DNA from: Lacrimispora saccharolytica
GTDB taxonomy: Bacteria; Bacillota; Clostridia; Lachnospirales; Lachnospiraceae
NCBI GenBank assembly: GCA_021531795.1
Contig: JADYUL010000011.1
Location: 1-64,000, forward strand
DNA length: 64,000 nt
Direction: 5' to 3'
Numbering within the stretch: position 1 is the stretch's first letter; every line of letters starts with the position of its first letter. The notes under the pieces were generated by a model. The model saw only the letters and a list, made by a program, of their open reading frames with translations. It was not told the origin of the DNA and made no database searches. The position numbers and the translations under genes are program-made. Of this stretch, positions 1 to 64,000 are shown piece after piece.

Positions 1-1010
1 CCGCCGTATCCGTCTGTAACGAGTACTCCGTGGTATTCTTTTAGGAATTCGTCCGGATGGTCGGCTTTTCTTGAAGGCTGCCAGTCATATATGATAACAG
101 GCTCTGACGAAGACTTGGGATTGTTACGGTATACCCACATATAGGTCTGCTTACCGTTTTTAATCTTCTGACCGTCTATCGACATAACTTTTGCAGGCGT
201 CTCGTCTGCATGTATTACGTCGTGTGAGTAAAGAGACTGATGAAGCCTGTCAGTCATAAGGGACAGATAATTTTCAGCACCGCTTATTATCCATCTGGCC
301 AGTGTATTTGTCGGTATATCGACTCCGTTTTGCTTAAATGCTTTATTCTGCCTTTCAAGAGGAACAGCGTTTGCATACTTGGCATTCATTACTGCAGCAA
401 GTAAAGAAGGAGTGGCAATGGAATCCCTGAAAAGATCTTTGGGACGGTTAGCCCGTACAATCTTTCCGGTATTCTTCTTTGAAGCATAAACGTGAACATG
501 GTGCTCATCGGCTATAAATGTCTCAGGGATAATGCTTAATCTTTTATACACCTGTTCGGGAAGCTCCTTGTATCCTTCGGGGAACATTTCGCTTAATTCT
601 TCTTTAGACAGGGTATGGTGGAAAATCCTTGTGGGAAGTCCCTCAAGCGTTTCTTCACGTTTGCCAACAGTCTTTTTACGGCGATACGAGTGAATGACAA
701 TCTCTTCAATCTGAGGCTCGACTGATGGGAGTTCTAAACGGAATTCGGCTTCGTTAAAGAAGTCAAATATGGTCATCTGGCCATCAAACTCATCAGAAGC
801 CTTTTCACTCTTTCTGCCAAACTGACGCTGGTTCATGATCCTTATCTGTTCGGTAAGAAGTTCAATCTGCTTAGATGTATCAGCAAGCTGCGCGTTGGCG
901 TAATCAAGCTGGTCCTTAAGAGATTGTATCTGTGACTGCATTGAGGAAACCAGAATGACTAAAGCATCCTTGTTAAGACTATTAAGTTGTGCGTCTGATA
1001 ACTGGTTCAT
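1..1010 (-). CDS. tnpC: IS66 family transposase TnpC, C-terminus beyond window
   Basis: Transposase of the IS66 family, open from an ATG at 1010 to the window edge (336 codons visible). The start is preceded by AGGAGAAAGG at a good distance. The N-terminus is a long amphipathic helix rich in Leu and Gln, like the TnpC leucine-zipper region, followed by the basic GRKSEK segment. The catalytic core begins with HADETP, the first DDE aspartate, and TDGYGG, around the second aspartate, is cut by the edge. The final Glu is not visible. No frameshift was seen, so the element may be intact. Confidence 0.9.
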   Translation of the reverse strand, partial: MNQLSDAQLNSLNKDALVILVSSMQSQIQSLKDQLDYANAQLADTSKQIELLTEQIRIMNQRQFGRKSEKASDEFDGQMTIFDFFNEAEFRLELPSVEPQIEEIVIHSYRRKKTVGKREETLEGLPTRIFHHTLSKEELSEMFPEGYKELPEQVYKRLSIIPETFIADEHHVHVYASKKNTGKIVRANRPKDLFRDSIATPSLLAAVMNAKYANAVPLERQNKAFKQNGVDIPTNTLARWIISGAENYLSLMTDRLHQSLYSHDVIHADETPAKVMSIDGQKIKNGKQTYMWVYRNNPKSSSEPVIIYDWQPSRKADHPDEFLKEYHGVLVTDGYG

Positions 1011-1288
1011 AGATGCCTTTCTCCTATAAGTAATTATATCAGAAAAGCGCATAAAATGGGGATTTGAGAGGAAACGAAGGACGGAGATATTCGTCAAAAT
1101 GCCTATAAAGATAAGGGCTTGAAAGCTCCCGGTATTAAGCTTTGGATATCAGCCTTTGACAAAAAAGAAACGGTGCCATTTTGCCCGATACAGAGCAATC
1201 CGACAGTGGATATGAGGCTGTATAAGACCGGAATGACACCGAATAATACGTTGAAAACGGGTAAGAAAATTTCTCTGTTTTGCACAAA

Positions 1289-1648
1289 TCAGGCAGAGTA
1301 TGCAGGGGTTACATTACGAATTACAGGATCAATTGAAAAGCCCTGCATGAGCCATCTGAACTGCTCGGGAGACATTAAACGTAACTCGGATGAATTACGT
1401 GGCCATGAGAAATGCCCCTGTTCTACACGTTTGTAAAGAAGCAGAAAACCATCTCCTTCCCATAGGAGTCCCTTAATCTTTTTGGAAGATCTGCCACAGA
1501 AGAGAAACAACGTGTTTGGAACAAACAGATTCACCTTATACCTGCGTTCTATTATTGATGCAAGTGAATCAATACCATAGCGCAAGTCAGTATAGCCGCA
1601 CACAAGGTAGATTCCTGCAAAATTGGAAGGTACTGCATCGTTAAGCAT
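1289..1648 (-). CDS. tnpB: IS66 accessory protein TnpB (Orf2)
   Basis: A 119-residue protein with the hallmark features of IS66 Orf2: the DLRYGIDSLA segment, then LFLFCGRSSKKIKGLLWEGDG, and a C-terminal SPEQFRWLMQG. The family is needed for IS66 transposition although its biochemical role is not settled. Its start overlaps the end of tnpA by a few bases, suggesting translational coupling within one minus-strand transcript. Length is normal and the frame is intact. Confidence 0.93.
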   Translation of the reverse strand: MLNDAVPSNFAGIYLVCGYTDLRYGIDSLASIIERRYKVNLFVPNTLFLFCGRSSKKIKGLLWEGDGFLLLYKRVEQGHFSWPRNSSELRLMSPEQFRWLMQGFSIDPVIRNVTPAYSA

Positions 1649-2003
1649 ATCGCACCGCCTTAATGAGACTTATCAGTCTCTGGTCAGATATGGATGAATC
1701 GACCTCGATTCTAATGCCATCAGCGGTGATGCTTATAGAGTTGAGCGTTTTGCCTGTTTCGTTAGAATCGCGCGATTCGCGCAAAAGTGGAGAAGGGGCC
1801 TGATTAACAATTGGAACAATATCAGGAAGAACAGAATCGATATAAGATTCCTTAAGCTTGTGTTTCCAATAGTTGTAGGCGTGATAGGAAATGTTGTTTT
1901 GCAGGCACCAGTCCCTGATGGTAAGGGAGCTTGATTTCTGCTCGCTGATAATCTGTGCCCATTTGGCAAGATTAGCCTGATTCAATTTTTCTGTTGGTTG
2001 CAT
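1641..2003 (-). CDS. tnpA: IS66 accessory protein TnpA (Orf1)
   Basis: First gene of the IS66 operon, about 120 residues. I start it at the ATG at 2003 (MQPTEKLNQ) because AAAGGAGGT lies just upstream; the frame is open to 2057 but that extension has no ribosome site. The N-terminus resembles a short helix-turn-helix (SLTIRDWCLQNNISYHAYNY), as in IS66 TnpA proteins thought to bind DNA. The C-terminus overlaps tnpB by 8 bases. Confidence 0.88.
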   Translation of the reverse strand: MQPTEKLNQANLAKWAQIISEQKSSSLTIRDWCLQNNISYHAYNYWKHKLKESYIDSVLPDIVPIVNQAPSPLLRESRDSNETGKTLNSISITADGIRIEVDSSISDQRLISLIKAVRYA

Positions 2004-2199
2004 GATGATACCTCCTTTAGTACAAATCGCGCAAATCGTACAAAAACGCGAAACCATTCGGAGTTATTATCGCATTAAAGTATGGTAGAATATAAGGTAC
2101 CCGCTATTGAGGGCTTACATTCAATGTTACGAGACGGAAAACCTCTTCCAGCTCATACAGTTGCTTCTTGGGGGTAGAAAAATAATAACGGAGGATTTT

Positions 2200-2355
2200 A
2201 TGTATTCTATTGATAATTTACGCTTTGTGATGGATGAAACATCAGCTCCTTATGAAGAAAACGAAAATCCATTTGTACAAACGGAGTTAGACAATGAATT
2301 TGAGCAAATGATAATTAACAAATATCATCTTACAACAAAAGAAATGGAATCTTAG
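2200..2355 (+). CDS. Small acidic hypothetical protein (51 aa)
   Basis: The ATG at 2200 follows AACGGAGGATTTT, a strong ribosome site, so I prefer it to the upstream in-frame start that overlaps the IS66 end. The protein is acidic and Glu/Asn rich with no membrane segment or recognisable motif. The next small gene (2392) follows 36 bases after it with its own GGAGG site, so the two are probably co-transcribed. I do not recognise the family. Confidence 0.5.
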   Translation: MYSIDNLRFVMDETSAPYEENENPFVQTELDNEFEQMIINKYHLTTKEMES

Positions 2356-2391
2356 TTGACGCAGTGGTGATATTAAAGGAGGCGCTTTGGA

Positions 2392-2574
2392 ATGGAAGAC
2401 CACAAAAGCAAAGAGATGTTGCAACAAATAACGAATAAACTTGGATTTGATATTAGAGAATATAATACAAACGACTTTGGAGAAGCTCACGAAAGAGATG
2501 ACATACCAAATCCATTTGATAAATTATCACTCGAAGAATTACTTTTTTTAAGAGAAAATTATTACTTCTTATAA
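2392..2574 (+). CDS. Small hypothetical protein (60 aa)
   Basis: Starts at an ATG preceded by AAAGGAGGCGC. The product is hydrophilic, with a C-terminal LSLEELLFLRENY helix, and has no recognised domain. It follows the 51-residue ORF and is followed by the tail of another reading frame that ends at 2690. It may be cargo or a control protein of a conjugative element, but nothing in the sequence proves this. Confidence 0.5.
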   Translation: MEDHKSKEMLQQITNKLGFDIREYNTNDFGEAHERDDIPNPFDKLSLEELLFLRENYYFL

Positions 2575-2690
2575 CCCCTGAGGAAGAGAAAATTGAATAT
2601 AATAATAACAAAGTTGAGGACGGAACAGGCAACCGTCACACCCTTGTGGTCTTTAAAGAGATGCAGATTGTCACCTGCCAACTTTGTTAA
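2571..2690 (+). pseudogene. C-terminal remnant of an unidentified gene
   Basis: A frame without a start codon reads ITPEEEKIEYNNNK, then VEDGTGNRHTLVVFKEMQ, and ends at TAA 2688-2690. The composition is protein-like and the frame differs from that of the preceding 60-aa gene, which it overlaps slightly. A terminator follows directly. I read it as the 3' end of a gene whose front was lost when the mosaic was assembled. The family is unknown. Confidence 0.3.
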
Positions 2691-2693
2691 AAC

Positions 2694-2735
2694 ACCACCC
2701 TTTTGATTTGAATAATCGTTAGGGTGGTATTTTTT
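2694..2735 (+). terminator. Intrinsic terminator at the AT-rich/GC-rich junction
   Basis: ACCACCCT pairs with AGGGTGGT across a 19-base loop and is followed by ATTTTTT. It closes the AT-rich block; the GC-rich block starts immediately after, with TATGCACATTTTTTC. Confidence 0.75.
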
Positions 2736-2977
2736 ATGCACATTTTTTCTCAACTTGGGAAAGAGGGGGGGGCGAGGATTACCCTGGAGAGCAGACACGA
2801 GAAAATCACAGCGGACGCATCTTGGACGCAGTTTGGGGCCGCGTGGCCCAGCGCCGCCAGCGTACAACAAAATGCGAGACGGGCCGCAAAACCCGTCGTC
2901 GTGGCCGCGTGCGACAGTTCGCGCCACGCTTCACACATTGCGAAAAGAAAATCACGTCTCAGTTTGTGGAGGGCGCT

Positions 2978-3362
2978 ATGAAGTACAAAAATGAAAAAAC
3001 ACCAAACGAACTCCTGCTCGAACTCAAAAGAAAAGGCTGAAGGTCCGTGGGGTTCGACGACCTGAAAGAATACTACGAGGCGCGCAATAACGCCCTCGGC
3101 GAGGGTGGATCTCGTGTCGGAGGCGTTGCTGGGCATGTCGGGTGCGGCCCCGGACAGGAGGCTGACCGTCGGCGTCATAGAGGAGGTCCTCTCGTGGTGC
3201 GACGTCGATGACGAGTTCGCTGAGAAGTTCGTCAGCAGGTTCAGAGCAGTGCCCGCGGTGTCCTCGCCAAGCGCCGAGGTCGACGGCCTCTACATAGTGA
3301 AGGAGACGAGCCGCGCGGCGGATTTCTAAGACGCGCTGGCGGAAGAAGCCGCACGCGAATAG
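2978..3362 (+). pseudogene. Degraded hypothetical gene with stop codons and a frameshift
   Basis: An ATG with GTGGAGGG upstream opens MKYKNEKTPNELLLELKRKG, then an in-frame TGA at 3038-3040. The same frame continues convincingly (RSVGFDDLKEYYEARNNALGEG), then a frameshift near 3100 leads into VDLVSEALLGMSGAAPDRR. That frame reads on to an in-frame TAA at 3328-3330 and resumes as DALAEEAARE before TAG 3360-3362. All pieces show GC-rich third positions in a single coherent path. I therefore read one gene of about 125 codons carrying three lesions. No family was recognised. The stretch 2736-2977 before it holds no gene I trust. Confidence 0.5.
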
Positions 3363-3462
3363 ACCAGGATTTTTTTATTTCCCACATCCCGTTTGCAAGC
3401 GCAGGCGCTCCGCAAGTTCAGGCACCGCAAATAGCTGGGAACTTTTCAATGCGCGAGCGCCC

Positions 3463-3485
3463 GCGCGAATTTTGCTCGACACATC
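3463..3485 (+). promoter_or_regulatory. T-rich/CACAT upstream element before clpP-like gene
   Basis: GCGCGA, then ATTTTGCTCGA, then CACATC. It aligns without gaps with the copies at 7026, 8821, 9739 and 18026 and lies about 38 bases before the ATG of the ClpP-like gene. A second looser copy (TTTTTTTATTTCCCACAT) sits at about 3369-3386. Its function is unproven; it may be a promoter or a binding site. Confidence 0.45.
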
Positions 3486-3523
3486 TGCGGTGAGAGGACG
3501 TTGCAGGGATAGGAGGAGAGGAT

Positions 3524-4141
3524 ATGAAGTATCAGAGCGCAGTGTTTTACGAGGGTTCTGGTCAGGCGCAGGCAGTGCCGCTAGAGGCCATGGAGATGAG
3601 GCGGAGAATCGTCTGGCTCGACGAGGAGATAACTCCGGAGGTGGCCAACGGCGTTGTGAGGAAGATTTCGCACCTCGCTGCGGAGTCGGCCCGCCCGATT
3701 GTGCTGGCGATAGATTCCCCCGGGGGCTCGGTCGACGCGGGCCTGGTAATTTGCGACGCGGTGTCGGGGTGCGGGGCGCCGGTCACGACGGCGTGCGTGG
3801 GGCGCGCGTACTCGATGGCCGCGGTCGTGCTCTCGAGCGGCTCTCGCAGGCTCATGACCCCGAGCTCGAAGGCGATGGTCCACCAGCCGCTGATAAGGCA
3901 GATGCCAGGGGGTTCCTCGGACGACGTGGAGGTTCTTTCTGGTGAGCTCAGGGAGGCGAAGGCCCGGCTCAACTCGATACTCAAAAAGAACACAGGGAGG
4001 AGCCTCAGGGAGGTGGAGAGAGCGACGAAGCACGACACCTTCTTCACGGCGGCGGAGGCGGTAAAGTTCGGTCTTGCCGACGAGGTCGCGGACCTGTCGG
4101 TGGCGCTTGCAGGAGAGGAGGTGGCGCTATGGAGGATATGA
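3524..4141 (+). CDS. ClpP-like serine protease of a mobile element
   Basis: A 205-residue ClpP/crotonase-fold peptidase. The full catalytic triad is visible: Ser97 in GRAYSMAA, His120 in MVHQP and Asp171 in KHDTFFTAAEA, at spacings almost identical to bacterial ClpP. DSPGGSVDAG forms the oxyanion-side loop. It follows AGGAGGAGAGGAT. Its C-terminus overlaps the start of the VirD4-like ATPase gene by 13 bases, so the two are surely co-expressed. Phage and plasmid ClpP paralogues often act in prohead or surface-protein maturation. Here, beside a coupling ATPase, a role in the transfer machinery or in entry is possible but inferred. The gene is GC-rich and not the host's housekeeping clpP. Confidence 0.85.
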   Translation: MKYQSAVFYEGSGQAQAVPLEAMEMRRRIVWLDEEITPEVANGVVRKISHLAAESARPIVLAIDSPGGSVDAGLVICDAVSGCGAPVTTACVGRAYSMAAVVLSSGSRRLMTPSSKAMVHQPLIRQMPGGSSDDVEVLSGELREAKARLNSILKKNTGRSLREVERATKHDTFFTAAEAVKFGLADEVADLSVALAGEEVALWRI

Positions 4142-5454
4142 GAAAGATGGTGGACGAGCTAGTGTTCGGGGACAGGGTGTCTCGCCCGATGGACATCTCG
4201 GCGACGAGGCTCAACAACAACGTCGTGGTCGTCGGCGCGACGGGCGCCGGAAAAACGACCGCCTATACGGAGGCGAATCTCCTGTCCTTTTCGGAGTGCA
4301 GCGTGGTCGTCTCGATGTCCAAGAGGGTGCTCGCGGACCGCTACGCCGAGGAGTACGAGAGGAGGGGCTACGAGGTCGCGGTTGTGGACCTGGCGGAGCC
4401 CTCGGCGAGCCAGTGGGGCTACGACCCGTTGGCGATGGTGAGAAACGCTGAGGACGTCTCGGACCTCGCAAGGGAGGTCGTCCAGGCGAACGCGGAGCAC
4501 GAGCAGGACCCATACTGGTCCAACAGCGCTGCGGTGCTACTTGAGGCCCTGCTGCTCGCCTCGCTTGAGATGAGGAGGGTAGACGCCTCGCTGCCCCCGG
4601 CGTCCATCAGCGACGCGATTGACCTTTTCGAGGAACTCTCGTTCAGGGACGGGAGGGGCGGCGTCTCCGAGTCTACGCTCGACCATCTCTTCGAGGCCCT
4701 GGAGATGAAGGATCCGTGCTCGGAGGCCGCGGCGAAGTGGAGGTCCGTGAAGGGGCTGGCCTACAAGACGGTGAGCTGCGTGTACTCGACGCTGTCGGTG
4801 GCGCTCTCGAAGATGTTCACGAGGTCGGTAAAGGACGTGTGCGCGTCGGAGAGGCTGTTCGACCCGTCGTCGCTCGGTGTAAAGAAGACCGCACTTTTCA
4901 TAATAACCTCCCCGGTGAACCTCGCCGCGCACTCGTTCTGCCAGCTCATGTACGGGGGAATATTCAAGAGCCTGTTCGAACTCGCGGAGGCGTCCCCAGG
5001 CTACGCGGTCCCAGTTCCGGTCCACGTAATCTGCGATGATTTCGCGGTCGGGGCCAAAATCGCGAGCTTCCCGGGGACGATTTCGGTCATGAGGTCGGCG
5101 GGGGTCTCGGTGTCCCTCCTTATACAGAGCAGGCGCCAGCTGGCGGCGATGTACGGTGAAGTGGGGGCCTCGATAATATGGGACAACTGCGACACTGCGG
5201 TGTACATAGGCAGCACGAACAGCGACGACACCGCGAGGGAGGTTGCCTCGAGGCTTGACGTGCCGATCTCGAGGGTGCTCACGATGCCGGCCGACGAGGT
5301 CGTGGTTATCCAAAGGGGGAGGCGCCCGGTCGTTTGCAGGGTGTTCCCAACGCTCACCGACGAAAGGAGGGTGCGGATACTGCAGGGCGAGGCGCCCCAC
5401 AAAAATAATTTTGCACATAGGCAGGAGAATCTGAGTGCGGAGGGAAGGCTATGA
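4129..5454 (+). CDS. VirD4/TraG-like type IV coupling ATPase (compact)
   Basis: A 441-residue P-loop ATPase. Walker A GATGAGKT is at residues 36-43, Walker B-like VHVICDDFA lies near residue 300, followed by LLIQSRRQL, matching VirD4/TraG/TraD coupling proteins that feed relaxase-DNA into a type IV channel. It lacks the usual N-terminal membrane helices, so it is a soluble or truncated type. The start has GGAGAGGAGG upstream and overlaps the ClpP-like gene. The last 15-20 residues are translated from the T-rich/CACAT element at 5409-5421, so the natural C-terminus may have been shorter. Arg is mostly AGG. Confidence 0.8.
   Translation: MEDMRKMVDELVFGDRVSRPMDISATRLNNNVVVVGATGAGKTTAYTEANLLSFSECSVVVSMSKRVLADRYAEEYERRGYEVAVVDLAEPSASQWGYDPLAMVRNAEDVSDLAREVVQANAEHEQDPYWSNSAAVLLEALLLASLEMRRVDASLPPASISDAIDLFEELSFRDGRGGVSESTLDHLFEALEMKDPCSEAAAKWRSVKGLAYKTVSCVYSTLSVALSKMFTRSVKDVCASERLFDPSSLGVKKTALFIITSPVNLAAHSFCQLMYGGIFKSLFELAEASPGYAVPVPVHVICDDFAVGAKIASFPGTISVMRSAGVSVSLLIQSRRQLAAMYGEVGASIIWDNCDTAVYIGSTNSDDTAREVASRLDVPISRVLTMPADEVVVIQRGRRPVVCRVFPTLTDERRVRILQGEAPHKNNFAHRQENLSAEGRL
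5409..5421 (+). promoter_or_regulatory. CACATA element copy inside the end of the ATPase gene
   Basis: TTTTGCACATAGG, sharing GCACATAGGCA exactly with the copy at 7042-7052. It lies about 30 bases before the next start codon (5451). Confidence 0.4.
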
Positions 5455-5705
5455 AAAAACGCCAAAGAGCTGCGCGAGGTGGCGAGCTCGTACAAAAACA
5501 GGATAGGGGAAGTGGAGGCTCGTATTCGGGGAGCCTCCACTCAGCCCCACGGCGGTCGGGGCAGCAAAGGTCCCGGTTCGTCGTTCAGGGTCTACGAGGT
5601 CACAGGGTGCGGGGCCCGGTACGTCTGTCGCCGGAAGAGGAGCCCGCGCTCGCCGAGGCATCCGAGATAGTGAAAATGGCGCTGGAGCGCCAAAACTTGG
5701 TATAG
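5451..5705 (+). pseudogene. Small gene with compensating frameshifts
   Basis: ATG with GCGGAGGGAAGG upstream, overlapping the preceding stop as ATGA. As written, the frame after the A-run gives low-complexity Arg/Gly sequence. Skipping one A of AAAAAAC instead yields KNAKELREVASSYKNRIGEVE, with GC-rich third positions, to about GSSFRVYEVTGCGARYV. The original frame is then better again for LSPEEEPALAEASEIVKMAL up to TAG 5705. I infer one gene of about 84 codons with two indels, or sequencing errors in homopolymers. No family was recognised; it is helical and charged. Confidence 0.45.
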
Positions 5706-5807
5706 AGCCGAAAGGCACCTGCGGGCAGGCCAATGGTATTATGTTAGGGTAAATTCAAAGTACAAAATTTTTTGAAAACTCAAATCTCAAGACGCCAATT
5801 AAGTTAA

Positions 5808-6035
5808 GCGTTTGCAAAAGAAAGAGCACCTGTCGTAGGCGTATAGTCTTCGGCGGGTGTATTATTTTACATATATATAAAGATAAAAGTTCCAGACCAA
5901 CAAGAAACAGATAAACGTGCAAAGTACATATACGATATTTCTTTTCCTGTTGAAGGAACGTACTACGCTCATATTTCAACTAACTTGACTAAAACAAAGT
6001 ACGTGATGCATTGTGTCTATAGAGGTGCACTGTAG
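5808..6035 (+). pseudogene. Relic reading frame in the AT-rich spacer
   Basis: The 373-base stretch 5706-6078 has no intact gene. One frame reads AFAKERAPVVGV, an in-frame TAG (5844-5846), then SSAGVLFYIYIKIKVPDQQE and TYYAHISTNLTKTKYVMHC, ending at TAG 6033-6035. No usable start was seen. The composition is protein-like and host-like (AT-rich), so I read a decayed gene fragment of unknown family. Confidence 0.3.
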
Positions 6036-6078
6036 CACGTTCCGGAGAGTAATTTACATATAGAGAAAGAGAAAAGAA

Positions 6079-6468
6079 ATGAATAATCAAGACTTAATGT
6101 TAAATACAATAAATATCAAAAATGAAAAAGGGTCGTTTTCGATATTAGAAATTATTGAACCGTTGATAAGAAACTTATTAAGTGAAATAGGAAATGACAC
6201 AATATTGTCTTTGACTCTGTTTGGTTCATATATTAAAGGGACAGCAACTTCTGAATCTGATATTGATTTGTGCCTAATATATAAGACAGGTTTAATTTCA
6301 GAATTGGAGATTAACTTGCTTGTTGACTCCATGTGCAGTGAGCTGTTAGGAAAGTATGGAGTTGTTATTAACATTCTTTGTTTTTCTGAGAAATACTATT
6401 TAGAAAACAAAGATACAAGTCCGTTATTGATTGATATATGCAATGAAGGTGTACTATGCAAGATATAA
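6079..6468 (+). CDS. MNT-type nucleotidyltransferase (minimal, DNA pol beta fold)
   Basis: A 129-residue minimal nucleotidyltransferase. LFGSYIKGTATSESDIDLCL has the GS...DxD metal-binding signature of the MntA family, whose members AMPylate HEPN toxins as antitoxins. The normal partner would be a HEPN gene directly downstream, but only a 25-codon ORF overlaps its end, so the toxin appears lost or truncated. The start has a purine-rich AGAAAGAGAAAAG upstream. A terminator follows. The gene is AT-rich, unlike the GC-rich blocks on both sides. Confidence 0.72.
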   Translation: MNNQDLMLNTINIKNEKGSFSILEIIEPLIRNLLSEIGNDTILSLTLFGSYIKGTATSESDIDLCLIYKTGLISELEINLLVDSMCSELLGKYGVVINILCFSEKYYLENKDTSPLLIDICNEGVLCKI

Positions 6469-6533
6469 ATGAAAAAATAAAGAAAGCCAAAGAGGTTGAC
6501 AAACACGAAAAAGATTTCGATATTGAAATGTAA
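6456..6533 (+). CDS. Short ORF overlapping the MNT gene (25 aa)
   Basis: MQDINEKIKKAKEVDKHEKD and a few more residues before TAA. It overlaps the nucleotidyltransferase end by 13 bases, where a HEPN partner gene would start. It could be the remaining N-terminus of a deleted toxin or a chance ORF. Confidence 0.25.
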   Translation: MQDINEKIKKAKEVDKHEKDFDIEM

Positions 6534-6546
6534 ACAAATGTTAAAT

Positions 6547-6595
6547 AAAAATACCACTGCTCGATTTTCAAGAATTTCTAACAGTGGTATTTTTA
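6547..6595 (+). terminator. Intrinsic terminator after MNT gene
   Basis: AAAAATACCACTG pairs with CAGTGGTATTTTT across a 22-base loop. It is symmetrical enough to act in both directions. The next GC-rich block begins just after it with TTTTTTGACATTGG. Confidence 0.8.
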
Positions 6596-6736
6596 TGTTT
6601 ATTTTTTGACATTGGCGGGCAGGCGCCTTTTTTATGTGCAAATTTTCGGTCGGGCAGCTGCGTCGCAAACGGCTCTGGCCTTTGTAATTTCACAAATAAA
6701 TAGTGACGCACACGGCAGGCGCCAGGAGGAAAGGAA

Positions 6737-6992
6737 ATGAAAAGAAGTCTTCCGACGTATTCGGGAATAAGAACGCCAAGGAAGGGCAGCCGCGCGGTTG
6801 GAAAGGGCGCCGCACTTCTTGCACTGGCGCTGGAGGGGCTATGGTAGGCGCGTGGCTTTGCCGCATTTTTGAAAAGAAGAGGGCAGAGGAGTCCCCGCAG
6901 GTGCCGTGGCTGCGGGTCGGAGTGTACGAGTCCGCGCCGATCTGGACGATGCCGAAAAGGAGGAGGACCACGACGACGTCGAGCTGGACTAG
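6737..6992 (+). pseudogene. Degraded small gene of the GC-rich block
   Basis: An ATG after CCAGGAGGAAAGGAA opens MKRSLPTYSGIRTPRKGSRA, then GKGAALLALALEGLW and TAG. Coherent coding continues in another frame (GAWLCRIFEKKRAEESPQVP) and then in a third (VRADLDDAEKEEDHDDVELD), ending at TAG 6990-6992. This suggests one gene of about 85 codons with two frameshifts. The front looks like a basic N-terminus followed by a short hydrophobic helix; the tail is very acidic. A T-rich ATGTGCAAATTTTCGG element lies upstream at 6623-6645. No family was recognised. Confidence 0.4.
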
Positions 6993-7025
6993 CCTGACCG
7001 GGGGTGCTAGAATTGTAGTGGGGCC

Positions 7026-7048
7026 GCGCGACTTTTCTTTCGCACATA
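7026..7048 (+). promoter_or_regulatory. Conserved upstream element, copy A
   Basis: GCGCGAC followed by TTTTCTTTCGCACATA. It is identical over the whole 23 bases to copy B (9739-9761), nearly identical to copy C (18026-18048) and similar to copy D (8821-8843). It sits 33 bases before the small gene at 7082. Confidence 0.6.
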
Positions 7049-7081
7049 GGCACCATAGGAAAGCACCGAAAGGAGAAGGCC

Positions 7082-7243
7082 ATGGAAAACAGCAGAAATG
7101 AAAAGACAAGGGAGTTTCTCGACGAGTTCTGCGGAAAATTCGAACCCGCGCTCATAGCGCTGGCGGCTCCAGCCGACGAGGAAGTGAACCTCAGCGAACT
7201 CGAGAGGGAATGCGCCGAGGCAGAGAAGCGCCAGAGCAGCTAG
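7082..7243 (+). CDS. Small acidic hypothetical protein (53 aa)
   Basis: ATG after CCGAAAGGAGAAGGCC. The product is helical and acidic (REFLDEFCGKFEPALIALAA, then SELERECAEAEKRQSS). It has no membrane segment or recognised domain. It forms a complete monocistronic cassette: conserved upstream element copy A, ribosome site, ORF, and a GC-rich terminator 16 bases after the stop. Third positions are GC-rich, in line with the other cassette genes. Confidence 0.6.
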   Translation: MENSRNEKTREFLDEFCGKFEPALIALAAPADEEVNLSELERECAEAEKRQSS

Positions 7244-7258
7244 GGAACCGGACCATTG

Positions 7259-7279
7259 GAGGGCCGGCCCTCTTTTTTT
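7259..7279 (+). terminator. GC-rich intrinsic terminator
   Basis: The perfect palindrome GAGGGCCGGCCCTC is followed by seven T. Confidence 0.85.
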
Positions 7280-7293
7280 GCCGCCAAGGTGAT

Positions 7294-7315
7294 GCGCGAC
7301 TTTTCTTTGACATTG
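7294..7315 (+). promoter_or_regulatory. Conserved upstream element, variant copy without a gene
   Basis: GCGCGACTTTTCTTT matches copies A and B exactly, but the end is GACATTG instead of CGCACATA. No convincing ORF separates it from the terminator at 7329, so the cassette may be empty. Confidence 0.4.
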
Positions 7316-7328
7316 ACGACGCGGAGCT

Positions 7329-7356
7329 GGAGGCCGCCACCGCGCGGCCTCCTTTT
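7329..7356 (+). terminator. GC-rich intrinsic terminator before Fic unit
   Basis: GGAGGCC pairs with GGCCTCC around a 10-base loop, followed by TTTT. Confidence 0.7.
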
Positions 7357-7362
7357 GCGTTT

Positions 7363-7452
7363 GCGACGTTTTTCTCATTCGTGCACACATTGTTCGTGGA
7401 CACGCGCCGCGTTCAGCGCTACAATGCGATTATAAACGAACAGCGTTCGTTT
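7363..7452 (+). promoter_or_regulatory. fic promoter with palindromic operator
   Basis: A T-rich element (TTTTTCTCATTCGTGCACACAT) at 7369-7390 precedes a sigma-A-like promoter: TGGACA at 7397-7402, a 17-base spacer and TACAAT at 7420-7425. Just downstream, AAACGAAC and GTTCGTTT form a perfect 8-base inverted repeat with a 3-base spacer (7434-7452), in the transcribed leader before the GTG. The encoded protein starts with a helix-turn-helix, so autoregulation at this operator is likely, though inferred. Confidence 0.6.
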
Positions 7453-7472
7453 TAATTTGAAAGGAGCGAACA

Positions 7473-8528
7473 GTGAACATAAGGGAAATCAAGGAGAAGT
7501 ACTCCGTAAACAACAGGCAGCTCAGCGTGGTGACCGGGATACCGATGAGGTCGCTGCAGCAGTGGGAGAAGGGGGAGAGGAAGCCCCCAGAGTACATCTA
7601 CGGGCTCATAGAGAGCGCGCTGGAGAGGAACGTCGTTGTAAGGCGCGGCGCTCCCGTTCTCATTGGGCACACTCCCACGGTCAGCGCGTCGAGAGTGAAC
7701 TCGATTCTCATGAAGGACTTTTGCGCCCTGACCCGCGAGGACGTGGAGGAACTCAACCGGGCGTACCATGCCCAGATCCTCGAGGAGGCGGCGAGGAAGG
7801 ACACCGGCGGAATCTACAAGTGCACGCAGGTGAAACTCGCGTACAACTCAAACAAGATCGAGGGCAACCGAATGACAGTCGACGACGCGACGCTGTTCTT
7901 CGAGACCGGCATAGTTCCGGACGGAGAGTGCCGCCCGAAGGACGTCGAGGAGATGAGGGGGCACTTCGTGATGTTCAACAACGCAATGAGGGGATTCTAC
8001 TCCCCGCTTGCCGAGGACACAATAAAGAGGTACCATTACGACCTGCAGTGCGGGGTGTTCGAGTTCATCTCCAACGGGTACAGGCCCGGGGAGTACAAGT
8101 CGAAGGAGAACACCGTGGCGGGGATAACGACGTCCTCTCCGGTGAACGTGGCGAGGGACATGGCCGAGCTGCTTGCCGACTACGGCTCGTTTTCGGGCTC
8201 CCCAGTTGAAAACATCGCGCTCTTCCACTGCAGGTACGAGACGATACACCCCTTCCAGGACGGCAACGGAAGGACGGGGAGGATGGTCCTTTTCAAGGAA
8301 GCCTTCGCGCAGGGGGCCGCGCCGGTAATTATCAGCGACGAGAAGAAGAAGGAGTACAGGGCCGCGCTTCGCTCCTACCAGGAGACCGCGAGCGAATCCG
8401 CGCTGGCGGTCTTTCTTGAGTCCTGCCAGGAGGAGTTCTACGAGGTGCTCCGCAAGTACATGTACGACCACAGCGTGCCGCTCTCGTACGTTTGCGAAGG
8501 GGAAGAAGAGATGGGAAATGAAAGGTAG
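7473..8528 (+). CDS. Fic-domain AMP-transferase with N-terminal HTH
   Basis: 351 residues from a GTG start with AAAGGAGCGAACA upstream. Residues 1-50 form a helix-turn-helix-like domain (NNRQLSVVTGIPMRSLQQWE). YNSNKIEGN near residue 127 matches the inhibitory helix motif of class II Fic proteins, in which the Glu blocks the ATP site. HPFQDGNGRTGR from residue 259 is a perfect Fic catalytic loop. Such proteins AMPylate target proteins and act as toxins or regulators. No separate antitoxin gene is adjacent, consistent with self-inhibition. The gene is intact although several of its small neighbours are damaged. Confidence 0.9.
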   Translation: MNIREIKEKYSVNNRQLSVVTGIPMRSLQQWEKGERKPPEYIYGLIESALERNVVVRRGAPVLIGHTPTVSASRVNSILMKDFCALTREDVEELNRAYHAQILEEAARKDTGGIYKCTQVKLAYNSNKIEGNRMTVDDATLFFETGIVPDGECRPKDVEEMRGHFVMFNNAMRGFYSPLAEDTIKRYHYDLQCGVFEFISNGYRPGEYKSKENTVAGITTSSPVNVARDMAELLADYGSFSGSPVENIALFHCRYETIHPFQDGNGRTGRMVLFKEAFAQGAAPVIISDEKKKEYRAALRSYQETASESALAVFLESCQEEFYEVLRKYMYDHSVPLSYVCEGEEEMGNER

Positions 8529-8540
8529 CCGGGCGCCGCA

Positions 8541-8563
8541 AAATAGCCGTTTTTTTACACATA
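8541..8563 (+). promoter_or_regulatory. T-rich/CACATA upstream element, divergent copy
   Basis: CCGTTTTTTTACACATA follows the fic stop and lies about 65 bases before the next ATG. It fits the T-tract plus CACATA pattern, but the GCGCG part is lost. Confidence 0.4.
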
Positions 8564-8628
8564 TTTTGCGAAAAAAATGTTGATAGTGCGAGGGAAGGGG
8601 CCGGGAGCGTAGTACGGAGGGAGGGCGC

Positions 8629-8814
8629 ATGTTAAAAAGAAAGGTTTTGTTCACGGTTCATGTCGTGGCGGTTGCAGCCGCGGCAATTTTGGTCTACGCG
8701 GCGGCGGAGCGCCGCATAGGGACTCCAGAAGAAGAGCATCGCATTTACGAAGCGCTTGAGTCGCGCGGAGAGGAGGTCGAGGACGCGCTTGTTGCCGCGC
8801 ACGTGGGCAACTAG
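8629..8814 (+). CDS. Small single-pass membrane protein (61 aa)
   Basis: ATG after TACGGAGGGAGGGCGC. Residues 1-25 are a basic start followed by a hydrophobic Ala/Val helix (VHVVAVAAAAILVYAAA), a signal anchor or uncleaved signal. The rest is a charged helix rich in Glu. GGGCA and TGCCC at its end may form a weak terminator. No family was recognised. It looks like one of the monocistronic cassettes. Confidence 0.6.
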   Translation: MLKRKVLFTVHVVAVAAAAILVYAAAERRIGTPEEEHRIYEALESRGEEVEDALVAAHVGN

Positions 8815-8820
8815 GTGCCC

Positions 8821-8872
8821 GCGCGGCTTTCTTTGCGCACATATTGTGCGCGTAAGAAAAGTAGTTTATCAT
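8821..8872 (+). promoter_or_regulatory. Conserved element copy D with palindrome and promoter
   Basis: Copy D of the upstream element is at 8821-8843 (GCGCGG, then CTTTCTTTGCGCACATA). Its end is half of a perfect inverted repeat, GCGCACA-TAT-TGTGCGC (8835-8851). The right half overlaps TTGTGC (8844-8849), which with a 17-base spacer faces TATCAT (8867-8872). That suggests a promoter whose -35 region is covered by an operator. Confidence 0.5.
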
Positions 8873-8895
8873 TTAGTGTGCAGAAAGGAGCCGCC

Positions 8896-9210
8896 ATGAA
8901 AATAAACAACAGGGTCGACGCCTACGACGTTGAAGCAGCAAGAGCAGCAATTAGTTCCAGCGAGATGTTCATGGAGAACGTCGAAGAGGTGTACATTTCG
9001 GACTCTGCGTACAGCGGGTTCATGATATTTCTCCTCACGTTCCTTCCGGAAGCAAAGGTCAAGTCTCCGCTGGACCTTGGACGCGAGTTCGCGAGGGTGG
9101 GGCTCTACGGGGACGAGCCCAGCGACGTATGCGTGGACGTGTACTTCCCCGAGGCGGAGGGGGAGGACGGGGTACTCCTTTGGAGAAATCCGCGCGCCCC
9201 ACAGCATTAG
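8896..9210 (+). CDS. Hypothetical acidic protein (104 aa)
   Basis: I take the ATG at 8896 because GAAAGGAGCCGCC precedes it; the upstream in-frame ATG at 8815 lies before the promoter. The product reads MKINNRVDAYDVEAARAAIS and continues with an amphipathic helix, a hydrophobic patch (GFMIFLLTFLPEA) and an acidic C-terminus (DVYFPEAEGEDG). No family was recognised. It has its own promoter (8844-8872) and terminator (9247-9273). Confidence 0.6.
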   Translation: MKINNRVDAYDVEAARAAISSSEMFMENVEEVYISDSAYSGFMIFLLTFLPEAKVKSPLDLGREFARVGLYGDEPSDVCVDVYFPEAEGEDGVLLWRNPRAPQH

Positions 9211-9246
9211 AGAAGCGTTGCGTCCCCAAAAAACAAAAACGAATGA

Positions 9247-9273
9247 AAAAGCCCGGCGTTTGTCCGGGCTTTT
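9247..9273 (+). terminator. Intrinsic terminator
   Basis: AAAAGCCCGG pairs with CCGGGCTTTT around a 7-base loop; the symmetry allows action on both strands. Confidence 0.85.
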
Positions 9274-9332
9274 CCATTTTTCGTACCCCTTTCCCACATT
9301 CGGCCCAGAGCGAAGGAGAAAGGAGTATCGAA

Positions 9333-9575
9333 ATGGAAAAAGCAACCTACCTCAGCACGGTCGAAACAGACTACAGGGCGTTCCTCCTCCTGATGGAGAA
9401 CAGGCACAACAACACCGCGGCGTTTTTGACCCCGCAGGCGTGCGAAAAGTACGCGAAGCATATTCTCTGCGTGGTGAGGGGAGAGGAGCCAAAACCGCGC
9501 GCCGACATGACGTACTACAACGCGGCCAGCAAGCAGATGGCGAAGGTCGGGCACTTCATTCCGCTGCCGATTTAG
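9333..9575 (+). CDS. Hypothetical protein, probably cut short by an amber codon (80 aa)
   Basis: ATG after GAAGGAGAAAGGAG. The product begins MEKATYLSTVETDYRAFLLL and contains YAKHILCVVRGEEPKPRADM. It stops at TAG 9573-9575, but the same frame continues with LAYKDIADGRWRR, which looks coding, so the original protein was probably about 15 residues longer. TTTCCCACATTCGG upstream (9289-9302) is a weak version of the shared element. Family unknown. Confidence 0.5.
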   Translation: MEKATYLSTVETDYRAFLLLMENRHNNTAAFLTPQACEKYAKHILCVVRGEEPKPRADMTYYNAASKQMAKVGHFIPLPI

Positions 9576-9689
9576 CTAGCCTACAAGGACATCGCGGACG
9601 GGCGCTGGCGGCGGTCTCGATGAAGTAGAAAAAATTATCACACATGAAAACCGTGTTTCTCAAGTATCTCTCCTCTACTTTTTAAACAG

Positions 9690-9723
9690 GCCGCGGGACC
9701 GGAGATGGCGACGCGGCTTTTTT
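9690..9723 (+). terminator. GC-rich intrinsic terminator
   Basis: GCCGCG pairs with CGCGGC around a 16-base loop, followed by six T. Confidence 0.7.
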
Positions 9724-9738
9724 GTGTTTTCAGAAGCT

Positions 9739-9800
9739 GCGCGACTTTTCTTTCGCACATATAGGGTGAAATAAGCGCCGGGCTGTTGACCCGGGGTCAA
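9739..9800 (+). promoter_or_regulatory. Conserved element copy B plus inverted repeat
   Basis: Copy B (9739-9761) is identical to copy A. About 25 bases on, TTGACCC-G-GGGTCAA (9786-9800) is a perfect inverted repeat in the leader of the membrane protein gene, an operator candidate or a short RNA hairpin. Confidence 0.5.
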
Positions 9801-9837
9801 GCCGTTGAAAATGTTGTTGCTTGGAAAGGAGGCGCGT

Positions 9838-10350
9838 ATGGGAAATATTGTGTTGGAAGTTGCAACCGGAGTTAGGCCGGTGATGGTTTTTGGGGTCCAG
9901 TTGGTGCTCGTCATGGCCATCCTGTACCTTGTGCGCTTCGTACTGTACCGCCTGTTCAGAAACTTTTGCGAAGGATTCGACCTGCTATTGATTGGTCTCT
10001 CCGCATACGGCGGAGGATACATCGCGGCCGTCGCGCTGAAGACGTTCACGAGCATGTCCAAGGTTGCAACGAACGTCACAGGCTACCTGGTGTGCTGCGT
10101 TCTTATTTTTTTAGCCACAAGACGTTTCAAATTTCTGTGGGTTGCCATTTCCTACAGAGTCGTGTGCGCGCTGATTTTCTGGGTGGTGTTCACTCCGATG
10201 ATAGAGAAGTCCCAGAAGTTCGTCGACAACTTCCACTACGATCCGTCGAACCTGGCGATGAAGGTGCTGCTTTACACTGCGTCGCTCGTGGTGTTCGGGT
10301 ACTTCTGCACCGTGGAGGCCGTACACAAGAGGCACATGGTTCTTGAATGA
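9838..10350 (+). CDS. Integral membrane protein of unknown function (170 aa)
   Basis: ATG after GGAAAGGAGGCGCGT. Four or five hydrophobic segments are visible: PVMVFGVQLVLVMAILYLV, the GFDLLLIGLSAYGGGYIAA stretch, NVTGYLVCCVLIFLA, VVCALIFWVVFTPM and LLYTASLVVFGYFCTVEA. No signature of a transporter or known T4SS subunit was found. It is GC-rich, intact, and preceded by element copy B. The position in a mobile block suggests a transfer or entry role, but this is a guess. Confidence 0.65.
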   Translation: MGNIVLEVATGVRPVMVFGVQLVLVMAILYLVRFVLYRLFRNFCEGFDLLLIGLSAYGGGYIAAVALKTFTSMSKVATNVTGYLVCCVLIFLATRRFKFLWVAISYRVVCALIFWVVFTPMIEKSQKFVDNFHYDPSNLAMKVLLYTASLVVFGYFCTVEAVHKRHMVLE

Positions 10351-10426
10351 GCGAGTCCAGGGGAGGCTCAGAAACTCCCTCAGAAGGCTGCTTACGGTAG
10401 TCGAAAGTTAAAAAAAGGACGTGATT

Positions 10427-10522
10427 ATGAGTAAGCTTTCACGGTATGAGATGGAAACAATCATCAATTTCAATACTGATGAGTAGATGGCAACAGTTTA
10501 TACCGCCGATCCTGCCGTTATC
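10427..10522 (+). pseudogene. Broken copy of a small mobile-element protein (copy 1)
   Basis: MSKLSRYEMETIINFNTDE is followed by TAG (10484-10486) and then in frame by MATVYTADPAVI, after which similarity to copy 2 (10925-11200) ends abruptly. In copy 2 a Glu codon stands where this copy has TAG. The family is common on clostridial integrative elements, where it follows the recombination genes; its function is not known to me. It marks the start of the AT-rich mobilizable block. Confidence 0.6.
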
Positions 10523-10599
10523 CTATCCCATCCATCGTTCATCAACGCGCGCGTGCGCACGAATAGAGCCGGCAGGCAGAAAGGCAGAAAGGAGAATTT

Positions 10600-10938
10600 A
10601 TGGACAATAACAAGTGGAGAGTGCCGGAATTGGCTGATTTATGCCGATATGACAAAGAATTTAGATTTATCGTAGATGTATATGTGCTTAGCGATGATTT
10701 CATCCTTGGAAACGAGGGAGAGCGCCTTCGTTTGGCATTATCAATGTATGGCTTCAAAAGGCTTATGTCAGATATGATGGATGGATTGGTTGATATCCTT
10801 CCAACGAGCATTGAGATAAGCGTATTTAACCATCCAATGATATCCAATGAGGAACTTGAAGAAATCATTGCAATAGTGCAAGAGAAAATATCAAAGCAAT
10901 TAAAAGCACATTTAGGTATCACAGATGAAACTGAGTAG
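10600..10938 (+). CDS. Hypothetical protein (112 aa)
   Basis: ATG after GAAAGGAGAATTT. The product is a mixed-charge soluble protein (MDNNKWRVPELADLCRYDKE, then YGFKRLMSDMMDGLVDILP and an acidic C-terminal helix). Its last codons overlap the start of copy 2 of the small element protein. No family was recognised. Base composition matches the AT-rich element. Confidence 0.55.
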   Translation: MDNNKWRVPELADLCRYDKEFRFIVDVYVLSDDFILGNEGERLRLALSMYGFKRLMSDMMDGLVDILPTSIEISVFNHPMISNEELEEIIAIVQEKISKQLKAHLGITDETE

Positions 10939-11200
10939 ATATGAGCAGGAAACGATTATAAACTTTAATGCCGGAGAAGAGATGGCAACAGTTTATACTC
11001 GTGATCCTGCTGTTATGAGAAGACTTGATGCGTTAGTTATCTAGTTCCCAGAGGTCTATCGGTGCATAGGCTATACAGATATCGACAAAACCTATGAAAT
11101 GCCTAAATCATCCGTTACTTATCGTAAGCCAAGGAAGTTATCAGAGGAGCAGAGAGAGCATAAAAAAACGCTTATGATGAAAATAAATAATAACCACTAA
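10925..11200 (+). pseudogene. Broken copy of a small mobile-element protein (copy 2)
   Basis: MKLSRYEQETIINFNAGEE, then MATVYTRDPAVMRRLDALVI, ends at TAG 11042-11044. The frame continues as FPEVYRCIGYTDIDKTYEMP and KSSVTYRKPRKLSEEQREHK to TAA 11198-11200, giving a full-length family member of about 90 residues apart from one amber codon. Conserved KPRKLSEEQRE is near the C-terminus. It overlaps the gene before it. Either a nonsense mutation or readthrough would explain it; mutation is simpler. Confidence 0.6.
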
Positions 11201-11290
11201 TTCATATCAAATCATATGAAAATCATTGTAAATACCCTAAAAATATATTAAAATGTAAAAGCAGATTTTTTGTTATGTGAGGTAAAAAGC

Positions 11291-11503
11291 ATGGGCGAAA
11301 ATATGAATGATGGATGGATTGGAATAGAGCAGGCAGCTCAATATCTTGATGTTAATAAAGATACCATCAGAAATTGGATTAAAAAGGGCAATATACCTGC
11401 AAATAAAGTGGGAAAATTGTGGAAATTCAAGAAGTCCGAACTCGATGAATGGATAAAAAGTGGGCGAAGTGCTAATGCTTCGCAGAATGAGGTGGGCGAA
11501 TGA
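11291..11503 (+). CDS. Excisionase/MerR-like HTH DNA-binding protein
   Basis: 70 residues. WIGIEQAAQYLDVNKDTIRN and WIKKGNIPANKVGKLWKF form the winged HTH_17 domain typical of Xis and MerR-type small DNA-binding proteins. I use the ATG at 11291 (GTGAGGTAAAAAGC before it) rather than the TTG at 11270. Its stop overlaps the REase start by 4 bases (ATGA), so it heads the restriction-modification operon and probably controls it. It could also be an excisionase, but no integrase is beside it. Confidence 0.8.
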   Translation: MGENMNDGWIGIEQAAQYLDVNKDTIRNWIKKGNIPANKVGKLWKFKKSELDEWIKSGRSANASQNEVGE

Positions 11504-12879
11504 AAAAAGGCAATGTTTTAGTAGAGCAAGTAACAAAAGAAGGATATTTGATTGATGCTTATGACGAAAGTTTATCGCCATCGGAGATATATGACAGAAT
11601 ATCGAGGTATTTTCCTAAAATTCATAAAGCATCACAAGACCAGAGAATTATTTTAGGAGAGCATAAGGGACATAAATTTGCTATTCGATGTAAAAATGTA
11701 ACTTATTTAGGAAATCCCCATCCTCATTTTAAGAAGAGAATACAGATTTCCGATGATTTATATGATTTTTATAGAATTGCATTATCACTTAATGCAGAAC
11801 CAATTTTAATGGGTATTTATAGTTGTGGGAATAATACCATTTTTGTCGATTTTAAGATTGATACTTATATTGACAAAAAGGCACACAATTCCTCTGCGCA
11901 TATTTATGTAAGTGACTTGGCAGCTGCAACAGAAGATGGATATTTTCAGAAGATAGATTACTTTGGTAATACGGTAACAGCGATAAGACCAGATATTGTC
12001 AATGTGTATTTGGATGAACTCTTTGAAGTTGAAGAAGAACAAGTAGTAGTAGAAACACCTAAACCAGAAGTAATTGAAACAAAATCAACTGTAGAACTGA
12101 AAGCACCTTCTGTTGATTATATTAAACCAGAAATCGATTCGAAGAAACCGGTGATTCCATTTATGGAACAAGCACCAAAGCCAGACAAAAGATTGGAAGA
12201 GCGAATGCTTACATATGCTGAAGCATTCAGAAGTAAAATTGTGCCTAAAATTAAGGATTTCTTTGAGGATGAGGAAAAGGAGTGGCATGGAATAGAATGC
12301 TACAAGAAAATGATTGCAACAAATTACAGAAACAAGTATCAGCCAGAATGGGTAGGCTTTTTCTTGGAATATGAATTTGAGAAATATCTAACAGATAATA
12401 AACTTCACTATCTGATTACTTATGCACAGGACAAGAAGGATGGTGGAATTGATTTAGATTTATTCTTCCCAACTATTGAATCTTATGGAGATTTGAAAGC
12501 ACATAGTGAAGAATCGAGAGGAATTCAAGGTAATGATTGGGATACCATTTTTGGAATTATAAATGGGCAGGATGAAAAAAGCCATGTTTATTATATTGTG
12601 TGCGAACATTCCACAGAAAAGGATAGCCTTCATGATTATGAAGTTACAAAATTCTGGAATACGGCACAGCATAAGCCGAATCTTATGAGTTATTCTTCTC
12701 GAATGAAAAATAATGTAAGGCTTAAAAGAGTTTATATTCTGGATATAAATTTTGCTAATAGAGAATTCCTTACAAAATTCAAGCAGGGAATTAACAGTAA
12801 TGGTAAGCCGAGAGCACCGAAGATAATGATTGAACAAGATAATTTACAGCATTTCATAGTGGAAGAAATGACTTTATAA
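11500..12879 (+). CDS. Putative type II restriction endonuclease
   Basis: 459 residues, no homologue named with certainty. Its role rests on operon position between an HTH gene and a cytosine-5 methyltransferase, and on a PD-(D/E)xK-like set: GGIDLDLFF near residue 315 and GDLKAH near residue 330, where the Asp and Lys fit a metal-dependent nuclease core. A Pro/Glu-rich linker (residues about 165-225) splits an N-terminal half from the nuclease half, so the N-terminal half may be for target recognition. It is ATGA-coupled to the HTH gene; the methyltransferase follows 16 bases later. Confidence 0.68.
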   Translation: MKKGNVLVEQVTKEGYLIDAYDESLSPSEIYDRISRYFPKIHKASQDQRIILGEHKGHKFAIRCKNVTYLGNPHPHFKKRIQISDDLYDFYRIALSLNAEPILMGIYSCGNNTIFVDFKIDTYIDKKAHNSSAHIYVSDLAAATEDGYFQKIDYFGNTVTAIRPDIVNVYLDELFEVEEEQVVVETPKPEVIETKSTVELKAPSVDYIKPEIDSKKPVIPFMEQAPKPDKRLEERMLTYAEAFRSKIVPKIKDFFEDEEKEWHGIECYKKMIATNYRNKYQPEWVGFFLEYEFEKYLTDNKLHYLITYAQDKKDGGIDLDLFFPTIESYGDLKAHSEESRGIQGNDWDTIFGIINGQDEKSHVYYIVCEHSTEKDSLHDYEVTKFWNTAQHKPNLMSYSSRMKNNVRLKRVYILDINFANREFLTKFKQGINSNGKPRAPKIMIEQDNLQHFIVEEMTL

Positions 12880-12895
12880 AATAACGAGGTAGTAT

Positions 12896-14071
12896 ATGGA
12901 ACAGTTTAAGTTTATAGATTTATTCTCTGGAATCGGTGGTTTTCATCAAGCCATGGAGCAATTAGGTGGAGAATGTGTATTTGCATCTGAAATAGACAAA
13001 TTCTGTAATGCACAGTATGAAAGAAATTATGGGATGAGTTCTGATATTAACATTCGTGATGTTAAAGAAGAAGAATTACCGGCATTTGATGTATTATGTG
13101 CAGGATTCCCATGCCAAGCATTTAGTAAAGCAGGAAAGCAACAAGGACTTGAGGATAAGACAAGAGGTACTTTGTTTTTTGAAATAGTTCGTATTCTTAA
13201 GCATCATCATACACCATATATCGTTCTTGAAAATGTTAGAAATCTAGTGTCTCATGATAATGGCAATACATGGAGAATTATTCAAGAAAGTTTGCGTGAG
13301 TTAGGATATAGAACAACAGCAGAACCATTGATATTAAGTCCACATTTCTTTGGAATACCTCAGATTCGAGAAAGAGTAATAATACTTGGTAAATATGACC
13401 CAGATAATATTGATGAACCATTAAATATAGATTTAGGTAAATTAAATGCGAAAGAGGATAACTCAATATATTCAGTTCTTGAAGAGAGGGAAGTGGATAA
13501 GAGTTATTACATTTCTGAATATGAGGAAATGGTTCTTCAGGCATGGGATGAATTTTACCAAGGCATAAATCTTAAAGTGATTGGATTTCCGGTTTGGGCT
13601 GATTATTTCAAATACAAGGGAACTTATGATGGTTTGCCAGATTGGAAAGCAGGATTTATTAAGAAAAATGTAAAACTCTATGAAGACAATAAAGAGTTCA
13701 TTGATGGATGGTTAAAGAAATATAATAACCTTAAAAAGTTCACAAAAACGCATCACAAGATGGAATGGCAATGTGGAACTGATATAGCAAGTATATGGGA
13801 TGGTGTAATACAGTTCAGACCTTCTGGTATTAGAATAAAAAAGCCAAACAATTTCCAGGCTTTGGTTGCTATGGTGCAAATTCCAATTATTGGAAAATAT
13901 CGTAGAAGATTAACAGTTGAAGAAGCAGCTAGATTGCAAAGTTTTCCGGTAGATGATGAGATTAAACCATTTATTCCGGATGACAATAGACAACAAGCAT
14001 ATAAACAGTTTGGAAATTCAGTTAATGTTGAAGTTATAAGACGAGCAGCTGAAGCCTTGTTTAAGAATTAA
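12896..14071 (+). CDS. DNA (cytosine-5) methyltransferase of an R-M system
   Basis: 391 residues with all main C5-MTase motifs in order: FIDLFSGIGGFHQA (motif I, SAM binding), PCQAFSKAG with the catalytic Cys near residue 74 (IV), ENVRNLVSHD (VI), QIRERV (VIII), RRLTVEEAARLQSFP (IX) and QFGNSVNV (X). It would protect host DNA against the upstream endonuclease. The target recognition domain lies between VIII and IX (residues about 165-310), so the site cannot be read directly. The start has ATAACGAGGTAGTAT upstream. Confidence 0.95.
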   Translation: MEQFKFIDLFSGIGGFHQAMEQLGGECVFASEIDKFCNAQYERNYGMSSDINIRDVKEEELPAFDVLCAGFPCQAFSKAGKQQGLEDKTRGTLFFEIVRILKHHHTPYIVLENVRNLVSHDNGNTWRIIQESLRELGYRTTAEPLILSPHFFGIPQIRERVIILGKYDPDNIDEPLNIDLGKLNAKEDNSIYSVLEEREVDKSYYISEYEEMVLQAWDEFYQGINLKVIGFPVWADYFKYKGTYDGLPDWKAGFIKKNVKLYEDNKEFIDGWLKKYNNLKKFTKTHHKMEWQCGTDIASIWDGVIQFRPSGIRIKKPNNFQALVAMVQIPIIGKYRRRLTVEEAARLQSFPVDDEIKPFIPDDNRQQAYKQFGNSVNVEVIRRAAEALFKN

Positions 14072-14082
14072 GGAGATATATC

Positions 14083-14361
14083 ATGGGAGAAAGATTTGAT
14101 TTACCTAAAGGTTTTCCAACTGGAGAGCAGTTAGAAACTGAAACAGTAAATGCAATTAAGGAACATGGTGGTACAGCAACCACTACAGAGATAAAAGATT
14201 ACATTGTAAAAAAACTAAAGTTATCTGATGAAGTTCTTGAATTTGAGAATTCAGATGGATTGACAATGTTGATTGATTACAGATTAAGATGGGCAAGAAC
14301 CTCTTTGAAAAACAAAAAACTAATTACTAGTGAGACAAGAGGTGTATGGAAGTCTGTATAA
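14083..14361 (+). CDS. Winged-helix protein, Mrr N-terminal-like, R-M accessory
   Basis: 92 residues after TTAAGGAGATATATC. GGTATTTEIKDYIVKKLKLS and RLRWARTSLKNKKLITSETR form a winged helix resembling the Mrr_N domain that precedes nuclease domains in Mrr-type restriction proteins. Here the domain stands alone, so it may be a DNA-recognition subunit or controller of the restriction module. It is the last gene of the four-gene operon, followed by a strong terminator. Confidence 0.6.
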   Translation: MGERFDLPKGFPTGEQLETETVNAIKEHGGTATTTEIKDYIVKKLKLSDEVLEFENSDGLTMLIDYRLRWARTSLKNKKLITSETRGVWKSV

Positions 14362-14382
14362 AGTAATTTAATAATGTGCGCC

Positions 14383-14427
14383 AAAAGGTAGCAAGTGATC
14401 TTAACAGAAAACTTGCTACCTTTTTTA
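14383..14427 (+). terminator. Terminator of the R-M operon
   Basis: AAAAGGTAGCAAGT pairs perfectly with ACTTGCTACCTTTT across a 14-base loop, then TTATT. Confidence 0.9.
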
Positions 14428-14463
14428 TTTGCAAATATAAAATCAAGAAAGGAAATTAAAAAC

Positions 14464-14799
14464 ATGACAACAGAAGAAGAAATCAAGAAAGCAGAGCAGG
14501 AAGTTAATCGAGCAAAGAAGAAACTTGCAGAAGCAAAACGAAAGGCACAGAAAGAAAAGCGAGCCGAGGAAAACTCAAGAAAGTTTATGATGGGTGGACT
14601 TGTTGCAAAGTATCTTCGTGAGGATATGGAACTTGACTTTATGGACTTTTCAGAAGAGGAAATCACAAGAATTGTTGCTTGTGGAATGAAGCAGAGAGAT
14701 ACAAGAAATATGGTTCAGAAAGTCATATCAGAAAGACCGGCAACAGAGCAAAAAATTGATACTGAAGCTGAGGATGATGGCGAGGGTGGAAATGAGTAG
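14464..14799 (+). CDS. DUF3847-like mobilization accessory protein
   Basis: 111 residues. The N-terminal third is a highly charged coiled coil (QEVNRAKKKLAEAKRKAQKE), then KFMMGGLVAKYLRE, then an acidic tail. This layout matches the DUF3847 family found directly before MobA/MobL relaxases on clostridial mobile elements; a relaxosome or oriT-binding role is plausible. The start lacks a strong Shine-Dalgarno but has AAGAAAGGAAATT upstream. Confidence 0.72.
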   Translation: MTTEEEIKKAEQEVNRAKKKLAEAKRKAQKEKRAEENSRKFMMGGLVAKYLREDMELDFMDFSEEEITRIVACGMKQRDTRNMVQKVISERPATEQKIDTEAEDDGEGGNE

Positions 14800-14807
14800 C
14801 CTTCTTC

Positions 14808-15023
14808 ACCGAGATTTTCTCGGTGCGCACAGATATACTACCAGAGGTAGTATGTGCGTCCTTCGGAGACCATTGCATGGAGCAGAATGCCTATCTTCGA
14901 TAGTCATAAGGGGAAATGACCTTTCCCCTTCACTTCGCTACCCTTTTGTGTACTTTGCGTTTGCGATAGGTCTAAAAACCAGACCTATCACATCCACAAA
15001 GTCTGTCGGTGGTGCTTCGACAG
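14808..15023 (+). other. oriT-like region with several inverted repeats
   Basis: Between the DUF3847 gene and the relaxase lie perfect hairpins: CACCGAGA/TCTCGGTG (14808-14826), ATACTACC/GGTAGTAT (14835-14853), CTATC/GATAG (14891-14903), AAGGGGAAA/TTTCCCCTT (14908-14930), GATAGGTCT/AGACCTATC (14965-14989) and CTGTCG/CGACAG (15003-15023). Such a cluster just before a MobA/MobL gene is the usual place for the origin of transfer. The nick site cannot be fixed by eye. Confidence 0.6.
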
Positions 15024-15062
15024 TTTCGTGTGCTATCGCAACGACAGAGAGGTGGTGGCAGG

Positions 15063-16667
15063 ATGGCTGTTAAGAATATCAGTACCAGAGCGCAGATATG
15101 TGGCAGGAGTGCAAACTGTCATGGTGGACATTCTGCTGTTGAGCAATCATCCTATATCAGCAGAGAGAAGATGTATTGCGAGTATGATGGACAGACCTAT
15201 TATCCAAAGTATGTTGAGGACTTGGTGCATACAGAAGTTATGCTTCCAGAGAACGCACCGGCAGAATATTTAGACCCTAAATTCTTGTGGAACGCTGTTG
15301 AAAATGCAGAGAAGAGTTCCAATGCCCAATTAGCAAGAACCTTTAGAGTGGAGTTACCTAATGAATGGAGCTATGAACTGGCAACTGAGGTAATGCGAGA
15401 TTATATAAAACGCAACTTTACTGATAAGGGTATGTGCGTTCAATTTGCCATCCATGATTCAGAAAATAAGGAAGGGCAGAGGAACTTGCATTGCCATATG
15501 CTCATAACTCTTCGTGGCATTGATGAAGAGGGCAAGTGGATGCCTAAACAGAAGAAGGTATATCTTACTGATGAGAACGGAGAACGCATTCCACTCATTG
15601 ATAAAATGACCGGTCAGCAAAAGGTTGATAAACAAAATCGTAAACAATGGAAGTGCCAGACCATTTCCACCAATGATTGGAGTAGTAAAGACAATGCAAA
15701 GAAATGGCGCATCGACCTAACTGAGACCATCAATTCTGTTAATGAGAAAATGGGAATGACAGAGAACTTTTGGGAGCATCGTTCCTTCAAAGACCAAGGT
15801 CTTGATATCGTTCCACAAATCCATCTTGGAGAGAAAGCAAGTGCTATGGAACGAGCCGGCATTCATACTATTCGTGGCAACATCAATCGTTCAATTATTG
15901 AGAAGAATGCTATCATCATGCAGGCTACAGCAATGATAAAAGAAGCAACGAAAACAATTATCTCAGCCAAGGCATTTGCTTCTATGGGAGCAAAACAGAT
16001 TGCAGGAGCAATTAAGAATGAAATCCTTGATATGATTCATGAGGTGGCAAAGCGTAAAAATGAAAGATTATCATTGCCAATCATTGGTACTAAATATCTT
16101 CGTTTAATATCCAATCGTGCTGATATGCAGAGCAAAGAAAAGATGGAGCAATTCGTTAATAATATGGGACTTACTACCTTTGAAGGGATGAAGGAATTTA
16201 AGCAAACTGAAGAACAGAAATATGATGCTATCACTTCTGAAAGAGCAATCTTATACGATAGGCAGGAATATCTTGAAGGTTTACTTGATTTATATAAAAA
16301 GTATGAGCCATATATCAAGAACCATAAAGAACAATGGTCTTTATCTGGAAGAGCAAGAAAAATGTACGAGAGAAAGCATATGCCGGAACTTATTTATTAT
16401 GATGAGTACCGGAAACAATTAAAGGCAATGATTGTTGAGCCAGATAAGAAGATAACACCAACAGCATGGAAGAAAGAACTTGCAGAGATTGAGCAGAAAC
16501 TTGGAGCAACCAAGCAACCTTATTCAGAAACTGTTTTCCGTCTTGCATCCGTTGAGGTTCTGGAGCATAACAAGGGAGACCTTGAAAGGCTACTACATAA
16601 TGAGAGAAGTGCCAGAGAAAAACAAGAAAAATCAGTATCAAAGAGAAAAAATATATCAATTGAATAA
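15063..16667 (+). CDS. mobL: MobA/MobL family relaxase
   Basis: 534 residues. The relaxase domain fills the first 250: MAVKNISTRAQICGRSANC, HSAVEQSSYISREKM and the metal-binding histidine motif NLHCHMLITLRG. The catalytic Tyr is probably in the N-terminal SYISREKMY segment. A long helical C-terminus follows (KEKMEQFVNNMGL, then EIEQKLGATKQPYSE). It would nick the adjacent oriT-like region and pilot single-stranded DNA, using a coupling protein in cis or from a helper. I start at 15063 (MAVKN); the frame is open further upstream through the oriT-like DNA, without similarity. Confidence 0.9.
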   Translation: MAVKNISTRAQICGRSANCHGGHSAVEQSSYISREKMYCEYDGQTYYPKYVEDLVHTEVMLPENAPAEYLDPKFLWNAVENAEKSSNAQLARTFRVELPNEWSYELATEVMRDYIKRNFTDKGMCVQFAIHDSENKEGQRNLHCHMLITLRGIDEEGKWMPKQKKVYLTDENGERIPLIDKMTGQQKVDKQNRKQWKCQTISTNDWSSKDNAKKWRIDLTETINSVNEKMGMTENFWEHRSFKDQGLDIVPQIHLGEKASAMERAGIHTIRGNINRSIIEKNAIIMQATAMIKEATKTIISAKAFASMGAKQIAGAIKNEILDMIHEVAKRKNERLSLPIIGTKYLRLISNRADMQSKEKMEQFVNNMGLTTFEGMKEFKQTEEQKYDAITSERAILYDRQEYLEGLLDLYKKYEPYIKNHKEQWSLSGRARKMYERKHMPELIYYDEYRKQLKAMIVEPDKKITPTAWKKELAEIEQKLGATKQPYSETVFRLASVEVLEHNKGDLERLLHNERSAREKQEKSVSKRKNISIE

Positions 16668-16727
16668 CTTAATTGGAGCTGATTATTATAATGCTTTCTG
16701 GTATAAATTAGACAAGGAGATATGCAT

Positions 16728-17687
16728 ATGCGATTGAGTGAATTTTTCAACAGAGCTGGTACGAAGAAAATTGTAATAAATTCAGATATTGATGGTTTTT
16801 TATCTGGTATGATTTTACAAAAATACTATGACTGTGAAATAGTTGGCTTTAGTAACAGCAAGGAATCTATATGGCTTACACCCGATATCGAATCTGTGCG
16901 AATACCAGTTTATATTGATATTTTTATAAATTCCCCAGAGACTTATTGTATAGACCAACACATTGTTGCGTATGACAATAATCACATAAATCGGTTGTTG
17001 GCTTATGGTACAAAATTAAATCCTAATCTTAATGTGAGCAGAAGAACCTTTATTGGCGATTTGGGAGAGAATGCTAATTATTATAGGAAATATCCATTTG
17101 GAACAGTTCATTTTTTGATTGCTTTAATGAAAGAGGATGGTATCGAGGTCGAGTTTAATGACCTTACAAGAACATATACTATAACTGGGAGCGATTTTCA
17201 GAGATATAATACATGCCCTGGGCAGATTATATTGAGAGCAGATGATGCACTGTATTCATCACTAGGACCATATGAGAATAATGCAAATGAATGGTGGAGA
17301 ATACTTAGTCAGTATAATTCTGAAATGATTCGTAGATTGATACAGTATAAAAATAGTTGTAGCAGAAATCTCAACAGACAATATAAAAATAGCATTGGAG
17401 AATTTTTCCAAAGAGGTTTGAATTGTGATGGAAAAGATGGGGCGTTTGACACTATAACAAATACCGATGGCAGAACATTGCAAACTAGAATAGTTGAGTA
17501 TAATCGTATAATAAATGAAATCATTGGAATAAATATGGAATTGCCGAATGAAATTGTTGAACATAGGGGAGTGGCAAGAAGAAGTAATTATAATGCTACA
17601 AATATAAATAATGCATTTACATATGCTTTCGTATGTGGACCTACAAAACCGGGAGACGCATTTAGTTTTACTATTGATATCAATTAA
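16728..17687 (+). CDS. DHH-phosphoesterase-like protein of the mobile element
   Basis: 319 residues; start at the second ATG, whose spacing from AAGGAG is better. VINSDIDGFLSGMIL at residues 16-30 resembles motif I of DHH/RecJ-type phosphoesterases, and CIDQHIV near residue 74 stands where DHH proteins have DHH, here DQH. VSRRTFIGDLG could carry another acidic motif. The similarity is by eye and partial, so the enzyme may be inactive or of a divergent branch. It follows the relaxase and precedes a terminator. Role unknown; defence or DNA processing is possible. Confidence 0.5.
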   Translation: MRLSEFFNRAGTKKIVINSDIDGFLSGMILQKYYDCEIVGFSNSKESIWLTPDIESVRIPVYIDIFINSPETYCIDQHIVAYDNNHINRLLAYGTKLNPNLNVSRRTFIGDLGENANYYRKYPFGTVHFLIALMKEDGIEVEFNDLTRTYTITGSDFQRYNTCPGQIILRADDALYSSLGPYENNANEWWRILSQYNSEMIRRLIQYKNSCSRNLNRQYKNSIGEFFQRGLNCDGKDGAFDTITNTDGRTLQTRIVEYNRIINEIIGINMELPNEIVEHRGVARRSNYNATNINNAFTYAFVCGPTKPGDAFSFTIDIN

Positions 17688-17705
17688 ATACACATTTTCA
17701 ATCAT

Positions 17706-17751
17706 AAAAGGTGGAATGCAAAATGATAATCATATTGCAGCCACCTTTTTT
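17706..17751 (+). terminator. Terminator after DHH-like gene
   Basis: AAAAGGTGG pairs with CCACCTTTT, with inner TGCAA/TTGCA pairing, then a T run. Confidence 0.85.
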
Positions 17752-17777
17752 ATTTTCAGAAAAGGAGATTTTTAATC

Positions 17778-17972
17778 ATGGAAAATGAAAAGAATATTAC
17801 AACAGATACCAACATTGTCGGAACTGAGGGTACTACCCATTCAGATCCGACAAGTGTTGTCAGCAGAACTATTGGAAAGACCACCTATGTTGCCAATTTG
17901 CATTTCAAAGAGCAGGGGCAGACCTTCTCACAGAAACTTAAAAGGGTGCTTAAAGCCGATGCAGGGTGCTAA
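17778..17972 (+). CDS. tnpW: TnpW-like transposon protein, C-terminus replaced
   Basis: 64 residues after AAAGGAGATTTTTAATC. SRTIGKTTYVANLHFKEQGQ, then TFSQKLKRVLK, is the conserved core of TnpW, a small protein carried beside the large serine recombinase of Tn4451-like elements. Family members normally continue beyond KRVLK; here the frame ends after ADAGC at the edge of the next GC-rich block. The element's right end was probably lost or replaced. No recombinase gene is present in the window. Confidence 0.6.
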   Translation: MENEKNITTDTNIVGTEGTTHSDPTSVVSRTIGKTTYVANLHFKEQGQTFSQKLKRVLKADAGC

Positions 17973-18025
17973 AAAAGTACACGATACTATTGACAATTAG
18001 AAACAGGGGGCGCCGCGAAGTGCGT

Positions 18026-18048
18026 GCGCTACTTTTCTTTCGCACATA
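18026..18048 (+). promoter_or_regulatory. Conserved upstream element, copy C
   Basis: GCGCTAC followed by TTTTCTTTCGCACATA, one mismatch from copies A and B though 8-11 kb away across an AT-rich insertion. It lies 29 bases before the start at 18078. Confidence 0.6.
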
Positions 18049-18077
18049 GTGGGCAGAGGAAAGACGGAGGTGCGGCG

Positions 18078-18530
18078 ATGTACAAGATAAGGAACCAGAA
18101 GGCGATTGTTGGGAGCGAGGAAGCGAACAGGTACATAAGGGAGCGGTGCAACCGCTCGCTGGCGTCTGTCGCGCGAAAGCTCCTGCCTGCGGAAATCGCA
18201 GAGAGGGTGGAACGAGAGACCCTGTCGGGCGAGGAGTTCTGCATGGACTTCGCGGACGCGCTGGCGCTCAAGAAGATGCTCGTCGTTTGCAACAACTCCC
18301 GCGTCCCGATAAAGAACGCGGTGGAGAAAATCTCGGAGGCGGACTTCGACATGGTCGTGGACGCGATAGAGGAGAAGGTGCAGAAGAGGCACCTGTCCTT
18401 CGCACTCTCGAAGGAGGAGGTCCTGGAGAGAACAAACGCGGTGTTCTCGGTGAACAGCCTCCCGGACGTTTTCCTTACCGAGGCCTCAGCGAAGAAACTG
18501 CCGAGGGTGAGGAACGTCACAGTGCGCTAG
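18078..18530 (+). CDS. Hypothetical protein of the GC-rich block (150 aa)
   Basis: ATG after GACGGAGGTGCGGCG. The product is soluble and largely helical (NRYIRERCNRSLASVARKLL, then FCMDFADALALKKMLVVC and FDMVVDAIEEKVQKRHLSFA). No domain was recognised. It carries the same upstream element, codon style and GC as the blocks at 2.7-5.7 and 6.6-10.4 kb, so it probably belonged to one element with them before the AT-rich block separated them. The frame is intact. Confidence 0.6.
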   Translation: MYKIRNQKAIVGSEEANRYIRERCNRSLASVARKLLPAEIAERVERETLSGEEFCMDFADALALKKMLVVCNNSRVPIKNAVEKISEADFDMVVDAIEEKVQKRHLSFALSKEEVLERTNAVFSVNSLPDVFLTEASAKKLPRVRNVTVR

Positions 18531-18578
18531 CCCGCGCGCGAGAGAGTATTTGTTTCCACATAAACAGCGTAGGAGCAA

Positions 18579-18625
18579 GGGAGTGTAGCTCAGTTGGGAG
18601 AGCGTCTGGTCCGCAGCCGGAAGCC
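18579..18625 (+). pseudogene. tRNA-like 5' half, not a complete tRNA
   Basis: GGGAGTGTAGCTCAGTTGGG and the following GAGC form a textbook acceptor strand and D arm, and TCTGG/CCGGA an anticodon stem. The anticodon loop lacks the usual T33, and no matching T arm or CACTCCC acceptor strand follows. It may be a decayed tRNA or a site left by integration. TTTCCACATAAA, a weak copy of the shared element, is 21 bases upstream. Confidence 0.5.
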
Positions 18626-18671
18626 CGTGGCTTCAAGGTCTCGCCTGCCGGCTCGGTCGGCTCGCAAGCAT

Positions 18672-18715
18672 GTCGTCCGCAGGACGACGCTCGCCCCATC
18701 TTCCGCATTTCTTTT
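18672..18715 (+). terminator. Hairpin with T-rich tail at the island edge
   Basis: GTCGTCC-GCA-GGACGAC is a perfect 7-base stem. A T-rich run (CATTTCTTTTTAG) follows about 18 bases later, too far for a classical terminator, so function is uncertain. GC-rich DNA ends here. Confidence 0.4.
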
Positions 18716-18773
18716 TAGAGTCGTTCATAAAATACAGCATAAAGTATAAAAAGAATAAACATATCATAAATTA

Positions 18774-18815
18774 TTAGCACTCGCACTTGACGAGTGCTAA
18801 TTTTCGTTATATTCT
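18774..18815 (+). promoter_or_regulatory. CIRCE operator overlapping the clpB promoter
   Basis: TTAGCACTC, nine bases, GAGTGCTAA (18774-18800) is a perfect CIRCE element, the HrcA repressor site. TTGACG (18787-18792), a 17-base spacer and TATTCT (18810-18815) make a sigma-A promoter whose -35 box lies inside the operator. HrcA binding would block it, so clpB is heat-shock induced. Confidence 0.93.
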
Positions 18816-18869
18816 TAGTTCGAATCAAGAAAGATTCATTAGCAAATGAAGATAAGGAGGCGAAACTTT

Positions 18870-21461
18870 ATGCAGATTAATAAATTCACACAGAAGTCAA
18901 CAGAGGCAGTGAATGACTGCCAGAAGATCGCCATGGAATATGGTAATCAGGAAATAGAGCAGGAGCACCTGTTATATGCGCTCTTAACACAGGAGGATGG
19001 ACTGATTCCGAAACTTGTGGAGAAGATGGACATCAGGCTGTCTGAGTTAATTAAGAGAGTTGAACAGGGCATTGCCAAGAGGGTGAAGGTGTCCGGCGGT
19101 CAGATGCATATAGGTCAGGACCTTAACAAGGTGCTGATTAATGCAGAAGACGAAGCTAAGAGAATGGGCGATGAATATGTGTCGGTTGAGCATTTGATGC
19201 TTACCATGATCGCAAGCCCCAACAGAGAGGTTAAGGCGATATTCAACGAATACGGCATTACCCGCGACCGCTTCCTGCAGGTTCTGTCAGGGGTGCGTGG
19301 CAATCAGCGCGTGACCTCGGACAATCCTGAGGCAACCTATGATACTCTGGAAAAGTATGGTGAGGACCTCGTAGAGAAGGCCAGACAGCAAAAGATGGAT
19401 CCTGTCATTGGACGAGACAGCGAGATAAGGAATGTCATTCGAATCCTTTCAAGGAAGACCAAGAACAATCCTGTCCTTATAGGTGAGCCCGGCGTGGGAA
19501 AAACCGCAGTAGTTGAGGGTCTGGCTCAGCGTATAGCTAATGAGGATGTTCCCGAGGGGCTTAAGAATAAGAAGGTATTCTCTCTCGATATGGGAGCTCT
19601 TGTGGCAGGTGCTAAATACAGAGGAGAATTCGAGGAGAGATTAAAGGCCGTACTTGAGGATGTTAAGAATTCCAATGGTGAGATAATCCTATTCATCGAT
19701 GAGTTACATACAATTGTCGGAGCCGGCAAGACAGACGGTGCATTGGATGCCGGCAATATGCTTAAGCCTATGCTTGCCAGGGGTGAACTGCACTGTATCG
19801 GTGCCACCACTCTTGATGAGTATAGGATGTATATAGAGAAGGATGCGGCTCTGGAGCGTAGGTTCCAGCCTGTACAGGTAGATGAGCCTACGGTTGAGGA
19901 TGCAATCTCTATACTGCGTGGTCTGAAGGAGAGATATGAGAACTATCACCACGTTAAGATCATGGACAATGCCCTGGTCAGCGCTGCAACTTTATCAAAC
20001 AGATACATAAGCGACAGATTCCTGCCGGATAAGGCCATAGACCTCGTGGATGAAGCCTGCGCCCTGATAAAGACGGATATGGAATCCATGCCTGCTGAAA
20101 TGGATGAGATGAACCGTAAGATTATGCAGTTACAGATTGAAGAGGCAGCCCTTAAGAAGGAGGATGATAATCTCTCTAAGGAACGTCTGTCAGACCTGCA
20201 GAGGGAGCTGGCCGAGCTTCAGGATGAGTATAGCGTCAGAAAAGCGCAGCTCGACAGTGAGAAGTCTGCAGCCAAGAAGCTCTCTGACCTAAGAGAAGAG
20301 AGAGAACGTCTGAAGAATGAGATAGAACTCGCTAAGAGAAACGGTGATTATGAAAAAGCGGGAGAATTGGAATATGGCAAGCTCCCGGCTGTTATTAAGC
20401 AACTGGAGACAGAGGAAGCAGCTCTTAAGAACAGAGATATGACTCTGGTACATGAGGCTGTAACAGAAGAGGAGATAGCTAAGATTATATCAAGGTGGAC
20501 CGGAATACCTGTTGCAAAGCTTACCGAGTCAGAGAGAAGCAAGACACTGCACTTAGACGAGGAACTTCATAAGAGGGTAATCGGTCAGGATGACGGCGTA
20601 ACTAAGGTAACAGAAGCTATTATCCGTTCCAAGGCAGGTATCAAGGACCCGACCAAACCGATTGGTTCATTCCTGTTCCTTGGTCCTACCGGTGTAGGTA
20701 AAACAGAGCTTGCCAAGAGTCTGGCTGCGGCACTCTTCGATGATGAGAATAACATGGTTCGAATCGATATGTCGGAGTATATGGAGAAGTACTCCGTATC
20801 AAGACTTATCGGAGCGCCTCCGGGATATGTTGGATATGAAGAGGGCGGTCAGCTGACAGAGGCTGTCAGACGTAAGCCATATTCCGTTGTGCTCTTTGAT
20901 GAGATAGAAAAGGCACACCCGGACGTATTCAATGTACTTTTACAGGTGCTTGATGACGGCAGAATCACTGACAGTCAGGGAAGGACGGTAGATTTCAAGA
21001 ATACTATTCTTATCATGACATCAAATATCGGTGCGGATTATCTGCTCGAGGGAATAGATGAGACCGGTAATATCAAGGCTGATGCTGAGAATATGGTGAT
21101 GGAGTCCCTGCATGGACACTTCAGACCCGAATTCCTGAACCGTTTGGACGAGATCATTATGTTCAAGCCACTGACTAAGGATAATATCGGCGGCATTATC
21201 AATTTGATAACACATGATCTTAATAAGAGACTATCAGACAGAGATCTTACAATCAGGCTTAGCGATGAGGCTAAGCGCTACATTGCAGACCATGGCTATG
21301 ACCCGATATACGGTGCAAGACCGCTTAAGAGATATATGACCAAATATGTTGAGACGCTGTCAGCGAAGCTTATCCTGTCAGGAGATGTATCTGAAGGTGA
21401 TATAATCGAGATTGACGTAAGAGGTGGTGAACTGATAGCTCAGGTGGTTAAGAAGGTTTGA
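18870..21461 (+). CDS. clpB: ATP-dependent disaggregase ClpB
   Basis: 863 residues, normal for ClpB. It is a hexameric AAA+ chaperone that threads and reactivates aggregated proteins with DnaK. I start at 18870 ([14 protein letters not shown]) because GATAAGGAGGCGAAACTTT precedes it. N-domain (residues 1-145), first Walker [10 protein letters not shown], Walker [12 protein letters not shown], a long coiled-coil middle domain (residues about 400-520) that separates ClpB from ClpC, and second Walker [10 protein letters not shown] are all visible. A CIRCE promoter drives it. It is the first core gene after the island. Confidence 0.97.
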
Positions 21462-21502
21462 GGTATTCCAAACCATTTCTAATAGAAAACAGATAACAAT
21501 GC

Positions 21503-21530
21503 AAAAGAGCCCCCGGACAGGGGCTCTTTT
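21503..21530. terminator. Bidirectional terminator between clpB and the membrane gene
   Basis: AAAAGAGCCCC pairs with GGGGCTCTTTT around a 6-base loop, serving converging genes. Confidence 0.92.
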
Positions 21531-21533
21531 GTG

Positions 21534-22178
21534 TTATTTATTCTTACCATACAGCATGGGTCGGGCACACTTGACATTGAAGAAGTCGATAAGGGGACCC
21601 ATGAAGAAAGCTGTAAAGATTGTTCCGATACCTGCGAATGTTGGGATATCCTTAATGACTCCACCTCCTACAAGGAATAGGATAACACCTATAATTACAC
21701 AGCAGACATCGGTTGACACCCTTATCCATTTGAAGGGACCGATGTGCCACTTGTCAGCCATGGTTATTGCTATGGAATCATAGGTTGATACACCGAGGTC
21801 AGCTGTCATATACAGGGCTGAGGCAAAGCATAATACCACAACACCTATTATCAAACTTAGAGATCTAATAATTAAATTAGGATTAGAGAATATGTTCTGT
21901 AAGAATGCATATGTAAACTGAGTGATATATCCTAACAGGAACAGGTTGATAAAGGTTGCAATACCGATGTTCTTGCGGTTGAATATGAGACTGAATAGCA
22001 GGAGCACGATATTGGCTATCATGTACAGTGTTCCGAAGGAAATCGGAATAGCTGTATTCAGTCCGCTCATGAAAGCCTGAAAAGGATCTACACCGAAGGC
22101 GGCGAGCTTGAAGATCCCGACGCAGATACCACTGAGTATTACGCCGAAGAAAGACATAATAATTCTTTTTTTCATCAT
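21534..22178 (-). CDS. YczE/YitT-like integral membrane protein
   Basis: 214 residues with about six hydrophobic helices: RIIMSFFGVILSGICVGIF, LYMIANIVLLLFSLIF, ATFINLFLLGYITQF, LSLIIGVVVLCFASALYM, VCCVIIGVILFLVGGG and GIGTIFTAFFMGPLIDFF. The repeated GVDPFQ and GVSTYD motifs, one per half, mark the YczE/YitT-like family. Substrate and function are not established for the family. It is transcribed on its own, convergent with clpB. Confidence 0.75.
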   Translation of the reverse strand: MMKKRIIMSFFGVILSGICVGIFKLAAFGVDPFQAFMSGLNTAIPISFGTLYMIANIVLLLFSLIFNRKNIGIATFINLFLLGYITQFTYAFLQNIFSNPNLIIRSLSLIIGVVVLCFASALYMTADLGVSTYDSIAITMADKWHIGPFKWIRVSTDVCCVIIGVILFLVGGGVIKDIPTFAGIGTIFTAFFMGPLIDFFNVKCARPMLYGKNK

Positions 22179-22324
22179 GATACTATTCCTCCCGAATAAT
22201 GCATATTACTTTTTATCAAAAAACCTTGTCTATATTATCATTATTTGTCCGATTTTGTAAGTATTTATGGTATACTTATTTAGAAATATTTCGACTTGAA
22301 TCAGTTGCGAAAAGAGGAAAATCT

Positions 22325-22498
22325 ATGATTCCATCAGATCCGATCATGTTACTCAGCTTTCTTAACCTTAAGCTTAGGGATGAATATGATGATTTGGACA
22401 GTCTCTGTAGAGGGCTTGATGTGTGCAGGGAAGAACTTGAGAGCAAGCTTAAGGCAGTAGGCTACAGATACAATAAAGAATTAAATCAGTTCAAATAA
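22325..22498 (+). CDS. DUF4250 domain protein (57 aa)
   Basis: MIPSDPIMLLSFLNLKLRDE, then GYRYNKELNQF, is the whole DUF4250 signature. These small proteins are widespread in Clostridia and of unknown function. I start at the ATG after AAAAGAGGAAAATCT; the longer frame from 22199 has no similarity. Confidence 0.85.
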   Translation: MIPSDPIMLLSFLNLKLRDEYDDLDSLCRGLDVCREELESKLKAVGYRYNKELNQFK

Positions 22499-22586
22499 GC
22501 TATATTGAACGTAAACCGGGATATTTCCGGACGACAGGGTGTTCACCAAAATGATTATTATTGACAGATAGGCAAGTGAGTAATAC

Positions 22587-23924
22587 ATGGATTTATTTGA
22601 CTATATGAGGGAGACGACCTATAAGAAGGAATCTCCGTTAGCAGACAGGATGCGGCCTACGACCATTGAGGAGGTTGTGGGACAGAAGCATATCATAGGC
22701 AGGGATAAGCTGTTATACAGAGCAATAAAAGCAGACAAGCTGAGTTCGGTTATATTCTACGGACCGCCGGGTACAGGCAAAACGACTCTTGCCAAGGTTA
22801 TAGCCAATACGACCAGTAGTGATTTTGTTCAGATTAATGCTACAAGTTCCGGTAAGAAGGAGATGGAGGAGGTTGTATCAAGGGCCAGGGACAACCTTGG
22901 CATGTATGGTAAGAAGACCATTCTCTTTATTGATGAGATTCACAGGTTCAACAAGGGTCAGCAGGATTATCTTTTGCCTTTTGTTGAGGACGGAACAGTT
23001 ATACTGATAGGTGCGACTACAGAGAATCCGTTCTTCGAGGTAAACGGAGCTCTGATATCAAGGTCGCAGATATTTGAGCTGAAGCCTCTATCCATTAAAG
23101 ATATCAAGGAACTTATCTTGAGGGCTCTGACCGACGAAGATAAGGGGCTTGGTATATATAAGGCCAGGATTGATGATGAGGCCTTGGAGGCATTGGCAGA
23201 TATCTGCGGTGGTGATGCGAGGCATGCACTGAATGCAATAGAGCTTGCGGTTCTGACAACCGATGCCGAAACAGACGGCACGGTCCATATCACAATGTCC
23301 GTAATAGAGGATTGTGTACAGCGAAAGGTTGTGAGGTTCGATAAGAACGGTGACAGCCATTATGATACGATATCGGCTTTTATAAAGAGTATGAGAGGTT
23401 CTGATCCCGATGCGGCGCTGTATTATCTTGCAAGAATGATATATGCCGGAGAGGACCCCAAGTTCATAGCAAGAAGAATCATGATATGTGCTTCGGAGGA
23501 TGTGGGTAATGCAGACCCTCAGGCACTCCAGATAGCTGTTGCAGCCAGTCTTACGGTTGAGAGAGTGGGACTGCCGGAAGGACAGTATGCTCTGGCACAG
23601 GCAACAAGCTATGTGGCAACGGCGCCCAAGTCTAATGCCTGCTGCGGATACTTCGATGCGCTGGATGAGGTCAGGAGAAGCGGGTCGCTACAGATTCCCC
23701 CTCATCTGCAGGATGCACACTACAAAGGAGCAGAGAAATTGGGTAGAGGAACAGGATACAAATATGCGCACGATTATCCCAATAATTACGTAAAGCAACA
23801 GTATCTTCCGTATGAACTGACCGGCAGGGAATTTTATAATCCATCAGGCAACGGCTATGAGGTAAAAATCAGGGAACATATGGCAAGAATCAAAAGGGAA
23901 GCGGTTGCGCAAGATGATGAATAA
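22587..23924 (+). CDS. rarA: Replication-associated recombination protein A
   Basis: 445 residues, an AAA+ ATPase (MgsA/RarA/WRNIP1) acting at stalled replication forks. ADRMRPTTIEEVVGQKHIIG opens the domain, Walker A is GPPGTGKTT, Walker B is LFIDEIHRFNKGQQD. SDPDAALYYLARMIYAGEDP and DVGNADP lie in the C-terminal tetramerization part. Length is typical. It stands between the DUF4250 gene and the malic enzyme gene, all co-directional. Confidence 0.95.
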   Translation: MDLFDYMRETTYKKESPLADRMRPTTIEEVVGQKHIIGRDKLLYRAIKADKLSSVIFYGPPGTGKTTLAKVIANTTSSDFVQINATSSGKKEMEEVVSRARDNLGMYGKKTILFIDEIHRFNKGQQDYLLPFVEDGTVILIGATTENPFFEVNGALISRSQIFELKPLSIKDIKELILRALTDEDKGLGIYKARIDDEALEALADICGGDARHALNAIELAVLTTDAETDGTVHITMSVIEDCVQRKVVRFDKNGDSHYDTISAFIKSMRGSDPDAALYYLARMIYAGEDPKFIARRIMICASEDVGNADPQALQIAVAASLTVERVGLPEGQYALAQATSYVATAPKSNACCGYFDALDEVRRSGSLQIPPHLQDAHYKGAEKLGRGTGYKYAHDYPNNYVKQQYLPYELTGREFYNPSGNGYEVKIREHMARIKREAVAQDDE

Positions 23925-23992
23925 TGGTAAAATTTGAAACAGTGTGAATAAGGGGCACTTTTGCCCTACTATATAAAAGTGAGGAGACATAC

Positions 23993-25144
23993 ATGACAAC
24001 AGGTGAGAAGGCAATGGAACTGCATAAGCAGTGGCAGGGTAAGATAGAAACAGTAGCTAAGAGCAAGGTTAAGTCAAGAGAAGACCTGGCTCTTGCATAT
24101 ACTCCGGGTGTAGCCGAGCCTTGTAAGGCGATAGCTAAGGACAAGGAACTGGCTTACACATATACAATGAAGGCTAATACAATTGCGGTTGTTTCTGATG
24201 GAAGTGCGGTTCTTGGACTTGGCAATATCGGAGCCGAGGCTGCAATGCCTGTAATGGAAGGCAAGGCAGTGCTTTTCAAGGAGTTCGGTGGAGTTAATGC
24301 AGTACCCATCTGTCTGGATACACAGGACACTGAAGAGATAATCAAGACAGTGACTTATCTTGCACCGACTTTTGGCGGTATCAATCTTGAGGATATCTCA
24401 GCACCGAGATGTTTCGAAATTGAGCAGAGACTTAAGGAGACACTGGATATCCCGGTATTCCATGATGACCAGCATGGTACAGCTATCGTTGTACTGTCAG
24501 CAACCATCAATGCTCTTAAGATTATCGGCAAGGACAAGGCTGAGTGTAAGGTGATAGTTAACGGTGCGGGAAGCGCTGGCGTTGCAATCACCAAGCTACT
24601 GCTTAGCTACGGCTTCAAAAATATTATTATGGTTGACAGAACAGGTGCTATTGCATCCGATAGAACAGGACTTAACTGGTCTAAGCAGGAGATGCTTAAG
24701 CTTACCAACCCTAATGATGAGAAGGGTAGTTTAGCAGATGTTATGAAGGATGCGGATATCTTCGTTGGTGTGTCAGCTCCAAATACAGTAACACAGGATA
24801 TGGTAAGAAGTATGGCTAAGGATCCGATAATCTTTGCCATGAGCAATCCGATTCCTGAGATTATGCCTGATGAGGCCAAGGCAGCGGGAGCAAGGATCGT
24901 AGGAACAGGAAGGTCAGACTTCCCTAATCAGATCAATAACGTAGTGGCTTTCCCGGGAATCTTCAAGGGAGCGCTTGAAGGAAGAGCTAAGCAGATAACA
25001 GAGGAGATGAAGCTTGCAGCGGCTGAGGCTATAGCAAGTCTTGTGTCAGATGATGAGCTCTGTGAAGATATGATAATGCCTGAGGCATTTGATCCGAGAG
25101 TGGCAGACCTTGTGGCAGAGGCCGTTAAGGCTCATATCAAATAG
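23993..25144 (+). CDS. Malic enzyme (oxaloacetate-decarboxylating)
   Basis: 383 residues. It converts malate to pyruvate and CO2 with NAD(P). AYTPGVAEPCKAI and VFHDDQHGTAIVVL are family signatures, with the NAD-binding GAGSAGVAITKLL around residue 190 and FAMSNPIPEI in the C-terminal part. It is the short bacterial type without a phosphotransacetylase domain. Start after AAAAGTGAGGAGACATAC. It links C4 acids to pyruvate together with PEP carboxykinase elsewhere in the window. Confidence 0.94.
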   Translation: MTTGEKAMELHKQWQGKIETVAKSKVKSREDLALAYTPGVAEPCKAIAKDKELAYTYTMKANTIAVVSDGSAVLGLGNIGAEAAMPVMEGKAVLFKEFGGVNAVPICLDTQDTEEIIKTVTYLAPTFGGINLEDISAPRCFEIEQRLKETLDIPVFHDDQHGTAIVVLSATINALKIIGKDKAECKVIVNGAGSAGVAITKLLLSYGFKNIIMVDRTGAIASDRTGLNWSKQEMLKLTNPNDEKGSLADVMKDADIFVGVSAPNTVTQDMVRSMAKDPIIFAMSNPIPEIMPDEAKAAGARIVGTGRSDFPNQINNVVAFPGIFKGALEGRAKQITEEMKLAAAEAIASLVSDDELCEDMIMPEAFDPRVADLVAEAVKAHIK

Positions 25145-25192
25145 GTACATTGGTACATATTATCAACCGGGGTTAGAGATTAAGAGGTTTGT

Positions 25193-27286
25193 ATGGGAAA
25201 GAAACAGAAGAATTCGAAACCGAAGGGAACAGGTGTTAAGACAGTCAAAGAGAAGGACGTGGTGTTCTTTCGCAGTATACGCTTCAGGATGCTGCTGGGC
25301 TTCCTGGTTCCCATTATCTGCATTATCGTGGTCAGCCAGGTATCACTTAACAAGAGTAAAAGCGCGATAATTAACAATTATCAGGATGCCAGTGAGCAGA
25401 CCATAGACATGATTGAGCAGTATGTGGGACTGATTGTCACAAGTGAGAAGGCAGGCTTCAAGACCTACCTTACCGACGCGGATATGAAGACCTATACTTC
25501 AAGAGTCGGAAGTGAAGAGAACCATGGAAGTCTTCAGAAGTCTCTGAACGATAAGGTCAGAAACCAATGTACACTGGATGATAAGCTTGCCAGTGTACAG
25601 TTCGTCATGAATAACGATGACAGCTTCGCAGTAAGTTCAACACCTCTTAAGGGCAATGCACTTGATGCATACAAGGCTACAGTCCAGGGTGGTATAGCTT
25701 CAGCCAATGAATATGACTGGATGGTATTCGGTGTGGATGAAGAGTCTGATGAGGTTCTGGGAATTGACAGCTCGACCTATTCATTAAGAATGGTTAAGGT
25801 GTTCAGCAAGAACTGTATCATTATTCTGAATATCAAGAGAACAGTAATAGAAGATGCTCTTCAGTCACTCAATCCCGGCGAAGGCGGCGTAGTTGCCATA
25901 GTTACCAGAGACGGTGTGGAATGCTTCGCTACAGAGGAGGCAGCAGCACTCGGCATGGATGTATCCGAGAGCGAATATTACAGGGCTTCAATGACCTCAG
26001 GTGAGGAGAGTGGTGCGTCAACAATAAGCATTGAAGGTAATGAGTACCTGTACATATACAAGACCTTGTCTGTAGGCGACTCGGCAGTGGTAGCTCTGAT
26101 TCCGCAGGCAAGACTGTTAGCTGAGACATCTGAGATAAGGATGCTCTCAATGATAATCACTGTGGTAGCCATTGTGCTGTCGCTGCTCATCTGCATGATC
26201 ATCTCCAGACAGATGTTTGGTACCATCGAATATATCAGAAGACAGCTTAAGAAGGTGGCTAAGGGAGACCTTACAGTTCATCTTAAGGCGGCTCGTAAGG
26301 ACGAGCTGGGCAATCTGTGTGAGAGTGTCAATGAGACTGTGGAGAATGTGAAGAACCTGATTGTCAAGGTTAATGATGTCAGCCACGAGCTCACGGAGTC
26401 TGCAGAGCATGTACAGTCAAGCTCTGAAGGACTCGAGCAGGCAAGTAATGTAATTAAGGATGTGGTAGATACCTTCGCAGAGGGCGCAGGCAAGCTCGAT
26501 ATCGGTGCAACCGACTGTATGAATCAGATGGACAACCTGTCCGGTAAAATCGCATCAGTCAGCACCAACGCAGGTGAGATCAGTAAACTGACTAATGTAA
26601 CCCAGACATCCATCGAGACCGGAATTGCTTCTATGAAGGAGCTTACAAGCTCGGCTGAATCAACTGCTGAGATTACCAAGAGTGTAATCAGCAATGTTGA
26701 GGATCTCGCTGTGAAGTCAAGGTCAATTGATAAGATAATCAATGCAATCAATGAGATTGCAGAGCAGACCAACCTCTTATCCCTCAATGCTTCAATTGAG
26801 GCAGCAAGAGCAGGTCAGGCAGGAAGAGGCTTCGCTGTAGTTGCTCAGGAGATAAGATCTCTGGCAGACCAGTGTCTGGAATTCTCAGGACAGATATCTG
26901 CAATTACCAATGAGATTGTAGGTCAGACCGGTCAGGTAGTTGAGATAGCAAGAGAAGCCGACAATATCGTTAGCAACCAGAGCATGGCAGTGTCAGCTAC
27001 TACTGACAGCTTCCATGATATTGAAAGACAGGTTGACAGCCTCATAGCTGCGCTTGATACAATCACAAGCAATGTAGATGAGATGAGTGACTCTAAGAAC
27101 AGAACACTTCAGGCCATCGAAGATATTGGTGATGTATCCAATAAGACAGCTGAGGGAGCTGAAAGCGTGAACGCTTCCGTTGAGAGCCAGCTAAGCGGCG
27201 TAGAAGCCCTGGCCGAGGCAGCCAACAAGCTTCGCATCAGAGCTAACGAACTGACCGAGATACTGGCAGTATTTAAGGTAGAATAA
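25193..27286 (+). CDS. Methyl-accepting chemotaxis protein
   Basis: 697 residues. A first membrane helix ([20 protein letters not shown]), an extracellular sensor of about 270 residues, a second helix ([18 protein letters not shown]), a HAMP domain ([20 protein letters not shown]) and a long coiled-coil signalling tip with the hallmark [19 protein letters not shown]. It signals through CheA/CheW to the flagellar motor. The basic N-terminal 20 residues before the first helix are unusually long. The ligand is unknown. Confidence 0.95.
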
Positions 27287-27306
27287 CAGACAAGATTTGG
27301 ACAAAT

Positions 27307-27334
27307 AAAAACCCCGTGATTTCACGGGGTTTTT
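27307..27334. terminator. Bidirectional terminator between mcp and mscL
   Basis: CCCCGTGA pairs with TCACGGGG, flanked by A and T runs, between converging genes. Confidence 0.92.
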
Positions 27335-27347
27335 GTTATACTAATTC

Positions 27348-27758
27348 TTATTCAGAAAACTCTGATGTGCAGTGAGGGCATCTGGTTGCATCTATTGCAA
27401 TCTCGCTCTTGCAGTAAGGGCACTTCTTGGTGGTTTTGGCAGGAGTATCCTTCTTCTTAAGCTTAGTTCCGGCATTATTGATTGTTCTTACAATGATGAA
27501 CACGATTAATGCCATGATTAAGAAATTGATTACTGCAGTAATGAAATTACCGTAATAGAGAACCACATCTCCGGTGATATTCCACTGATATTTGTCAAAG
27601 TTCATTCCACCGAATAATCCGAGCAATGGTGTAATAATATCATTCACAAGCGATGTTACGATTCCGGTGAAGGCACCGCCGATAATAACACCGACTGCCA
27701 TATCCATCACATTGCCTCGGGCAATGAATTTCTTGAACTCTTCAAAGAACTTCTTCAT
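27348..27758 (-). CDS. mscL: Large-conductance mechanosensitive channel with zinc ribbon
   Basis: 136 residues. FKKFIARGNVMDMAVGVIIG begins the pore helix TM1 and AVINFLIMALIVFIIVRTI is TM2. MscL opens on hypo-osmotic shock. The C-terminus adds a zinc ribbon (CPYCKSEIAIDATRCPHC, two CxxC pairs) absent from E. coli MscL. It is transcribed on its own from the minus strand. Confidence 0.95.
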   Translation of the reverse strand: MKKFFEEFKKFIARGNVMDMAVGVIIGGAFTGIVTSLVNDIITPLLGLFGGMNFDKYQWNITGDVVLYYGNFITAVINFLIMALIVFIIVRTINNAGTKLKKKDTPAKTTKKCPYCKSEIAIDATRCPHCTSEFSE

Positions 27759-27905
27759 AGCTTCCCTCCATAATTAATTTGGTTACGATTGTACTAACAA
27801 ATGATATCATAATGGATGAAGAATATCCATGGTCATTACGGTTTACTCTGATATATTTTAATTGAAAAGCGCGAATATTAAGTCTGAGTAAATTTAAACA
27901 TAGTG

Positions 27906-27934
27906 TTGACAACAGTTATATACTGTTATATAGT
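27906..27934 (+). promoter_or_regulatory. Promoter and operator of the GntR/ABC operon
   Basis: TTGACA, a 17-base spacer and TATAGT. The spacer carries AACAGT-TATAT-ACTGTT (27911-27927), a perfect inverted repeat between the two boxes, a fitting operator for the GntR regulator encoded next. Confidence 0.85.
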
Positions 27935-27969
27935 GTTTATTACAAACAATTGCGCAAATGGAGTTTGAA

Positions 27970-28344
27970 ATGAATATTATTATTAACAATTCGTCTATGC
28001 AGCCAATCTATGAGCAGATAGTCGACCAGATTAAGGCATCTATCCTAAACGGCAGCCTGACGGAAGGAGCGATGCTGCCGTCGGTCAGGGCTCTGTCCAA
28101 GGACCTGTCAATTAGTGCCCTGACGGTGAAGAAGTCATATGATGCCTTGGAGAGGGCAGGATTTCTCACCACTGTTCACGGCAAGGGAAGCTTCGTTACA
28201 GGCATTAACAGTAACCTGGCAATCGAGGAGCAGAAGCGTAATCTTGAGAAGGACCTTGAAGAAGTACTGAAGCGAGGACTTGCACTGGGGATAGAATCTG
28301 ATGAACTCATAACGCTTTGCACGATGATACTGGACAGCGACTGA
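27970..28344 (+). CDS. GntR-family (YtrA-type) transcriptional repressor
   Basis: 124 residues. The N-terminal winged helix reads QPIYEQIVDQIKASILNGSL, LPSVRALSKDLSISALTVKK, YDALERAGFLTTVHGKGSFV. The C-terminus is only a short helical dimerization segment, the mark of the YtrA subfamily that controls adjacent ABC transporters. I choose MNIIINNSS with GGAGTTTGAA upstream; an ATG 12 bases earlier is also possible. It likely represses its own operon through the palindrome in its promoter. Confidence 0.92.
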   Translation: MNIIINNSSMQPIYEQIVDQIKASILNGSLTEGAMLPSVRALSKDLSISALTVKKSYDALERAGFLTTVHGKGSFVTGINSNLAIEEQKRNLEKDLEEVLKRGLALGIESDELITLCTMILDSD

Positions 28345-28412
28345 AACCGGGCACAGATTATACCTCAGGGTTTGCCATAGGGAATGAAGGACGAAAAAGC
28401 ATAGGAGATTCA

Positions 28413-29297
28413 ATGAACACGAATAATACTTTGGGCGACAATCTTATTGAACTTAAGAATGTCTGCAAGAATTATAAGGACTTCAGCTTGAACTGCTCGT
28501 TAGAGATCAAGAGGGGGACGGTAACCGGTCTTATTGGCAAGAACGGAGCCGGCAAAACAACTGTATTCAAGGCTCTTCTGGGGCTTATCAGGATCGACTC
28601 AGGCTCAATTGTCTATAAGGGAGAGGAGAGAAAGAGTCTTAGTGAGACAGAGCGTGAACGCATAGGTGTGGTGCTTGCCGAGTCTTTCATAAGCGCATAT
28701 CTAAACGCATCTGATGTGCGTGATATCCTATCCAAGGCCTACAGGACCTTCGACAAGCAGAAGTTTGAGGCTTACTGCAGGCGCTTTGACATCCCCATGA
28801 AGAAGCGGATCAAGGAATACTCAACAGGTATGAAGGCTAAACTTAAGTTGATTTCCGCGCTTTGCCATGAGACAGAGCTTCTGATATTAGATGAGCCCAC
28901 GGCCGGTCTTGACGTGGTTGCAAGGGACGAGCTCATAACTCTTCTGCGCGATTATATGCTTGATGAGAACCATTCGATTATCGTAAGTTCCCACATCTCC
29001 TCAGACCTTGAGGGGCTGTGTGACGACATATATATGATAGATAACGGCGAGGTCATCCTGCACGAGGATACCGACACACTGTTTGATGAATATGGCATCA
29101 TCAAGATATCTGATAAAGACTATCCGACCCTTAATAAGGACCACATCCGCTATGTGAAGCAGGAGAGCTTCGGCTACAGACTGCTCACCGACTGCCGATC
29201 CTTCTACATGGACAACTATCCGGGGCTCATCATCGAGAAGAGCAGCATAGATGATATCATTCTTGTTATCATATCCGGGCAAAAGCACGAGAACTGA
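28413..29297 (+). CDS. ABC transporter ATP-binding protein
   Basis: 294 residues. Walker A GKNGAGKTT, a degenerate signature YSTGMKAKLKL, Walker B LLILDEPTAGLD and the switch His in SSHIS. Start at 28413 after ATAGGAGATTCA. With the permease 26 bases downstream and the YtrA-type regulator upstream it forms a small ABC-2 exporter operon of the kind induced by cell-envelope antibiotics or bacteriocins; the substrate is not visible. Confidence 0.92.
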   Translation: MNTNNTLGDNLIELKNVCKNYKDFSLNCSLEIKRGTVTGLIGKNGAGKTTVFKALLGLIRIDSGSIVYKGEERKSLSETERERIGVVLAESFISAYLNASDVRDILSKAYRTFDKQKFEAYCRRFDIPMKKRIKEYSTGMKAKLKLISALCHETELLILDEPTAGLDVVARDELITLLRDYMLDENHSIIVSSHISSDLEGLCDDIYMIDNGEVILHEDTDTLFDEYGIIKISDKDYPTLNKDHIRYVKQESFGYRLLTDCRSFYMDNYPGLIIEKSSIDDIILVIISGQKHEN

Positions 29298-29322
29298 CAT
29301 ATTCGGAGGCAATGTAAGATAA

Positions 29323-29982
29323 ATGAAAGCATTATTTATAAAAGATATTCGTATAGTACTTAAGCAGCAGAGGATATTGATCTGTGCATTTTTTGCTGTA
29401 ATCACAATTCTTGCCTTTGCAACAGACAATTCTATGTATGCAGTGGCCTTTGTACTCTTTTTAGTACCGACCATGATGCTTACAACAATATCCTATGACA
29501 CCTTTGAAAACGGTATGTCGTACATAATGTCCCTGCCGGTATCGGTGAAAGATTATGTGACGGAGAAATACATTCTTACTGTTGCTTCATCACTTATATT
29601 CAATATTATGGCTACGATACTTATTAATGTGGTTCTGAGTATTGGTAAGGGTGTCGGTATAATGCCTCTGGAACTGATAGTCAATGCGATGCTTGCCCAG
29701 TTCATGGTACTGATATATATATCCCTTGTTCTTCCTGTTGATATCAGATTTGGTACAGACAAGGGGATGATAATAGTTGTGCTTATGGCAGTTGTGATTG
29801 GTGCTGCAGGACCGATGCTCGGTAACATTAATGTGGACAGTGGCTTGATGTATAAACTGTCAGAGGCAGAAATAACTTCTGTACCGGTGAATACGGCACT
29901 ACTTCTTATGTCAGTCGGGGGCATTTTTGCCATAGTATCATACTTCGTCTCGGTTAAACTGATGAAACAGATGGAGTATTAG
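29323..29982 (+). CDS. ABC-2 type transporter permease
   Basis: 219 residues with six hydrophobic helices (ILICAFFAVITILAF, YAVAFVLFLVPTMMLTTI, SSLIFNIMATILINVVL, LAQFMVLIYISLVLPV, GMIIVVLMAVVIGAAGPM and NTALLLMSVGGIFAIVSYF). It would pair with the preceding ATPase as a dimeric exporter. A conserved-looking SYDTFENGMSYIMSLPVS loop follows the second helix, as in other small ABC-2 permeases. Confidence 0.85.
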   Translation: MKALFIKDIRIVLKQQRILICAFFAVITILAFATDNSMYAVAFVLFLVPTMMLTTISYDTFENGMSYIMSLPVSVKDYVTEKYILTVASSLIFNIMATILINVVLSIGKGVGIMPLELIVNAMLAQFMVLIYISLVLPVDIRFGTDKGMIIVVLMAVVIGAAGPMLGNINVDSGLMYKLSEAEITSVPVNTALLLMSVGGIFAIVSYFVSVKLMKQMEY

Positions 29983-30097
29983 TTCTGATATTGAATAATT
30001 ATTTTATTCAGGGAAAAAAGCAGGATTAAATATACAGAAAATAATGTATATTATTCAGTATAAATTCTAACATTTGCTCACAAGATAGTAATTTCTA

Positions 30098-30106
30098 TGA
30101 TATAAT
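30098..30106 (+). promoter_or_regulatory. Extended -10 promoter of the second chemotaxis receptor
   Basis: TGATATAAT is an extended -10 box 65 bases before the start at 30171; no good -35 box is present, as is common with this type. Confidence 0.5.
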
Positions 30107-30170
30107 TGTTGCGACGAGCGTTTTGTATTAGTCATATATACTAGTTGGTTACATGATAAGGGGGTTATAT

Positions 30171-32177
30171 ATGAAGAAACGTAAAAAGGTTGACACTAAT
30201 GTGTTGCTTGGATACTGTGAGAGAATACAGCAGGTAGTTGCAACCATGACAAGCAGGGTTGTGGCGATTGTGTGTATTGAGTCACTGTTTATTTCTGTTA
30301 TGATAACGCTTACGCTGTTCAATCAGAGGACAGATACCACATCTGAGCTGTATACGAAGCAGATTGATTCCATTATGGACAGCAAGGCCAATCTTATTGA
30401 ATCGATTGCTGCCGGAATTTCGAGTTCACAGTTTGAAGACAGGGAACAGATACTCGCTTATGTTGACTCGATGGAAAAGCTGGATGAACAGGTTTCGGCT
30501 GTGTATTCCTGCTACAATGATAATGTTACTGTTATGAGTGGTGGCTGGGAACCTCCGGCTGATTTCGTGGTTACGGACAGAACCTGGTATAAGGAAGCAC
30601 AGAATAACCCTGATAAGGTGTACATTTCGGATCCGTATGTGGATGAGCAGACCGGAAGTATCTGTATTACTCTTTCCAAGGCATCCTTCAAGGATGGAAA
30701 GCAGAATGGTGTGGTAGGTATGGACCTTTATATGGACGACCTTGAGACACTGATTGAGGAAGCGCATGATGGTAAGAATTATGTATTTGTTATCGCAAGA
30801 GACGGCACCATCCTCACACATCCGTATGAGAAGTTCAAGCTTACTGCGGAGTCTTCATCCAATGCCACAGAGGTACTTAATGGAAGGTATGCAGAGCTTC
30901 TGATGCCTGAGAACAACGGTAAGGTTGAACTGATTCAGGATTATCATAATGGTGGAGCCAATATGCTTCCGGTTAAATCGGACATTACAGGCTGGACTAT
31001 CGTATCCGTTCAGTCTGTTAACACTTTCTTAGTGTTCATGCTGGTATTGATTATTATCAATATTCTGCTGTTTTTGTCGACAATTGCGATTGTGCGTAAG
31101 AAAACAATCCAGAAGATGAGCAAGTGGTTCACACCTATAGAATCTGTAAGTAATAAGGTGAGTGAGATAGCAGAGGGTAATCTTGATGTAACCTTCGATG
31201 AAGAAGCACTTACGGCAGAGATTGAGAAGCTTACCTCATCACTTAATGCCACAACCGGAAGTCTGTCAAAGTATATCAATGATATTACCGATATAGTTGA
31301 ATCTATCTCCAATAAGGACCTTACGGTTACACTTGACGGAGAATTCAAGGGAAGTTATGTAGATATAAAGAATGCGCTCAACAAGATTGTTGACAGTCTC
31401 AATGAATCAATATCGCAGATTAATGAGCAGGCTAATACGGTAGTTGAGTTTGCCACAGAGCTTGAGAAGACAACATCTCAGGTTGCTTCAAGTGCAATGG
31501 AGCAGAATGAGTCAATCAAGGCTCTTTCAGAGAATATAACTACTCTTACCGAGCAGACTAAGAATATAACCAAGGTTGCGGATAGTGTTAAATCAACGGC
31601 AGAAGTTACCAATGCTCATCTTATGGAGGGCAGCCTTCAGATGAAGGAGATGGTGGATGCCATGGACAGCATCGAGAACTGCTATGACAAGATTGCAGGC
31701 TTTGTTAATGAGATTAATGAGCTCGCAGACCAGACCAACCTTCTGGCACTTAATGCCTCAATCGAAGCAGCAAGAGCGGGTGAGGCAGGAAGAGGCTTCG
31801 CAGTTGTTGCTGATGAGATTGGCAAGCTTGCCAATTCCAGTGCTGAGGCCAGCATTAATATCGGTCAGCTCATCAATGAATCCAACATTGCGGTTGCCAA
31901 GGGTAAGAGCCTGGCAGGCAATACCTATAAAACCATTGAAGAGGGTATCAATGATTCAATGGAGGTTAAGAACCAGATTGATAATATCGCAGGTTCTGTA
32001 GAGAATCAGATGAATGCGATTGAGAACATCAATGGTGGAGTTCATGATATAGCAATGATTACCGAGACCAATGCAGCAAGTGCCGAGGAGAACGAGGCCA
32101 TCAGTGAGCAGTTAATAAGTTGCGCAGAGACTTTGAAGCAGACTGTATCTGATTTCAGACTTAAAGGTGATGAATAA
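30171..32177 (+). CDS. Methyl-accepting chemotaxis protein with Cache-like sensor
   Basis: 668 residues. Start at 30171 after AAGGGGGTTATAT. TM1 is [20 protein letters not shown], then a sensor of about 240 residues with [20 protein letters not shown] and [15 protein letters not shown], typical of dCache_1 domains that bind amino acids or related small ligands. TM2 is [20 protein letters not shown], followed by HAMP-like and MCP signalling domains ([19 protein letters not shown]). It lacks an obvious C-terminal CheR tether. Confidence 0.95.
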
Positions 32178-32205
32178 TTCATTATTCGTGTAATATGGGA
32201 TATAA

Positions 32206-32237
32206 TATAGGCGAAGCGCGTACGCTTCGCCTATTAT
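32206..32237. terminator. Terminator after chemotaxis receptor
   Basis: ATAGGCGAAGCG pairs with CGCTTCGCCTAT around CGTA, followed by a TATTAT stretch. Confidence 0.75.
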
Positions 32238-32313
32238 TATGAGTAGAGGAATATATCATTTTGGTGAATCCGAATAGGGATTTCCAGGCGCTGATAACTT
32301 GAAGGAGAAAAAT

Positions 32314-32988
32314 ATGGCTGCAATTACCAATGACTGGCTTTTTGCTCTTAAGGAGGAATTCGGTAAGGATTATTATAAGGAGTTATATGAATTTGTTAAG
32401 GATGAGTATTCGAAGGCGGTAGTATATCCTCCGTCGGATGACATCTTCAATGCTCTTCACTATACACCGCTTTCGGAGGTTAAGGTACTAATCCTCGGAC
32501 AGGATCCGTATTTCAACCCTAATCAGGCCCACGGACTGTGCTTTTCGGTAAGACCGGGGGTAGATATCCCGCCTTCACTTAGGAATATCTACACTGAACT
32601 TAATTCGGACCTTGGGTTATTCATTCCCAATAACGGTTATCTGGAGAAGTGGGCCAGACAGGGTGTACTGCTACTCAATACTGTGCTTACCGTAAGGGGT
32701 GGAATGCCGGGCTCTCATCAGAATAAGGGCTGGGAGAAGTTCACCGATGCCATAATACGTAAGATAAATGAGAAGGATTCACCGGTTGTATATATGCTGT
32801 GGGGTAAGCCGGCACAGAGCAAGATGCATATGCTTAACAATGATAAGCACCTGATTCTGACAGCACCACATCCGAGTCCACTGTCGGCTTACAGAGGCTT
32901 CTTCGGTTGCAGGCACTTCAGTAGGGCTAACCAATTCCTGGAAGATAAAGGACTGACACCAATTGACTGGCAGATAGAGAATATATGA
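32314..32988 (+). CDS. ung: Uracil-DNA glycosylase, family 1
   Basis: 224 residues; removes uracil from DNA. LILGQDPYFNPNQAHGLCFS carries the catalytic Asp, although the usual His after Tyr is Phe. LLNTVLTVRGGMPGSHQNKG and the HPSPLSAYRGFFG loop with the second catalytic His are intact. Start at 32314 after TTGAAGGAGAAAAAT. Its stop overlaps the next gene (ATGA). Confidence 0.95.
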   Translation: MAAITNDWLFALKEEFGKDYYKELYEFVKDEYSKAVVYPPSDDIFNALHYTPLSEVKVLILGQDPYFNPNQAHGLCFSVRPGVDIPPSLRNIYTELNSDLGLFIPNNGYLEKWARQGVLLLNTVLTVRGGMPGSHQNKGWEKFTDAIIRKINEKDSPVVYMLWGKPAQSKMHMLNNDKHLILTAPHPSPLSAYRGFFGCRHFSRANQFLEDKGLTPIDWQIENI

Positions 32989-33740
32989 TATTCATTGATG
33001 ATATAGGTAATCTTGTGCGGAGAAAAACTTTGATAAGCAACATTATCCCCTCGGGATTAATAATTGGAATAATGAATATACTGGGTAACATCGGAAAATT
33101 AGGTCCCGATGTAGCAGGGAAGCATCTTTTTTGCAACCGATTGGCATATTCAGAAAGCAAGGGAAGCTTTACAGAGGGATATATAGAGAACCAGAACGAA
33201 CTGAGGAATTTGCTCTATGGACAGGCAAAGGGCAGACTTACAAGAGCCATTGCCAAGGGCTATATAAGTGATGACGGAAGTATATCTGCTTCCCTCAACA
33301 GCTGCGAGATCATAGCCTGCTACAATGCTTACTCTTATCTGGGAAGAGAGGTGCCACTGCCCGAGCTCATAGAAAGCTTTGAGAGGGAGGGGACCTGCCT
33401 TGGCGGAGCTTTCGGGAGTACAATTAAGTCAATGCTTCGTAGCATTACCCGGCAGGGATTTACATACCGACTGTGCAAGCTACAGGGTAAAAGAAGTGAG
33501 CGCGATATCAATCGTATAAAAGCTATGGCGGAAACTTATGCCTGTTTTATTCTTATGATGTGGAATGACGGTAGTCTGCGTGGAGGTATTCATACGGTGT
33601 GCATCACACGAACTATGTCGGGATGGTGCCTTCATAACCCGTTTGGAGAAAAGGATACGTTAATCGATGCACTTTTTTCCTATTATAATGCGGACATGAA
33701 ATGCTTCATCAAACCGATAGCATTAATTGGTATAAAATGA
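32985..33740 (+). CDS. Putative papain-like (C39-like) peptidase
   Basis: 251 residues, ATGA-coupled to ung. NSCEIIACYNAYSYLGREVP could hold a nucleophilic Cys at the start of a helix. LIESFEREGTCLGGAFGS, then GGIHTVCITRTMSGWCLHNP with His followed by Asn, follow the Cys-His-Asn order of C39-like or papain-like folds. The first 80 residues are variable. No signal peptide or transporter is adjacent, so it is probably cytoplasmic. Function unknown; the peptidase call is by pattern only. Confidence 0.45.
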   Translation: MIFIDDIGNLVRRKTLISNIIPSGLIIGIMNILGNIGKLGPDVAGKHLFCNRLAYSESKGSFTEGYIENQNELRNLLYGQAKGRLTRAIAKGYISDDGSISASLNSCEIIACYNAYSYLGREVPLPELIESFEREGTCLGGAFGSTIKSMLRSITRQGFTYRLCKLQGKRSERDINRIKAMAETYACFILMMWNDGSLRGGIHTVCITRTMSGWCLHNPFGEKDTLIDALFSYYNADMKCFIKPIALIGIK

Positions 33741-33753
33741 TTACAAAATATAG

Positions 33754-33837
33754 TTGACACAAATAGTATTCTTGTATACAATAATACAAGTAAATGGCAA
33801 GAAGGTCGTTTTGATAGGACCTTTTTGCCTTTTTTTA
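33754..33837 (+). promoter_or_regulatory. asnB promoter followed by a leader terminator (attenuator)
   Basis: TTGACA (33754-33759), a 17-base spacer and TACAAT (33777-33782) form a strong promoter. Only about 10 bases into the transcript, GGCAAGAAGGTC pairs with GACCTTTTTGCC, followed by seven T (33796-33837): an intrinsic terminator inside the leader, upstream of asnB at 33871. Expression must require readthrough or antitermination. Confidence 0.8.
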
Positions 33838-33870
33838 TGTAAAAAAGCAGAAGGAAAGCAGGTGATCAGT

Positions 33871-35451
33871 ATGTGTTCTATTATGGGTTATTTAGGAACA
33901 TCAATTTCAATGGAGGAATTCAAGAAGCATTTCGACGAGACTATATCCAGAGGTCCCGATATGCAGAAGATTGTGGAGATTGAATCGGGAGGAATTATCG
34001 GATTTGAGCGACTCTCTATTATGGGTCTTACCAAGGAGGGTATGCAGCCATTTAAACTTAATAATAACCTGCTTGTATGTAATGGTGAGATATATTGCTT
34101 CAGACCAATAAGAGAGAGACTGTCTGAGACCTATCATTTCATGAGTACCTCAGACTGTGAGATTCTTCTTCCATTATATGAGGAGAAGGGTGTAGAGATG
34201 TTCAAGGAACTTGATGCCGAGTTTGCCTGCATCATATATGATGCCAAGAAGGGTTCTATTGTGGCAGCAAGAGATCCGATAGGAATAAGACCGTTGTTTT
34301 ACGGTTATACCGAAGCCGGCGAGATTGTGTTTGCTTCAGAAGCTAAGAATCTGGTGGGCTTAGTGGGTAAGGTTATGCCGTTCCCTCCGGGACATTATTA
34401 TACAGACGGCAAGTTCGTATGCTACAGGGATATGACTGAGGTTAAGACAGTGGTTGATGATGACCTTGAGATAATCTGCGGCAACATCCACGATAAGCTG
34501 GTAGAGGGTATCCGCAAGAGACTGGATGCAGATGCGCCACTCGGATTCCTGCTTAGCGGTGGTTTGGACAGCTCACTTGTATGTGCTGTTTCGGCTAAGA
34601 TTCTAAAAGAGCCCATTAAGACCTTCGCAATAGGTATGAGTACTGACGCAATTGATCTTAAGTATGCCAAGGAGGTTGCGGACTTCATAGGAAGCAACCA
34701 TCAAGAGATCATCATTACCAAGGAAGATGTTATCAATGCGCTTCCTGACGTAGTACATCTTCTGGGAACCTTTGATATAACGACAATCAGAGCAAGCATC
34801 GGTATGTACCTCATCTGTAAGGCCATTCATGAGCAGACAGATGTAAGAGTTTTGCTTACAGGAGAGATATCAGATGAGCTCTTCGGATACAAATATACAG
34901 ACTTCGCACCTAATGCAGAGGAATTCCAGAAAGAAGCTGCCAAGAGGATCAGAGAACTCTATATGTACGACGTTCTAAGAGCAGACAGATGTATCTCGGT
35001 CAACTCACTTGAAGCCAGAGTTCCCTTCGGAGACCTTGACTTCGTTCAATATGTTATGAGCATCAATCCTGAAAAGAAGATGAATGTATATGGCAAGGGC
35101 AAATACCTGCTCCGCCACGCCTTCGAAGGAGATTACCTTCCTGAGGATATCCTTATGAGAGAGAAGGCTGCCTTTTCAGATGCGGTCGGACACAGCATGG
35201 TAGATTACCTCAAGGCTTATGCCGAGGAGAAATATACAGATGAAGAGTTTGAGAAACTGAGTGCTAAGTATACTCATGCTAAGCCATTCACCAAAGAGTC
35301 ACTTCTCTACAGAGAATTGTTCGAGAGCTTCTATCCGGGACAGGGTGAGATGATTGTAGATTTCTGGATGCCCAACAAGTCATGGGAGGGCTGTGATGTT
35401 AACGATCCGTCAGCAAGAGTGCTTTCTAACTACGGAGCAAGCGGTATGTAA
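33871..35451 (+). CDS. asnB: Asparagine synthase (glutamine-hydrolysing)
   Basis: 526 residues. I start at 33871 so that Cys2 (MCSIMGYLG) is the class II amidotransferase nucleophile; the frame is open upstream through the leader but that would bury the Cys. The synthetase domain has the PP-loop [11 protein letters not shown] and the [12 protein letters not shown] loop. It makes Asn from Asp using Gln nitrogen. It heads a run with pyrG and the glutamate synthase genes, so a nitrogen-related regulon is likely. Confidence 0.95.
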
Positions 35452-35480
35452 ATAGACTGGATGTGCAAGAGGGAATAAAG

Positions 35481-37085
35481 ATGGTTAAATATGTATTCGT
35501 AACAGGAGGAGTTGTATCCGGACTAGGTAAAGGAATTACCGCAGCGTCGCTTGGAAGACTGCTTAAGGCCAGAGGCTACCATGTGACCATGCAGAAGTTT
35601 GACCCATATATTAATATTGACCCCGGAACAATGAATCCGATTCAGCACGGTGAGGTCTTCGTTACGGACGACGGCACGGAGACGGACTTAGACCTCGGTC
35701 ATTATGAGCGATTCATTAACGAGAGTTTGAATCATAATTCAAATGTGACTACAGGAAAGATATACTGGTCGGTACTTAACAAGGAGCGCCACGGCGATTA
35801 CGGCGGAGGCACCGTTCAGGTAATTCCTCACATAACCAATGAGATTAAGGATCGTTTCTACAAGGCTTCAAGTGAGGATGAGGAAACAATATCCATAATA
35901 GAAATAGGAGGAACGGTCGGTGACATCGAGAGCCAGCCCTTCCTCGAAGCTATAAGACAGTTCCAGGCTGAGGTCAAAAGAGAGAACGCAATAATGATTC
36001 AGGTCACTCTTATTCCTTACCTCAAGGCTTCGGGTGAGATGAAGACCAAGCCAACCCAGGCATCTGTCAAGGCTCTTCAGTCCATGGGAATATGGCCGGA
36101 CATCCTGGTATGTCGTTCAGATTATCCGGTGGATGAGTCCATGAGAGAGAAAATTGCCCTCTTCTGTAATGTGAAGAAAGAACATGTTCTTCAGAACTTG
36201 GATGCAGAGAGTCTGTATGCGGTTCCGCTTTATATGGAACAGGAACACCTGGCACAGGCTGTATGTGAATGTCTTCACATACCCTGTCCTGAACCGGATC
36301 TGGAAGCATGGACCAAGGTCGTATGGGACTTCAATCATCCGCTTCATAAAGTAACAATTGCTATTGTTGGAAAGTATGTATCTCTTCACGATGCATACCT
36401 AAGCGTGGTCGAAGCACTGAAGCATGGCGGGATTGCCAACAGGACAGAGGTCGATATAAGGTGGATAGATGCTGAGGATCTGACACCGGAGAATATCTCT
36501 GAATACCTTCACGATGTCAATGGTATTCTGGTTCCAGGAGGTTTTGGAGTGAGAGGAACCGAAGGAAAGATTCTGGCTATTCAGTATGCAAGGGAGAAGA
36601 AGATACCGTTCCTGGGTCTGTGTCTTGGAATGCAGCTTGCAATAGTCGAATTTGCAAGGAATGTATTGAACTTCCAGGATGCAGCAAGCATAGAGCTTGA
36701 ACCTGATACGACTCATCCTGTTATAGCACTAATGCCGGATCAGGAGGGTGTGACAGATATCGGAGGAACATTAAGACTTGGGGCATATCCGTGCAGGATT
36801 AAGGAGAATACACTGAGTCTCAAACTGTATGGCAAGAAGGATATCTTCGAGCGACACAGACACAGATATGAAGTTAACAATGAATACAGGGATGAACTTA
36901 CGGGTGCAGGACTGGTTATTGCCGGTACAAGCCCCGATGACAGAATAGTAGAGATGATAGAACTTGATAATCACCCCTTCTTCATAGGAACACAGGCCCA
37001 TCCCGAATTCAAAAGCAGACCGGATGAACCACATCCCCTGTTTACGGGTCTGATTGCAGCCGCTCTCAAGCTAAAGGAAGAATAG
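35481..37085 (+). CDS. pyrG: CTP synthase
   Basis: 534 residues. It aminates UTP to [23 protein letters not shown] opens the synthase domain, [20 protein letters not shown] binds nucleotide, and the class I glutamine amidotransferase domain has [10 protein letters not shown] with the catalytic Cys and a HPEF His-Glu pair. Start at 35481 (MVKYVF) after AAGAGGGAATAAAG. It sits 29 bases after asnB and 27 bases before gltB, likely one operon of glutamine-dependent enzymes. Confidence 0.97.
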
Positions 37086-37112
37086 AAGTAATACAGGCAG
37101 GAGGAAATACAG

Positions 37113-40100
37113 ATGAAAGGCAGTGAGGTATTGAATAACGAAAGTTATGATAATGCACAAATTAAGCTAAATCATGATATAAACATACAGACAGAGGTAA
37201 ATGAGGGGCTGTATGATAAGAGCTTTGAACATGATAACTGCGGTATCGGTGCAGTTGTTAATATCAATGGTGTCAGAAGTCATGCTCTGGTGGATGACGC
37301 ACTTAAGATTGTGGAGAACTTGGAGCATAGAGCCGGTAAGGACGCTGCCGGCAAGACAGGTGACGGAGTCGGTATCTTAACACAGATTTCGCACCGATTC
37401 TTTAGCCGTGTGTGTAGTGAACTTGGCATTAATATCGGCGGTGAAAGAGAATATGGTGTAGGTATGTTCTTCTTCCCGCAGAATGAGCTTAAGTGTGCAC
37501 AGGCCAAGAAGATGTTCGAGGTTATTGTTGAGAAGGAAGGTTTGGAATTTCTTGGTTGGAGACAGGTACCTGTGTCTCCTAACGTACTTGGTAAGAAGGC
37601 ACTGGACTGCATGCCTATTATTATGCAGGCCTTCATTGAGAGACCGAAGGATATAGAGAAGGACCTTGACTTTGACAGAAAACTGTACGTGGTAAGAAGG
37701 GTATTCGAGCAGAGTACTGACAATACATACGTACCTTCCTTATCATGCAGAACTATTGTATATAAGGGGATGTTCCTCGTAGGTCAGCTTAGAACCTTCT
37801 TTTTGGACCTTCAGGATGAGGATTATGATTCTGCCATTGCTATGGTACACAGCAGATTCTCAACCAATACTAATCCCAGCTGGTCGCTGGCACATCCTAA
37901 CAGAATGCTTGTTCATAATGGTGAGATTAATACCATTAAGGGTAATGTGGACAAGATGCTTGCAAGAGAAGAAACCATGCATTCCGATGTCTTCAGTGCG
38001 GATGATATGACAAGAGTACTTCCGGTCATTCCCAAGATGGGTTCTGACTCAGCCATGCTTGACAATACTTTGGAATTCCTGGTTATGAGTGGAATGGAAC
38101 TTCCGCTTGCAGCCATGATCATGATCCCGGAGCCATGGACCCACAATGATACCATCTCTCAGGAGGGACGTGATTTCTACCAGTATTATGCAACCATGAT
38201 GGAACCCTGGGATGGTCCCGCATCCATTCTGTATTCAGATGGTGATATTATGGGTGCAATACTGGACAGAAACGGACTTCGTCCTTCAAGATATTATGTC
38301 ATGGACGATGGCAGGCTGATTCTGTCATCAGAGGTCGGTGTTCTTACTCTTGATGAAGCTCATATTCTCAAGAAGGAGCGTCTGCATCCGGGCAAAATGC
38401 TGCTAGTGGATACAGTGAACCATAAGATAATTCTTGATGAGGAATTGAAGGAGAGATTTGCACTTAAGGAGCCATACGGAGAGTGGCTGGACAGCAATCT
38501 GGTTACACTTGGCGAACTCAAGATTCCGAACCATAAACCAATCTCTTATTCTGATGAGGAATTGTTAAGATTACAGACTGCTTTCGGATATACTTATGAG
38601 GGAGTAAAGGAAGCGATCACAACCATGGCACTCAATGGAACAGAGCATATAGGTGCCATGGGCGTGGATATCCCGCTTGCTGTACTATCCAAAGAGTATC
38701 AGCCGTTATTCTATTATTTCAAGCAACTGTTTGCCCAGGTAACCAATCCGCCCATTGATGCGGCAAGAGAGAAGATTGTAACCTCTACAACAGTATATGT
38801 AGGTAAGAACGGCAATCTGCTTGAAGAAAAGCCGAGTAACTGTCAGATGCTCAAGATTCAGAATCCTATTCTTACCGATCTTGACATGATGAAGATTAAG
38901 AATATCAATAAGCCGGGCTTCAAGGTAAGTGTTGTATCTATCCTCTATTACAAGAGTACTCCTATTGAAAGAGTTATGGATCATCTCTTTGTTGAGGTTG
39001 ATAAGGCCTACAGAGACGGAGCCAACATACTGGTATTATCTGACAGAGGTGTGGATGAGAACCATGTTGCCATCCCTTCATTACTTGCAGTATCTGCTGT
39101 TCATCAGCATCTGGTTGCAACCAAGAAGTGTACAGCATTAAGTATCATACTTGAGTCAGGTGAACCCAGAGAGGTACACCACTTTGCGACACTGCTTGGC
39201 TTCGGTGCAAGTGCAGTTAATCCGTATCTGGCTCACGCAACCATTGCACAACTGGTAGAGGATGGCAGCATTGACAAGGATTATTATGCAGCGGTTAACG
39301 ACTATGACAATGCTGTAATTCAGGGAATAGTAAAGATTGCTTCCAAGATGGGTATTTCTACCATCCAGTCATATCAGGGTAGTAAGATATTCGAGGCGAT
39401 CGGTATTTCCAAGGAAGTTATCGATAAATACTTCACCGGAACTGTATCAAGAATCGGTGGAATAACACTTGAATGTATAGCGGAGAATTCTGACAGACAG
39501 CATAGCAAGGCTTTCGATCCCTTAGGCCTTACAAAAGATATGACACTCAATTCCATGGGTCGTCACAAGATGAGAGCTGACGGTGAAGAGCACAGATACA
39601 ATCCACGTACTATTCATATGCTTCAGTTGTCAACAAGAGAGGGAAACTACGAGAAGTTCAAGGAATACACCTCAATGGTTGACAGAGAGGAGACAGGTTA
39701 TCTCAGAAGCCTTATGGACTTCAATTATCCCGAGCATGGAATTGATATCAGTGAGGTAGAAAGCGAAGAAGAGATTGTAAAGAGATTTAAGACCGGTGCC
39801 ATGAGTTATGGTTCAATATCTGAGGAGGCACATGAGGCACTGGCAATAGCAATGAATCATCTTCACGGCAAATCCAATTCCGGTGAAGGTGGTGAGAGTG
39901 ATGAGAGACTGGAGTCTGCAGGTACTGACCATGACAGAAGTTCAGCAATCAAGCAGGTTGCCAGCGGACGTTTCGGCGTCACAAGCAGATATCTTGTATC
40001 TGCCAAGGAGATTCAGATTAAAATGGCTCAGGGAGCTAAGCCGGGAGAGGGAGGACATCTGCCAGCCAAGAAGGTATATCCGTGGATAGCCAAAACCAGA

Positions 40101-41723
40101 CATTCAACACCCGGTGTAAGCCTTATTTCACCTCCGCCTCATCACGATATATATTCGATAGAGGATTTGGCTCAGTTAATCTATGACCTTAAGTCAGCCA
40201 ATAAAAACGCTCGTATTTCGGTTAAGCTCGTGTCCGAAGCCGGTGTGGGTACTGTTGCTGCAGGTGTTGCCAAGGCAGGTGCTCAGGTTGTGCTTATCTC
40301 AGGATATGACGGAGGTACGGGAGCTGCACCTGTAAGTTCAATACACAATGCGGGTCTTCCGTGGGAGCTTGGACTTGCCGAGACACACCAGACACTTAAG
40401 CTAAACGGTCTTAGAAAACGTGTGAAGATAGAGACAGACGGTAAGCTTATGAGCGGAAGGGATGTAGCGATTGCATGTCTTCTCGGAGCAGAAGAATTCG
40501 GATTTGCAACTGCACCACTTGTAACCCTCGGCTGTGTAATGATGAGAGTATGTAATCTTGATACCTGTCCCATGGGTATTGCAACACAGAATCCCGAGCT
40601 TAGAAAGAGATTCATCGGCAAACCGGAATATGTAGAGAACTTCATGCTTTTCATAGCAAGAGAACTTAGGGAATATATGGCTAAGCTTGGCTTCAGGACA
40701 ATCGATGAGATGGTGGGCCATGTCGAGCTGCTTAAGAAGAAGGATAACCTGACAGAGTGCGAAGCAAGAGTAGACTTAAGCAGAGTTCTTGCGGTCAATA
40801 CACTGTCTGATGAGAATGAAGTTGATACACCGTTTGACTTCGCACTTGAGTCTACCAAAGATGAGTCCATCCTTCTTAAGGATAAGAGCATACTTAATTC
40901 GGTTAAAACGGGAACCAAGTCTGAGATAACAGTTGATATTATAAATACCGACAGAGCTTTTGGCACATTGCTCGGTGCAGAGATTACAAGAAATAATCCT
41001 GACGGTCTTAAGGATGATACCATTACGGTTAATTGTATCGGTGCCGGTGGACAGAGCTTCGGAGCCTTTATTCCCAAGGGACTGACACTTAAGGTCAAGG
41101 GAGACAGCAATGATTATTTCGGTAAGGGATTATCAGGCGGTAAGCTTATTATTTCTTCACCTGATAATGCTGCATACGAGGCCGAAGAGAATATAATTAT
41201 CGGTAATGTTGCGTTATACGGAGCAACAAGCGGTGAAGCCTATATAGCAGGCATGGCCGGTGAGAGATTCTGTGTAAGGAATTCGGGAGCTACAGCTGTT
41301 GTTGAAGGTGTAGGTGAGCATGGTTGCGAATATATGACAGGCGGACGCGCTGTAATACTCGGACCTACAGGCAAGAACTTCGCGGCAGGCATGAGCGGTG
41401 GTATTGCTTATGTACTTGATGAAGATAATCACCTCTATAGGAACCTGAATAAGGATCTGGTATTAATGGAAAAGGTTGAGATTAAGGCTGATAAGCTTGA
41501 ACTCAAAGAGATTCTTGAAAAACATTTGAAATATACCGGTTCGAAGAAGGCCAAGAAGGTGCTTGATAATTTCGAGGAATATCTTCCCAGGTTTAAGAAG
41601 ATTATTCCTGTGGATTATAAGAAACTACTGCATCTAATTTCTATGTATGAGGAGCAGGGTATGAGCAGAGAGAAGGCACAGATTGAAGCCTTCTATGCAA
41701 GCACAACAGGTCAGGCAGAGTAG
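37113..41723 (+). CDS. gltB: Glutamate synthase large subunit
   Basis: 1536 residues. It transfers the amide of Gln to 2-oxoglutarate. The glutaminase domain starts at HDNCGIGAVV; the residues before this Cys must be removed for activity, and the propeptide here is long (about 42 residues). The FMN/synthase domain has SGEGGESDER and PGEGGHLPAKKVYPWIAK. Cys of the 3Fe-4S cluster are in CVMMRVCNLDTCPMGIATQN. The C-terminal beta-helix domain ends in NSGATAVVEGVGEHGCEYMT. Start after AGGAGGAAATACAG. Confidence 0.97.
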   Translation: MKGSEVLNNESYDNAQIKLNHDINIQTEVNEGLYDKSFEHDNCGIGAVVNINGVRSHALVDDALKIVENLEHRAGKDAAGKTGDGVGILTQISHRFFSRVCSELGINIGGEREYGVGMFFFPQNELKCAQAKKMFEVIVEKEGLEFLGWRQVPVSPNVLGKKALDCMPIIMQAFIERPKDIEKDLDFDRKLYVVRRVFEQSTDNTYVPSLSCRTIVYKGMFLVGQLRTFFLDLQDEDYDSAIAMVHSRFSTNTNPSWSLAHPNRMLVHNGEINTIKGNVDKMLAREETMHSDVFSADDMTRVLPVIPKMGSDSAMLDNTLEFLVMSGMELPLAAMIMIPEPWTHNDTISQEGRDFYQYYATMMEPWDGPASILYSDGDIMGAILDRNGLRPSRYYVMDDGRLILSSEVGVLTLDEAHILKKERLHPGKMLLVDTVNHKIILDEELKERFALKEPYGEWLDSNLVTLGELKIPNHKPISYSDEELLRLQTAFGYTYEGVKEAITTMALNGTEHIGAMGVDIPLAVLSKEYQPLFYYFKQLFAQVTNPPIDAAREKIVTSTTVYVGKNGNLLEEKPSNCQMLKIQNPILTDLDMMKIKNINKPGFKVSVVSILYYKSTPIERVMDHLFVEVDKAYRDGANILVLSDRGVDENHVAIPSLLAVSAVHQHLVATKKCTALSIILESGEPREVHHFATLLGFGASAVNPYLAHATIAQLVEDGSIDKDYYAAVNDYDNAVIQGIVKIASKMGISTIQSYQGSKIFEAIGISKEVIDKYFTGTVSRIGGITLECIAENSDRQHSKAFDPLGLTKDMTLNSMGRHKMRADGEEHRYNPRTIHMLQLSTREGNYEKFKEYTSMVDREETGYLRSLMDFNYPEHGIDISEVESEEEIVKRFKTGAMSYGSISEEAHEALAIAMNHLHGKSNSGEGGESDERLESAGTDHDRSSAIKQVASGRFGVTSRYLVSAKEIQIKMAQGAKPGEGGHLPAKKVYPWIAKTRHSTPGVSLISPPPHHDIYSIEDLAQLIYDLKSANKNARISVKLVSEAGVGTVAAGVAKAGAQVVLISGYDGGTGAAPVSSIHNAGLPWELGLAETHQTLKLNGLRKRVKIETDGKLMSGRDVAIACLLGAEEFGFATAPLVTLGCVMMRVCNLDTCPMGIATQNPELRKRFIGKPEYVENFMLFIARELREYMAKLGFRTIDEMVGHVELLKKKDNLTECEARVDLSRVLAVNTLSDENEVDTPFDFALESTKDESILLKDKSILNSVKTGTKSEITVDIINTDRAFGTLLGAEITRNNPDGLKDDTITVNCIGAGGQSFGAFIPKGLTLKVKGDSNDYFGKGLSGGKLIISSPDNAAYEAEENIIIGNVALYGATSGEAYIAGMAGERFCVRNSGATAVVEGVGEHGCEYMTGGRAVILGPTGKNFAAGMSGGIAYVLDEDNHLYRNLNKDLVLMEKVEIKADKLELKEILEKHLKYTGSKKAKKVLDNFEEYLPRFKKIIPVDYKKLLHLISMYEEQGMSREKAQIEAFYASTTGQAE

Positions 41724-41742
41724 TGATTGGCAGGAGGAATAT

Positions 41743-43251
41743 ATGGGAAAGGCAACAGGATTTCTTGAGTATAGGAGAGAAGATAATATTACAGTCTCTC
41801 CACTTGAAAGAATTAAAAACTTTGATGAATTTCATAATGATATAAGTGAGGAAAAGAGAAGGAAGCAGGCTGCCAGATGTATGGAGTGCGGTGTTCCGTT
41901 CTGCCAGTCAGGAACCATGATATCGGGAATGGCCAGTGGCTGTCCGCTTCATAATCTTGTTCCGGAGACCAATGACCTGGTATATAAGGGCAATACTCAG
42001 AAGGCATATGAGAGACTCAGTAAGACTCACAACTTCCCTGAGTTTACTTCAAGGGTATGTCCTGCTCTGTGTGAGGCTGCATGTACCTGCGGACTTAACG
42101 GAGAAGCTGTAAGTACAAAGGATAACGAGCGATATATTATTGATTACGCATATGCAAACGGTCTGGTTAAGGAGAAAACACCTGCAGTCAGAACCGGTAA
42201 GAGTGTAGCAATTATCGGTTCCGGTCCTTCGGGTCTGGCTGCCGCAAGTGAACTTAACATGAGAGGACATAAGGTAACCGTATATGAGAGAAGTGACAGG
42301 GTTGGAGGTCTCCTTAGATACGGAATTCCCAACATGAAGCTTGATAAGAGAACCATTGACAGACGTATCAAACTGATGGAGGAGGCAGGTATTGAATTTA
42401 AGACTAATGTAAATGTCGGTGTTGATATATCCGGTGATGAAATCTGCGCTAAGTATGACAGGGTAATATTAGCCTGCGGAGCTTCTAATCCCAGAGATAT
42501 TAATGCAGAGGGAAGAGATGCTAAGAACATCTATTTTGCAGTTGACTTCTTGTCTGAAGTAAGCAGGAAGCTTATGGATGAGAATTATGATGCCGGTAAG
42601 ATTATCGAAGCTAAGGATTACAGCTTCGGTTCGCTTAAGGGCAAGAAGGTAATAGTAATAGGCGGTGGTGACACAGGCAATGACTGTGTGGGTACATCCA
42701 TAAGACTGGGCGCCTCAAGCGTTATTCAGCTTGAGATGATGCCGAAGCCAAGCGAGAACAGATTGCCAAGCAATCCATGGCCCGAATGGCCGAGAGTCCT
42801 TAAGACTGACTATGGTCAGGAGGAGGCAATTGCTCTCTGGGGTCATGACCCAAGAATATATCAGACAACAGTAACAGAATTTATCAAGGATAAATCGGGT
42901 AAGCTTAAAGGTGTAAAAACAGTATCATTAGAGTCAAAGGTCGATGAGAAAAGCGGAAGAAGAATCATGGCGCCTGTTGAGGGCAGTGAGAAGGAACTTA
43001 AGGCGGATATGGTTCTTATTGCAGCAGGATTCTTAGGTAGCCAGAACTATGTATCTGACAGCTTCAAGGTTAAGCTTAATGACAGAACCAATGTAGAGAC
43101 AAAGTCCGGAGCTTATGAAACCTCAAGAACGGGCGTTTTTGCCACAGGTGACATGCGCAGAGGACAGTCGCTGGTAGTCTGGGCGATAGCCGAGGGAAGA
43201 GCGGTTGCCAAGGCGGTTGATGAAGACATAATGGGATATACCAATCTGTAA
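41743..43251 (+). CDS. gltD: Glutamate synthase small subunit
   Basis: 502 residues. It carries electrons from NAD(P)H to GltB. N-terminal Cys sets for 4Fe-4S clusters are CMECGVPFCQS and CPALCEAACTCGL. FAD binding is IIGSGPSGLAAASEL and NAD(P) binding VIVIGGGDTGNDCVG. Start at 41743 after GGCAGGAGGAATAT, 19 bases after gltB, surely co-translated. Confidence 0.97.
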   Translation: MGKATGFLEYRREDNITVSPLERIKNFDEFHNDISEEKRRKQAARCMECGVPFCQSGTMISGMASGCPLHNLVPETNDLVYKGNTQKAYERLSKTHNFPEFTSRVCPALCEAACTCGLNGEAVSTKDNERYIIDYAYANGLVKEKTPAVRTGKSVAIIGSGPSGLAAASELNMRGHKVTVYERSDRVGGLLRYGIPNMKLDKRTIDRRIKLMEEAGIEFKTNVNVGVDISGDEICAKYDRVILACGASNPRDINAEGRDAKNIYFAVDFLSEVSRKLMDENYDAGKIIEAKDYSFGSLKGKKVIVIGGGDTGNDCVGTSIRLGASSVIQLEMMPKPSENRLPSNPWPEWPRVLKTDYGQEEAIALWGHDPRIYQTTVTEFIKDKSGKLKGVKTVSLESKVDEKSGRRIMAPVEGSEKELKADMVLIAAGFLGSQNYVSDSFKVKLNDRTNVETKSGAYETSRTGVFATGDMRRGQSLVVWAIAEGRAVAKAVDEDIMGYTNL

Positions 43252-43275
43252 TTATTCACGTTACGAATATAAGTA

Positions 43276-43305
43276 TTGTACTTAGAATTGCTGAAATAGT
43301 ATAAT
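43276..43305 (+). promoter_or_regulatory. Promoter of the ANTAR gene
   Basis: TTGTAC, an 18-base spacer and TATAAT, 36 bases before the ATG at 43342. Confidence 0.65.
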
Positions 43306-43341
43306 ATTCTGTCGAAGATTATTGAAAGGCTGGTAACGTGA

Positions 43342-43890
43342 ATGGGCAGTATAATAGTAGTTATGCCCAAAACTGAAGATGCTAAGAAGATAGCCGGTGC
43401 CTTAAGAAGCAGAGGTCTTAATGTGGATATGGCTACATCGCTTGGAGCAGAGGCCTTGCAGTGCATGAATTCCAGGGACTACGGCGTAGTGGTGAGCGGA
43501 TATCGCATGCAGGATATGAGTTATCTGGAGCTGAATGACAGCAGACCGAAATACTTTGAGATGATACTGCTTGTATCCGAGAGTAAGCTGTATGCGTGTG
43601 ATGAGAGCGCTGTAAACATTGTTACCATGCCTCTTCAGGTACCAAGACTGGTGGACGCGGTGAACGTGTCCATGAGTAGGATGGACAGACAGGTGTCCCA
43701 CGACAAGAAGGGGCCGGGAAGCCGTTCTGAGGAGGATAGAAGGATTATCGAAGAGGCTCAGGTAATTGTAATGAATATGAGAGGCTATGGACGCATAGAA
43801 AGCTATAGATTCATTCAGAAGAAGAGCATGGACAACAGCATAAGCATGGTTGATATGGCAAGGCATATAATTGCCAATGGTTGTCTGTGA
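43342..43890 (+). CDS. ANTAR-domain RNA-binding antiterminator with degenerate receiver
   Basis: 182 residues. The C-terminal 60 (EDRRIIEEAQVIVMNMRGYG, then ESYRFIQKKSMDNSISMVDM) form an ANTAR domain, which binds paired hexaloop RNA hairpins to prevent termination, often at nitrogen genes. The N-terminus looks like a receiver fold (MGSIIVVMPKTEDAKKIAGA), but the phospho-acceptor position reads VVVSGYRMQDMSY without the usual Asp, so it is probably not controlled by phosphorylation. It lies directly after gltBD and has its own promoter. Confidence 0.85.
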   Translation: MGSIIVVMPKTEDAKKIAGALRSRGLNVDMATSLGAEALQCMNSRDYGVVVSGYRMQDMSYLELNDSRPKYFEMILLVSESKLYACDESAVNIVTMPLQVPRLVDAVNVSMSRMDRQVSHDKKGPGSRSEEDRRIIEEAQVIVMNMRGYGRIESYRFIQKKSMDNSISMVDMARHIIANGCL

Positions 43891-43917
43891 TGGGCATTAT
43901 GTAGAAGGAAAAGTTAT

Positions 43918-44763
43918 ATGAAGATTAAATTTACCAAGATGCAGGGTTGTGGAAATGACTATGTATATATTAACGGAATATCTGAAGAGGTGCCTGTTAA
44001 TGGCAGAGATGAGATAGTAAGAAAACTCAGCGACAGACATTTCGGAATAGGCTCAGATGGTGTTATTTTTATTAACGCTTCTGACATTGCGGATTTCGAG
44101 ATGGAGATGTGGAATGCAGACGGTACCAGGTCCGAGATGTGCGGCAACGGTATCCGATGCGTAGCCAAGTATGTATATGACTACGGACTTACGGATAAAG
44201 AGGAGTTGGATATATGTTCTATGGGAGCAGTCAAGCATATCCTGCTTAATGTTAAGGATGATAAGGTTGACACTGTTCAGGTGGATTTGGGTGAGCCGAT
44301 AATTAAGGGCGAGCTTATTCCTACGGCATCTACTCTTGATAAGGTAGTCGATTATCCAATTGATGTTTTGGGTGAAGAATATAGAATAACATGTGTTTCC
44401 ATGGGAAACCCACATGCCATTATTTATATCAGCGATACAGAGAAACTGGATATAGACAGGATAGGTCCGGGTATCGAGAATCATTCGTTCTTCCCCAACA
44501 GAACAAATACGGAATTCGTTCAGAATATCGACAGAAAGCATATCCGGATGAGAGTGTGGGAGCGTGGTACGGGCGAAACCCTGGCCTGTGGTACGGGCTG
44601 TTGTGCGCTTACAGTTGCGGGAGTGCTGAACGGACTTACCGAAAGAGAGGTTGATATTGACGTTTTGGGCGGTCGTATACATGTTAAGTGGGACGAGACG
44701 GACAACCATGTCTATATGACAGGACCGGCAGTAACAGTATTCGACGGTGAGATTGCGATATAG
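43918..44763 (+). CDS. dapF: Diaminopimelate epimerase
   Basis: 281 residues. It converts LL- to meso-diaminopimelate for lysine and peptidoglycan. The two catalytic Cys are in EMCGNGIRCVAKY and LACGTGCCALTVAG. MQGCGNDYVYIN and GNPHAIIYI are family motifs. Start after AGAAGGAAAAGTTAT. dapL follows 73 bases later. Confidence 0.96.
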   Translation: MKIKFTKMQGCGNDYVYINGISEEVPVNGRDEIVRKLSDRHFGIGSDGVIFINASDIADFEMEMWNADGTRSEMCGNGIRCVAKYVYDYGLTDKEELDICSMGAVKHILLNVKDDKVDTVQVDLGEPIIKGELIPTASTLDKVVDYPIDVLGEEYRITCVSMGNPHAIIYISDTEKLDIDRIGPGIENHSFFPNRTNTEFVQNIDRKHIRMRVWERGTGETLACGTGCCALTVAGVLNGLTEREVDIDVLGGRIHVKWDETDNHVYMTGPAVTVFDGEIAI

Positions 44764-44836
44764 TTACCACGGGATATCCCGGGAGAAAGGAAAATCCGAA
44801 GGATTAAGATCCAATCAAATCGGATAATAATAAAAT

Positions 44837-46051
44837 ATGGTTAAGATTAATTCAGATTATACATTACTCAGGAGCAGCTATCTGTTCTCCACTATTGCAG
44901 GGAAGGTGAAGGAATATGAGCAGAATAATCCTGATGCCAATATTATAAGGCTCGGTATCGGTGATGTTACAAGACCGTTAACAGGAACAATTATTGACAG
45001 CCTTCATAAGGCAGTGGATGAGATGGCTTCTGAGTCAACCTTCAGGGGGTATGCGCCGGATCTTGGATATGAATTCTTAAGAAGTGCCATTGCAAGAAAT
45101 GATTATGAGCTTAGAGGATGTGACATATCAGCAGACGAAATCTTTGTATCCGACGGAGCAAAGTCTGATTCGGGCAATATCCAGGAGATATTCTCTAAGG
45201 ACTGTAGGGTTGCAGTATGTGATCCGGTCTATCCGGTATATGTTGATACCAATGTAATGGCCGGAAGAGCAGGTACATATGACGAAGAAAGCGGAAAGTG
45301 GAGCAATATTATCTATATGCCCTGTACCAGAGAGACAGGCTTCCTGCCGGAGATACCATCAGAAACACCCGATATTATTTATCTTTGCTTCCCCAACAAT
45401 CCGTCGGGTTCAACCATGACTAAGTCAAGACTACAGGAATGGGTAGATTATGCTGTAAGGAATAAGGCTATTATTATCTTTGATGCTGCCTATGAAAGCT
45501 ATATCAGGAATGAGGATGTGCCTCACTCAATATATGAGTGTGAGGGCGCAAGGGAGTGTGCGATAGAACTTAGATCCTTCTCTAAGAACGCAGGCTTTAC
45601 AGGAGTCAGACTTGGATTTACAGTTATTCCCAAAACTCTTTCGGTTGATGGTGTGACTCTTCATTCATTGTGGGCGAGAAGACACGGAACTAAGTATAAT
45701 GGAGCTCCCTACATAGTTCAGAGAGCCGGAGAGGCTGTATATTCTGAGGAAGGCAAGAAGGAGATTAGAGGACTTGTAGATTATTACATGAATAATGCCA
45801 CCTATATCCTTAATGGACTGAAGGCGGCAGGCTATGAAGTCTCAGGTGGTGTAAATGCACCTTATATCTGGCTGAAGACACCTAAGGGAATGAGCAGTTG
45901 GGAATACTTTGATTATCTGCTAAAAAACGCATCTGTTGTAGGAACACCGGGCTCAGGCTTCGGACCAAGCGGTGAAGGATACTTCAGACTGACTGCCTTC
46001 GGAGATGCCGACAAGACGAAGGAAGCGGTTGACAGAATTGTGAATATGTAA
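44837..46051 (+). CDS. dapL: LL-diaminopimelate aminotransferase
   Basis: 404 residues, a PLP fold-type I enzyme that makes LL-diaminopimelate directly from tetrahydrodipicolinate. RLGIGDVTRPL, YLCFPNNPSGS and the PLP-Lys loop SFSKNAGFTGVRLG are visible. It defines the aminotransferase route of lysine synthesis, common in Clostridia. The leader has a CGGGATATCCCG hairpin (44769-44780) and short ATCC/GGAT repeats of unknown meaning. Confidence 0.95.
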   Translation: MVKINSDYTLLRSSYLFSTIAGKVKEYEQNNPDANIIRLGIGDVTRPLTGTIIDSLHKAVDEMASESTFRGYAPDLGYEFLRSAIARNDYELRGCDISADEIFVSDGAKSDSGNIQEIFSKDCRVAVCDPVYPVYVDTNVMAGRAGTYDEESGKWSNIIYMPCTRETGFLPEIPSETPDIIYLCFPNNPSGSTMTKSRLQEWVDYAVRNKAIIIFDAAYESYIRNEDVPHSIYECEGARECAIELRSFSKNAGFTGVRLGFTVIPKTLSVDGVTLHSLWARRHGTKYNGAPYIVQRAGEAVYSEEGKKEIRGLVDYYMNNATYILNGLKAAGYEVSGGVNAPYIWLKTPKGMSSWEYFDYLLKNASVVGTPGSGFGPSGEGYFRLTAFGDADKTKEAVDRIVNM

Positions 46052-46064
46052 TTTGTATTTGATA

Positions 46065-46114
46065 AAAAGGGCATACAACCATACGCAGTTTCGTGAAGGG
46101 TTGTATGCTCTTTT
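46065..46114. terminator. Bidirectional terminator between dapL and hemZ
   Basis: AAAAGGGCATACAACC pairs with GGTTGTATGCTCTTTT across 18 bases, between converging genes. Confidence 0.92.
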
Positions 46115-46130
46115 AGTATAATGAATCATA

Positions 46131-47591
46131 TTACGATTGAACTGAATACAGTTTGTGCTTTCTCTCAATCATTTCATCTATTTTATCTATATAGAGATTT
46201 ACATCCTTGACGGTGTCGCAACGTTCCAGTCTGCCACCGGGGAATAGTCGTTTTGAGACCGTACCGGCTCCCAGTGCTACAATATCCTGAACCTCCTCCA
46301 TGATAAGTATGTTATAGATTCCGGCCTTGTTCCTAAGGGCATACCCCACATTCTCGAAGTTACCGGTCATATTCTTCTGCCTATAAAGATAATAGGCCTT
46401 CATATTCATGTCAGTGGCTACTCTGTTAGTAAGCTCCATAATCTCATCGGAGTTGCGGATCATATCATAACCCATCTCATCAATGACCTGAGACAGCCTG
46501 CTGGCGCGCTTTATGGCAAGAGAGTGGACAGTTAACGAATCAGGCTTAAGCTCTCTTACCTTCTCCAAGGTATACCTGACATCCTCTATATCCTCGCCCG
46601 GAAGACCAATAATTAAATCCATATTTATATTATCGAATCCGATATCACGTGCTATCTTATATGCCTCAACGGTTGCTGCTGCCGTAGCCTTGCGACCGAT
46701 AATCTTAAGAGTATCTTCATTCATGGTCTGAGGATTAACAGATATTCTGGTTACTCCGGCTTCATACAGACACCTAAGCTTCTCCTCCGTAATAGAGTCT
46801 GCGCGTCCTGCTTCTACCGTGAACTCGAGTACATTGGAGAAATCAAGCGAAGACTTAAGGTAGTCTATGAGGTCCCTGAGTTCATCTGCCTCCAGGGTTG
46901 TCGGTGTACCACCACCAATATATACGGTATTTAATATCCTGTCCTTAAAGTGCTCCGATACATAATCTATTTCCTTCTTAAGCGCAGCTATGTAGTCGGG
47001 CACCCACTTCCGGTATGCTCCTATTGCATAGGATGTGAAGGAGCAGTAGAGGCAGGTGCTGGGACAGAAGGGGATGCCGATATAGAGGCTGTAGCCCTTC
47101 TCATAATCTATTCTGCTCAATATCTCATTCTCGTATTCTGCGATATCGGCGGCAAGAGAAGACTTGGCACGGCTACAGTAATAAGCAGAGGTCATTTTGT
47201 CAATAACATCCGTTTTTGATAATCCGTTGTCAAGAATGGATTTGGCTATCTTGGTTGGTCTTATTCCGGTAAGGACTCCCCATGGAAGAGAGATACCTGT
47301 TGCCCCGGATAGGATATTGTAGAGAGCCCTCTTGAGCTCGTTCTTGTATTCCGGTCTGTTGTTTATATCAAGACCGGAAGCATTAATTCCTGATTTATCA
47401 CTTTCAATACCGTGAGATATCTGAAAACTGTCGTTATTTAATTCGATGAAATAATCAGGCTCTTTGCACCCGCTTTCCCTAAGCTTATCAATATTATTGC
47501 TTATAAGCACTTCTTCAGAGGGGTAGAATGCTTTAACAAGTGAGTGAATATCGTATGCAAAATTGTCCTGACTGAGTAATATGTATTTCAT
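46131..47591 (-). CDS. hemZ: Radical SAM coproporphyrinogen dehydrogenase HemZ
   Basis: 486 residues. The radical SAM cluster motif is PFCPSTCLYCSFTSY (CxxxCxxC), followed by YIGGGTPTTLEADEL, FTVEAGRAD and MDLIIGLPGEDIEDV. An N-terminal domain of about 165 residues before the cluster distinguishes HemZ from HemN and HemW. It is annotated as oxygen-independent coproporphyrinogen oxidation, though in heme-poor anaerobes the true substrate is less clear. It is directly downstream of the DUF5050 gene, with one base between. Confidence 0.9.
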   Translation of the reverse strand: MKYILLSQDNFAYDIHSLVKAFYPSEEVLISNNIDKLRESGCKEPDYFIELNNDSFQISHGIESDKSGINASGLDINNRPEYKNELKRALYNILSGATGISLPWGVLTGIRPTKIAKSILDNGLSKTDVIDKMTSAYYCSRAKSSLAADIAEYENEILSRIDYEKGYSLYIGIPFCPSTCLYCSFTSYAIGAYRKWVPDYIAALKKEIDYVSEHFKDRILNTVYIGGGTPTTLEADELRDLIDYLKSSLDFSNVLEFTVEAGRADSITEEKLRCLYEAGVTRISVNPQTMNEDTLKIIGRKATAAATVEAYKIARDIGFDNINMDLIIGLPGEDIEDVRYTLEKVRELKPDSLTVHSLAIKRASRLSQVIDEMGYDMIRNSDEIMELTNRVATDMNMKAYYLYRQKNMTGNFENVGYALRNKAGIYNILIMEEVQDIVALGAGTVSKRLFPGGRLERCDTVKDVNLYIDKIDEMIERKHKLYSVQS

Positions 47592-47592
47592 G

Positions 47593-48615
47593 TTATTTAA
47601 GTATCTCCGGAGTGAATTCCTCTACATAGATTCCGCCGGACACCGGTGTGTGGTAAGTAACAGCTTTGTTATCGAAGGGACGGAAATATACATAGTAGGT
47701 AGTTACATTAATATCACAGAATATTCCCTCTGAGACGATCTGTTTATCGCTTCCGTCAATGCTCATACGAATTAAGGCCGGATCGGGCAGGGCAGATGAG
47801 CGCTGATAGAAGATGTTGCCTGAAGCAATGTTGAAGCAGTCCACGCGTTCATCCGTAAGCAGCTTGTCCTCACCGGTTGCCGGGTCGTAGCTTCTGATAT
47901 TGTAATTGCCCTCAAGGTCTATGTAATAGAACACATTGTTGTAGAGAATGGGGCTGTACATATTGCGTTTGTATACGATTTCATTGGTTTCGTCCTGAAG
48001 GTTCAACCGACGCAGATACATATCATCGGTAGCACCTGCGAAATATATATATCCGTCACTTACACAGGCGGGAGATACCATATCCTCGACAACGGTGTGA
48101 AGATTCTTCTTATCCTTGGATATTACATCAAGATCAGTTCCCGTTGTTTTGGTGTAATGCTGGAAGTAGAGCTTGTCGCCGATGCAGGATATAATCTCAA
48201 CCGGGTCCTGGGTATAGGCAATGGTATCCGTACCGTTTTTAAGTATTCCGAACATGCCGCTGGCACGTCTGATATAGCCAAGACCCTGTCCTGTGGAATC
48301 ACCCGACAGGGAATAATATATTCTGCTCTTATCCTGATTGAGGGATTGAACCGAAACGGAATTTATTTTTTTATAATCGGATTCATTGCTCTTCATGGAA
48401 TACAGGGCTCCTCCGTCATAGGAATTGGAGAAGTATACTATTCCCGATTCGCTGTCCTCACAGAAGAGGCCGTTGTTATTGAGGTTACCGGCAAGGTTGC
48501 CCGGGGTGGTGTTGTAGTCGGGCTTCTTCACAATGCCGGAAATAACGGCGTATATCACAAGAATCAGTATTATTATTATTGGAATTATAAGAGATTTAAT
48601 GTTTTTCTTAGTCAT
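47593..48615 (-). CDS. Membrane-anchored DUF5050 beta-propeller-like protein
   Basis: 340 residues. I start at the ATG at 48615 because CTTGGAGATAAAC precedes it. One N-terminal membrane helix (SLIIPIIIILILVIYAVISG) anchors a long extracellular part with repeats such as GLFCEDSESGIVYFSNSYDG, SDGYIYFAGATDDMYLRRLN and NNVFYYIDLEGNYNIRSYDP, the DUF5050 pattern. Function unknown; cell-surface sensing or binding is likely. It forms an operon with hemZ. Confidence 0.85.
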   Translation of the reverse strand: MTKKNIKSLIIPIIIILILVIYAVISGIVKKPDYNTTPGNLAGNLNNNGLFCEDSESGIVYFSNSYDGGALYSMKSNESDYKKINSVSVQSLNQDKSRIYYSLSGDSTGQGLGYIRRASGMFGILKNGTDTIAYTQDPVEIISCIGDKLYFQHYTKTTGTDLDVISKDKKNLHTVVEDMVSPACVSDGYIYFAGATDDMYLRRLNLQDETNEIVYKRNMYSPILYNNVFYYIDLEGNYNIRSYDPATGEDKLLTDERVDCFNIASGNIFYQRSSALPDPALIRMSIDGSDKQIVSEGIFCDINVTTYYVYFRPFDNKAVTYHTPVSGGIYVEEFTPEILK

Positions 48616-48775
48616 GTTTATCTCCAAGATATTGTATCTTACAAAAGTTTTACCACAATTTACAGTAATTATACTCTATTATAGAGGGTAATCGTCTTGT
48701 CATCAATGTCTACATATTATAAAATATTATATTAGAAATCAAGGAAGGAAAGCCATTATTCGGCAAGGGGATTTA

Positions 48776-49045
48776 ATGGAAATTGCAGAACTCAGAGTGG
48801 AGATTAACAACATAGATAATGAGATTGTGAAGCTGCTTGTTCAGAGGATGGAGGTAGCGACAAATATCGGTCTTGAGAAGAAGAAGAAAGGGCTTCCGGT
48901 GTTTGACGCAGTTCGAGAAAGAGAACGACTTAACACGATATCGGGTATGGTTGAAAATGATGTGCTGAAGCCTCACATGGAGAATATATACAGATGCATC
49001 ATGGATGAGACTAAGCTGGTCGAAGAGAAGCTTATGGAGGCGTAG
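48776..49045 (+). CDS. Chorismate mutase, AroQ type
   Basis: 89 residues, all helical. LRVEINNIDNEIVKLLVQRM, GLEKKKKGLPVFDAVRERER and the C-terminal helix match the AroQ fold, with the active-site Arg, Lys and Glu positions retained. It converts chorismate to prephenate. It stands alone rather than fused to PheA or AroA. The DUF815 gene starts 7 bases later. Confidence 0.88.
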   Translation: MEIAELRVEINNIDNEIVKLLVQRMEVATNIGLEKKKKGLPVFDAVRERERLNTISGMVENDVLKPHMENIYRCIMDETKLVEEKLMEA

Positions 49046-49051
49046 GGACAG

Positions 49052-50344
49052 ATGAGGATAGATGAACTAATAGTCTATAAGAACTTTGGAAACGACAGCC
49101 TGCTTGAGGATATGGCATACCTCATGGACAATTACAAGGATGGCAATGAGGATAGGGATTATCTTAGAAGCCTGGCCTTTGACTGTATTCACAGACTGCT
49201 TGAGATGGGTGGCAATCACGGCTTTACGGGCAATCTCTGGCATTGCTATCTTACCAATCTCCTGGTTAATAATGAGAATACATATAGCCGCTCTACCGAG
49301 ATCAGAGGACAGATCTTAGGTACTGTAAATGAGGCGGTGCTCCATGACATAGTTATATTTAAAGAATTGTATGATTATGATTTCAGTGACATGATAGATG
49401 CTCTGTCATTGGATGCCATGAGGCTTGTGTTTGATTATAAGGCTTCGACTGAGGAAAGCAAGGTATATAACGACAGAATAAGGAAGCGGATCTGTGATTT
49501 GGCAGAGACCTTCCATAACGATAACACCCCGAATAGGATGAAGGACAGTCTCACGCAGTTTTACAAGGAATATGGTGTGGGACGCTTTGGACTCCATAAA
49601 GCCTTCAGGGTGTCGCATGGCATAGATGATGAGGTGAGTATTGTTCCGATACTTAACATTGCCCATGTTAAACTTGAAGACCTGGTTGGATATGATATCG
49701 CCAAGCAGAAGCTTATTGAGAACACTGAAGCCTTCGTTAACGGTCGCAGAGCCAACAACTGTCTGCTCTTTGGTGATGCCGGCACGGGCAAGTCTTCATC
49801 GATCAAGGCAATTGCCAACAGGTATTATGAAAGTGGACTCAGGATAATTGAGATATATAAGCATCAGTTCAAGGATCTGAACGATGTGATTGCTCAGATT
49901 AAGAACAGGAATTATAAGTTCATCATCTATATGGATGACCTAAGCTTTGAAGAGTTTGAGGTAGAATACAAATATCTTAAGGCTGTAATCGAGGGCGGAC
50001 TTGAGAAAAAGCCAAAGAATGTCCTGATATATGCGACCTCGAACAGAAGACATCTTGTCAATGAGAGATTCTCTGACAGAGATGACGCCCTTCATAAGGG
50101 TGATACCATGCAGGAGAAGCTGTCTCTGGTATCAAGATTCGGCTGCACCATTTATTTCGGACTTCCGGAGAAAAAGGAGTACCAGGAGATCGTGCTTGAG
50201 CTTGCAAGGCGTGAAGGTATTGATATGAATAAGGATGAGCTTCTGCTTGAAGCCAATAAGTGGGAGGTTGCTCACGGCGGTAGAAGCGGAAGATGCGCAA
50301 GACAGTTTATTGATTATCTGCTTGGAAAAGAGCAGACAACTTAA
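49052..50344 (+). CDS. DUF815 AAA-type ATPase
   Basis: 430 residues. VKLEDLVGYDIAKQKLIENT opens the ATPase domain; Walker A is FGDAGTGKSS and Walker B FIIYMDDLSFEEFE, with YATSNRRHLV as sensor. The N-terminal 190 residues are helical and variable. This family is common in Firmicutes and of unknown function. It is followed by ppx and ppk1, so a link to stress or polyphosphate metabolism is possible. Confidence 0.88.
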   Translation: MRIDELIVYKNFGNDSLLEDMAYLMDNYKDGNEDRDYLRSLAFDCIHRLLEMGGNHGFTGNLWHCYLTNLLVNNENTYSRSTEIRGQILGTVNEAVLHDIVIFKELYDYDFSDMIDALSLDAMRLVFDYKASTEESKVYNDRIRKRICDLAETFHNDNTPNRMKDSLTQFYKEYGVGRFGLHKAFRVSHGIDDEVSIVPILNIAHVKLEDLVGYDIAKQKLIENTEAFVNGRRANNCLLFGDAGTGKSSSIKAIANRYYESGLRIIEIYKHQFKDLNDVIAQIKNRNYKFIIYMDDLSFEEFEVEYKYLKAVIEGGLEKKPKNVLIYATSNRRHLVNERFSDRDDALHKGDTMQEKLSLVSRFGCTIYFGLPEKKEYQEIVLELARREGIDMNKDELLLEANKWEVAHGGRSGRCARQFIDYLLGKEQTT

Positions 50345-50361
50345 GTAGAGGTGATAACCGT

Positions 50362-51903
50362 ATGAGTGTGAAGATGTTCGCAGCAATTGATGTCGGTTCG
50401 TATGAGCTTTCACTCAAAATAGTTGAATTTGTAAAGGGTCAGATGAAGGTGGTTGATACCGTGGTCTACAGACTGGACCTTGGTACGGATACCTATGCCA
50501 CCGGTAAGATTCCGTCGGGTAAGCTTTCGGAGCTTATAAGGGTGCTCAGGGAATTTGCTTTTATTATGCGCTCATATAAGGTGACCAATTATAAGGCATA
50601 CGGAACCTCAGCCCTTAGGGAGACAATAAACAGAAGCATACTGCTTGATCAGATTGAGCTGAGAACAGGTATACATATTGATTTGCTCAGTAATTCTGAA
50701 CAGAGATTTCTAAATTACAAGTCTGTTGCAAGTAAGAGTAAGGACTTCTTAAGTACTATTGAGAAAGGCACCGCAATAGCTGATATTGGAGGAGGAAGTA
50801 TTCAGATTTCGCTTTTTGACAATGATAAGCTTGATATTACTCAGAATATCGATATCGGTGTAATCAGACTGTTTGGTCGAATGAAGAGTCTGGATCTTAA
50901 GAGTTCGGATTATGAGAATGTATTGTTCGAACTCATTGATTCACAGCTCTCGGTATTTAAGAGACTGTATGTATCGGGCAGGGAAATAAGGAATCTTATT
51001 ATTGTGGATGACTACCTGTCGCCGATAGTCTACAGACGTACTGTTGATTCAAATAACCCGGGCTTTGTTAAGGCAGAGCGCTTCAATGCCTTCTATGAGA
51101 GACTGAAGGAAATGGAGCCTGAGAGATTCTCTATGGAATACGGCGTTCCGATTGAGAATATAGAAATTGTTCATATTGCGGCCGCTATGGTAAAGAGGAT
51201 GCTGGTGCACCTGATGGCTGATAATCTGTGGGCTCCGGGAGCAACACTTACAGACGGAATCGCCTATGAATACGGAGAGCGCAAGAGACTGATTGCCATG
51301 AGCCATGACTTTGATGAGGATATTGTTGCCTGCGCCCGTGGCATTAGCCGAAGATATATGGGTGACGACATCAGAAGTCAGAATATCGAGAGTCTAAGTC
51401 TTAGCATTTTTGACTCGATTAAGAAGATATCCGGTCTGGGTAAAAGAGACAGACTGATACTAAGACTGGCAGGCATCCTGCACGACTGTGGCAAATATAT
51501 CAGTCTTCACAATATGAGCAGTTGCAGCTACGACATAATAATGTCGACGGAGATAATCGGACTTTCCCACGATGAGAGGGAGATTCTGGCCAATGTCGTT
51601 AAGCATAATCATACCTACCTTGAATTTGATATCGAGAAGGCCGGGATTATGATGTACAACGAGGAGGCCTATCAGAGGATAGCCAAGCTTACTGCCATAC
51701 TCAGGCTTGCCAACGGTATGGACAAGAGCAAGAAACAGAAGTTTTCGGGAATCAGGGTGTCGCTTAAGGACGATATCTTAGAGATTACCATAAGGACCAA
51801 TAAGGATATCACTTTGGAGAAGGGACTGTTCGAGAAGAAGGCCGACTTCTTTGAAGAGATATTCAATGTAAGACCTGTTATTAGACAGATTGCCAAATTG
51901 TAG
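50362..51903 (+). CDS. ppx: Ppx/GppA exopolyphosphatase with C-terminal HD domain
   Basis: 513 residues. The actin-like fold starts AAIDVGSYELSLKIVEF, with AIADIGGGSIQISLF as the phosphate loop and GTSALRETINR between. The C-terminus holds an HD domain (LRLAGILHDCGKYISLHN). It degrades polyphosphate or pppGpp. It is co-directional with ppk1 18 bases later, giving a synthesis-degradation pair. Confidence 0.92.
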   Translation: MSVKMFAAIDVGSYELSLKIVEFVKGQMKVVDTVVYRLDLGTDTYATGKIPSGKLSELIRVLREFAFIMRSYKVTNYKAYGTSALRETINRSILLDQIELRTGIHIDLLSNSEQRFLNYKSVASKSKDFLSTIEKGTAIADIGGGSIQISLFDNDKLDITQNIDIGVIRLFGRMKSLDLKSSDYENVLFELIDSQLSVFKRLYVSGREIRNLIIVDDYLSPIVYRRTVDSNNPGFVKAERFNAFYERLKEMEPERFSMEYGVPIENIEIVHIAAAMVKRMLVHLMADNLWAPGATLTDGIAYEYGERKRLIAMSHDFDEDIVACARGISRRYMGDDIRSQNIESLSLSIFDSIKKISGLGKRDRLILRLAGILHDCGKYISLHNMSSCSYDIIMSTEIIGLSHDEREILANVVKHNHTYLEFDIEKAGIMMYNEEAYQRIAKLTAILRLANGMDKSKKQKFSGIRVSLKDDILEITIRTNKDITLEKGLFEKKADFFEEIFNVRPVIRQIAKL

Positions 51904-51921
51904 TATTGATGAGGTATTATT

Positions 51922-54045
51922 GTGAAAATCGAAGAATTGACTGCACCGGAGAATTATTGGAACAGGGAACTCAGTTGGGTTGAATTCAACAGAAGAGTAC
52001 TCGGCGAAGCAATAGATAAGGAAATCCCGCTTCTTGAGAGGATCAAATTCTTATCAATCACGGCATCCAATCTGGATGAGTTCTTTATGATAAGAGTGGC
52101 GTCGCTGAAGGATATGGTAAACGCCGGATATAAGAAGAAGGATATTGCGGGAATGACTGCCTCAGAACAGTTGGACAGCCTGAGTGTGGCTACCCATAAC
52201 ATCGTGGATGAGCAGTATTCGACCTACAATAACCTGGTTAAGGAACTCAAGAAGTATGGAGTAGAGCTTATAGATGATGTGTCGAAGCTGTCGAGGAAGC
52301 AGAACACCTTCATTGACAACTATTTTGAGGAATATGTCTATCCCGTACTGACACCCATGGCGGTGGACAGTTCTCGTCCTTTCCCGCTAATAAGAAATAA
52401 GACATTGAATATCGGTGCCTTGGTGCGTCCCATGAAGAAGGATAAGGTGGAATATGAATTCGCAACAGTTCAGGTGCCGGGTGTGCTGCCAAGATTACTC
52501 AGAATCCCGGGTGACGGTTTAAGCTTTATTTTCCTTGAGAAGATAATTGAGAAGAACCTGCACAAGCTGTTTCTTAATCATGAGATTATAGCTACCTGTG
52601 AATTCAGAATCATGCGAAATGCCGACCTTGAGATAGATGAGGAGGAGGCTGCCGACCTCCTTAAGGAAATAGAGAAACAGATCAAAAAGCGCCAGTGGGG
52701 ACAGGCAATCAGACTGGAACTGGGTATAGATACTGATGAGAGACTGAAGGAAATCCTTGTACGTGAACTCATGATAAGCAGGGATGAGATATATGACATT
52801 GAAGGACCGCTTGACTTGACCTTCCTTATGAAGCTCTATGGAATGGAGGAGATGGATTCGTCTCTTAAGGCACCGGTTGTTAAGCCCAAGGCCGTGCCTG
52901 CCCTTGTGGATTGTATTGATATCTTTGAGGCTATCAGACGTAAGGACATCCTTATGCATCATCCCTATGAGAGCTTTGAACCTGTGGTGGAGTTCGTCAG
53001 ACAGGCAAGCCGTGACCCCAAGGTACTTGCAATCAAACAGACCCTCTACAGAGTAAGCGGCAATTCCCCAATCATTGCGGCACTTGCGGAGGCTGCTGAA
53101 AACGGCAAGCAGGTAACCGTACTTGTTGAACTTAAAGCAAGATTTGATGAAGAAAATAATATCGTCTGGGCTAAGAAACTGGAGCATGCTGGCTGTCATG
53201 TACTCTATGGTCTGGTCGGTCTTAAAACTCATAGTAAAATAACACTTGTTGTCAGAAACGAAGAAGACGGTATCAGACGTTATGTTCATCTTGGAACAGG
53301 TAATTATAATGATTCAACTGCCAAACTCTACACTGATATCGGTATGTTCACCTGCAAGGAGAGCTATGGCGAGGATGCTACTGCGGTATTCAACATGCTG
53401 TCAGGATATTCTGAACCTGCCGGATGGAACAGACTGAGTGTGGCACCCCTATGGCTTAAGGATAAATTTATCTATCTCATTAATAGGGAGAAGGAGAACG
53501 CACTCAACGGAAAAAGTGCGAGAATTATCGCTAAGATGAATTCCCTTTGTGATCCTGACATAATAAAGACATTGTATGAGGCAAGTATTGCAGGTGTGCA
53601 GATTGATCTTATTGTCAGAGGAATCTGCTGTCTTAAGGTTGGAATAAACGGAGTAAGTGAAAATATTACCGTAAGGTCTATTGTAGGAAACTATCTGGAG
53701 CACAGCAGAATTTTTTATTTTGAGAACAACGGTAATCAGGAATACTATTGCGGAAGTGCTGACTGGATGCCAAGAAACTTGGAGCGAAGAGTTGAGATTC
53801 TATTCCCTGTTGAAGAGGAGGAACTTAAGGACAGATTAAGATATATTCTGGAAACAGAACTTAAGGATAACAGAAAAGCTCACATATTATCGGTTGACGG
53901 AACCTATGTAAAGATGAAGAGGCCTAAGGAGGTTATTGATTCACAGCACATCTTCTGTGTTGATGCTGAGCAGGCAATAAAGGAAGCAGAACGACAGAAT
54001 AAGAAAGACGTCAGGGCTACGCGTAGGTTTATAGTGAAGCAGTAG
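51922..54045 (+). CDS. ppk1: Polyphosphate kinase 1
   Basis: 707 residues from a GTG start with GATGAGGTATTATT upstream. It polymerises ATP gamma-phosphate into polyphosphate. NRELSWVEFNRRVLGEA is the N-terminal domain, HHPYESFEPVVEFVRQA and KQTLYRVSGNSPI the catalytic part, and YVHLGTGNYNDSTAKLYTD holds the autophosphorylated His. YYCGSADWMPRNLERRVEIL is the C-terminal motif. Length is normal. Confidence 0.97.
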   Translation: MKIEELTAPENYWNRELSWVEFNRRVLGEAIDKEIPLLERIKFLSITASNLDEFFMIRVASLKDMVNAGYKKKDIAGMTASEQLDSLSVATHNIVDEQYSTYNNLVKELKKYGVELIDDVSKLSRKQNTFIDNYFEEYVYPVLTPMAVDSSRPFPLIRNKTLNIGALVRPMKKDKVEYEFATVQVPGVLPRLLRIPGDGLSFIFLEKIIEKNLHKLFLNHEIIATCEFRIMRNADLEIDEEEAADLLKEIEKQIKKRQWGQAIRLELGIDTDERLKEILVRELMISRDEIYDIEGPLDLTFLMKLYGMEEMDSSLKAPVVKPKAVPALVDCIDIFEAIRRKDILMHHPYESFEPVVEFVRQASRDPKVLAIKQTLYRVSGNSPIIAALAEAAENGKQVTVLVELKARFDEENNIVWAKKLEHAGCHVLYGLVGLKTHSKITLVVRNEEDGIRRYVHLGTGNYNDSTAKLYTDIGMFTCKESYGEDATAVFNMLSGYSEPAGWNRLSVAPLWLKDKFIYLINREKENALNGKSARIIAKMNSLCDPDIIKTLYEASIAGVQIDLIVRGICCLKVGINGVSENITVRSIVGNYLEHSRIFYFENNGNQEYYCGSADWMPRNLERRVEILFPVEEEELKDRLRYILETELKDNRKAHILSVDGTYVKMKRPKEVIDSQHIFCVDAEQAIKEAERQNKKDVRATRRFIVKQ

Positions 54046-54160
54046 TAAATTCTACTTATATTATCACACGGAATGTGGTACTATATTTGAGTCGGGATAT
54101 TAACAAACAGGGGTTATTATTCCGAAGCACAGGGTATATACAGAGAAAAAGGAAAGAAAT

Positions 54161-54736
54161 ATGAAGAATATAATATTGGCGTCAGCATCACCAAGACGGA
54201 AGGCTCTTTTGGAACAGATTGGGCTTTCTTTTGATGTTATTGTGTCCAAGGTATCTGAGAATACCAACAGTGTTCATCCGGAGGATGTGGTTAAGGATCT
54301 GGCCTATCAGAAAGCCAAGAAGGTGTTTGATTCTCACAGAGACAGTATCGTAATAGGAGCGGATACCGTTGTTTACAATGATGGTAAGAAGCTGGGAAAG
54401 CCTACCGGATACGATAACTGGAAGGAGATGCTTAGAAGCTTAAGCGGTCACAGACATTATGTGTATACGGGTGTCTGCGTGCTGTGGTGCGGTGAAAACA
54501 ACAATACCCACATACTGTCCTTTGCCGAACCAACAAAGGTTATGGTTCATGAACTTACAGATGAGGATATCAATGAATATATCCTTAAGGGCGAAGCTAT
54601 TGACAAAGCCGGCGGTTACGGGATACAGGGCACATTTGCCAGATTCGTTGATTCAATTGAAGGTGATTATAACAATGTAGTGGGACTTCCTGTAGCCAGA
54701 CTGTATCAGGAGTTGAAGAGATTGGAGTTAATATGA
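54161..54736 (+). CDS. maf: Maf-like nucleotide pyrophosphatase
   Basis: 191 residues. ILASASPRRKALLEQIGLSF is the Maf loop, VIGADTVVYNDGKKLGKP holds the metal-binding Asp, and DKAGGYGIQGTFARFVDSIE is the substrate-discrimination region. It hydrolyses non-canonical dNTPs, probably dTTP/UTP type. It overlaps the next small gene by four bases. Confidence 0.95.
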   Translation: MKNIILASASPRRKALLEQIGLSFDVIVSKVSENTNSVHPEDVVKDLAYQKAKKVFDSHRDSIVIGADTVVYNDGKKLGKPTGYDNWKEMLRSLSGHRHYVYTGVCVLWCGENNNTHILSFAEPTKVMVHELTDEDINEYILKGEAIDKAGGYGIQGTFARFVDSIEGDYNNVVGLPVARLYQELKRLELI

Positions 54737-54993
54737 TGACAGAATTCGATGACAAGGTGTGCGAGGTGTTCTTAAGAGAGCAGCTGAATCATTATACTGA
54801 GCCGGTGGCGGACGGAATAGAGGAAGCTAGAGAATTCCTCAATGATTTCTGCGCACATGTGGTCAATTCCGTTGAAGAGGTGACAGAGTACTTCAGTGAG
54901 GATTATGACATGGATACCTATACTAAGGAAGACATTCTTGATATGGATGAAGTATTTGATATCGGCGATGGAAGATATCTGATTGTCGAATAG
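54733..54993 (+). CDS. Acidic hypothetical protein (86 aa)
   Basis: Overlaps maf by four bases (ATGA), so it is translationally coupled. The product is strongly acidic with EEAREFLNDFCAHVVNSVEE and a C-terminal DEVFDIGDGRYLIVE. No known family. A second ATG three bases later is an equal start candidate. Confidence 0.75.
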   Translation: MMTEFDDKVCEVFLREQLNHYTEPVADGIEEAREFLNDFCAHVVNSVEEVTEYFSEDYDMDTYTKEDILDMDEVFDIGDGRYLIVE

Positions 54994-55051
54994 AATAAAA
55001 TCTGATACAATTGCAGACGTGTGCGTTGTGTGATTGTGAAAGAGAGATATT

Positions 55052-56689
55052 ATGATTAGTGCAAATAATGTTACATACAGAATAGGAAAGAAGGCTCTTT
55101 TTGAGGATGTCAACATCAAGTTTACTGAAGGAAACTGTTACGGCTTGATCGGTGCAAACGGTGCGGGTAAGTCTACCTTCCTTAAGATTCTGTCAGGAGA
55201 GCTTGATACCACAAACGGTGAGATTGTGATGACACCCGGTCAGAGACTGTCAGTGCTTGAGCAGGATCACTTCAAATATGACGAGTATCCCGTTATGGAT
55301 ACGGTCATCATGGGCAACAGAAGACTGTACGACATCATGAAGGAGAAGGATGCCATTTATGCCAAGGAGGATTTCTCTGATGAAGACGGAGTAAGGGCTG
55401 CAGAGCTTGAGGCCGAATTTGCAGAGATGGACGGCTGGGAGGCAGAGTCTAATGCTGCTATGTTGCTTAACGGTCTTGGTATTGATACGGATAGTCATTA
55501 TACACTTATGGCTGATATGGACGGAGCAGGTAAGGTGAAGGTGCTTCTTGCGAGAGCTCTCTTCGGAAATCCGGACATTCTTCTTCTGGATGAGCCTACC
55601 AACCACCTTGACCTTGATGCCATTGCCTGGCTTGAAGAATTCTTAATTAACTTTGAGAATACTGTTATTGTAGTAAGCCATGACAGATATTTCTTAAATA
55701 AGGTATGTACACAGATAGCGGATATTGATTATGGCAAGATTCAGTTATATGCCGGTAATTACGATTTCTGGTATGAGTCTTCACAGCTTCTCATTAAGCA
55801 GATGAAGGAAGCCAATAAGAAGAAGGAAGAGAAGATTAAGGAGCTTCAGGAATTCATCTCCAGATTCTCTGCCAACGCTTCCAAGTCAAAGCAGGCTACC
55901 TCAAGAAAGAGAGCCCTTGAGAAGATTGAGCTTGATACAATCAAGCCCTCAAGCCGAAAATATCCATATATTGATTTCAGACCTGAGAGAGAAATCGGTA
56001 ATGAGGTACTCTTTGTTGAGAACCTTAGTAAGACCATTGACGGAGTTAAGGTGCTTGACAATATCTCTTTCACAGTAGGTCATGATGACAAGATTGCCTT
56101 TGTTGGAGGTAACGAGCTTGCCAAGACTACATTATTCAAGATTTTGACAGGTGAGATGGAGCCTGACAGCGGAACCTATAAGTGGGGTGTTACAACCTCG
56201 CAGGCATACTTCCCCAAGGACTTTACCAATGAGTTTAACAATGATTACACCATTACCGAGTGGCTCACGGGCTATTCGCCGATTAAGGATGTAACCTATG
56301 TCAGAGGCTTCCTTGGAAGAATGCTTTTTGCCGGTGACGACGGAGTAAAGAGAGTTAAGGTATTGTCGGGTGGAGAGAAGGTCAGATGTCTCCTGTCCAA
56401 GATGATGATATCCGGTGCTAACTGCCTGGTATTCGATGAGCCTACCAACCACCTGGATATGGAAGCTATTACCGCACTCAATGAAGGTATGATCAAGTTC
56501 CCGGGCGTCGAACTCTTCGCCTGCAGAGACCATCAGATTGTGCAGACAACAGCCAACAGAATTATAGAGATTCTGCCGGACGGTAGCTTTATTGATAAGA
56601 TTACTACCTATGACGAGTATCTCGAGAGCGATGAGATGGCAAGAAAGAGAACAGTATATACTTCCAATAAGGAAGAAGACGAGAATTAG
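55052..56689 (+). CDS. ABC-F ATPase with one degenerate nucleotide site
   Basis: 545 residues, two ABC domains without membrane part, a translation-factor family. Domain 1 has canonical Walker A GANGAGKST, Walker B LLLDEPTNHLD and switch SHDRYF, but its signature reads MDGAGKVKV instead of LSGGQ. Domain 2 has Walker A GGNELAKTT (Ala before Lys), signature LSGGEKVR, Walker B VFDEPTNHLD and CRDHQ in place of the SHD switch. Sites form between the Walker A of one domain and the signature of the other, so one site is canonical and one degenerate. Between them is the linker arm (residues about 245-300). Confidence 0.9.
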   Translation: MISANNVTYRIGKKALFEDVNIKFTEGNCYGLIGANGAGKSTFLKILSGELDTTNGEIVMTPGQRLSVLEQDHFKYDEYPVMDTVIMGNRRLYDIMKEKDAIYAKEDFSDEDGVRAAELEAEFAEMDGWEAESNAAMLLNGLGIDTDSHYTLMADMDGAGKVKVLLARALFGNPDILLLDEPTNHLDLDAIAWLEEFLINFENTVIVVSHDRYFLNKVCTQIADIDYGKIQLYAGNYDFWYESSQLLIKQMKEANKKKEEKIKELQEFISRFSANASKSKQATSRKRALEKIELDTIKPSSRKYPYIDFRPEREIGNEVLFVENLSKTIDGVKVLDNISFTVGHDDKIAFVGGNELAKTTLFKILTGEMEPDSGTYKWGVTTSQAYFPKDFTNEFNNDYTITEWLTGYSPIKDVTYVRGFLGRMLFAGDDGVKRVKVLSGGEKVRCLLSKMMISGANCLVFDEPTNHLDMEAITALNEGMIKFPGVELFACRDHQIVQTTANRIIEILPDGSFIDKITTYDEYLESDEMARKRTVYTSNKEEDEN

Positions 56690-56694
56690 TATTT

Positions 56695-56740
56695 ATAAGC
56701 CGGTTATGAAATGGATATCCGTTTCCTGCCGGCTTATTTT
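56695..56740 (+). terminator. Terminator after ABC-F gene
   Basis: ATAAGCCGG pairs with CCGGCTTAT with extra inner pairing, followed by TTTT, 10 bases before the next start. Confidence 0.85.
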
Positions 56741-56748
56741 GAGGACAT

Positions 56749-57609
56749 ATGAAAGCGATAGATCTTCATACACATTCAATATATTCGGACGGAAGCCTGA
56801 CTGTGGAGGAACTGGTTGACCTTGCAATAGAGAAGGGCTTAAGTCACATAGCATTGACGGACCATGACACCGTGGGCGGAGTTAAGAGAGCCATGGATTA
56901 CGCTGCCAATAAGGATATTACGGTCATTCCCGGTATTGAGCTTTCGAGCGAATATCAGGGAAGGGATATTCATATTGTGGGTCTGAACATAGACATAAAC
57001 AATGAGGAGTTCAAGGAATATCTTAAGGACTTTGTTCTTGACAGGGAGAAGCGTAACGAGAAGATGTGTAAGCTCCTTACCGATGCCGGCTTAACACTAA
57101 GCTATGAAGAACTCAGAGGCGAATTTCCCGACAGCGTGATTACGAGGGCACATTTTTCCAGACTTATGCTCAAGAAGGGATATACCCAGAGTCTTAAAGA
57201 GGCTTTTGACAGATACATTGGAGATTCCGGTCCATACTTTGTCCCGAGGCACAAGATCAGTGCATCAATGGCCGTGGATCTGATAAAGAAGGCCAAGGGT
57301 ATTCCGGTTCTGGCTCATCCTATGCTGTACCATATGAGCATGGCTCGTATTAGTGACCTGGTGGATGAGCTTAAAGGATACGGACTCATGGCAATAGAGG
57401 CTATATATACCACCAACACCAATTCCGACGAGAGGGATATCAGGGTGCTTGCAGCAAGAAAGAACTTAGAGATATCGGGAGGCTCGGACTTCCATGGTAA
57501 GGCTAAGCCCAAGACAGAACTCGGAACGGGATACGGCTCGCTCTTTATACCCGAAAGTGTATGGTTTAATCTTAGGAACAGGTGGGAGAAGGAATACTCC
57601 TTAAAATAG
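56749..57609 (+). CDS. PHP-domain phosphoesterase
   Basis: 286 residues. IDLHTHSIYSDGSLTVEELV and LTDHDTVGGVKRAMDYA are PHP metal motifs, VLAHPMLYH and GGSDFHGKAK the later His/Asp ligands. The family includes RNase AM (YciV/TrpH), which hydrolyses 3',5'-nucleotides. Start after TTTTGAGGACAT. The HAD hydrolase gene follows after 13 bases, likely co-transcribed. Confidence 0.9.
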   Translation: MKAIDLHTHSIYSDGSLTVEELVDLAIEKGLSHIALTDHDTVGGVKRAMDYAANKDITVIPGIELSSEYQGRDIHIVGLNIDINNEEFKEYLKDFVLDREKRNEKMCKLLTDAGLTLSYEELRGEFPDSVITRAHFSRLMLKKGYTQSLKEAFDRYIGDSGPYFVPRHKISASMAVDLIKKAKGIPVLAHPMLYHMSMARISDLVDELKGYGLMAIEAIYTTNTNSDERDIRVLAARKNLEISGGSDFHGKAKPKTELGTGYGSLFIPESVWFNLRNRWEKEYSLK

Positions 57610-57622
57610 TGGAGAATGACAT

Positions 57623-58432
57623 ATGAAAATATTATTTACGGACTTGGATGATACCCTGCTCAACAATCAAAGCGAGGTGTCCGAATATACGAAGGAAGTG
57701 ATTCTAAGGATGCTTGAGTGCGGTCACAGACTCGTGCTGTCGAGCGGAAGACCCTTAGGCAGTGTCATGGAGGTGGCTAAGAAGGCAGATCTGTTTATTC
57801 CCGGCGTCTATCTTAGCAGCAATAACGGCTCCTGCATATACGAGATTGCGAGTGACAACATCATATATGAAAAAACTGTACCCATGGATTATGTTAAAGC
57901 AGTATGGGAACTTGGCAAAAGCGCGGGTATTCACATACAGACCTATTCCAATACAAGTATTTATTCCCCCGCACTCGATGATGAAATCGAATTCTACACA
58001 AGGAAGATCCATCTGCCTGTTGTGGTAAGTGAAAGACCATGGGAGGAGCTTGAAAGGGAACCCTATAAGCTTCTGGCGGTATCGCTAAATGATAGAGATA
58101 AACTGGAGGTTCTCAGGAACACAATACTTGATCGCTTCTCTGATAAATTGGATGCGATATTCTCAAGCGACAGGTATCTTGAGATATTCAACCGTACCTC
58201 AGGCAAGGGTGAAGGTCTTAAGTGGCTGTGCAATCACTTGGATATTGATATTAAGGATTCCTACGCAGCAGGGGATGCAATGAACGACCTGTCGATGATA
58301 GAGGCTGCAGGAAATGGTATTGTAATGTGTAACGGAGTCGGAGCGCTTTTTCCATATGCACAGATAATCACAAAAAAGAGTAATGATGAGGATGGTCTGG
58401 CAGAAGTCATAAAACAGCATATATTAGGTTAA
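57623..58432 (+). CDS. Cof-type HAD phosphatase
   Basis: 269 residues. Motif I is FTDLDDTLLNN, motif II LSSGRPLGS, motif III around GKGEGLKWL, motif IV AAGDAMNDLSMIEAAG. The C2B cap between motifs II and III marks the Cof/YidA class, which acts on sugar phosphates or nucleotides. The specific substrate cannot be told. Confidence 0.92.
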   Translation: MKILFTDLDDTLLNNQSEVSEYTKEVILRMLECGHRLVLSSGRPLGSVMEVAKKADLFIPGVYLSSNNGSCIYEIASDNIIYEKTVPMDYVKAVWELGKSAGIHIQTYSNTSIYSPALDDEIEFYTRKIHLPVVVSERPWEELEREPYKLLAVSLNDRDKLEVLRNTILDRFSDKLDAIFSSDRYLEIFNRTSGKGEGLKWLCNHLDIDIKDSYAAGDAMNDLSMIEAAGNGIVMCNGVGALFPYAQIITKKSNDEDGLAEVIKQHILG

Positions 58433-58470
58433 AAATTGGTAAACTTTAGGGGAAATTCAATGTTAATCTA

Positions 58471-58499
58471 TTGACAATGAGCAAAGGATAAAATACTAT
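58471..58499 (+). promoter_or_regulatory. pckA promoter
   Basis: TTGACA, a 17-base spacer and TACTAT. The leader also carries GATTCCTTTGGAATC (58526-58540), a small hairpin. Confidence 0.85.
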
Positions 58500-58591
58500 T
58501 ATTAATGGTTTGGGGTGCCCAAACTGATTCCTTTGGAATCTAATGAGTAACAGTGCATTGCACTAAATATAGAAAGAAAGAGGTAGAAACA

Positions 58592-60205
58592 ATGGCAAAC
58601 ATCGATTTGACAAAGTATGGTATTACCGGAACAACCGAAATCGTCTACAATCCTTCTTATGAGCTTCTCTTCGAGGAGGAGACTAAGGCCGGACTTGAGG
58701 GCTATGAGGTAGGTAAGAACACAGAGCTTGACACAGTTAACGTTATGACTGGTGTATTCACAGGACGTTCTCCTAAAGATAAGTACATCGTAATGGATGA
58801 GAACTCTAAGAACACAGTTTGGTGGACATCAGATGATTATAAGAACGATAACCACCCTATGTCAGAGGAGACATGGGCAGTTGTTAAGGATCTTGCTAAG
58901 AAGGAGCTTTCTAACAAGAGACTCTTCGTAGTAGATGCTTTCTGTGGTGCCAATGCCGATACAAGAATGGCTATCAGATTCATCGTTGAAGTTGCTTGGC
59001 AGGCACATTTCGTTAAGAACATGTTCATCGTTCCTACAGATGAAGAACTTGCTAACTTCGAGCCTGACTTCGTTATCTACAATGCTTCAAAGGCTAAGGT
59101 AGATAACTACGCAGAACTTGGTCTTAACTCAGAGACATGTGTTGCTTTCAATATTACATCAAGAGAGCAGGTTATTCTTAATACATGGTACGGCGGCGAG
59201 ATGAAGAAGGGTATGTTCTCTATGATGAACTACTACCTTCCTCTCAAGGGTATTGCTTCAATGCACTGCTCAGCTAACTGTGATATGGAAGGTAAGCATA
59301 CAGCTATCTTCTTCGGTCTTTCCGGAACAGGTAAGACAACTCTTTCTACAGATCCTAAGAGACTCCTCATCGGTGATGATGAGCACGGTTGGGATGACAA
59401 CGGCGTATTCAACTTCGAAGGTGGTTGCTATGCTAAGGTTATCGGCCTTGATAAGGAGTCTGAGCCTGATATCTACAACGCTATCAGAAGAAACGCTCTT
59501 CTTGAGAACGTTACAGTTGCAGAGGATGGTAAGATCGACTTTGATGATAAGAGCGTAACAGAGAATACTCGTGTATCTTATCCTATTTCACATATTGACA
59601 ATATTGCATCTAAGGTTAACGGTGTATCTGCGGGTCCTGCAGCTGACAACGTAATCTTCCTTTCAGCTGATGCATTCGGAGTACTTCCTCCTGTATCTAT
59701 CCTTACACCTGAGCAGACACAGTACTACTTCCTCTCAGGCTTCACAGCTAAGCTTGCAGGTACAGAGAGAGGTATTACAGAGCCTACTCCTACATTCTCA
59801 GCTTGCTTTGGTCAGGCATTCCTTGAGCTTCATCCTACAAAGTACGGTGAGGAGCTCGTTAAGAAGATGAAAGCAAACGGAGCAAAGGCTTACCTTGTTA
59901 ACACAGGTTGGAACGGAACAGGTAAGAGAATCACAATTAAGGATACAAGAGGTATTATCGATGCTATCCTTAACGGTGACATCAAGACAGCTCCTACCAA
60001 GAAGATTCCTATGTTCAACTTCGAAGTTCCTACAGAGCTTCCCGGAGTTGATCCTGCGATTCTTGATCCCAGAGATACATATGCTGATCCTACAGAGTGG
60101 GAGACAAAGGCTAAGGATCTTGCAGCAAGATTCCAGAAGAACTTCGTTAAGTATACAACCAACGATGCCGGCAAGGCTCTCGTTGCAGCTGGTCCTCAGC
60201 TATAA
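58592..60205 (+). CDS. pckA: Phosphoenolpyruvate carboxykinase (ATP)
   Basis: 537 residues. It interconverts oxaloacetate and PEP with ATP/ADP. The P-loop is [11 protein letters not shown], the metal site [18 protein letters not shown], and [10 protein letters not shown] the substrate loop. I start at 58592 ([10 protein letters not shown]) after AAAGAGGTAGAAACA. Codon choice is strongly biased to CTT, ACA and GTT, as in highly expressed genes here. In fermenting anaerobes it often runs toward oxaloacetate for succinate formation. Confidence 0.97.
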
Positions 60206-60219
60206 TTTGATTAAATGTG

Positions 60220-60253
60220 AAGCGGGATTACTTAATGTAATCCCGCTTTTTTA
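60220..60253 (+). terminator. pckA terminator
   Basis: AGCGGGATTAC pairs with GTAATCCCGCT around TTAAT, then a T run. Confidence 0.92.
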
Positions 60254-60269
60254 AAGGGGATGAATAATA

Positions 60270-61436
60270 ATGATTTCACTTTTGGCAAAACTTTTGATAA
60301 AGGATTATAAGAATGTTACAGATGCTAAAGTCAGGGAAGCCTATGGTGTTCTCTGCGGAGGCATGGGTATTGCACTTAATATTCTGCTGTTCTTAGGAAA
60401 ATTCTTAGCAGGAACCATAAGCGGTAGTATTGCAATTACAGCTGATGCGTTCAATAACCTCTCTGATGCAGGCTCGTCATTCATAACTCTGATAGGCTTT
60501 AAACTCGGTAGTCAGAAGCCTGACCCGGAGCATCCGTTTGGTCATGGAAGAATGGAATACCTGTCAGGACTTGCGGTAGCGGTACTTATTATCGTAATGG
60601 CACTTGAACTCTTCAAGAGCTCTTTTGACAAGATACTTCACCCTGAGGTACTGGAGTGTTCGGCAGTTATTGTGTTAATCCTTCTTGCGTCAATTGCAGT
60701 TAAGATATACATGGCCATATATAATCACAATGTCGGTAAGAAGATTCATAGTGCGGCAATGGGAGCTACTGCTAAGGATTCAATGTCGGATACCATTGCT
60801 ACAACTGTTGTTCTTATTTCAACAATTGTTGGTGCCATCTGGGGCATTCCGATAGACGGCTATTGCGGTGTGCTTTTATCGATTCTAATCTTCATGGCAG
60901 GTATCGGTGCAATAAAGGATACGGTAGGTCCGCTTCTTGGAACCGCACCCGATAAGGAATTCGTGGAAAGGATAGAGGAGATTGTCATGGCTCATGACAT
61001 TGTCAAGGGTATGCATGACCTTGTGGTTCATGACTACGGCCCGGGACGTGTGATGATAAGTCTTCATGCAGAAGTTCCCCATACAGAGGATATTCTGGTT
61101 ATTCATGATGAGATAGACAATATTGAGGAAGAGCTTGGAGATAAACTTAACTGTGAGGCTGTCATCCATATGGATCCGATTATTATGGACGATGAGAAGG
61201 TCAATGAGGTTAAGGAATATGTCAGAAATATAGTTTGCCAGGTGGGAGAGGAGTTGAATTTCCATGACTTCAGAATGGTCAGCGGCAATTCACATACCAA
61301 TCTCATATTTGACGTAGTTGTACCCTTCAAATATAGGATGAGTGATGAGGTAATAAAGAAGGCTATTCAAGAGGCAATCTGGGTGAATTATCCAAGATAT
61401 AATGCGGTAATCCATATTGACCACACCTATTGCTAA
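60270..61436 (+). CDS. Cation diffusion facilitator family transporter
   Basis: 388 residues. GSIAITADAFNNLSDAGSSF holds the TM2 metal-site Asp pair, PDPEHPFGHGRMEYLSGLAV the following loop, and KDSMSDTIATTVVLI the TM5 site. The cytoplasmic C-terminal domain is long (about 170 residues) with HDLVVHDYGPGRVMISLHAE. It exports Zn, Mn or Fe in exchange for protons; the metal cannot be decided. Confidence 0.93.
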   Translation: MISLLAKLLIKDYKNVTDAKVREAYGVLCGGMGIALNILLFLGKFLAGTISGSIAITADAFNNLSDAGSSFITLIGFKLGSQKPDPEHPFGHGRMEYLSGLAVAVLIIVMALELFKSSFDKILHPEVLECSAVIVLILLASIAVKIYMAIYNHNVGKKIHSAAMGATAKDSMSDTIATTVVLISTIVGAIWGIPIDGYCGVLLSILIFMAGIGAIKDTVGPLLGTAPDKEFVERIEEIVMAHDIVKGMHDLVVHDYGPGRVMISLHAEVPHTEDILVIHDEIDNIEEELGDKLNCEAVIHMDPIIMDDEKVNEVKEYVRNIVCQVGEELNFHDFRMVSGNSHTNLIFDVVVPFKYRMSDEVIKKAIQEAIWVNYPRYNAVIHIDHTYC

Positions 61437-61441
61437 AAGTA

Positions 61442-61492
61442 TTTACAGATTGTTAATTTGCATCTAAAATAGTTTCGGGTGGAACACCCGAA
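61442..61492 (+). promoter_or_regulatory. Promoter and 5' hairpin of the PurF-like gene
   Basis: TTTACA (61442-61447), 17 bases, TAAAAT (61465-61470). TTCGGGTG-GAA-CACCCGAA (61474-61492) forms a perfect hairpin at the very 5' end of the transcript, perhaps a stability element. Confidence 0.75.
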
Positions 61493-61517
61493 TGTCAGAT
61501 AAGAAGGAATATTAATT

Positions 61518-62924
61518 ATGGGCGGTTTTTTTGCTGTAGCATCCAAGGAAGACTGTGTATTCGATCTGTTCTTCGGAACGGACTATCATTCACACCTCGG
61601 AACCAGACGCGCCGGACTTGCCGTATATGGTAAGAAGGGCTTTGACAGGGCGATTCACAACATTGAGAATTCACCCTTCAGAACCAAGTTTGAGAGTGAT
61701 GTTCACAAGATGGAGGGTAGTCTTGGTATCGGCTGTATCTCCGATTATGAACCTCAGCCACTGATTGTCAGGTCACATCACGGAACCTTTGCCATAACAA
61801 CGGTTGGTAAGATAAATAATACCGATACCCTGGTGGACAGTGTGTTCGGGAATGGCAATTCCCATTTCCTCGAGATGAGCGGTGGCGAGATTAATGCCAC
61901 GGAACTGGTGGCAGCGCTTATTAACCAGAAGGACAATATGGTTGAAGGAATAAAGTATGCTCAGGAGGTTATAGAAGGCTCCATGTCCATACTAATCCTT
62001 ACACCCAAGGGTATATATGCAGCCAGAGACAGGATGGGAAGAACACCGGTTGCCATCGGACGAAAGGAAGGCTCCTACTGTGCCTCCTTTGAATCCTTTG
62101 CCTATCTTAATCTGGGATATGAGCCTGTGAGGGAACTGGGACCGGGAGAGGTTGTTGTCATTAATCCCGAGGCTGTGGTGACAGTATGTAATCCGGGTAA
62201 GAAGATGAAGATATGTACTTTCCTTTGGGTATATTATGGATATCCGTCTTCATCCTATGAGGGAATCTCTGTTGAGAAGATGAGATATAACTGCGGTTCG
62301 CTGCTGGCCAGAAGAGATGATGCCAAGCCTGATATTGTTGCCGGAGTTCCGGATTCGGGAACAGCCCACGCCATCGGCTATGCGAACGAAAGCGGAATAC
62401 CGTTCTCACGTCCTTTCATCAAATATACACCTACATGGCCCAGAAGCTTTATGCCGACTATTCAGAGTAAGAGAAACCTGATTGCCAAGATGAAGCTTAT
62501 TCCGGTTCATGATCTGATTAAGGATAAGAGTCTGTTGCTTATAGATGACTCTATTGTGAGAGGAACTCAGCTGAGGGAGACCACAGAGTTCTTATATAAG
62601 AGCGGGGCAAGAGAGGTTCATATCAGACCTGCCTGTCCGCCACTCGTATACGGCTGTAAATTCCTTAATTTTTCAAGAAGCACCTCTGAGATGGACCTTA
62701 TTACCAGACGGGTTATTGCCGATAAGGAGGGCGATAATGTATCTGATGAGGTTCTGAAGGAATACTGCAATCCCGATTCGGACAGATATGACAGTATGCT
62801 TGAGGAGATTAGGAAGCAGCTTAGTTTCACAAGCTTACGTTACCACAGGCTGGACGACCTTATTGAGTCTGTAGGTATTGATAAAGATAATCTATGTACT
62901 TATTGCTGGAATGGAGAGGAGTAA
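61518..62924 (+). CDS. PurF-like amidophosphoribosyltransferase homologue lacking Cys2
   Basis: 468 residues with the PurF layout: N-terminal class II amidotransferase fold (HSHLGTRRAGLAVYGKKGFD, then LGIGCISDYEPQP) and a C-terminal PRPP-binding phosphoribosyltransferase domain (LLIDDSIVRGTQLRETTEF near residue 340). The protein begins MGGFFAVASKEDC, so the obligatory nucleophile Cys at position 2 is missing. Ammonia-dependent activity or another role is likely. Closely similar MGGFF-type proteins are, as I recall, widespread in Lachnospiraceae and annotated as PurF. It is followed after 3 bases by gpmI. Confidence 0.85.
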   Translation: MGGFFAVASKEDCVFDLFFGTDYHSHLGTRRAGLAVYGKKGFDRAIHNIENSPFRTKFESDVHKMEGSLGIGCISDYEPQPLIVRSHHGTFAITTVGKINNTDTLVDSVFGNGNSHFLEMSGGEINATELVAALINQKDNMVEGIKYAQEVIEGSMSILILTPKGIYAARDRMGRTPVAIGRKEGSYCASFESFAYLNLGYEPVRELGPGEVVVINPEAVVTVCNPGKKMKICTFLWVYYGYPSSSYEGISVEKMRYNCGSLLARRDDAKPDIVAGVPDSGTAHAIGYANESGIPFSRPFIKYTPTWPRSFMPTIQSKRNLIAKMKLIPVHDLIKDKSLLLIDDSIVRGTQLRETTEFLYKSGAREVHIRPACPPLVYGCKFLNFSRSTSEMDLITRRVIADKEGDNVSDEVLKEYCNPDSDRYDSMLEEIRKQLSFTSLRYHRLDDLIESVGIDKDNLCTYCWNGEE

Positions 62925-62927
62925 ATT

Positions 62928-64000
62928 ATGAGTACAAAACCTGTAGTTTTACTTATCCTTGACGGATATGGAATCAATGATAAGAAGGAGGGCAACGCCA
63001 TTGCTCTGGCCAAGACCCCTGTTATGGATTCACTTATGAAGGACTGCCCCTTCGAGTATGGCTATGCAAGCGGTATGTCGGTAGGACTTCCTGACGGACA
63101 GATGGGCAACTCAGAGGTTGGACATCTCAACATGGGTGCGGGAAGAATCGTATACCAGGAGCTTACCAGAATCACTAAGGAGATTCAGGACGGAACATTC
63201 TTTAGTAATCCGGGACTCATGGAAGCAATCAACAACTGCAAGGAGAAGAACAGTGCACTTCATCTGTACGGCCTTCTCTCAGACGGTGGTGTTCACAGTC
63301 ATAATACACACCTGTACGGACTGCTTGAGCTTGCCAAGCGCAACGGTCTTGATAAGGTATATGTTCATGCCTTCCTAGACGGACGTGATACTCCGCCTGC
63401 AAGCGGTAGGGACTTCGTTGCCGCTCTTGAAGAGGAGATGGCAAAGATCGGAGTAGGTAAGGTTGCAACAGTATCGGGAAGATACTATGCAATGGACAGA
63501 GATAACAACTATGACAGAATAGAGAAGGCTTATGCTGCACTGACCAAGGGTGAGGGCAATAAGGCATCAAGTGCTACCGAGGGAATTCAGGCTTCCTATG
63601 ATGAGGGAGTAACGGATGAGTTCGTAGTTCCCATGGTAATCGAAGAAAACGGAGCACCTGTTGCAACCATTCAGGACGGAGATTCAATCATCTTCTTCAA
63701 CTTCCGTCCCGACAGAGCAAGAGAGATTACCAGAGCCTTCTGTGATGATGATTTCAAGGGCTTTGACAGGAAGAGACTTGACGTTAAGTATGTATGTTTC
63801 TCAGACTATGACCCTACAATACCCAATAAGTCCGTAGCCTTCCACAAGATTGAGATTACCAATACCTTTGGTGAGTGGTTAGCTAAGAAGGGCATGAAGC
63901 AGGCACGTATTGCTGAGACAGAGAAGTATGCTCACGTCACCTTCTTCTTCAACGGCGGTGTTGAGACACCTAACGAGGGCGAGGAGAGAATCCTTGTCAA
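62928..64000 (+). CDS. gpmI: Cofactor-independent phosphoglycerate mutase, 3' end outside window
   Basis: About 357 codons visible of an expected 510. It interconverts 3- and 2-phosphoglycerate using two Mn ions. [13 protein letters not shown] provides the first metal Asp, [17 protein letters not shown] contains the catalytic Ser, and FLDGRDTPP and [16 protein letters not shown] are substrate motifs. Start after GGAGAGGAGTAAATT. No stop up to base 64000. Confidence 0.96.

Follow-up and report, generated by a model that had tools for sequence, protein, structure and literature searches.

The GC-rich blocks of the window, by which we mean the whole stretch of 64,000 bp analysed here (positions 1-64000 of contig C2 of genome G000; 2.15 Mb in 28 contigs), contain a repeated motif that is real and element-specific and that appears promoter-like, while its mechanism is what we infer from the DNA sequence. 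The copies stand in one orientation between genes, one per transcription unit. On balance we take the motif to be probably the core promoter of the own gene class of a GC-rich mobile element, with a predicted transcription start shortly behind it.

The three GC-rich blocks of the window (about 2740-5720, 6600-10400 and 18004-18725) lie amid DNA of about 34-48% GC, and a fourth is found on contig C24 (L151:6795-8371). Third-position GC is 0.80 in eight block genes versus 0.47 in ten neighbouring genes, and in the block genes AGG accounts for 0.59 of arginine and ATA for 0.47 of isoleucine. The codon usage of the blocks is foreign. The block genes of the window named most often below are:

3524..4141, + strand, ClpP-like protease gene (Pfam CLP_protease, 9.2e-43)
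4129..5454, + strand, gene for a VirD4/TraG-like coupling ATPase, which overlaps the ClpP-like gene and is not preceded by the motif (Pfam T4SS-DNA_transf, 1e-29; NCBIfam CD1115 model below its cut-off)
7473..8528, + strand, gene for an HTH and Fic protein (Pfam Fic, 1.9e-15; HTH_3 below cut-off)
8629..8814, + strand, ORF of 61 aa, no Pfam match
8896..9210, + strand, ORF of 104 aa, no family match
9333..9575, + strand, ORF of 80 aa, no Pfam match
9838..10350, + strand, ORF of 170 aa, hydrophobic by reading, no family match
18078..18530, + strand, ORF of 150 aa, no family match

A search of 397 further genomes sampled from the phylum (E 1e-6) gave no relative of ORF 18078, and plasmids gave none either. 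The block on C24 encodes a second SmpB-like protein (L151:7307-7756; 149 aa, of which residues 7-92 match Pfam SmpB), which shares 56% identity with the presumed host SmpB at C2:67041, near which a tmRNA is located. The short ORFs 2978-3040 and 5451-5705 have similar beginnings and look degraded. Just upstream of the first GC-rich block lies an Rfam skipping-rope RNA (2609-2686; 61 bits, gathering score 36.7), and AT-rich cargo between blocks (11500-14071) encodes an MTaX1-domain protein and a C5 cytosine DNA methylase.

The motif is defined by the 23-mer GCGCGACTTTTCTTTCGCACATA, which occurs identically at two positions of the window and with one mismatch at a third (0 matches in 100 shuffles) and once more, outside the window, as an exact copy at C24:129766-129788. 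The copies of the window are:

7026..7048, + strand, exact copy before ORF 7082-7243, 33 nt to ATG
9739..9761, + strand, exact copy before ORF 9838-10350, 76 nt to ATG
18026..18048, + strand, copy with one mismatch before ORF 18078-18530, 29 nt to ATG
8821..8843, + strand, variant before ORF 8896-9210, 20.5 bits when left out, 52 nt to ATG; overlaps a terminator-like stem (8802-8823)
8541..8563, + strand, T tract and CACATA before ORF 8629-8814, 16.3 bits, 65 nt to ATG
18540..18562, + strand, T tract and CACATA before a truncated tRNA-like stretch, at which a tRNA search called none, 18.4 bits
7369..7391, + strand, looser copy upstream of the HTH-Fic gene, 12.5 bits, 81 nt to GTG
7294..7315, + strand, 5' part of the motif ending in GACATT instead of CACATA, best score there 8.8 bits; nearest listed gene start about 160 nt beyond
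5397..5419, + strand, looser copy before ORF 5451-5705, inside the 3' end of the VirD4-like ORF, 9.8 bits, 31 nt to ATG
9278..9300, + strand, looser copy before ORF 9333-9575, preceded by a terminator-like stem (9247-9273), 7.7 bits, 32 nt to ATG
3463..3485, + strand, weak copy before the ClpP-like gene, overlapping a terminator-like stem (3450-3467), 5.4 bits, 38 nt to ATG
2917..2939, + strand, weak copy before the short ORF 2978-3040, 4.6 bits, 38 nt to ATG

The repetition described in the sequence-only reading is therefore borne out. Its three variants (3463, 8821, 7294) are present, and so are its looser copies (near 2932, 5409, 7369, 8541, 9289 and 18550), with some of the stated ends off by a few bases. 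The proposed beginning GCGCG[A/T]C is present at 7026 and 9739, but strictly not at 18026, which begins with GCGCTAC. On C24 a variant (L151:6823, position of its CACAT) precedes a neighbouring duplicate gene, and the site at L151:7784 lies 41 nt from its start codon.

Thirteen sites were aligned without gaps on CACAT and scored with a matrix from which each site in turn was left out; the gene-strand CACAT copies at 2739, 3383, 9641 and 10333 and a minus-strand copy at 6634 did not enter this matrix. T is found at -4 in 13/13 sites and at -3 and -8 in 10/13 each, the sites having been selected partly for their T tract. Eight of the 13 reach at least 16.3 bits, and the remaining five stay below 13 (4.6-12.5 bits); outside these sites, 94.6 kb of the two contigs, read on both strands, scores 16.7 bits at best. 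The weak sites at 2934, 3480 and 9295 (4.6, 5.4 and 7.7 bits) rest on position.

Since the earlier reader had chosen the sites by their T tracts, every pentamer in the blocks was counted, which gives an unselected test (9.1 kb, of which 2,290 bp are intergenic and 6,821 bp coding; 779 pentamers). CACAT on the gene strand occurs 15 times in intergenic and twice in coding DNA (p 8e-8); the opposite strand has a single copy. Of the two coding copies, the one at 5414 falls within the terminal part of the VirD4-like ORF, immediately ahead of the following ORF. Among the 779 pentamers CACAT ranks second, and only TTTTT is higher, as is expected from terminators and from the T tract. The similar pentamers TACAT (1 intergenic versus 10 coding) and CACAA (1 versus 6) behave differently; ACACA (5 versus 3) and CACAC (4 versus 1) share the lean of CACAT, partly because they are parts of motif copies. 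Chance is excluded as the source of the placement of CACAT.

The distance between CACATN and the start codon is 29-81 nt at 12 sites and is at most 38 nt at six of them. A fixed distance between CACATA and the start, which the sequence-only reading had named as a check, was not found. Within 100 nt upstream, CACAT is present at 10 of 13 GC-block ORFs of the window and at two of four on C24, in a gene list drawn up by the analyst, so that the earlier statement that most genes are preceded by the motif holds. Of the five ORFs devoid of a site, four (VirD4, the SmpB-like gene with its truncated copy, and the ORF at 6841) overlap the gene before them or adjoin it; ORF 6737 is the sole head of a transcription unit that lacks a CACAT copy. 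Among the nine sites of the scanned blocks, four have a terminator-like stem at most 60 nt upstream, although at 3463 and 8821 the T tract of the motif itself belongs to the terminator call. The start-proximal sites, their absence inside operons and the terminator-like stems upstream together suggest that the motif marks the heads of transcription units.

Searched at up to three mismatches, GCGCGACTTTTCTTTCGCACATA gives four matches in its own genome, all of them in GC-rich blocks, versus none for the reversed control. With no further match in the rest of the genome, the 23-mer is restricted to the element, and the motif is equally common neither in coding DNA nor elsewhere in the genome. At the same threshold, 396 further genomes sampled from the family gave no match to the 23-mer; it was likewise not found in 19 other genomes of the genus (of 20 searched, 5 at least 90% complete). 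With the exception of ORF 6737, the sites are thus intergenic, strand-specific, one per unit and confined to the element.

One gene of C24 is present twice in tandem. The two copies are 95.5% identical, with 13 silent differences and 6 differences in residue-changing codons, and upstream of them TTCGCACAT is kept at 9/9 positions and the leader at 35/41, while the DNA further upstream is unrelated. This agrees with a putative functional core at TTCGCACAT, whose conservation is, however, not independent of the edge of the duplication, since that edge may lie at the motif.

The earlier suggestion was of a promoter class or an operator. The first part fits best, because there is one site per unit in one orientation, because sites are absent within operons and the 23-mer is not found elsewhere in this genome, and because some sites directly follow a terminator-like stem. 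An activator or operator site would be expected to have a host promoter nearby. Downstream of the eight strong sites no -10 hexamer was found at a fixed offset (p 0.375, with assumed -10 weights). Together with the six of 12 sites that lie within 38 nt of the start codon, this makes it probable that the core promoter is the motif itself. TTGACA/TATAAT pairs of the sigma-70 type with 16-18 nt spacing were found neither at the motif nor at a fixed distance from it. Sigma-70-like sites number four in 6600-10400, where 1.1 are expected, and none in 2740-5720, where 0.3 are expected. Two of them are on the gene strand, at 6985-7013 before the 7026 copy and at 7397-7425 after the 7369 copy.

As CACATA agrees with TATAAT at two of six positions, the sigma-A factor of the host should not read the motif. 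The GG of a sigma-54 promoter, which stands ten bases from its GC, is absent from the 23 bases of the exact copies. The consensus sequences of sporulation and flagellar sigma factors, as we presume them to be, do not fit the motif. Five genes with a sigma region 2 are encoded in the genome, all in DNA of 35-46% GC and none in the GC-rich blocks. Neither a sigma factor nor an RNA polymerase was detected among the 14 of 17 block ORFs scanned with Pfam, the other three being one ORF of 20 aa and two duplicate copies. The single-subunit RNA polymerase family PF00940 was found in 0/2 genomes, but also in 0/14 control genomes.

We propose that the site would be a contiguous and asymmetric stretch of about 20 bp, in which a T or pyrimidine tract is followed by CG and then by CACATA. 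Transcription would begin no more than about 15 nt beyond CACATA and proceed into the following gene; given the gap of 29-81 nt, at the tightest sites a transcript that includes the ribosome site would have to begin within this distance. The reader would be a sigma factor or polymerase encoded by the element and absent from the surviving fragments; it may have disappeared together with the parts of the element that are no longer present, and the units of the blocks may be silent or weakly read in the present host. It is possible, and we put it forward tentatively, that the element had a transcription system of its own, with a sigma factor or RNA polymerase unlike that of the host and a compact promoter composed of T tract and CACATA, devoid of -35 and -10 boxes. 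If so, the whole GC-rich gene set would be switched independently of the host. Against a core promoter speak the five of 13 sites below 13 bits when left out, the variable distance to the start codon, the presence of some sigma-70-like sites and the failure to find a sigma factor or polymerase among the scanned block ORFs.

These sigma-70-like sites, two of which lie near copies, could also indicate that the motif is an operator or stoperator of an element-wide regulator, which silences or tunes transcription from other promoters. According to PMC9283540, the stoperators of cluster A mycobacteriophages such as L5 are asymmetric, oriented with transcription, intergenic and spread over the element, and the motif resembles them in all these respects. 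It differs from them in that there is one site at the head of each unit and that separate promoters are few: no gene-strand promoter was found near seven of nine scanned sites, and the other two promoters differ in their relation to the motif. No site is located between genes of one operon, either, and we therefore regard an operator as unlikely.

That the motif is bound by an activator ahead of a host-type -10 is quite improbable; a second genome provides the example for this reading. Relatives of VirD4 and ClpP adjoin each other in G095 and G159, with 36-38% identity to those of the window; a neighbouring pair like that of the window (3524-5454) is seen in several distant genomes (L169, L171, L172 and L221), in L221 in reversed order. 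A repeat search in G095 gave the motif AACTTTTTCTTCCGATAC with four copies, all on the + strand and within 5 kb of a 245-kb contig (L169:13740-18620, contig C1), around the ClpP-VirD4 operon. The copy at 13740 has 4 mismatches. Matches with exactly three mismatches are no commoner than those of the reversed control, so that only the three copies with 0-2 mismatches stand in that search; the score gap (24.6 versus 15.9) is in-sample. The four copies are followed after 27, 28, 27 and 27 nt by TACAAT, CACAAT, TACACT and TATGAT. This spacing was reached in 0/800 shuffles for three equally spaced sites (post hoc), at 0.005 for four under strict spacing, and in 0/400 if 1 nt is allowed. The motif of G095 would thus fall near -57 to -40 of promoters that lack a clear -35; due to the -10 at 27-28 nt it is probably an activator site, and it looks like the activator regulon of a small block.

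Both motifs have + strand copies that each precede a transcription unit, and ACTTTT...TTYCG is common to both; however, the motif of the window lacks the -10 that follows the G095 copies at 27-28 nt. The geometry of G095 would moreover not fit the 29-38 nt to the start codon at six of 12 sites. Homology of the two motifs is not claimed, as T-rich motifs resemble each other easily. In G281, whose VirD4 is 75% identical, the 15.8-kb contig contains no motif of the G095 type even when 4 mismatches are allowed.

It is still less probable that the motif acts in the RNA, where it would serve translation or processing as a signal in the leader. The sites are on the coding strand before start codons, and in the three exact copies a GCGA/TCGC stem surrounds the pyrimidine tract. 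However, this stem is complete in only three of eight strong sites, which are the same sequence; operon-internal genes lack the motif; and no Rfam match that overlaps a site in 2600-18800 reaches its gathering score. The variable distance to the start codon also contrasts with the 3-7 bp typical of start-associated sequences (PMC3203893). That the motif is a recombination site for the entry of gene cassettes or AT-rich cargo is hardly credible: left edges of GC blocks do lie near a CACAT or GACATT copy (2739, 6608, 18043 and L151:6823), but most copies are inside uninterrupted blocks, no stem is common to the sites, insertions between genes would fall near promoters anyway, and the right edges lie at other places, in two cases within a truncated gene copy or tRNA-like stretch.

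The truncated tRNA-like stretch runs into the repeat GCCCGTGGCTTCAAGGTCTCGCC... (window 18583-18670, L151:6565-6612), which is also found directly after a serine recombinase-like gene on C24. This repeat is possibly an attachment or junction sequence; tRNA-like and recombinase-like are descriptions by reading only.

Relatives of the element were also looked for more widely. Alignment with VirD4 revealed two distant loci (L221, 37%; L222, 28%), and in single-protein scans of viral contigs no relatives of VirD4, of the C24:6870 protein or of Fic were found. DNA matches were absent from phages for 3524-5451 and for the C24 block, and from plasmids for 6600-10400. At the VirD4 loci of G646 (two), G1049 (two), G126, G977 and L221, none of the eight top repeats each resembles the motif, and neither these loci nor L222 contain the 16-mer with CACAT at up to three mismatches. 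The palindromic AGAATATTCT-type repeat recurs in G1049 and G646 (L257, L258/L259, L253/L254). The exact 16-mer occurs in at least 115 stretches of genome contigs, where about 120 are expected by chance (257 Gb, both strands), and in 30 stretches of viral contigs. The 145 stretches listed, with 20 bases before and 70 after, show no likeness to the blocks of the window, and tblastn of 13 block proteins against the 16-mer loci gave a single match, an SmpB in L059. L079, the sole 16-mer locus with a second near copy, was rejected: both copies are found in ordinary DNA, opposite in strand to a 532-aa ORF at whose start they lie. Of 63 phage records with an SmpB match seven were taken; three of these carry a tmRNA and were set aside as likely chromosomal pieces.

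The motif tags a foreign element that is now in scattered pieces, and makes these pieces recognisable independently of gene homology. Should it be a promoter unread by the sigma factors of the host, the element would bring its own transcription specificity. Such specificity is well known from some phages; to our knowledge it has rarely been shown for elements with a conjugation-type coupling ATPase. Among open-licence PubMed Central papers no report of the motif was found.

The start-associated sequences of cluster K mycobacteriophages are likewise asymmetric, nearly always in one orientation and located before genes with larger intergenic gaps, with no exact copy in the host (PMC3203893). They contain the core of the Shine-Dalgarno sequence, whereas the motif of the window lies 29-81 nt from the start and is followed by a separate ribosome site, and it is thus not of their kind. 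The late promoters of the jumbo phage AR9 are read by a multisubunit phage RNA polymerase and have the consensus AACA-6N-TA/G, according to PMC5312081. This consensus is not present in the exact copies of the motif, which contain no AACA. No polymerase of the AR9 type was detected among the 14 Pfam-scanned block ORFs, only fragments of the element being present, and the element differs also by its coupling ATPase and its second SmpB-like protein. What both have in common (PMC5312081 for AR9) is a short motif repeated before the transcription units across one element, with no -35 and -10 of the host type.
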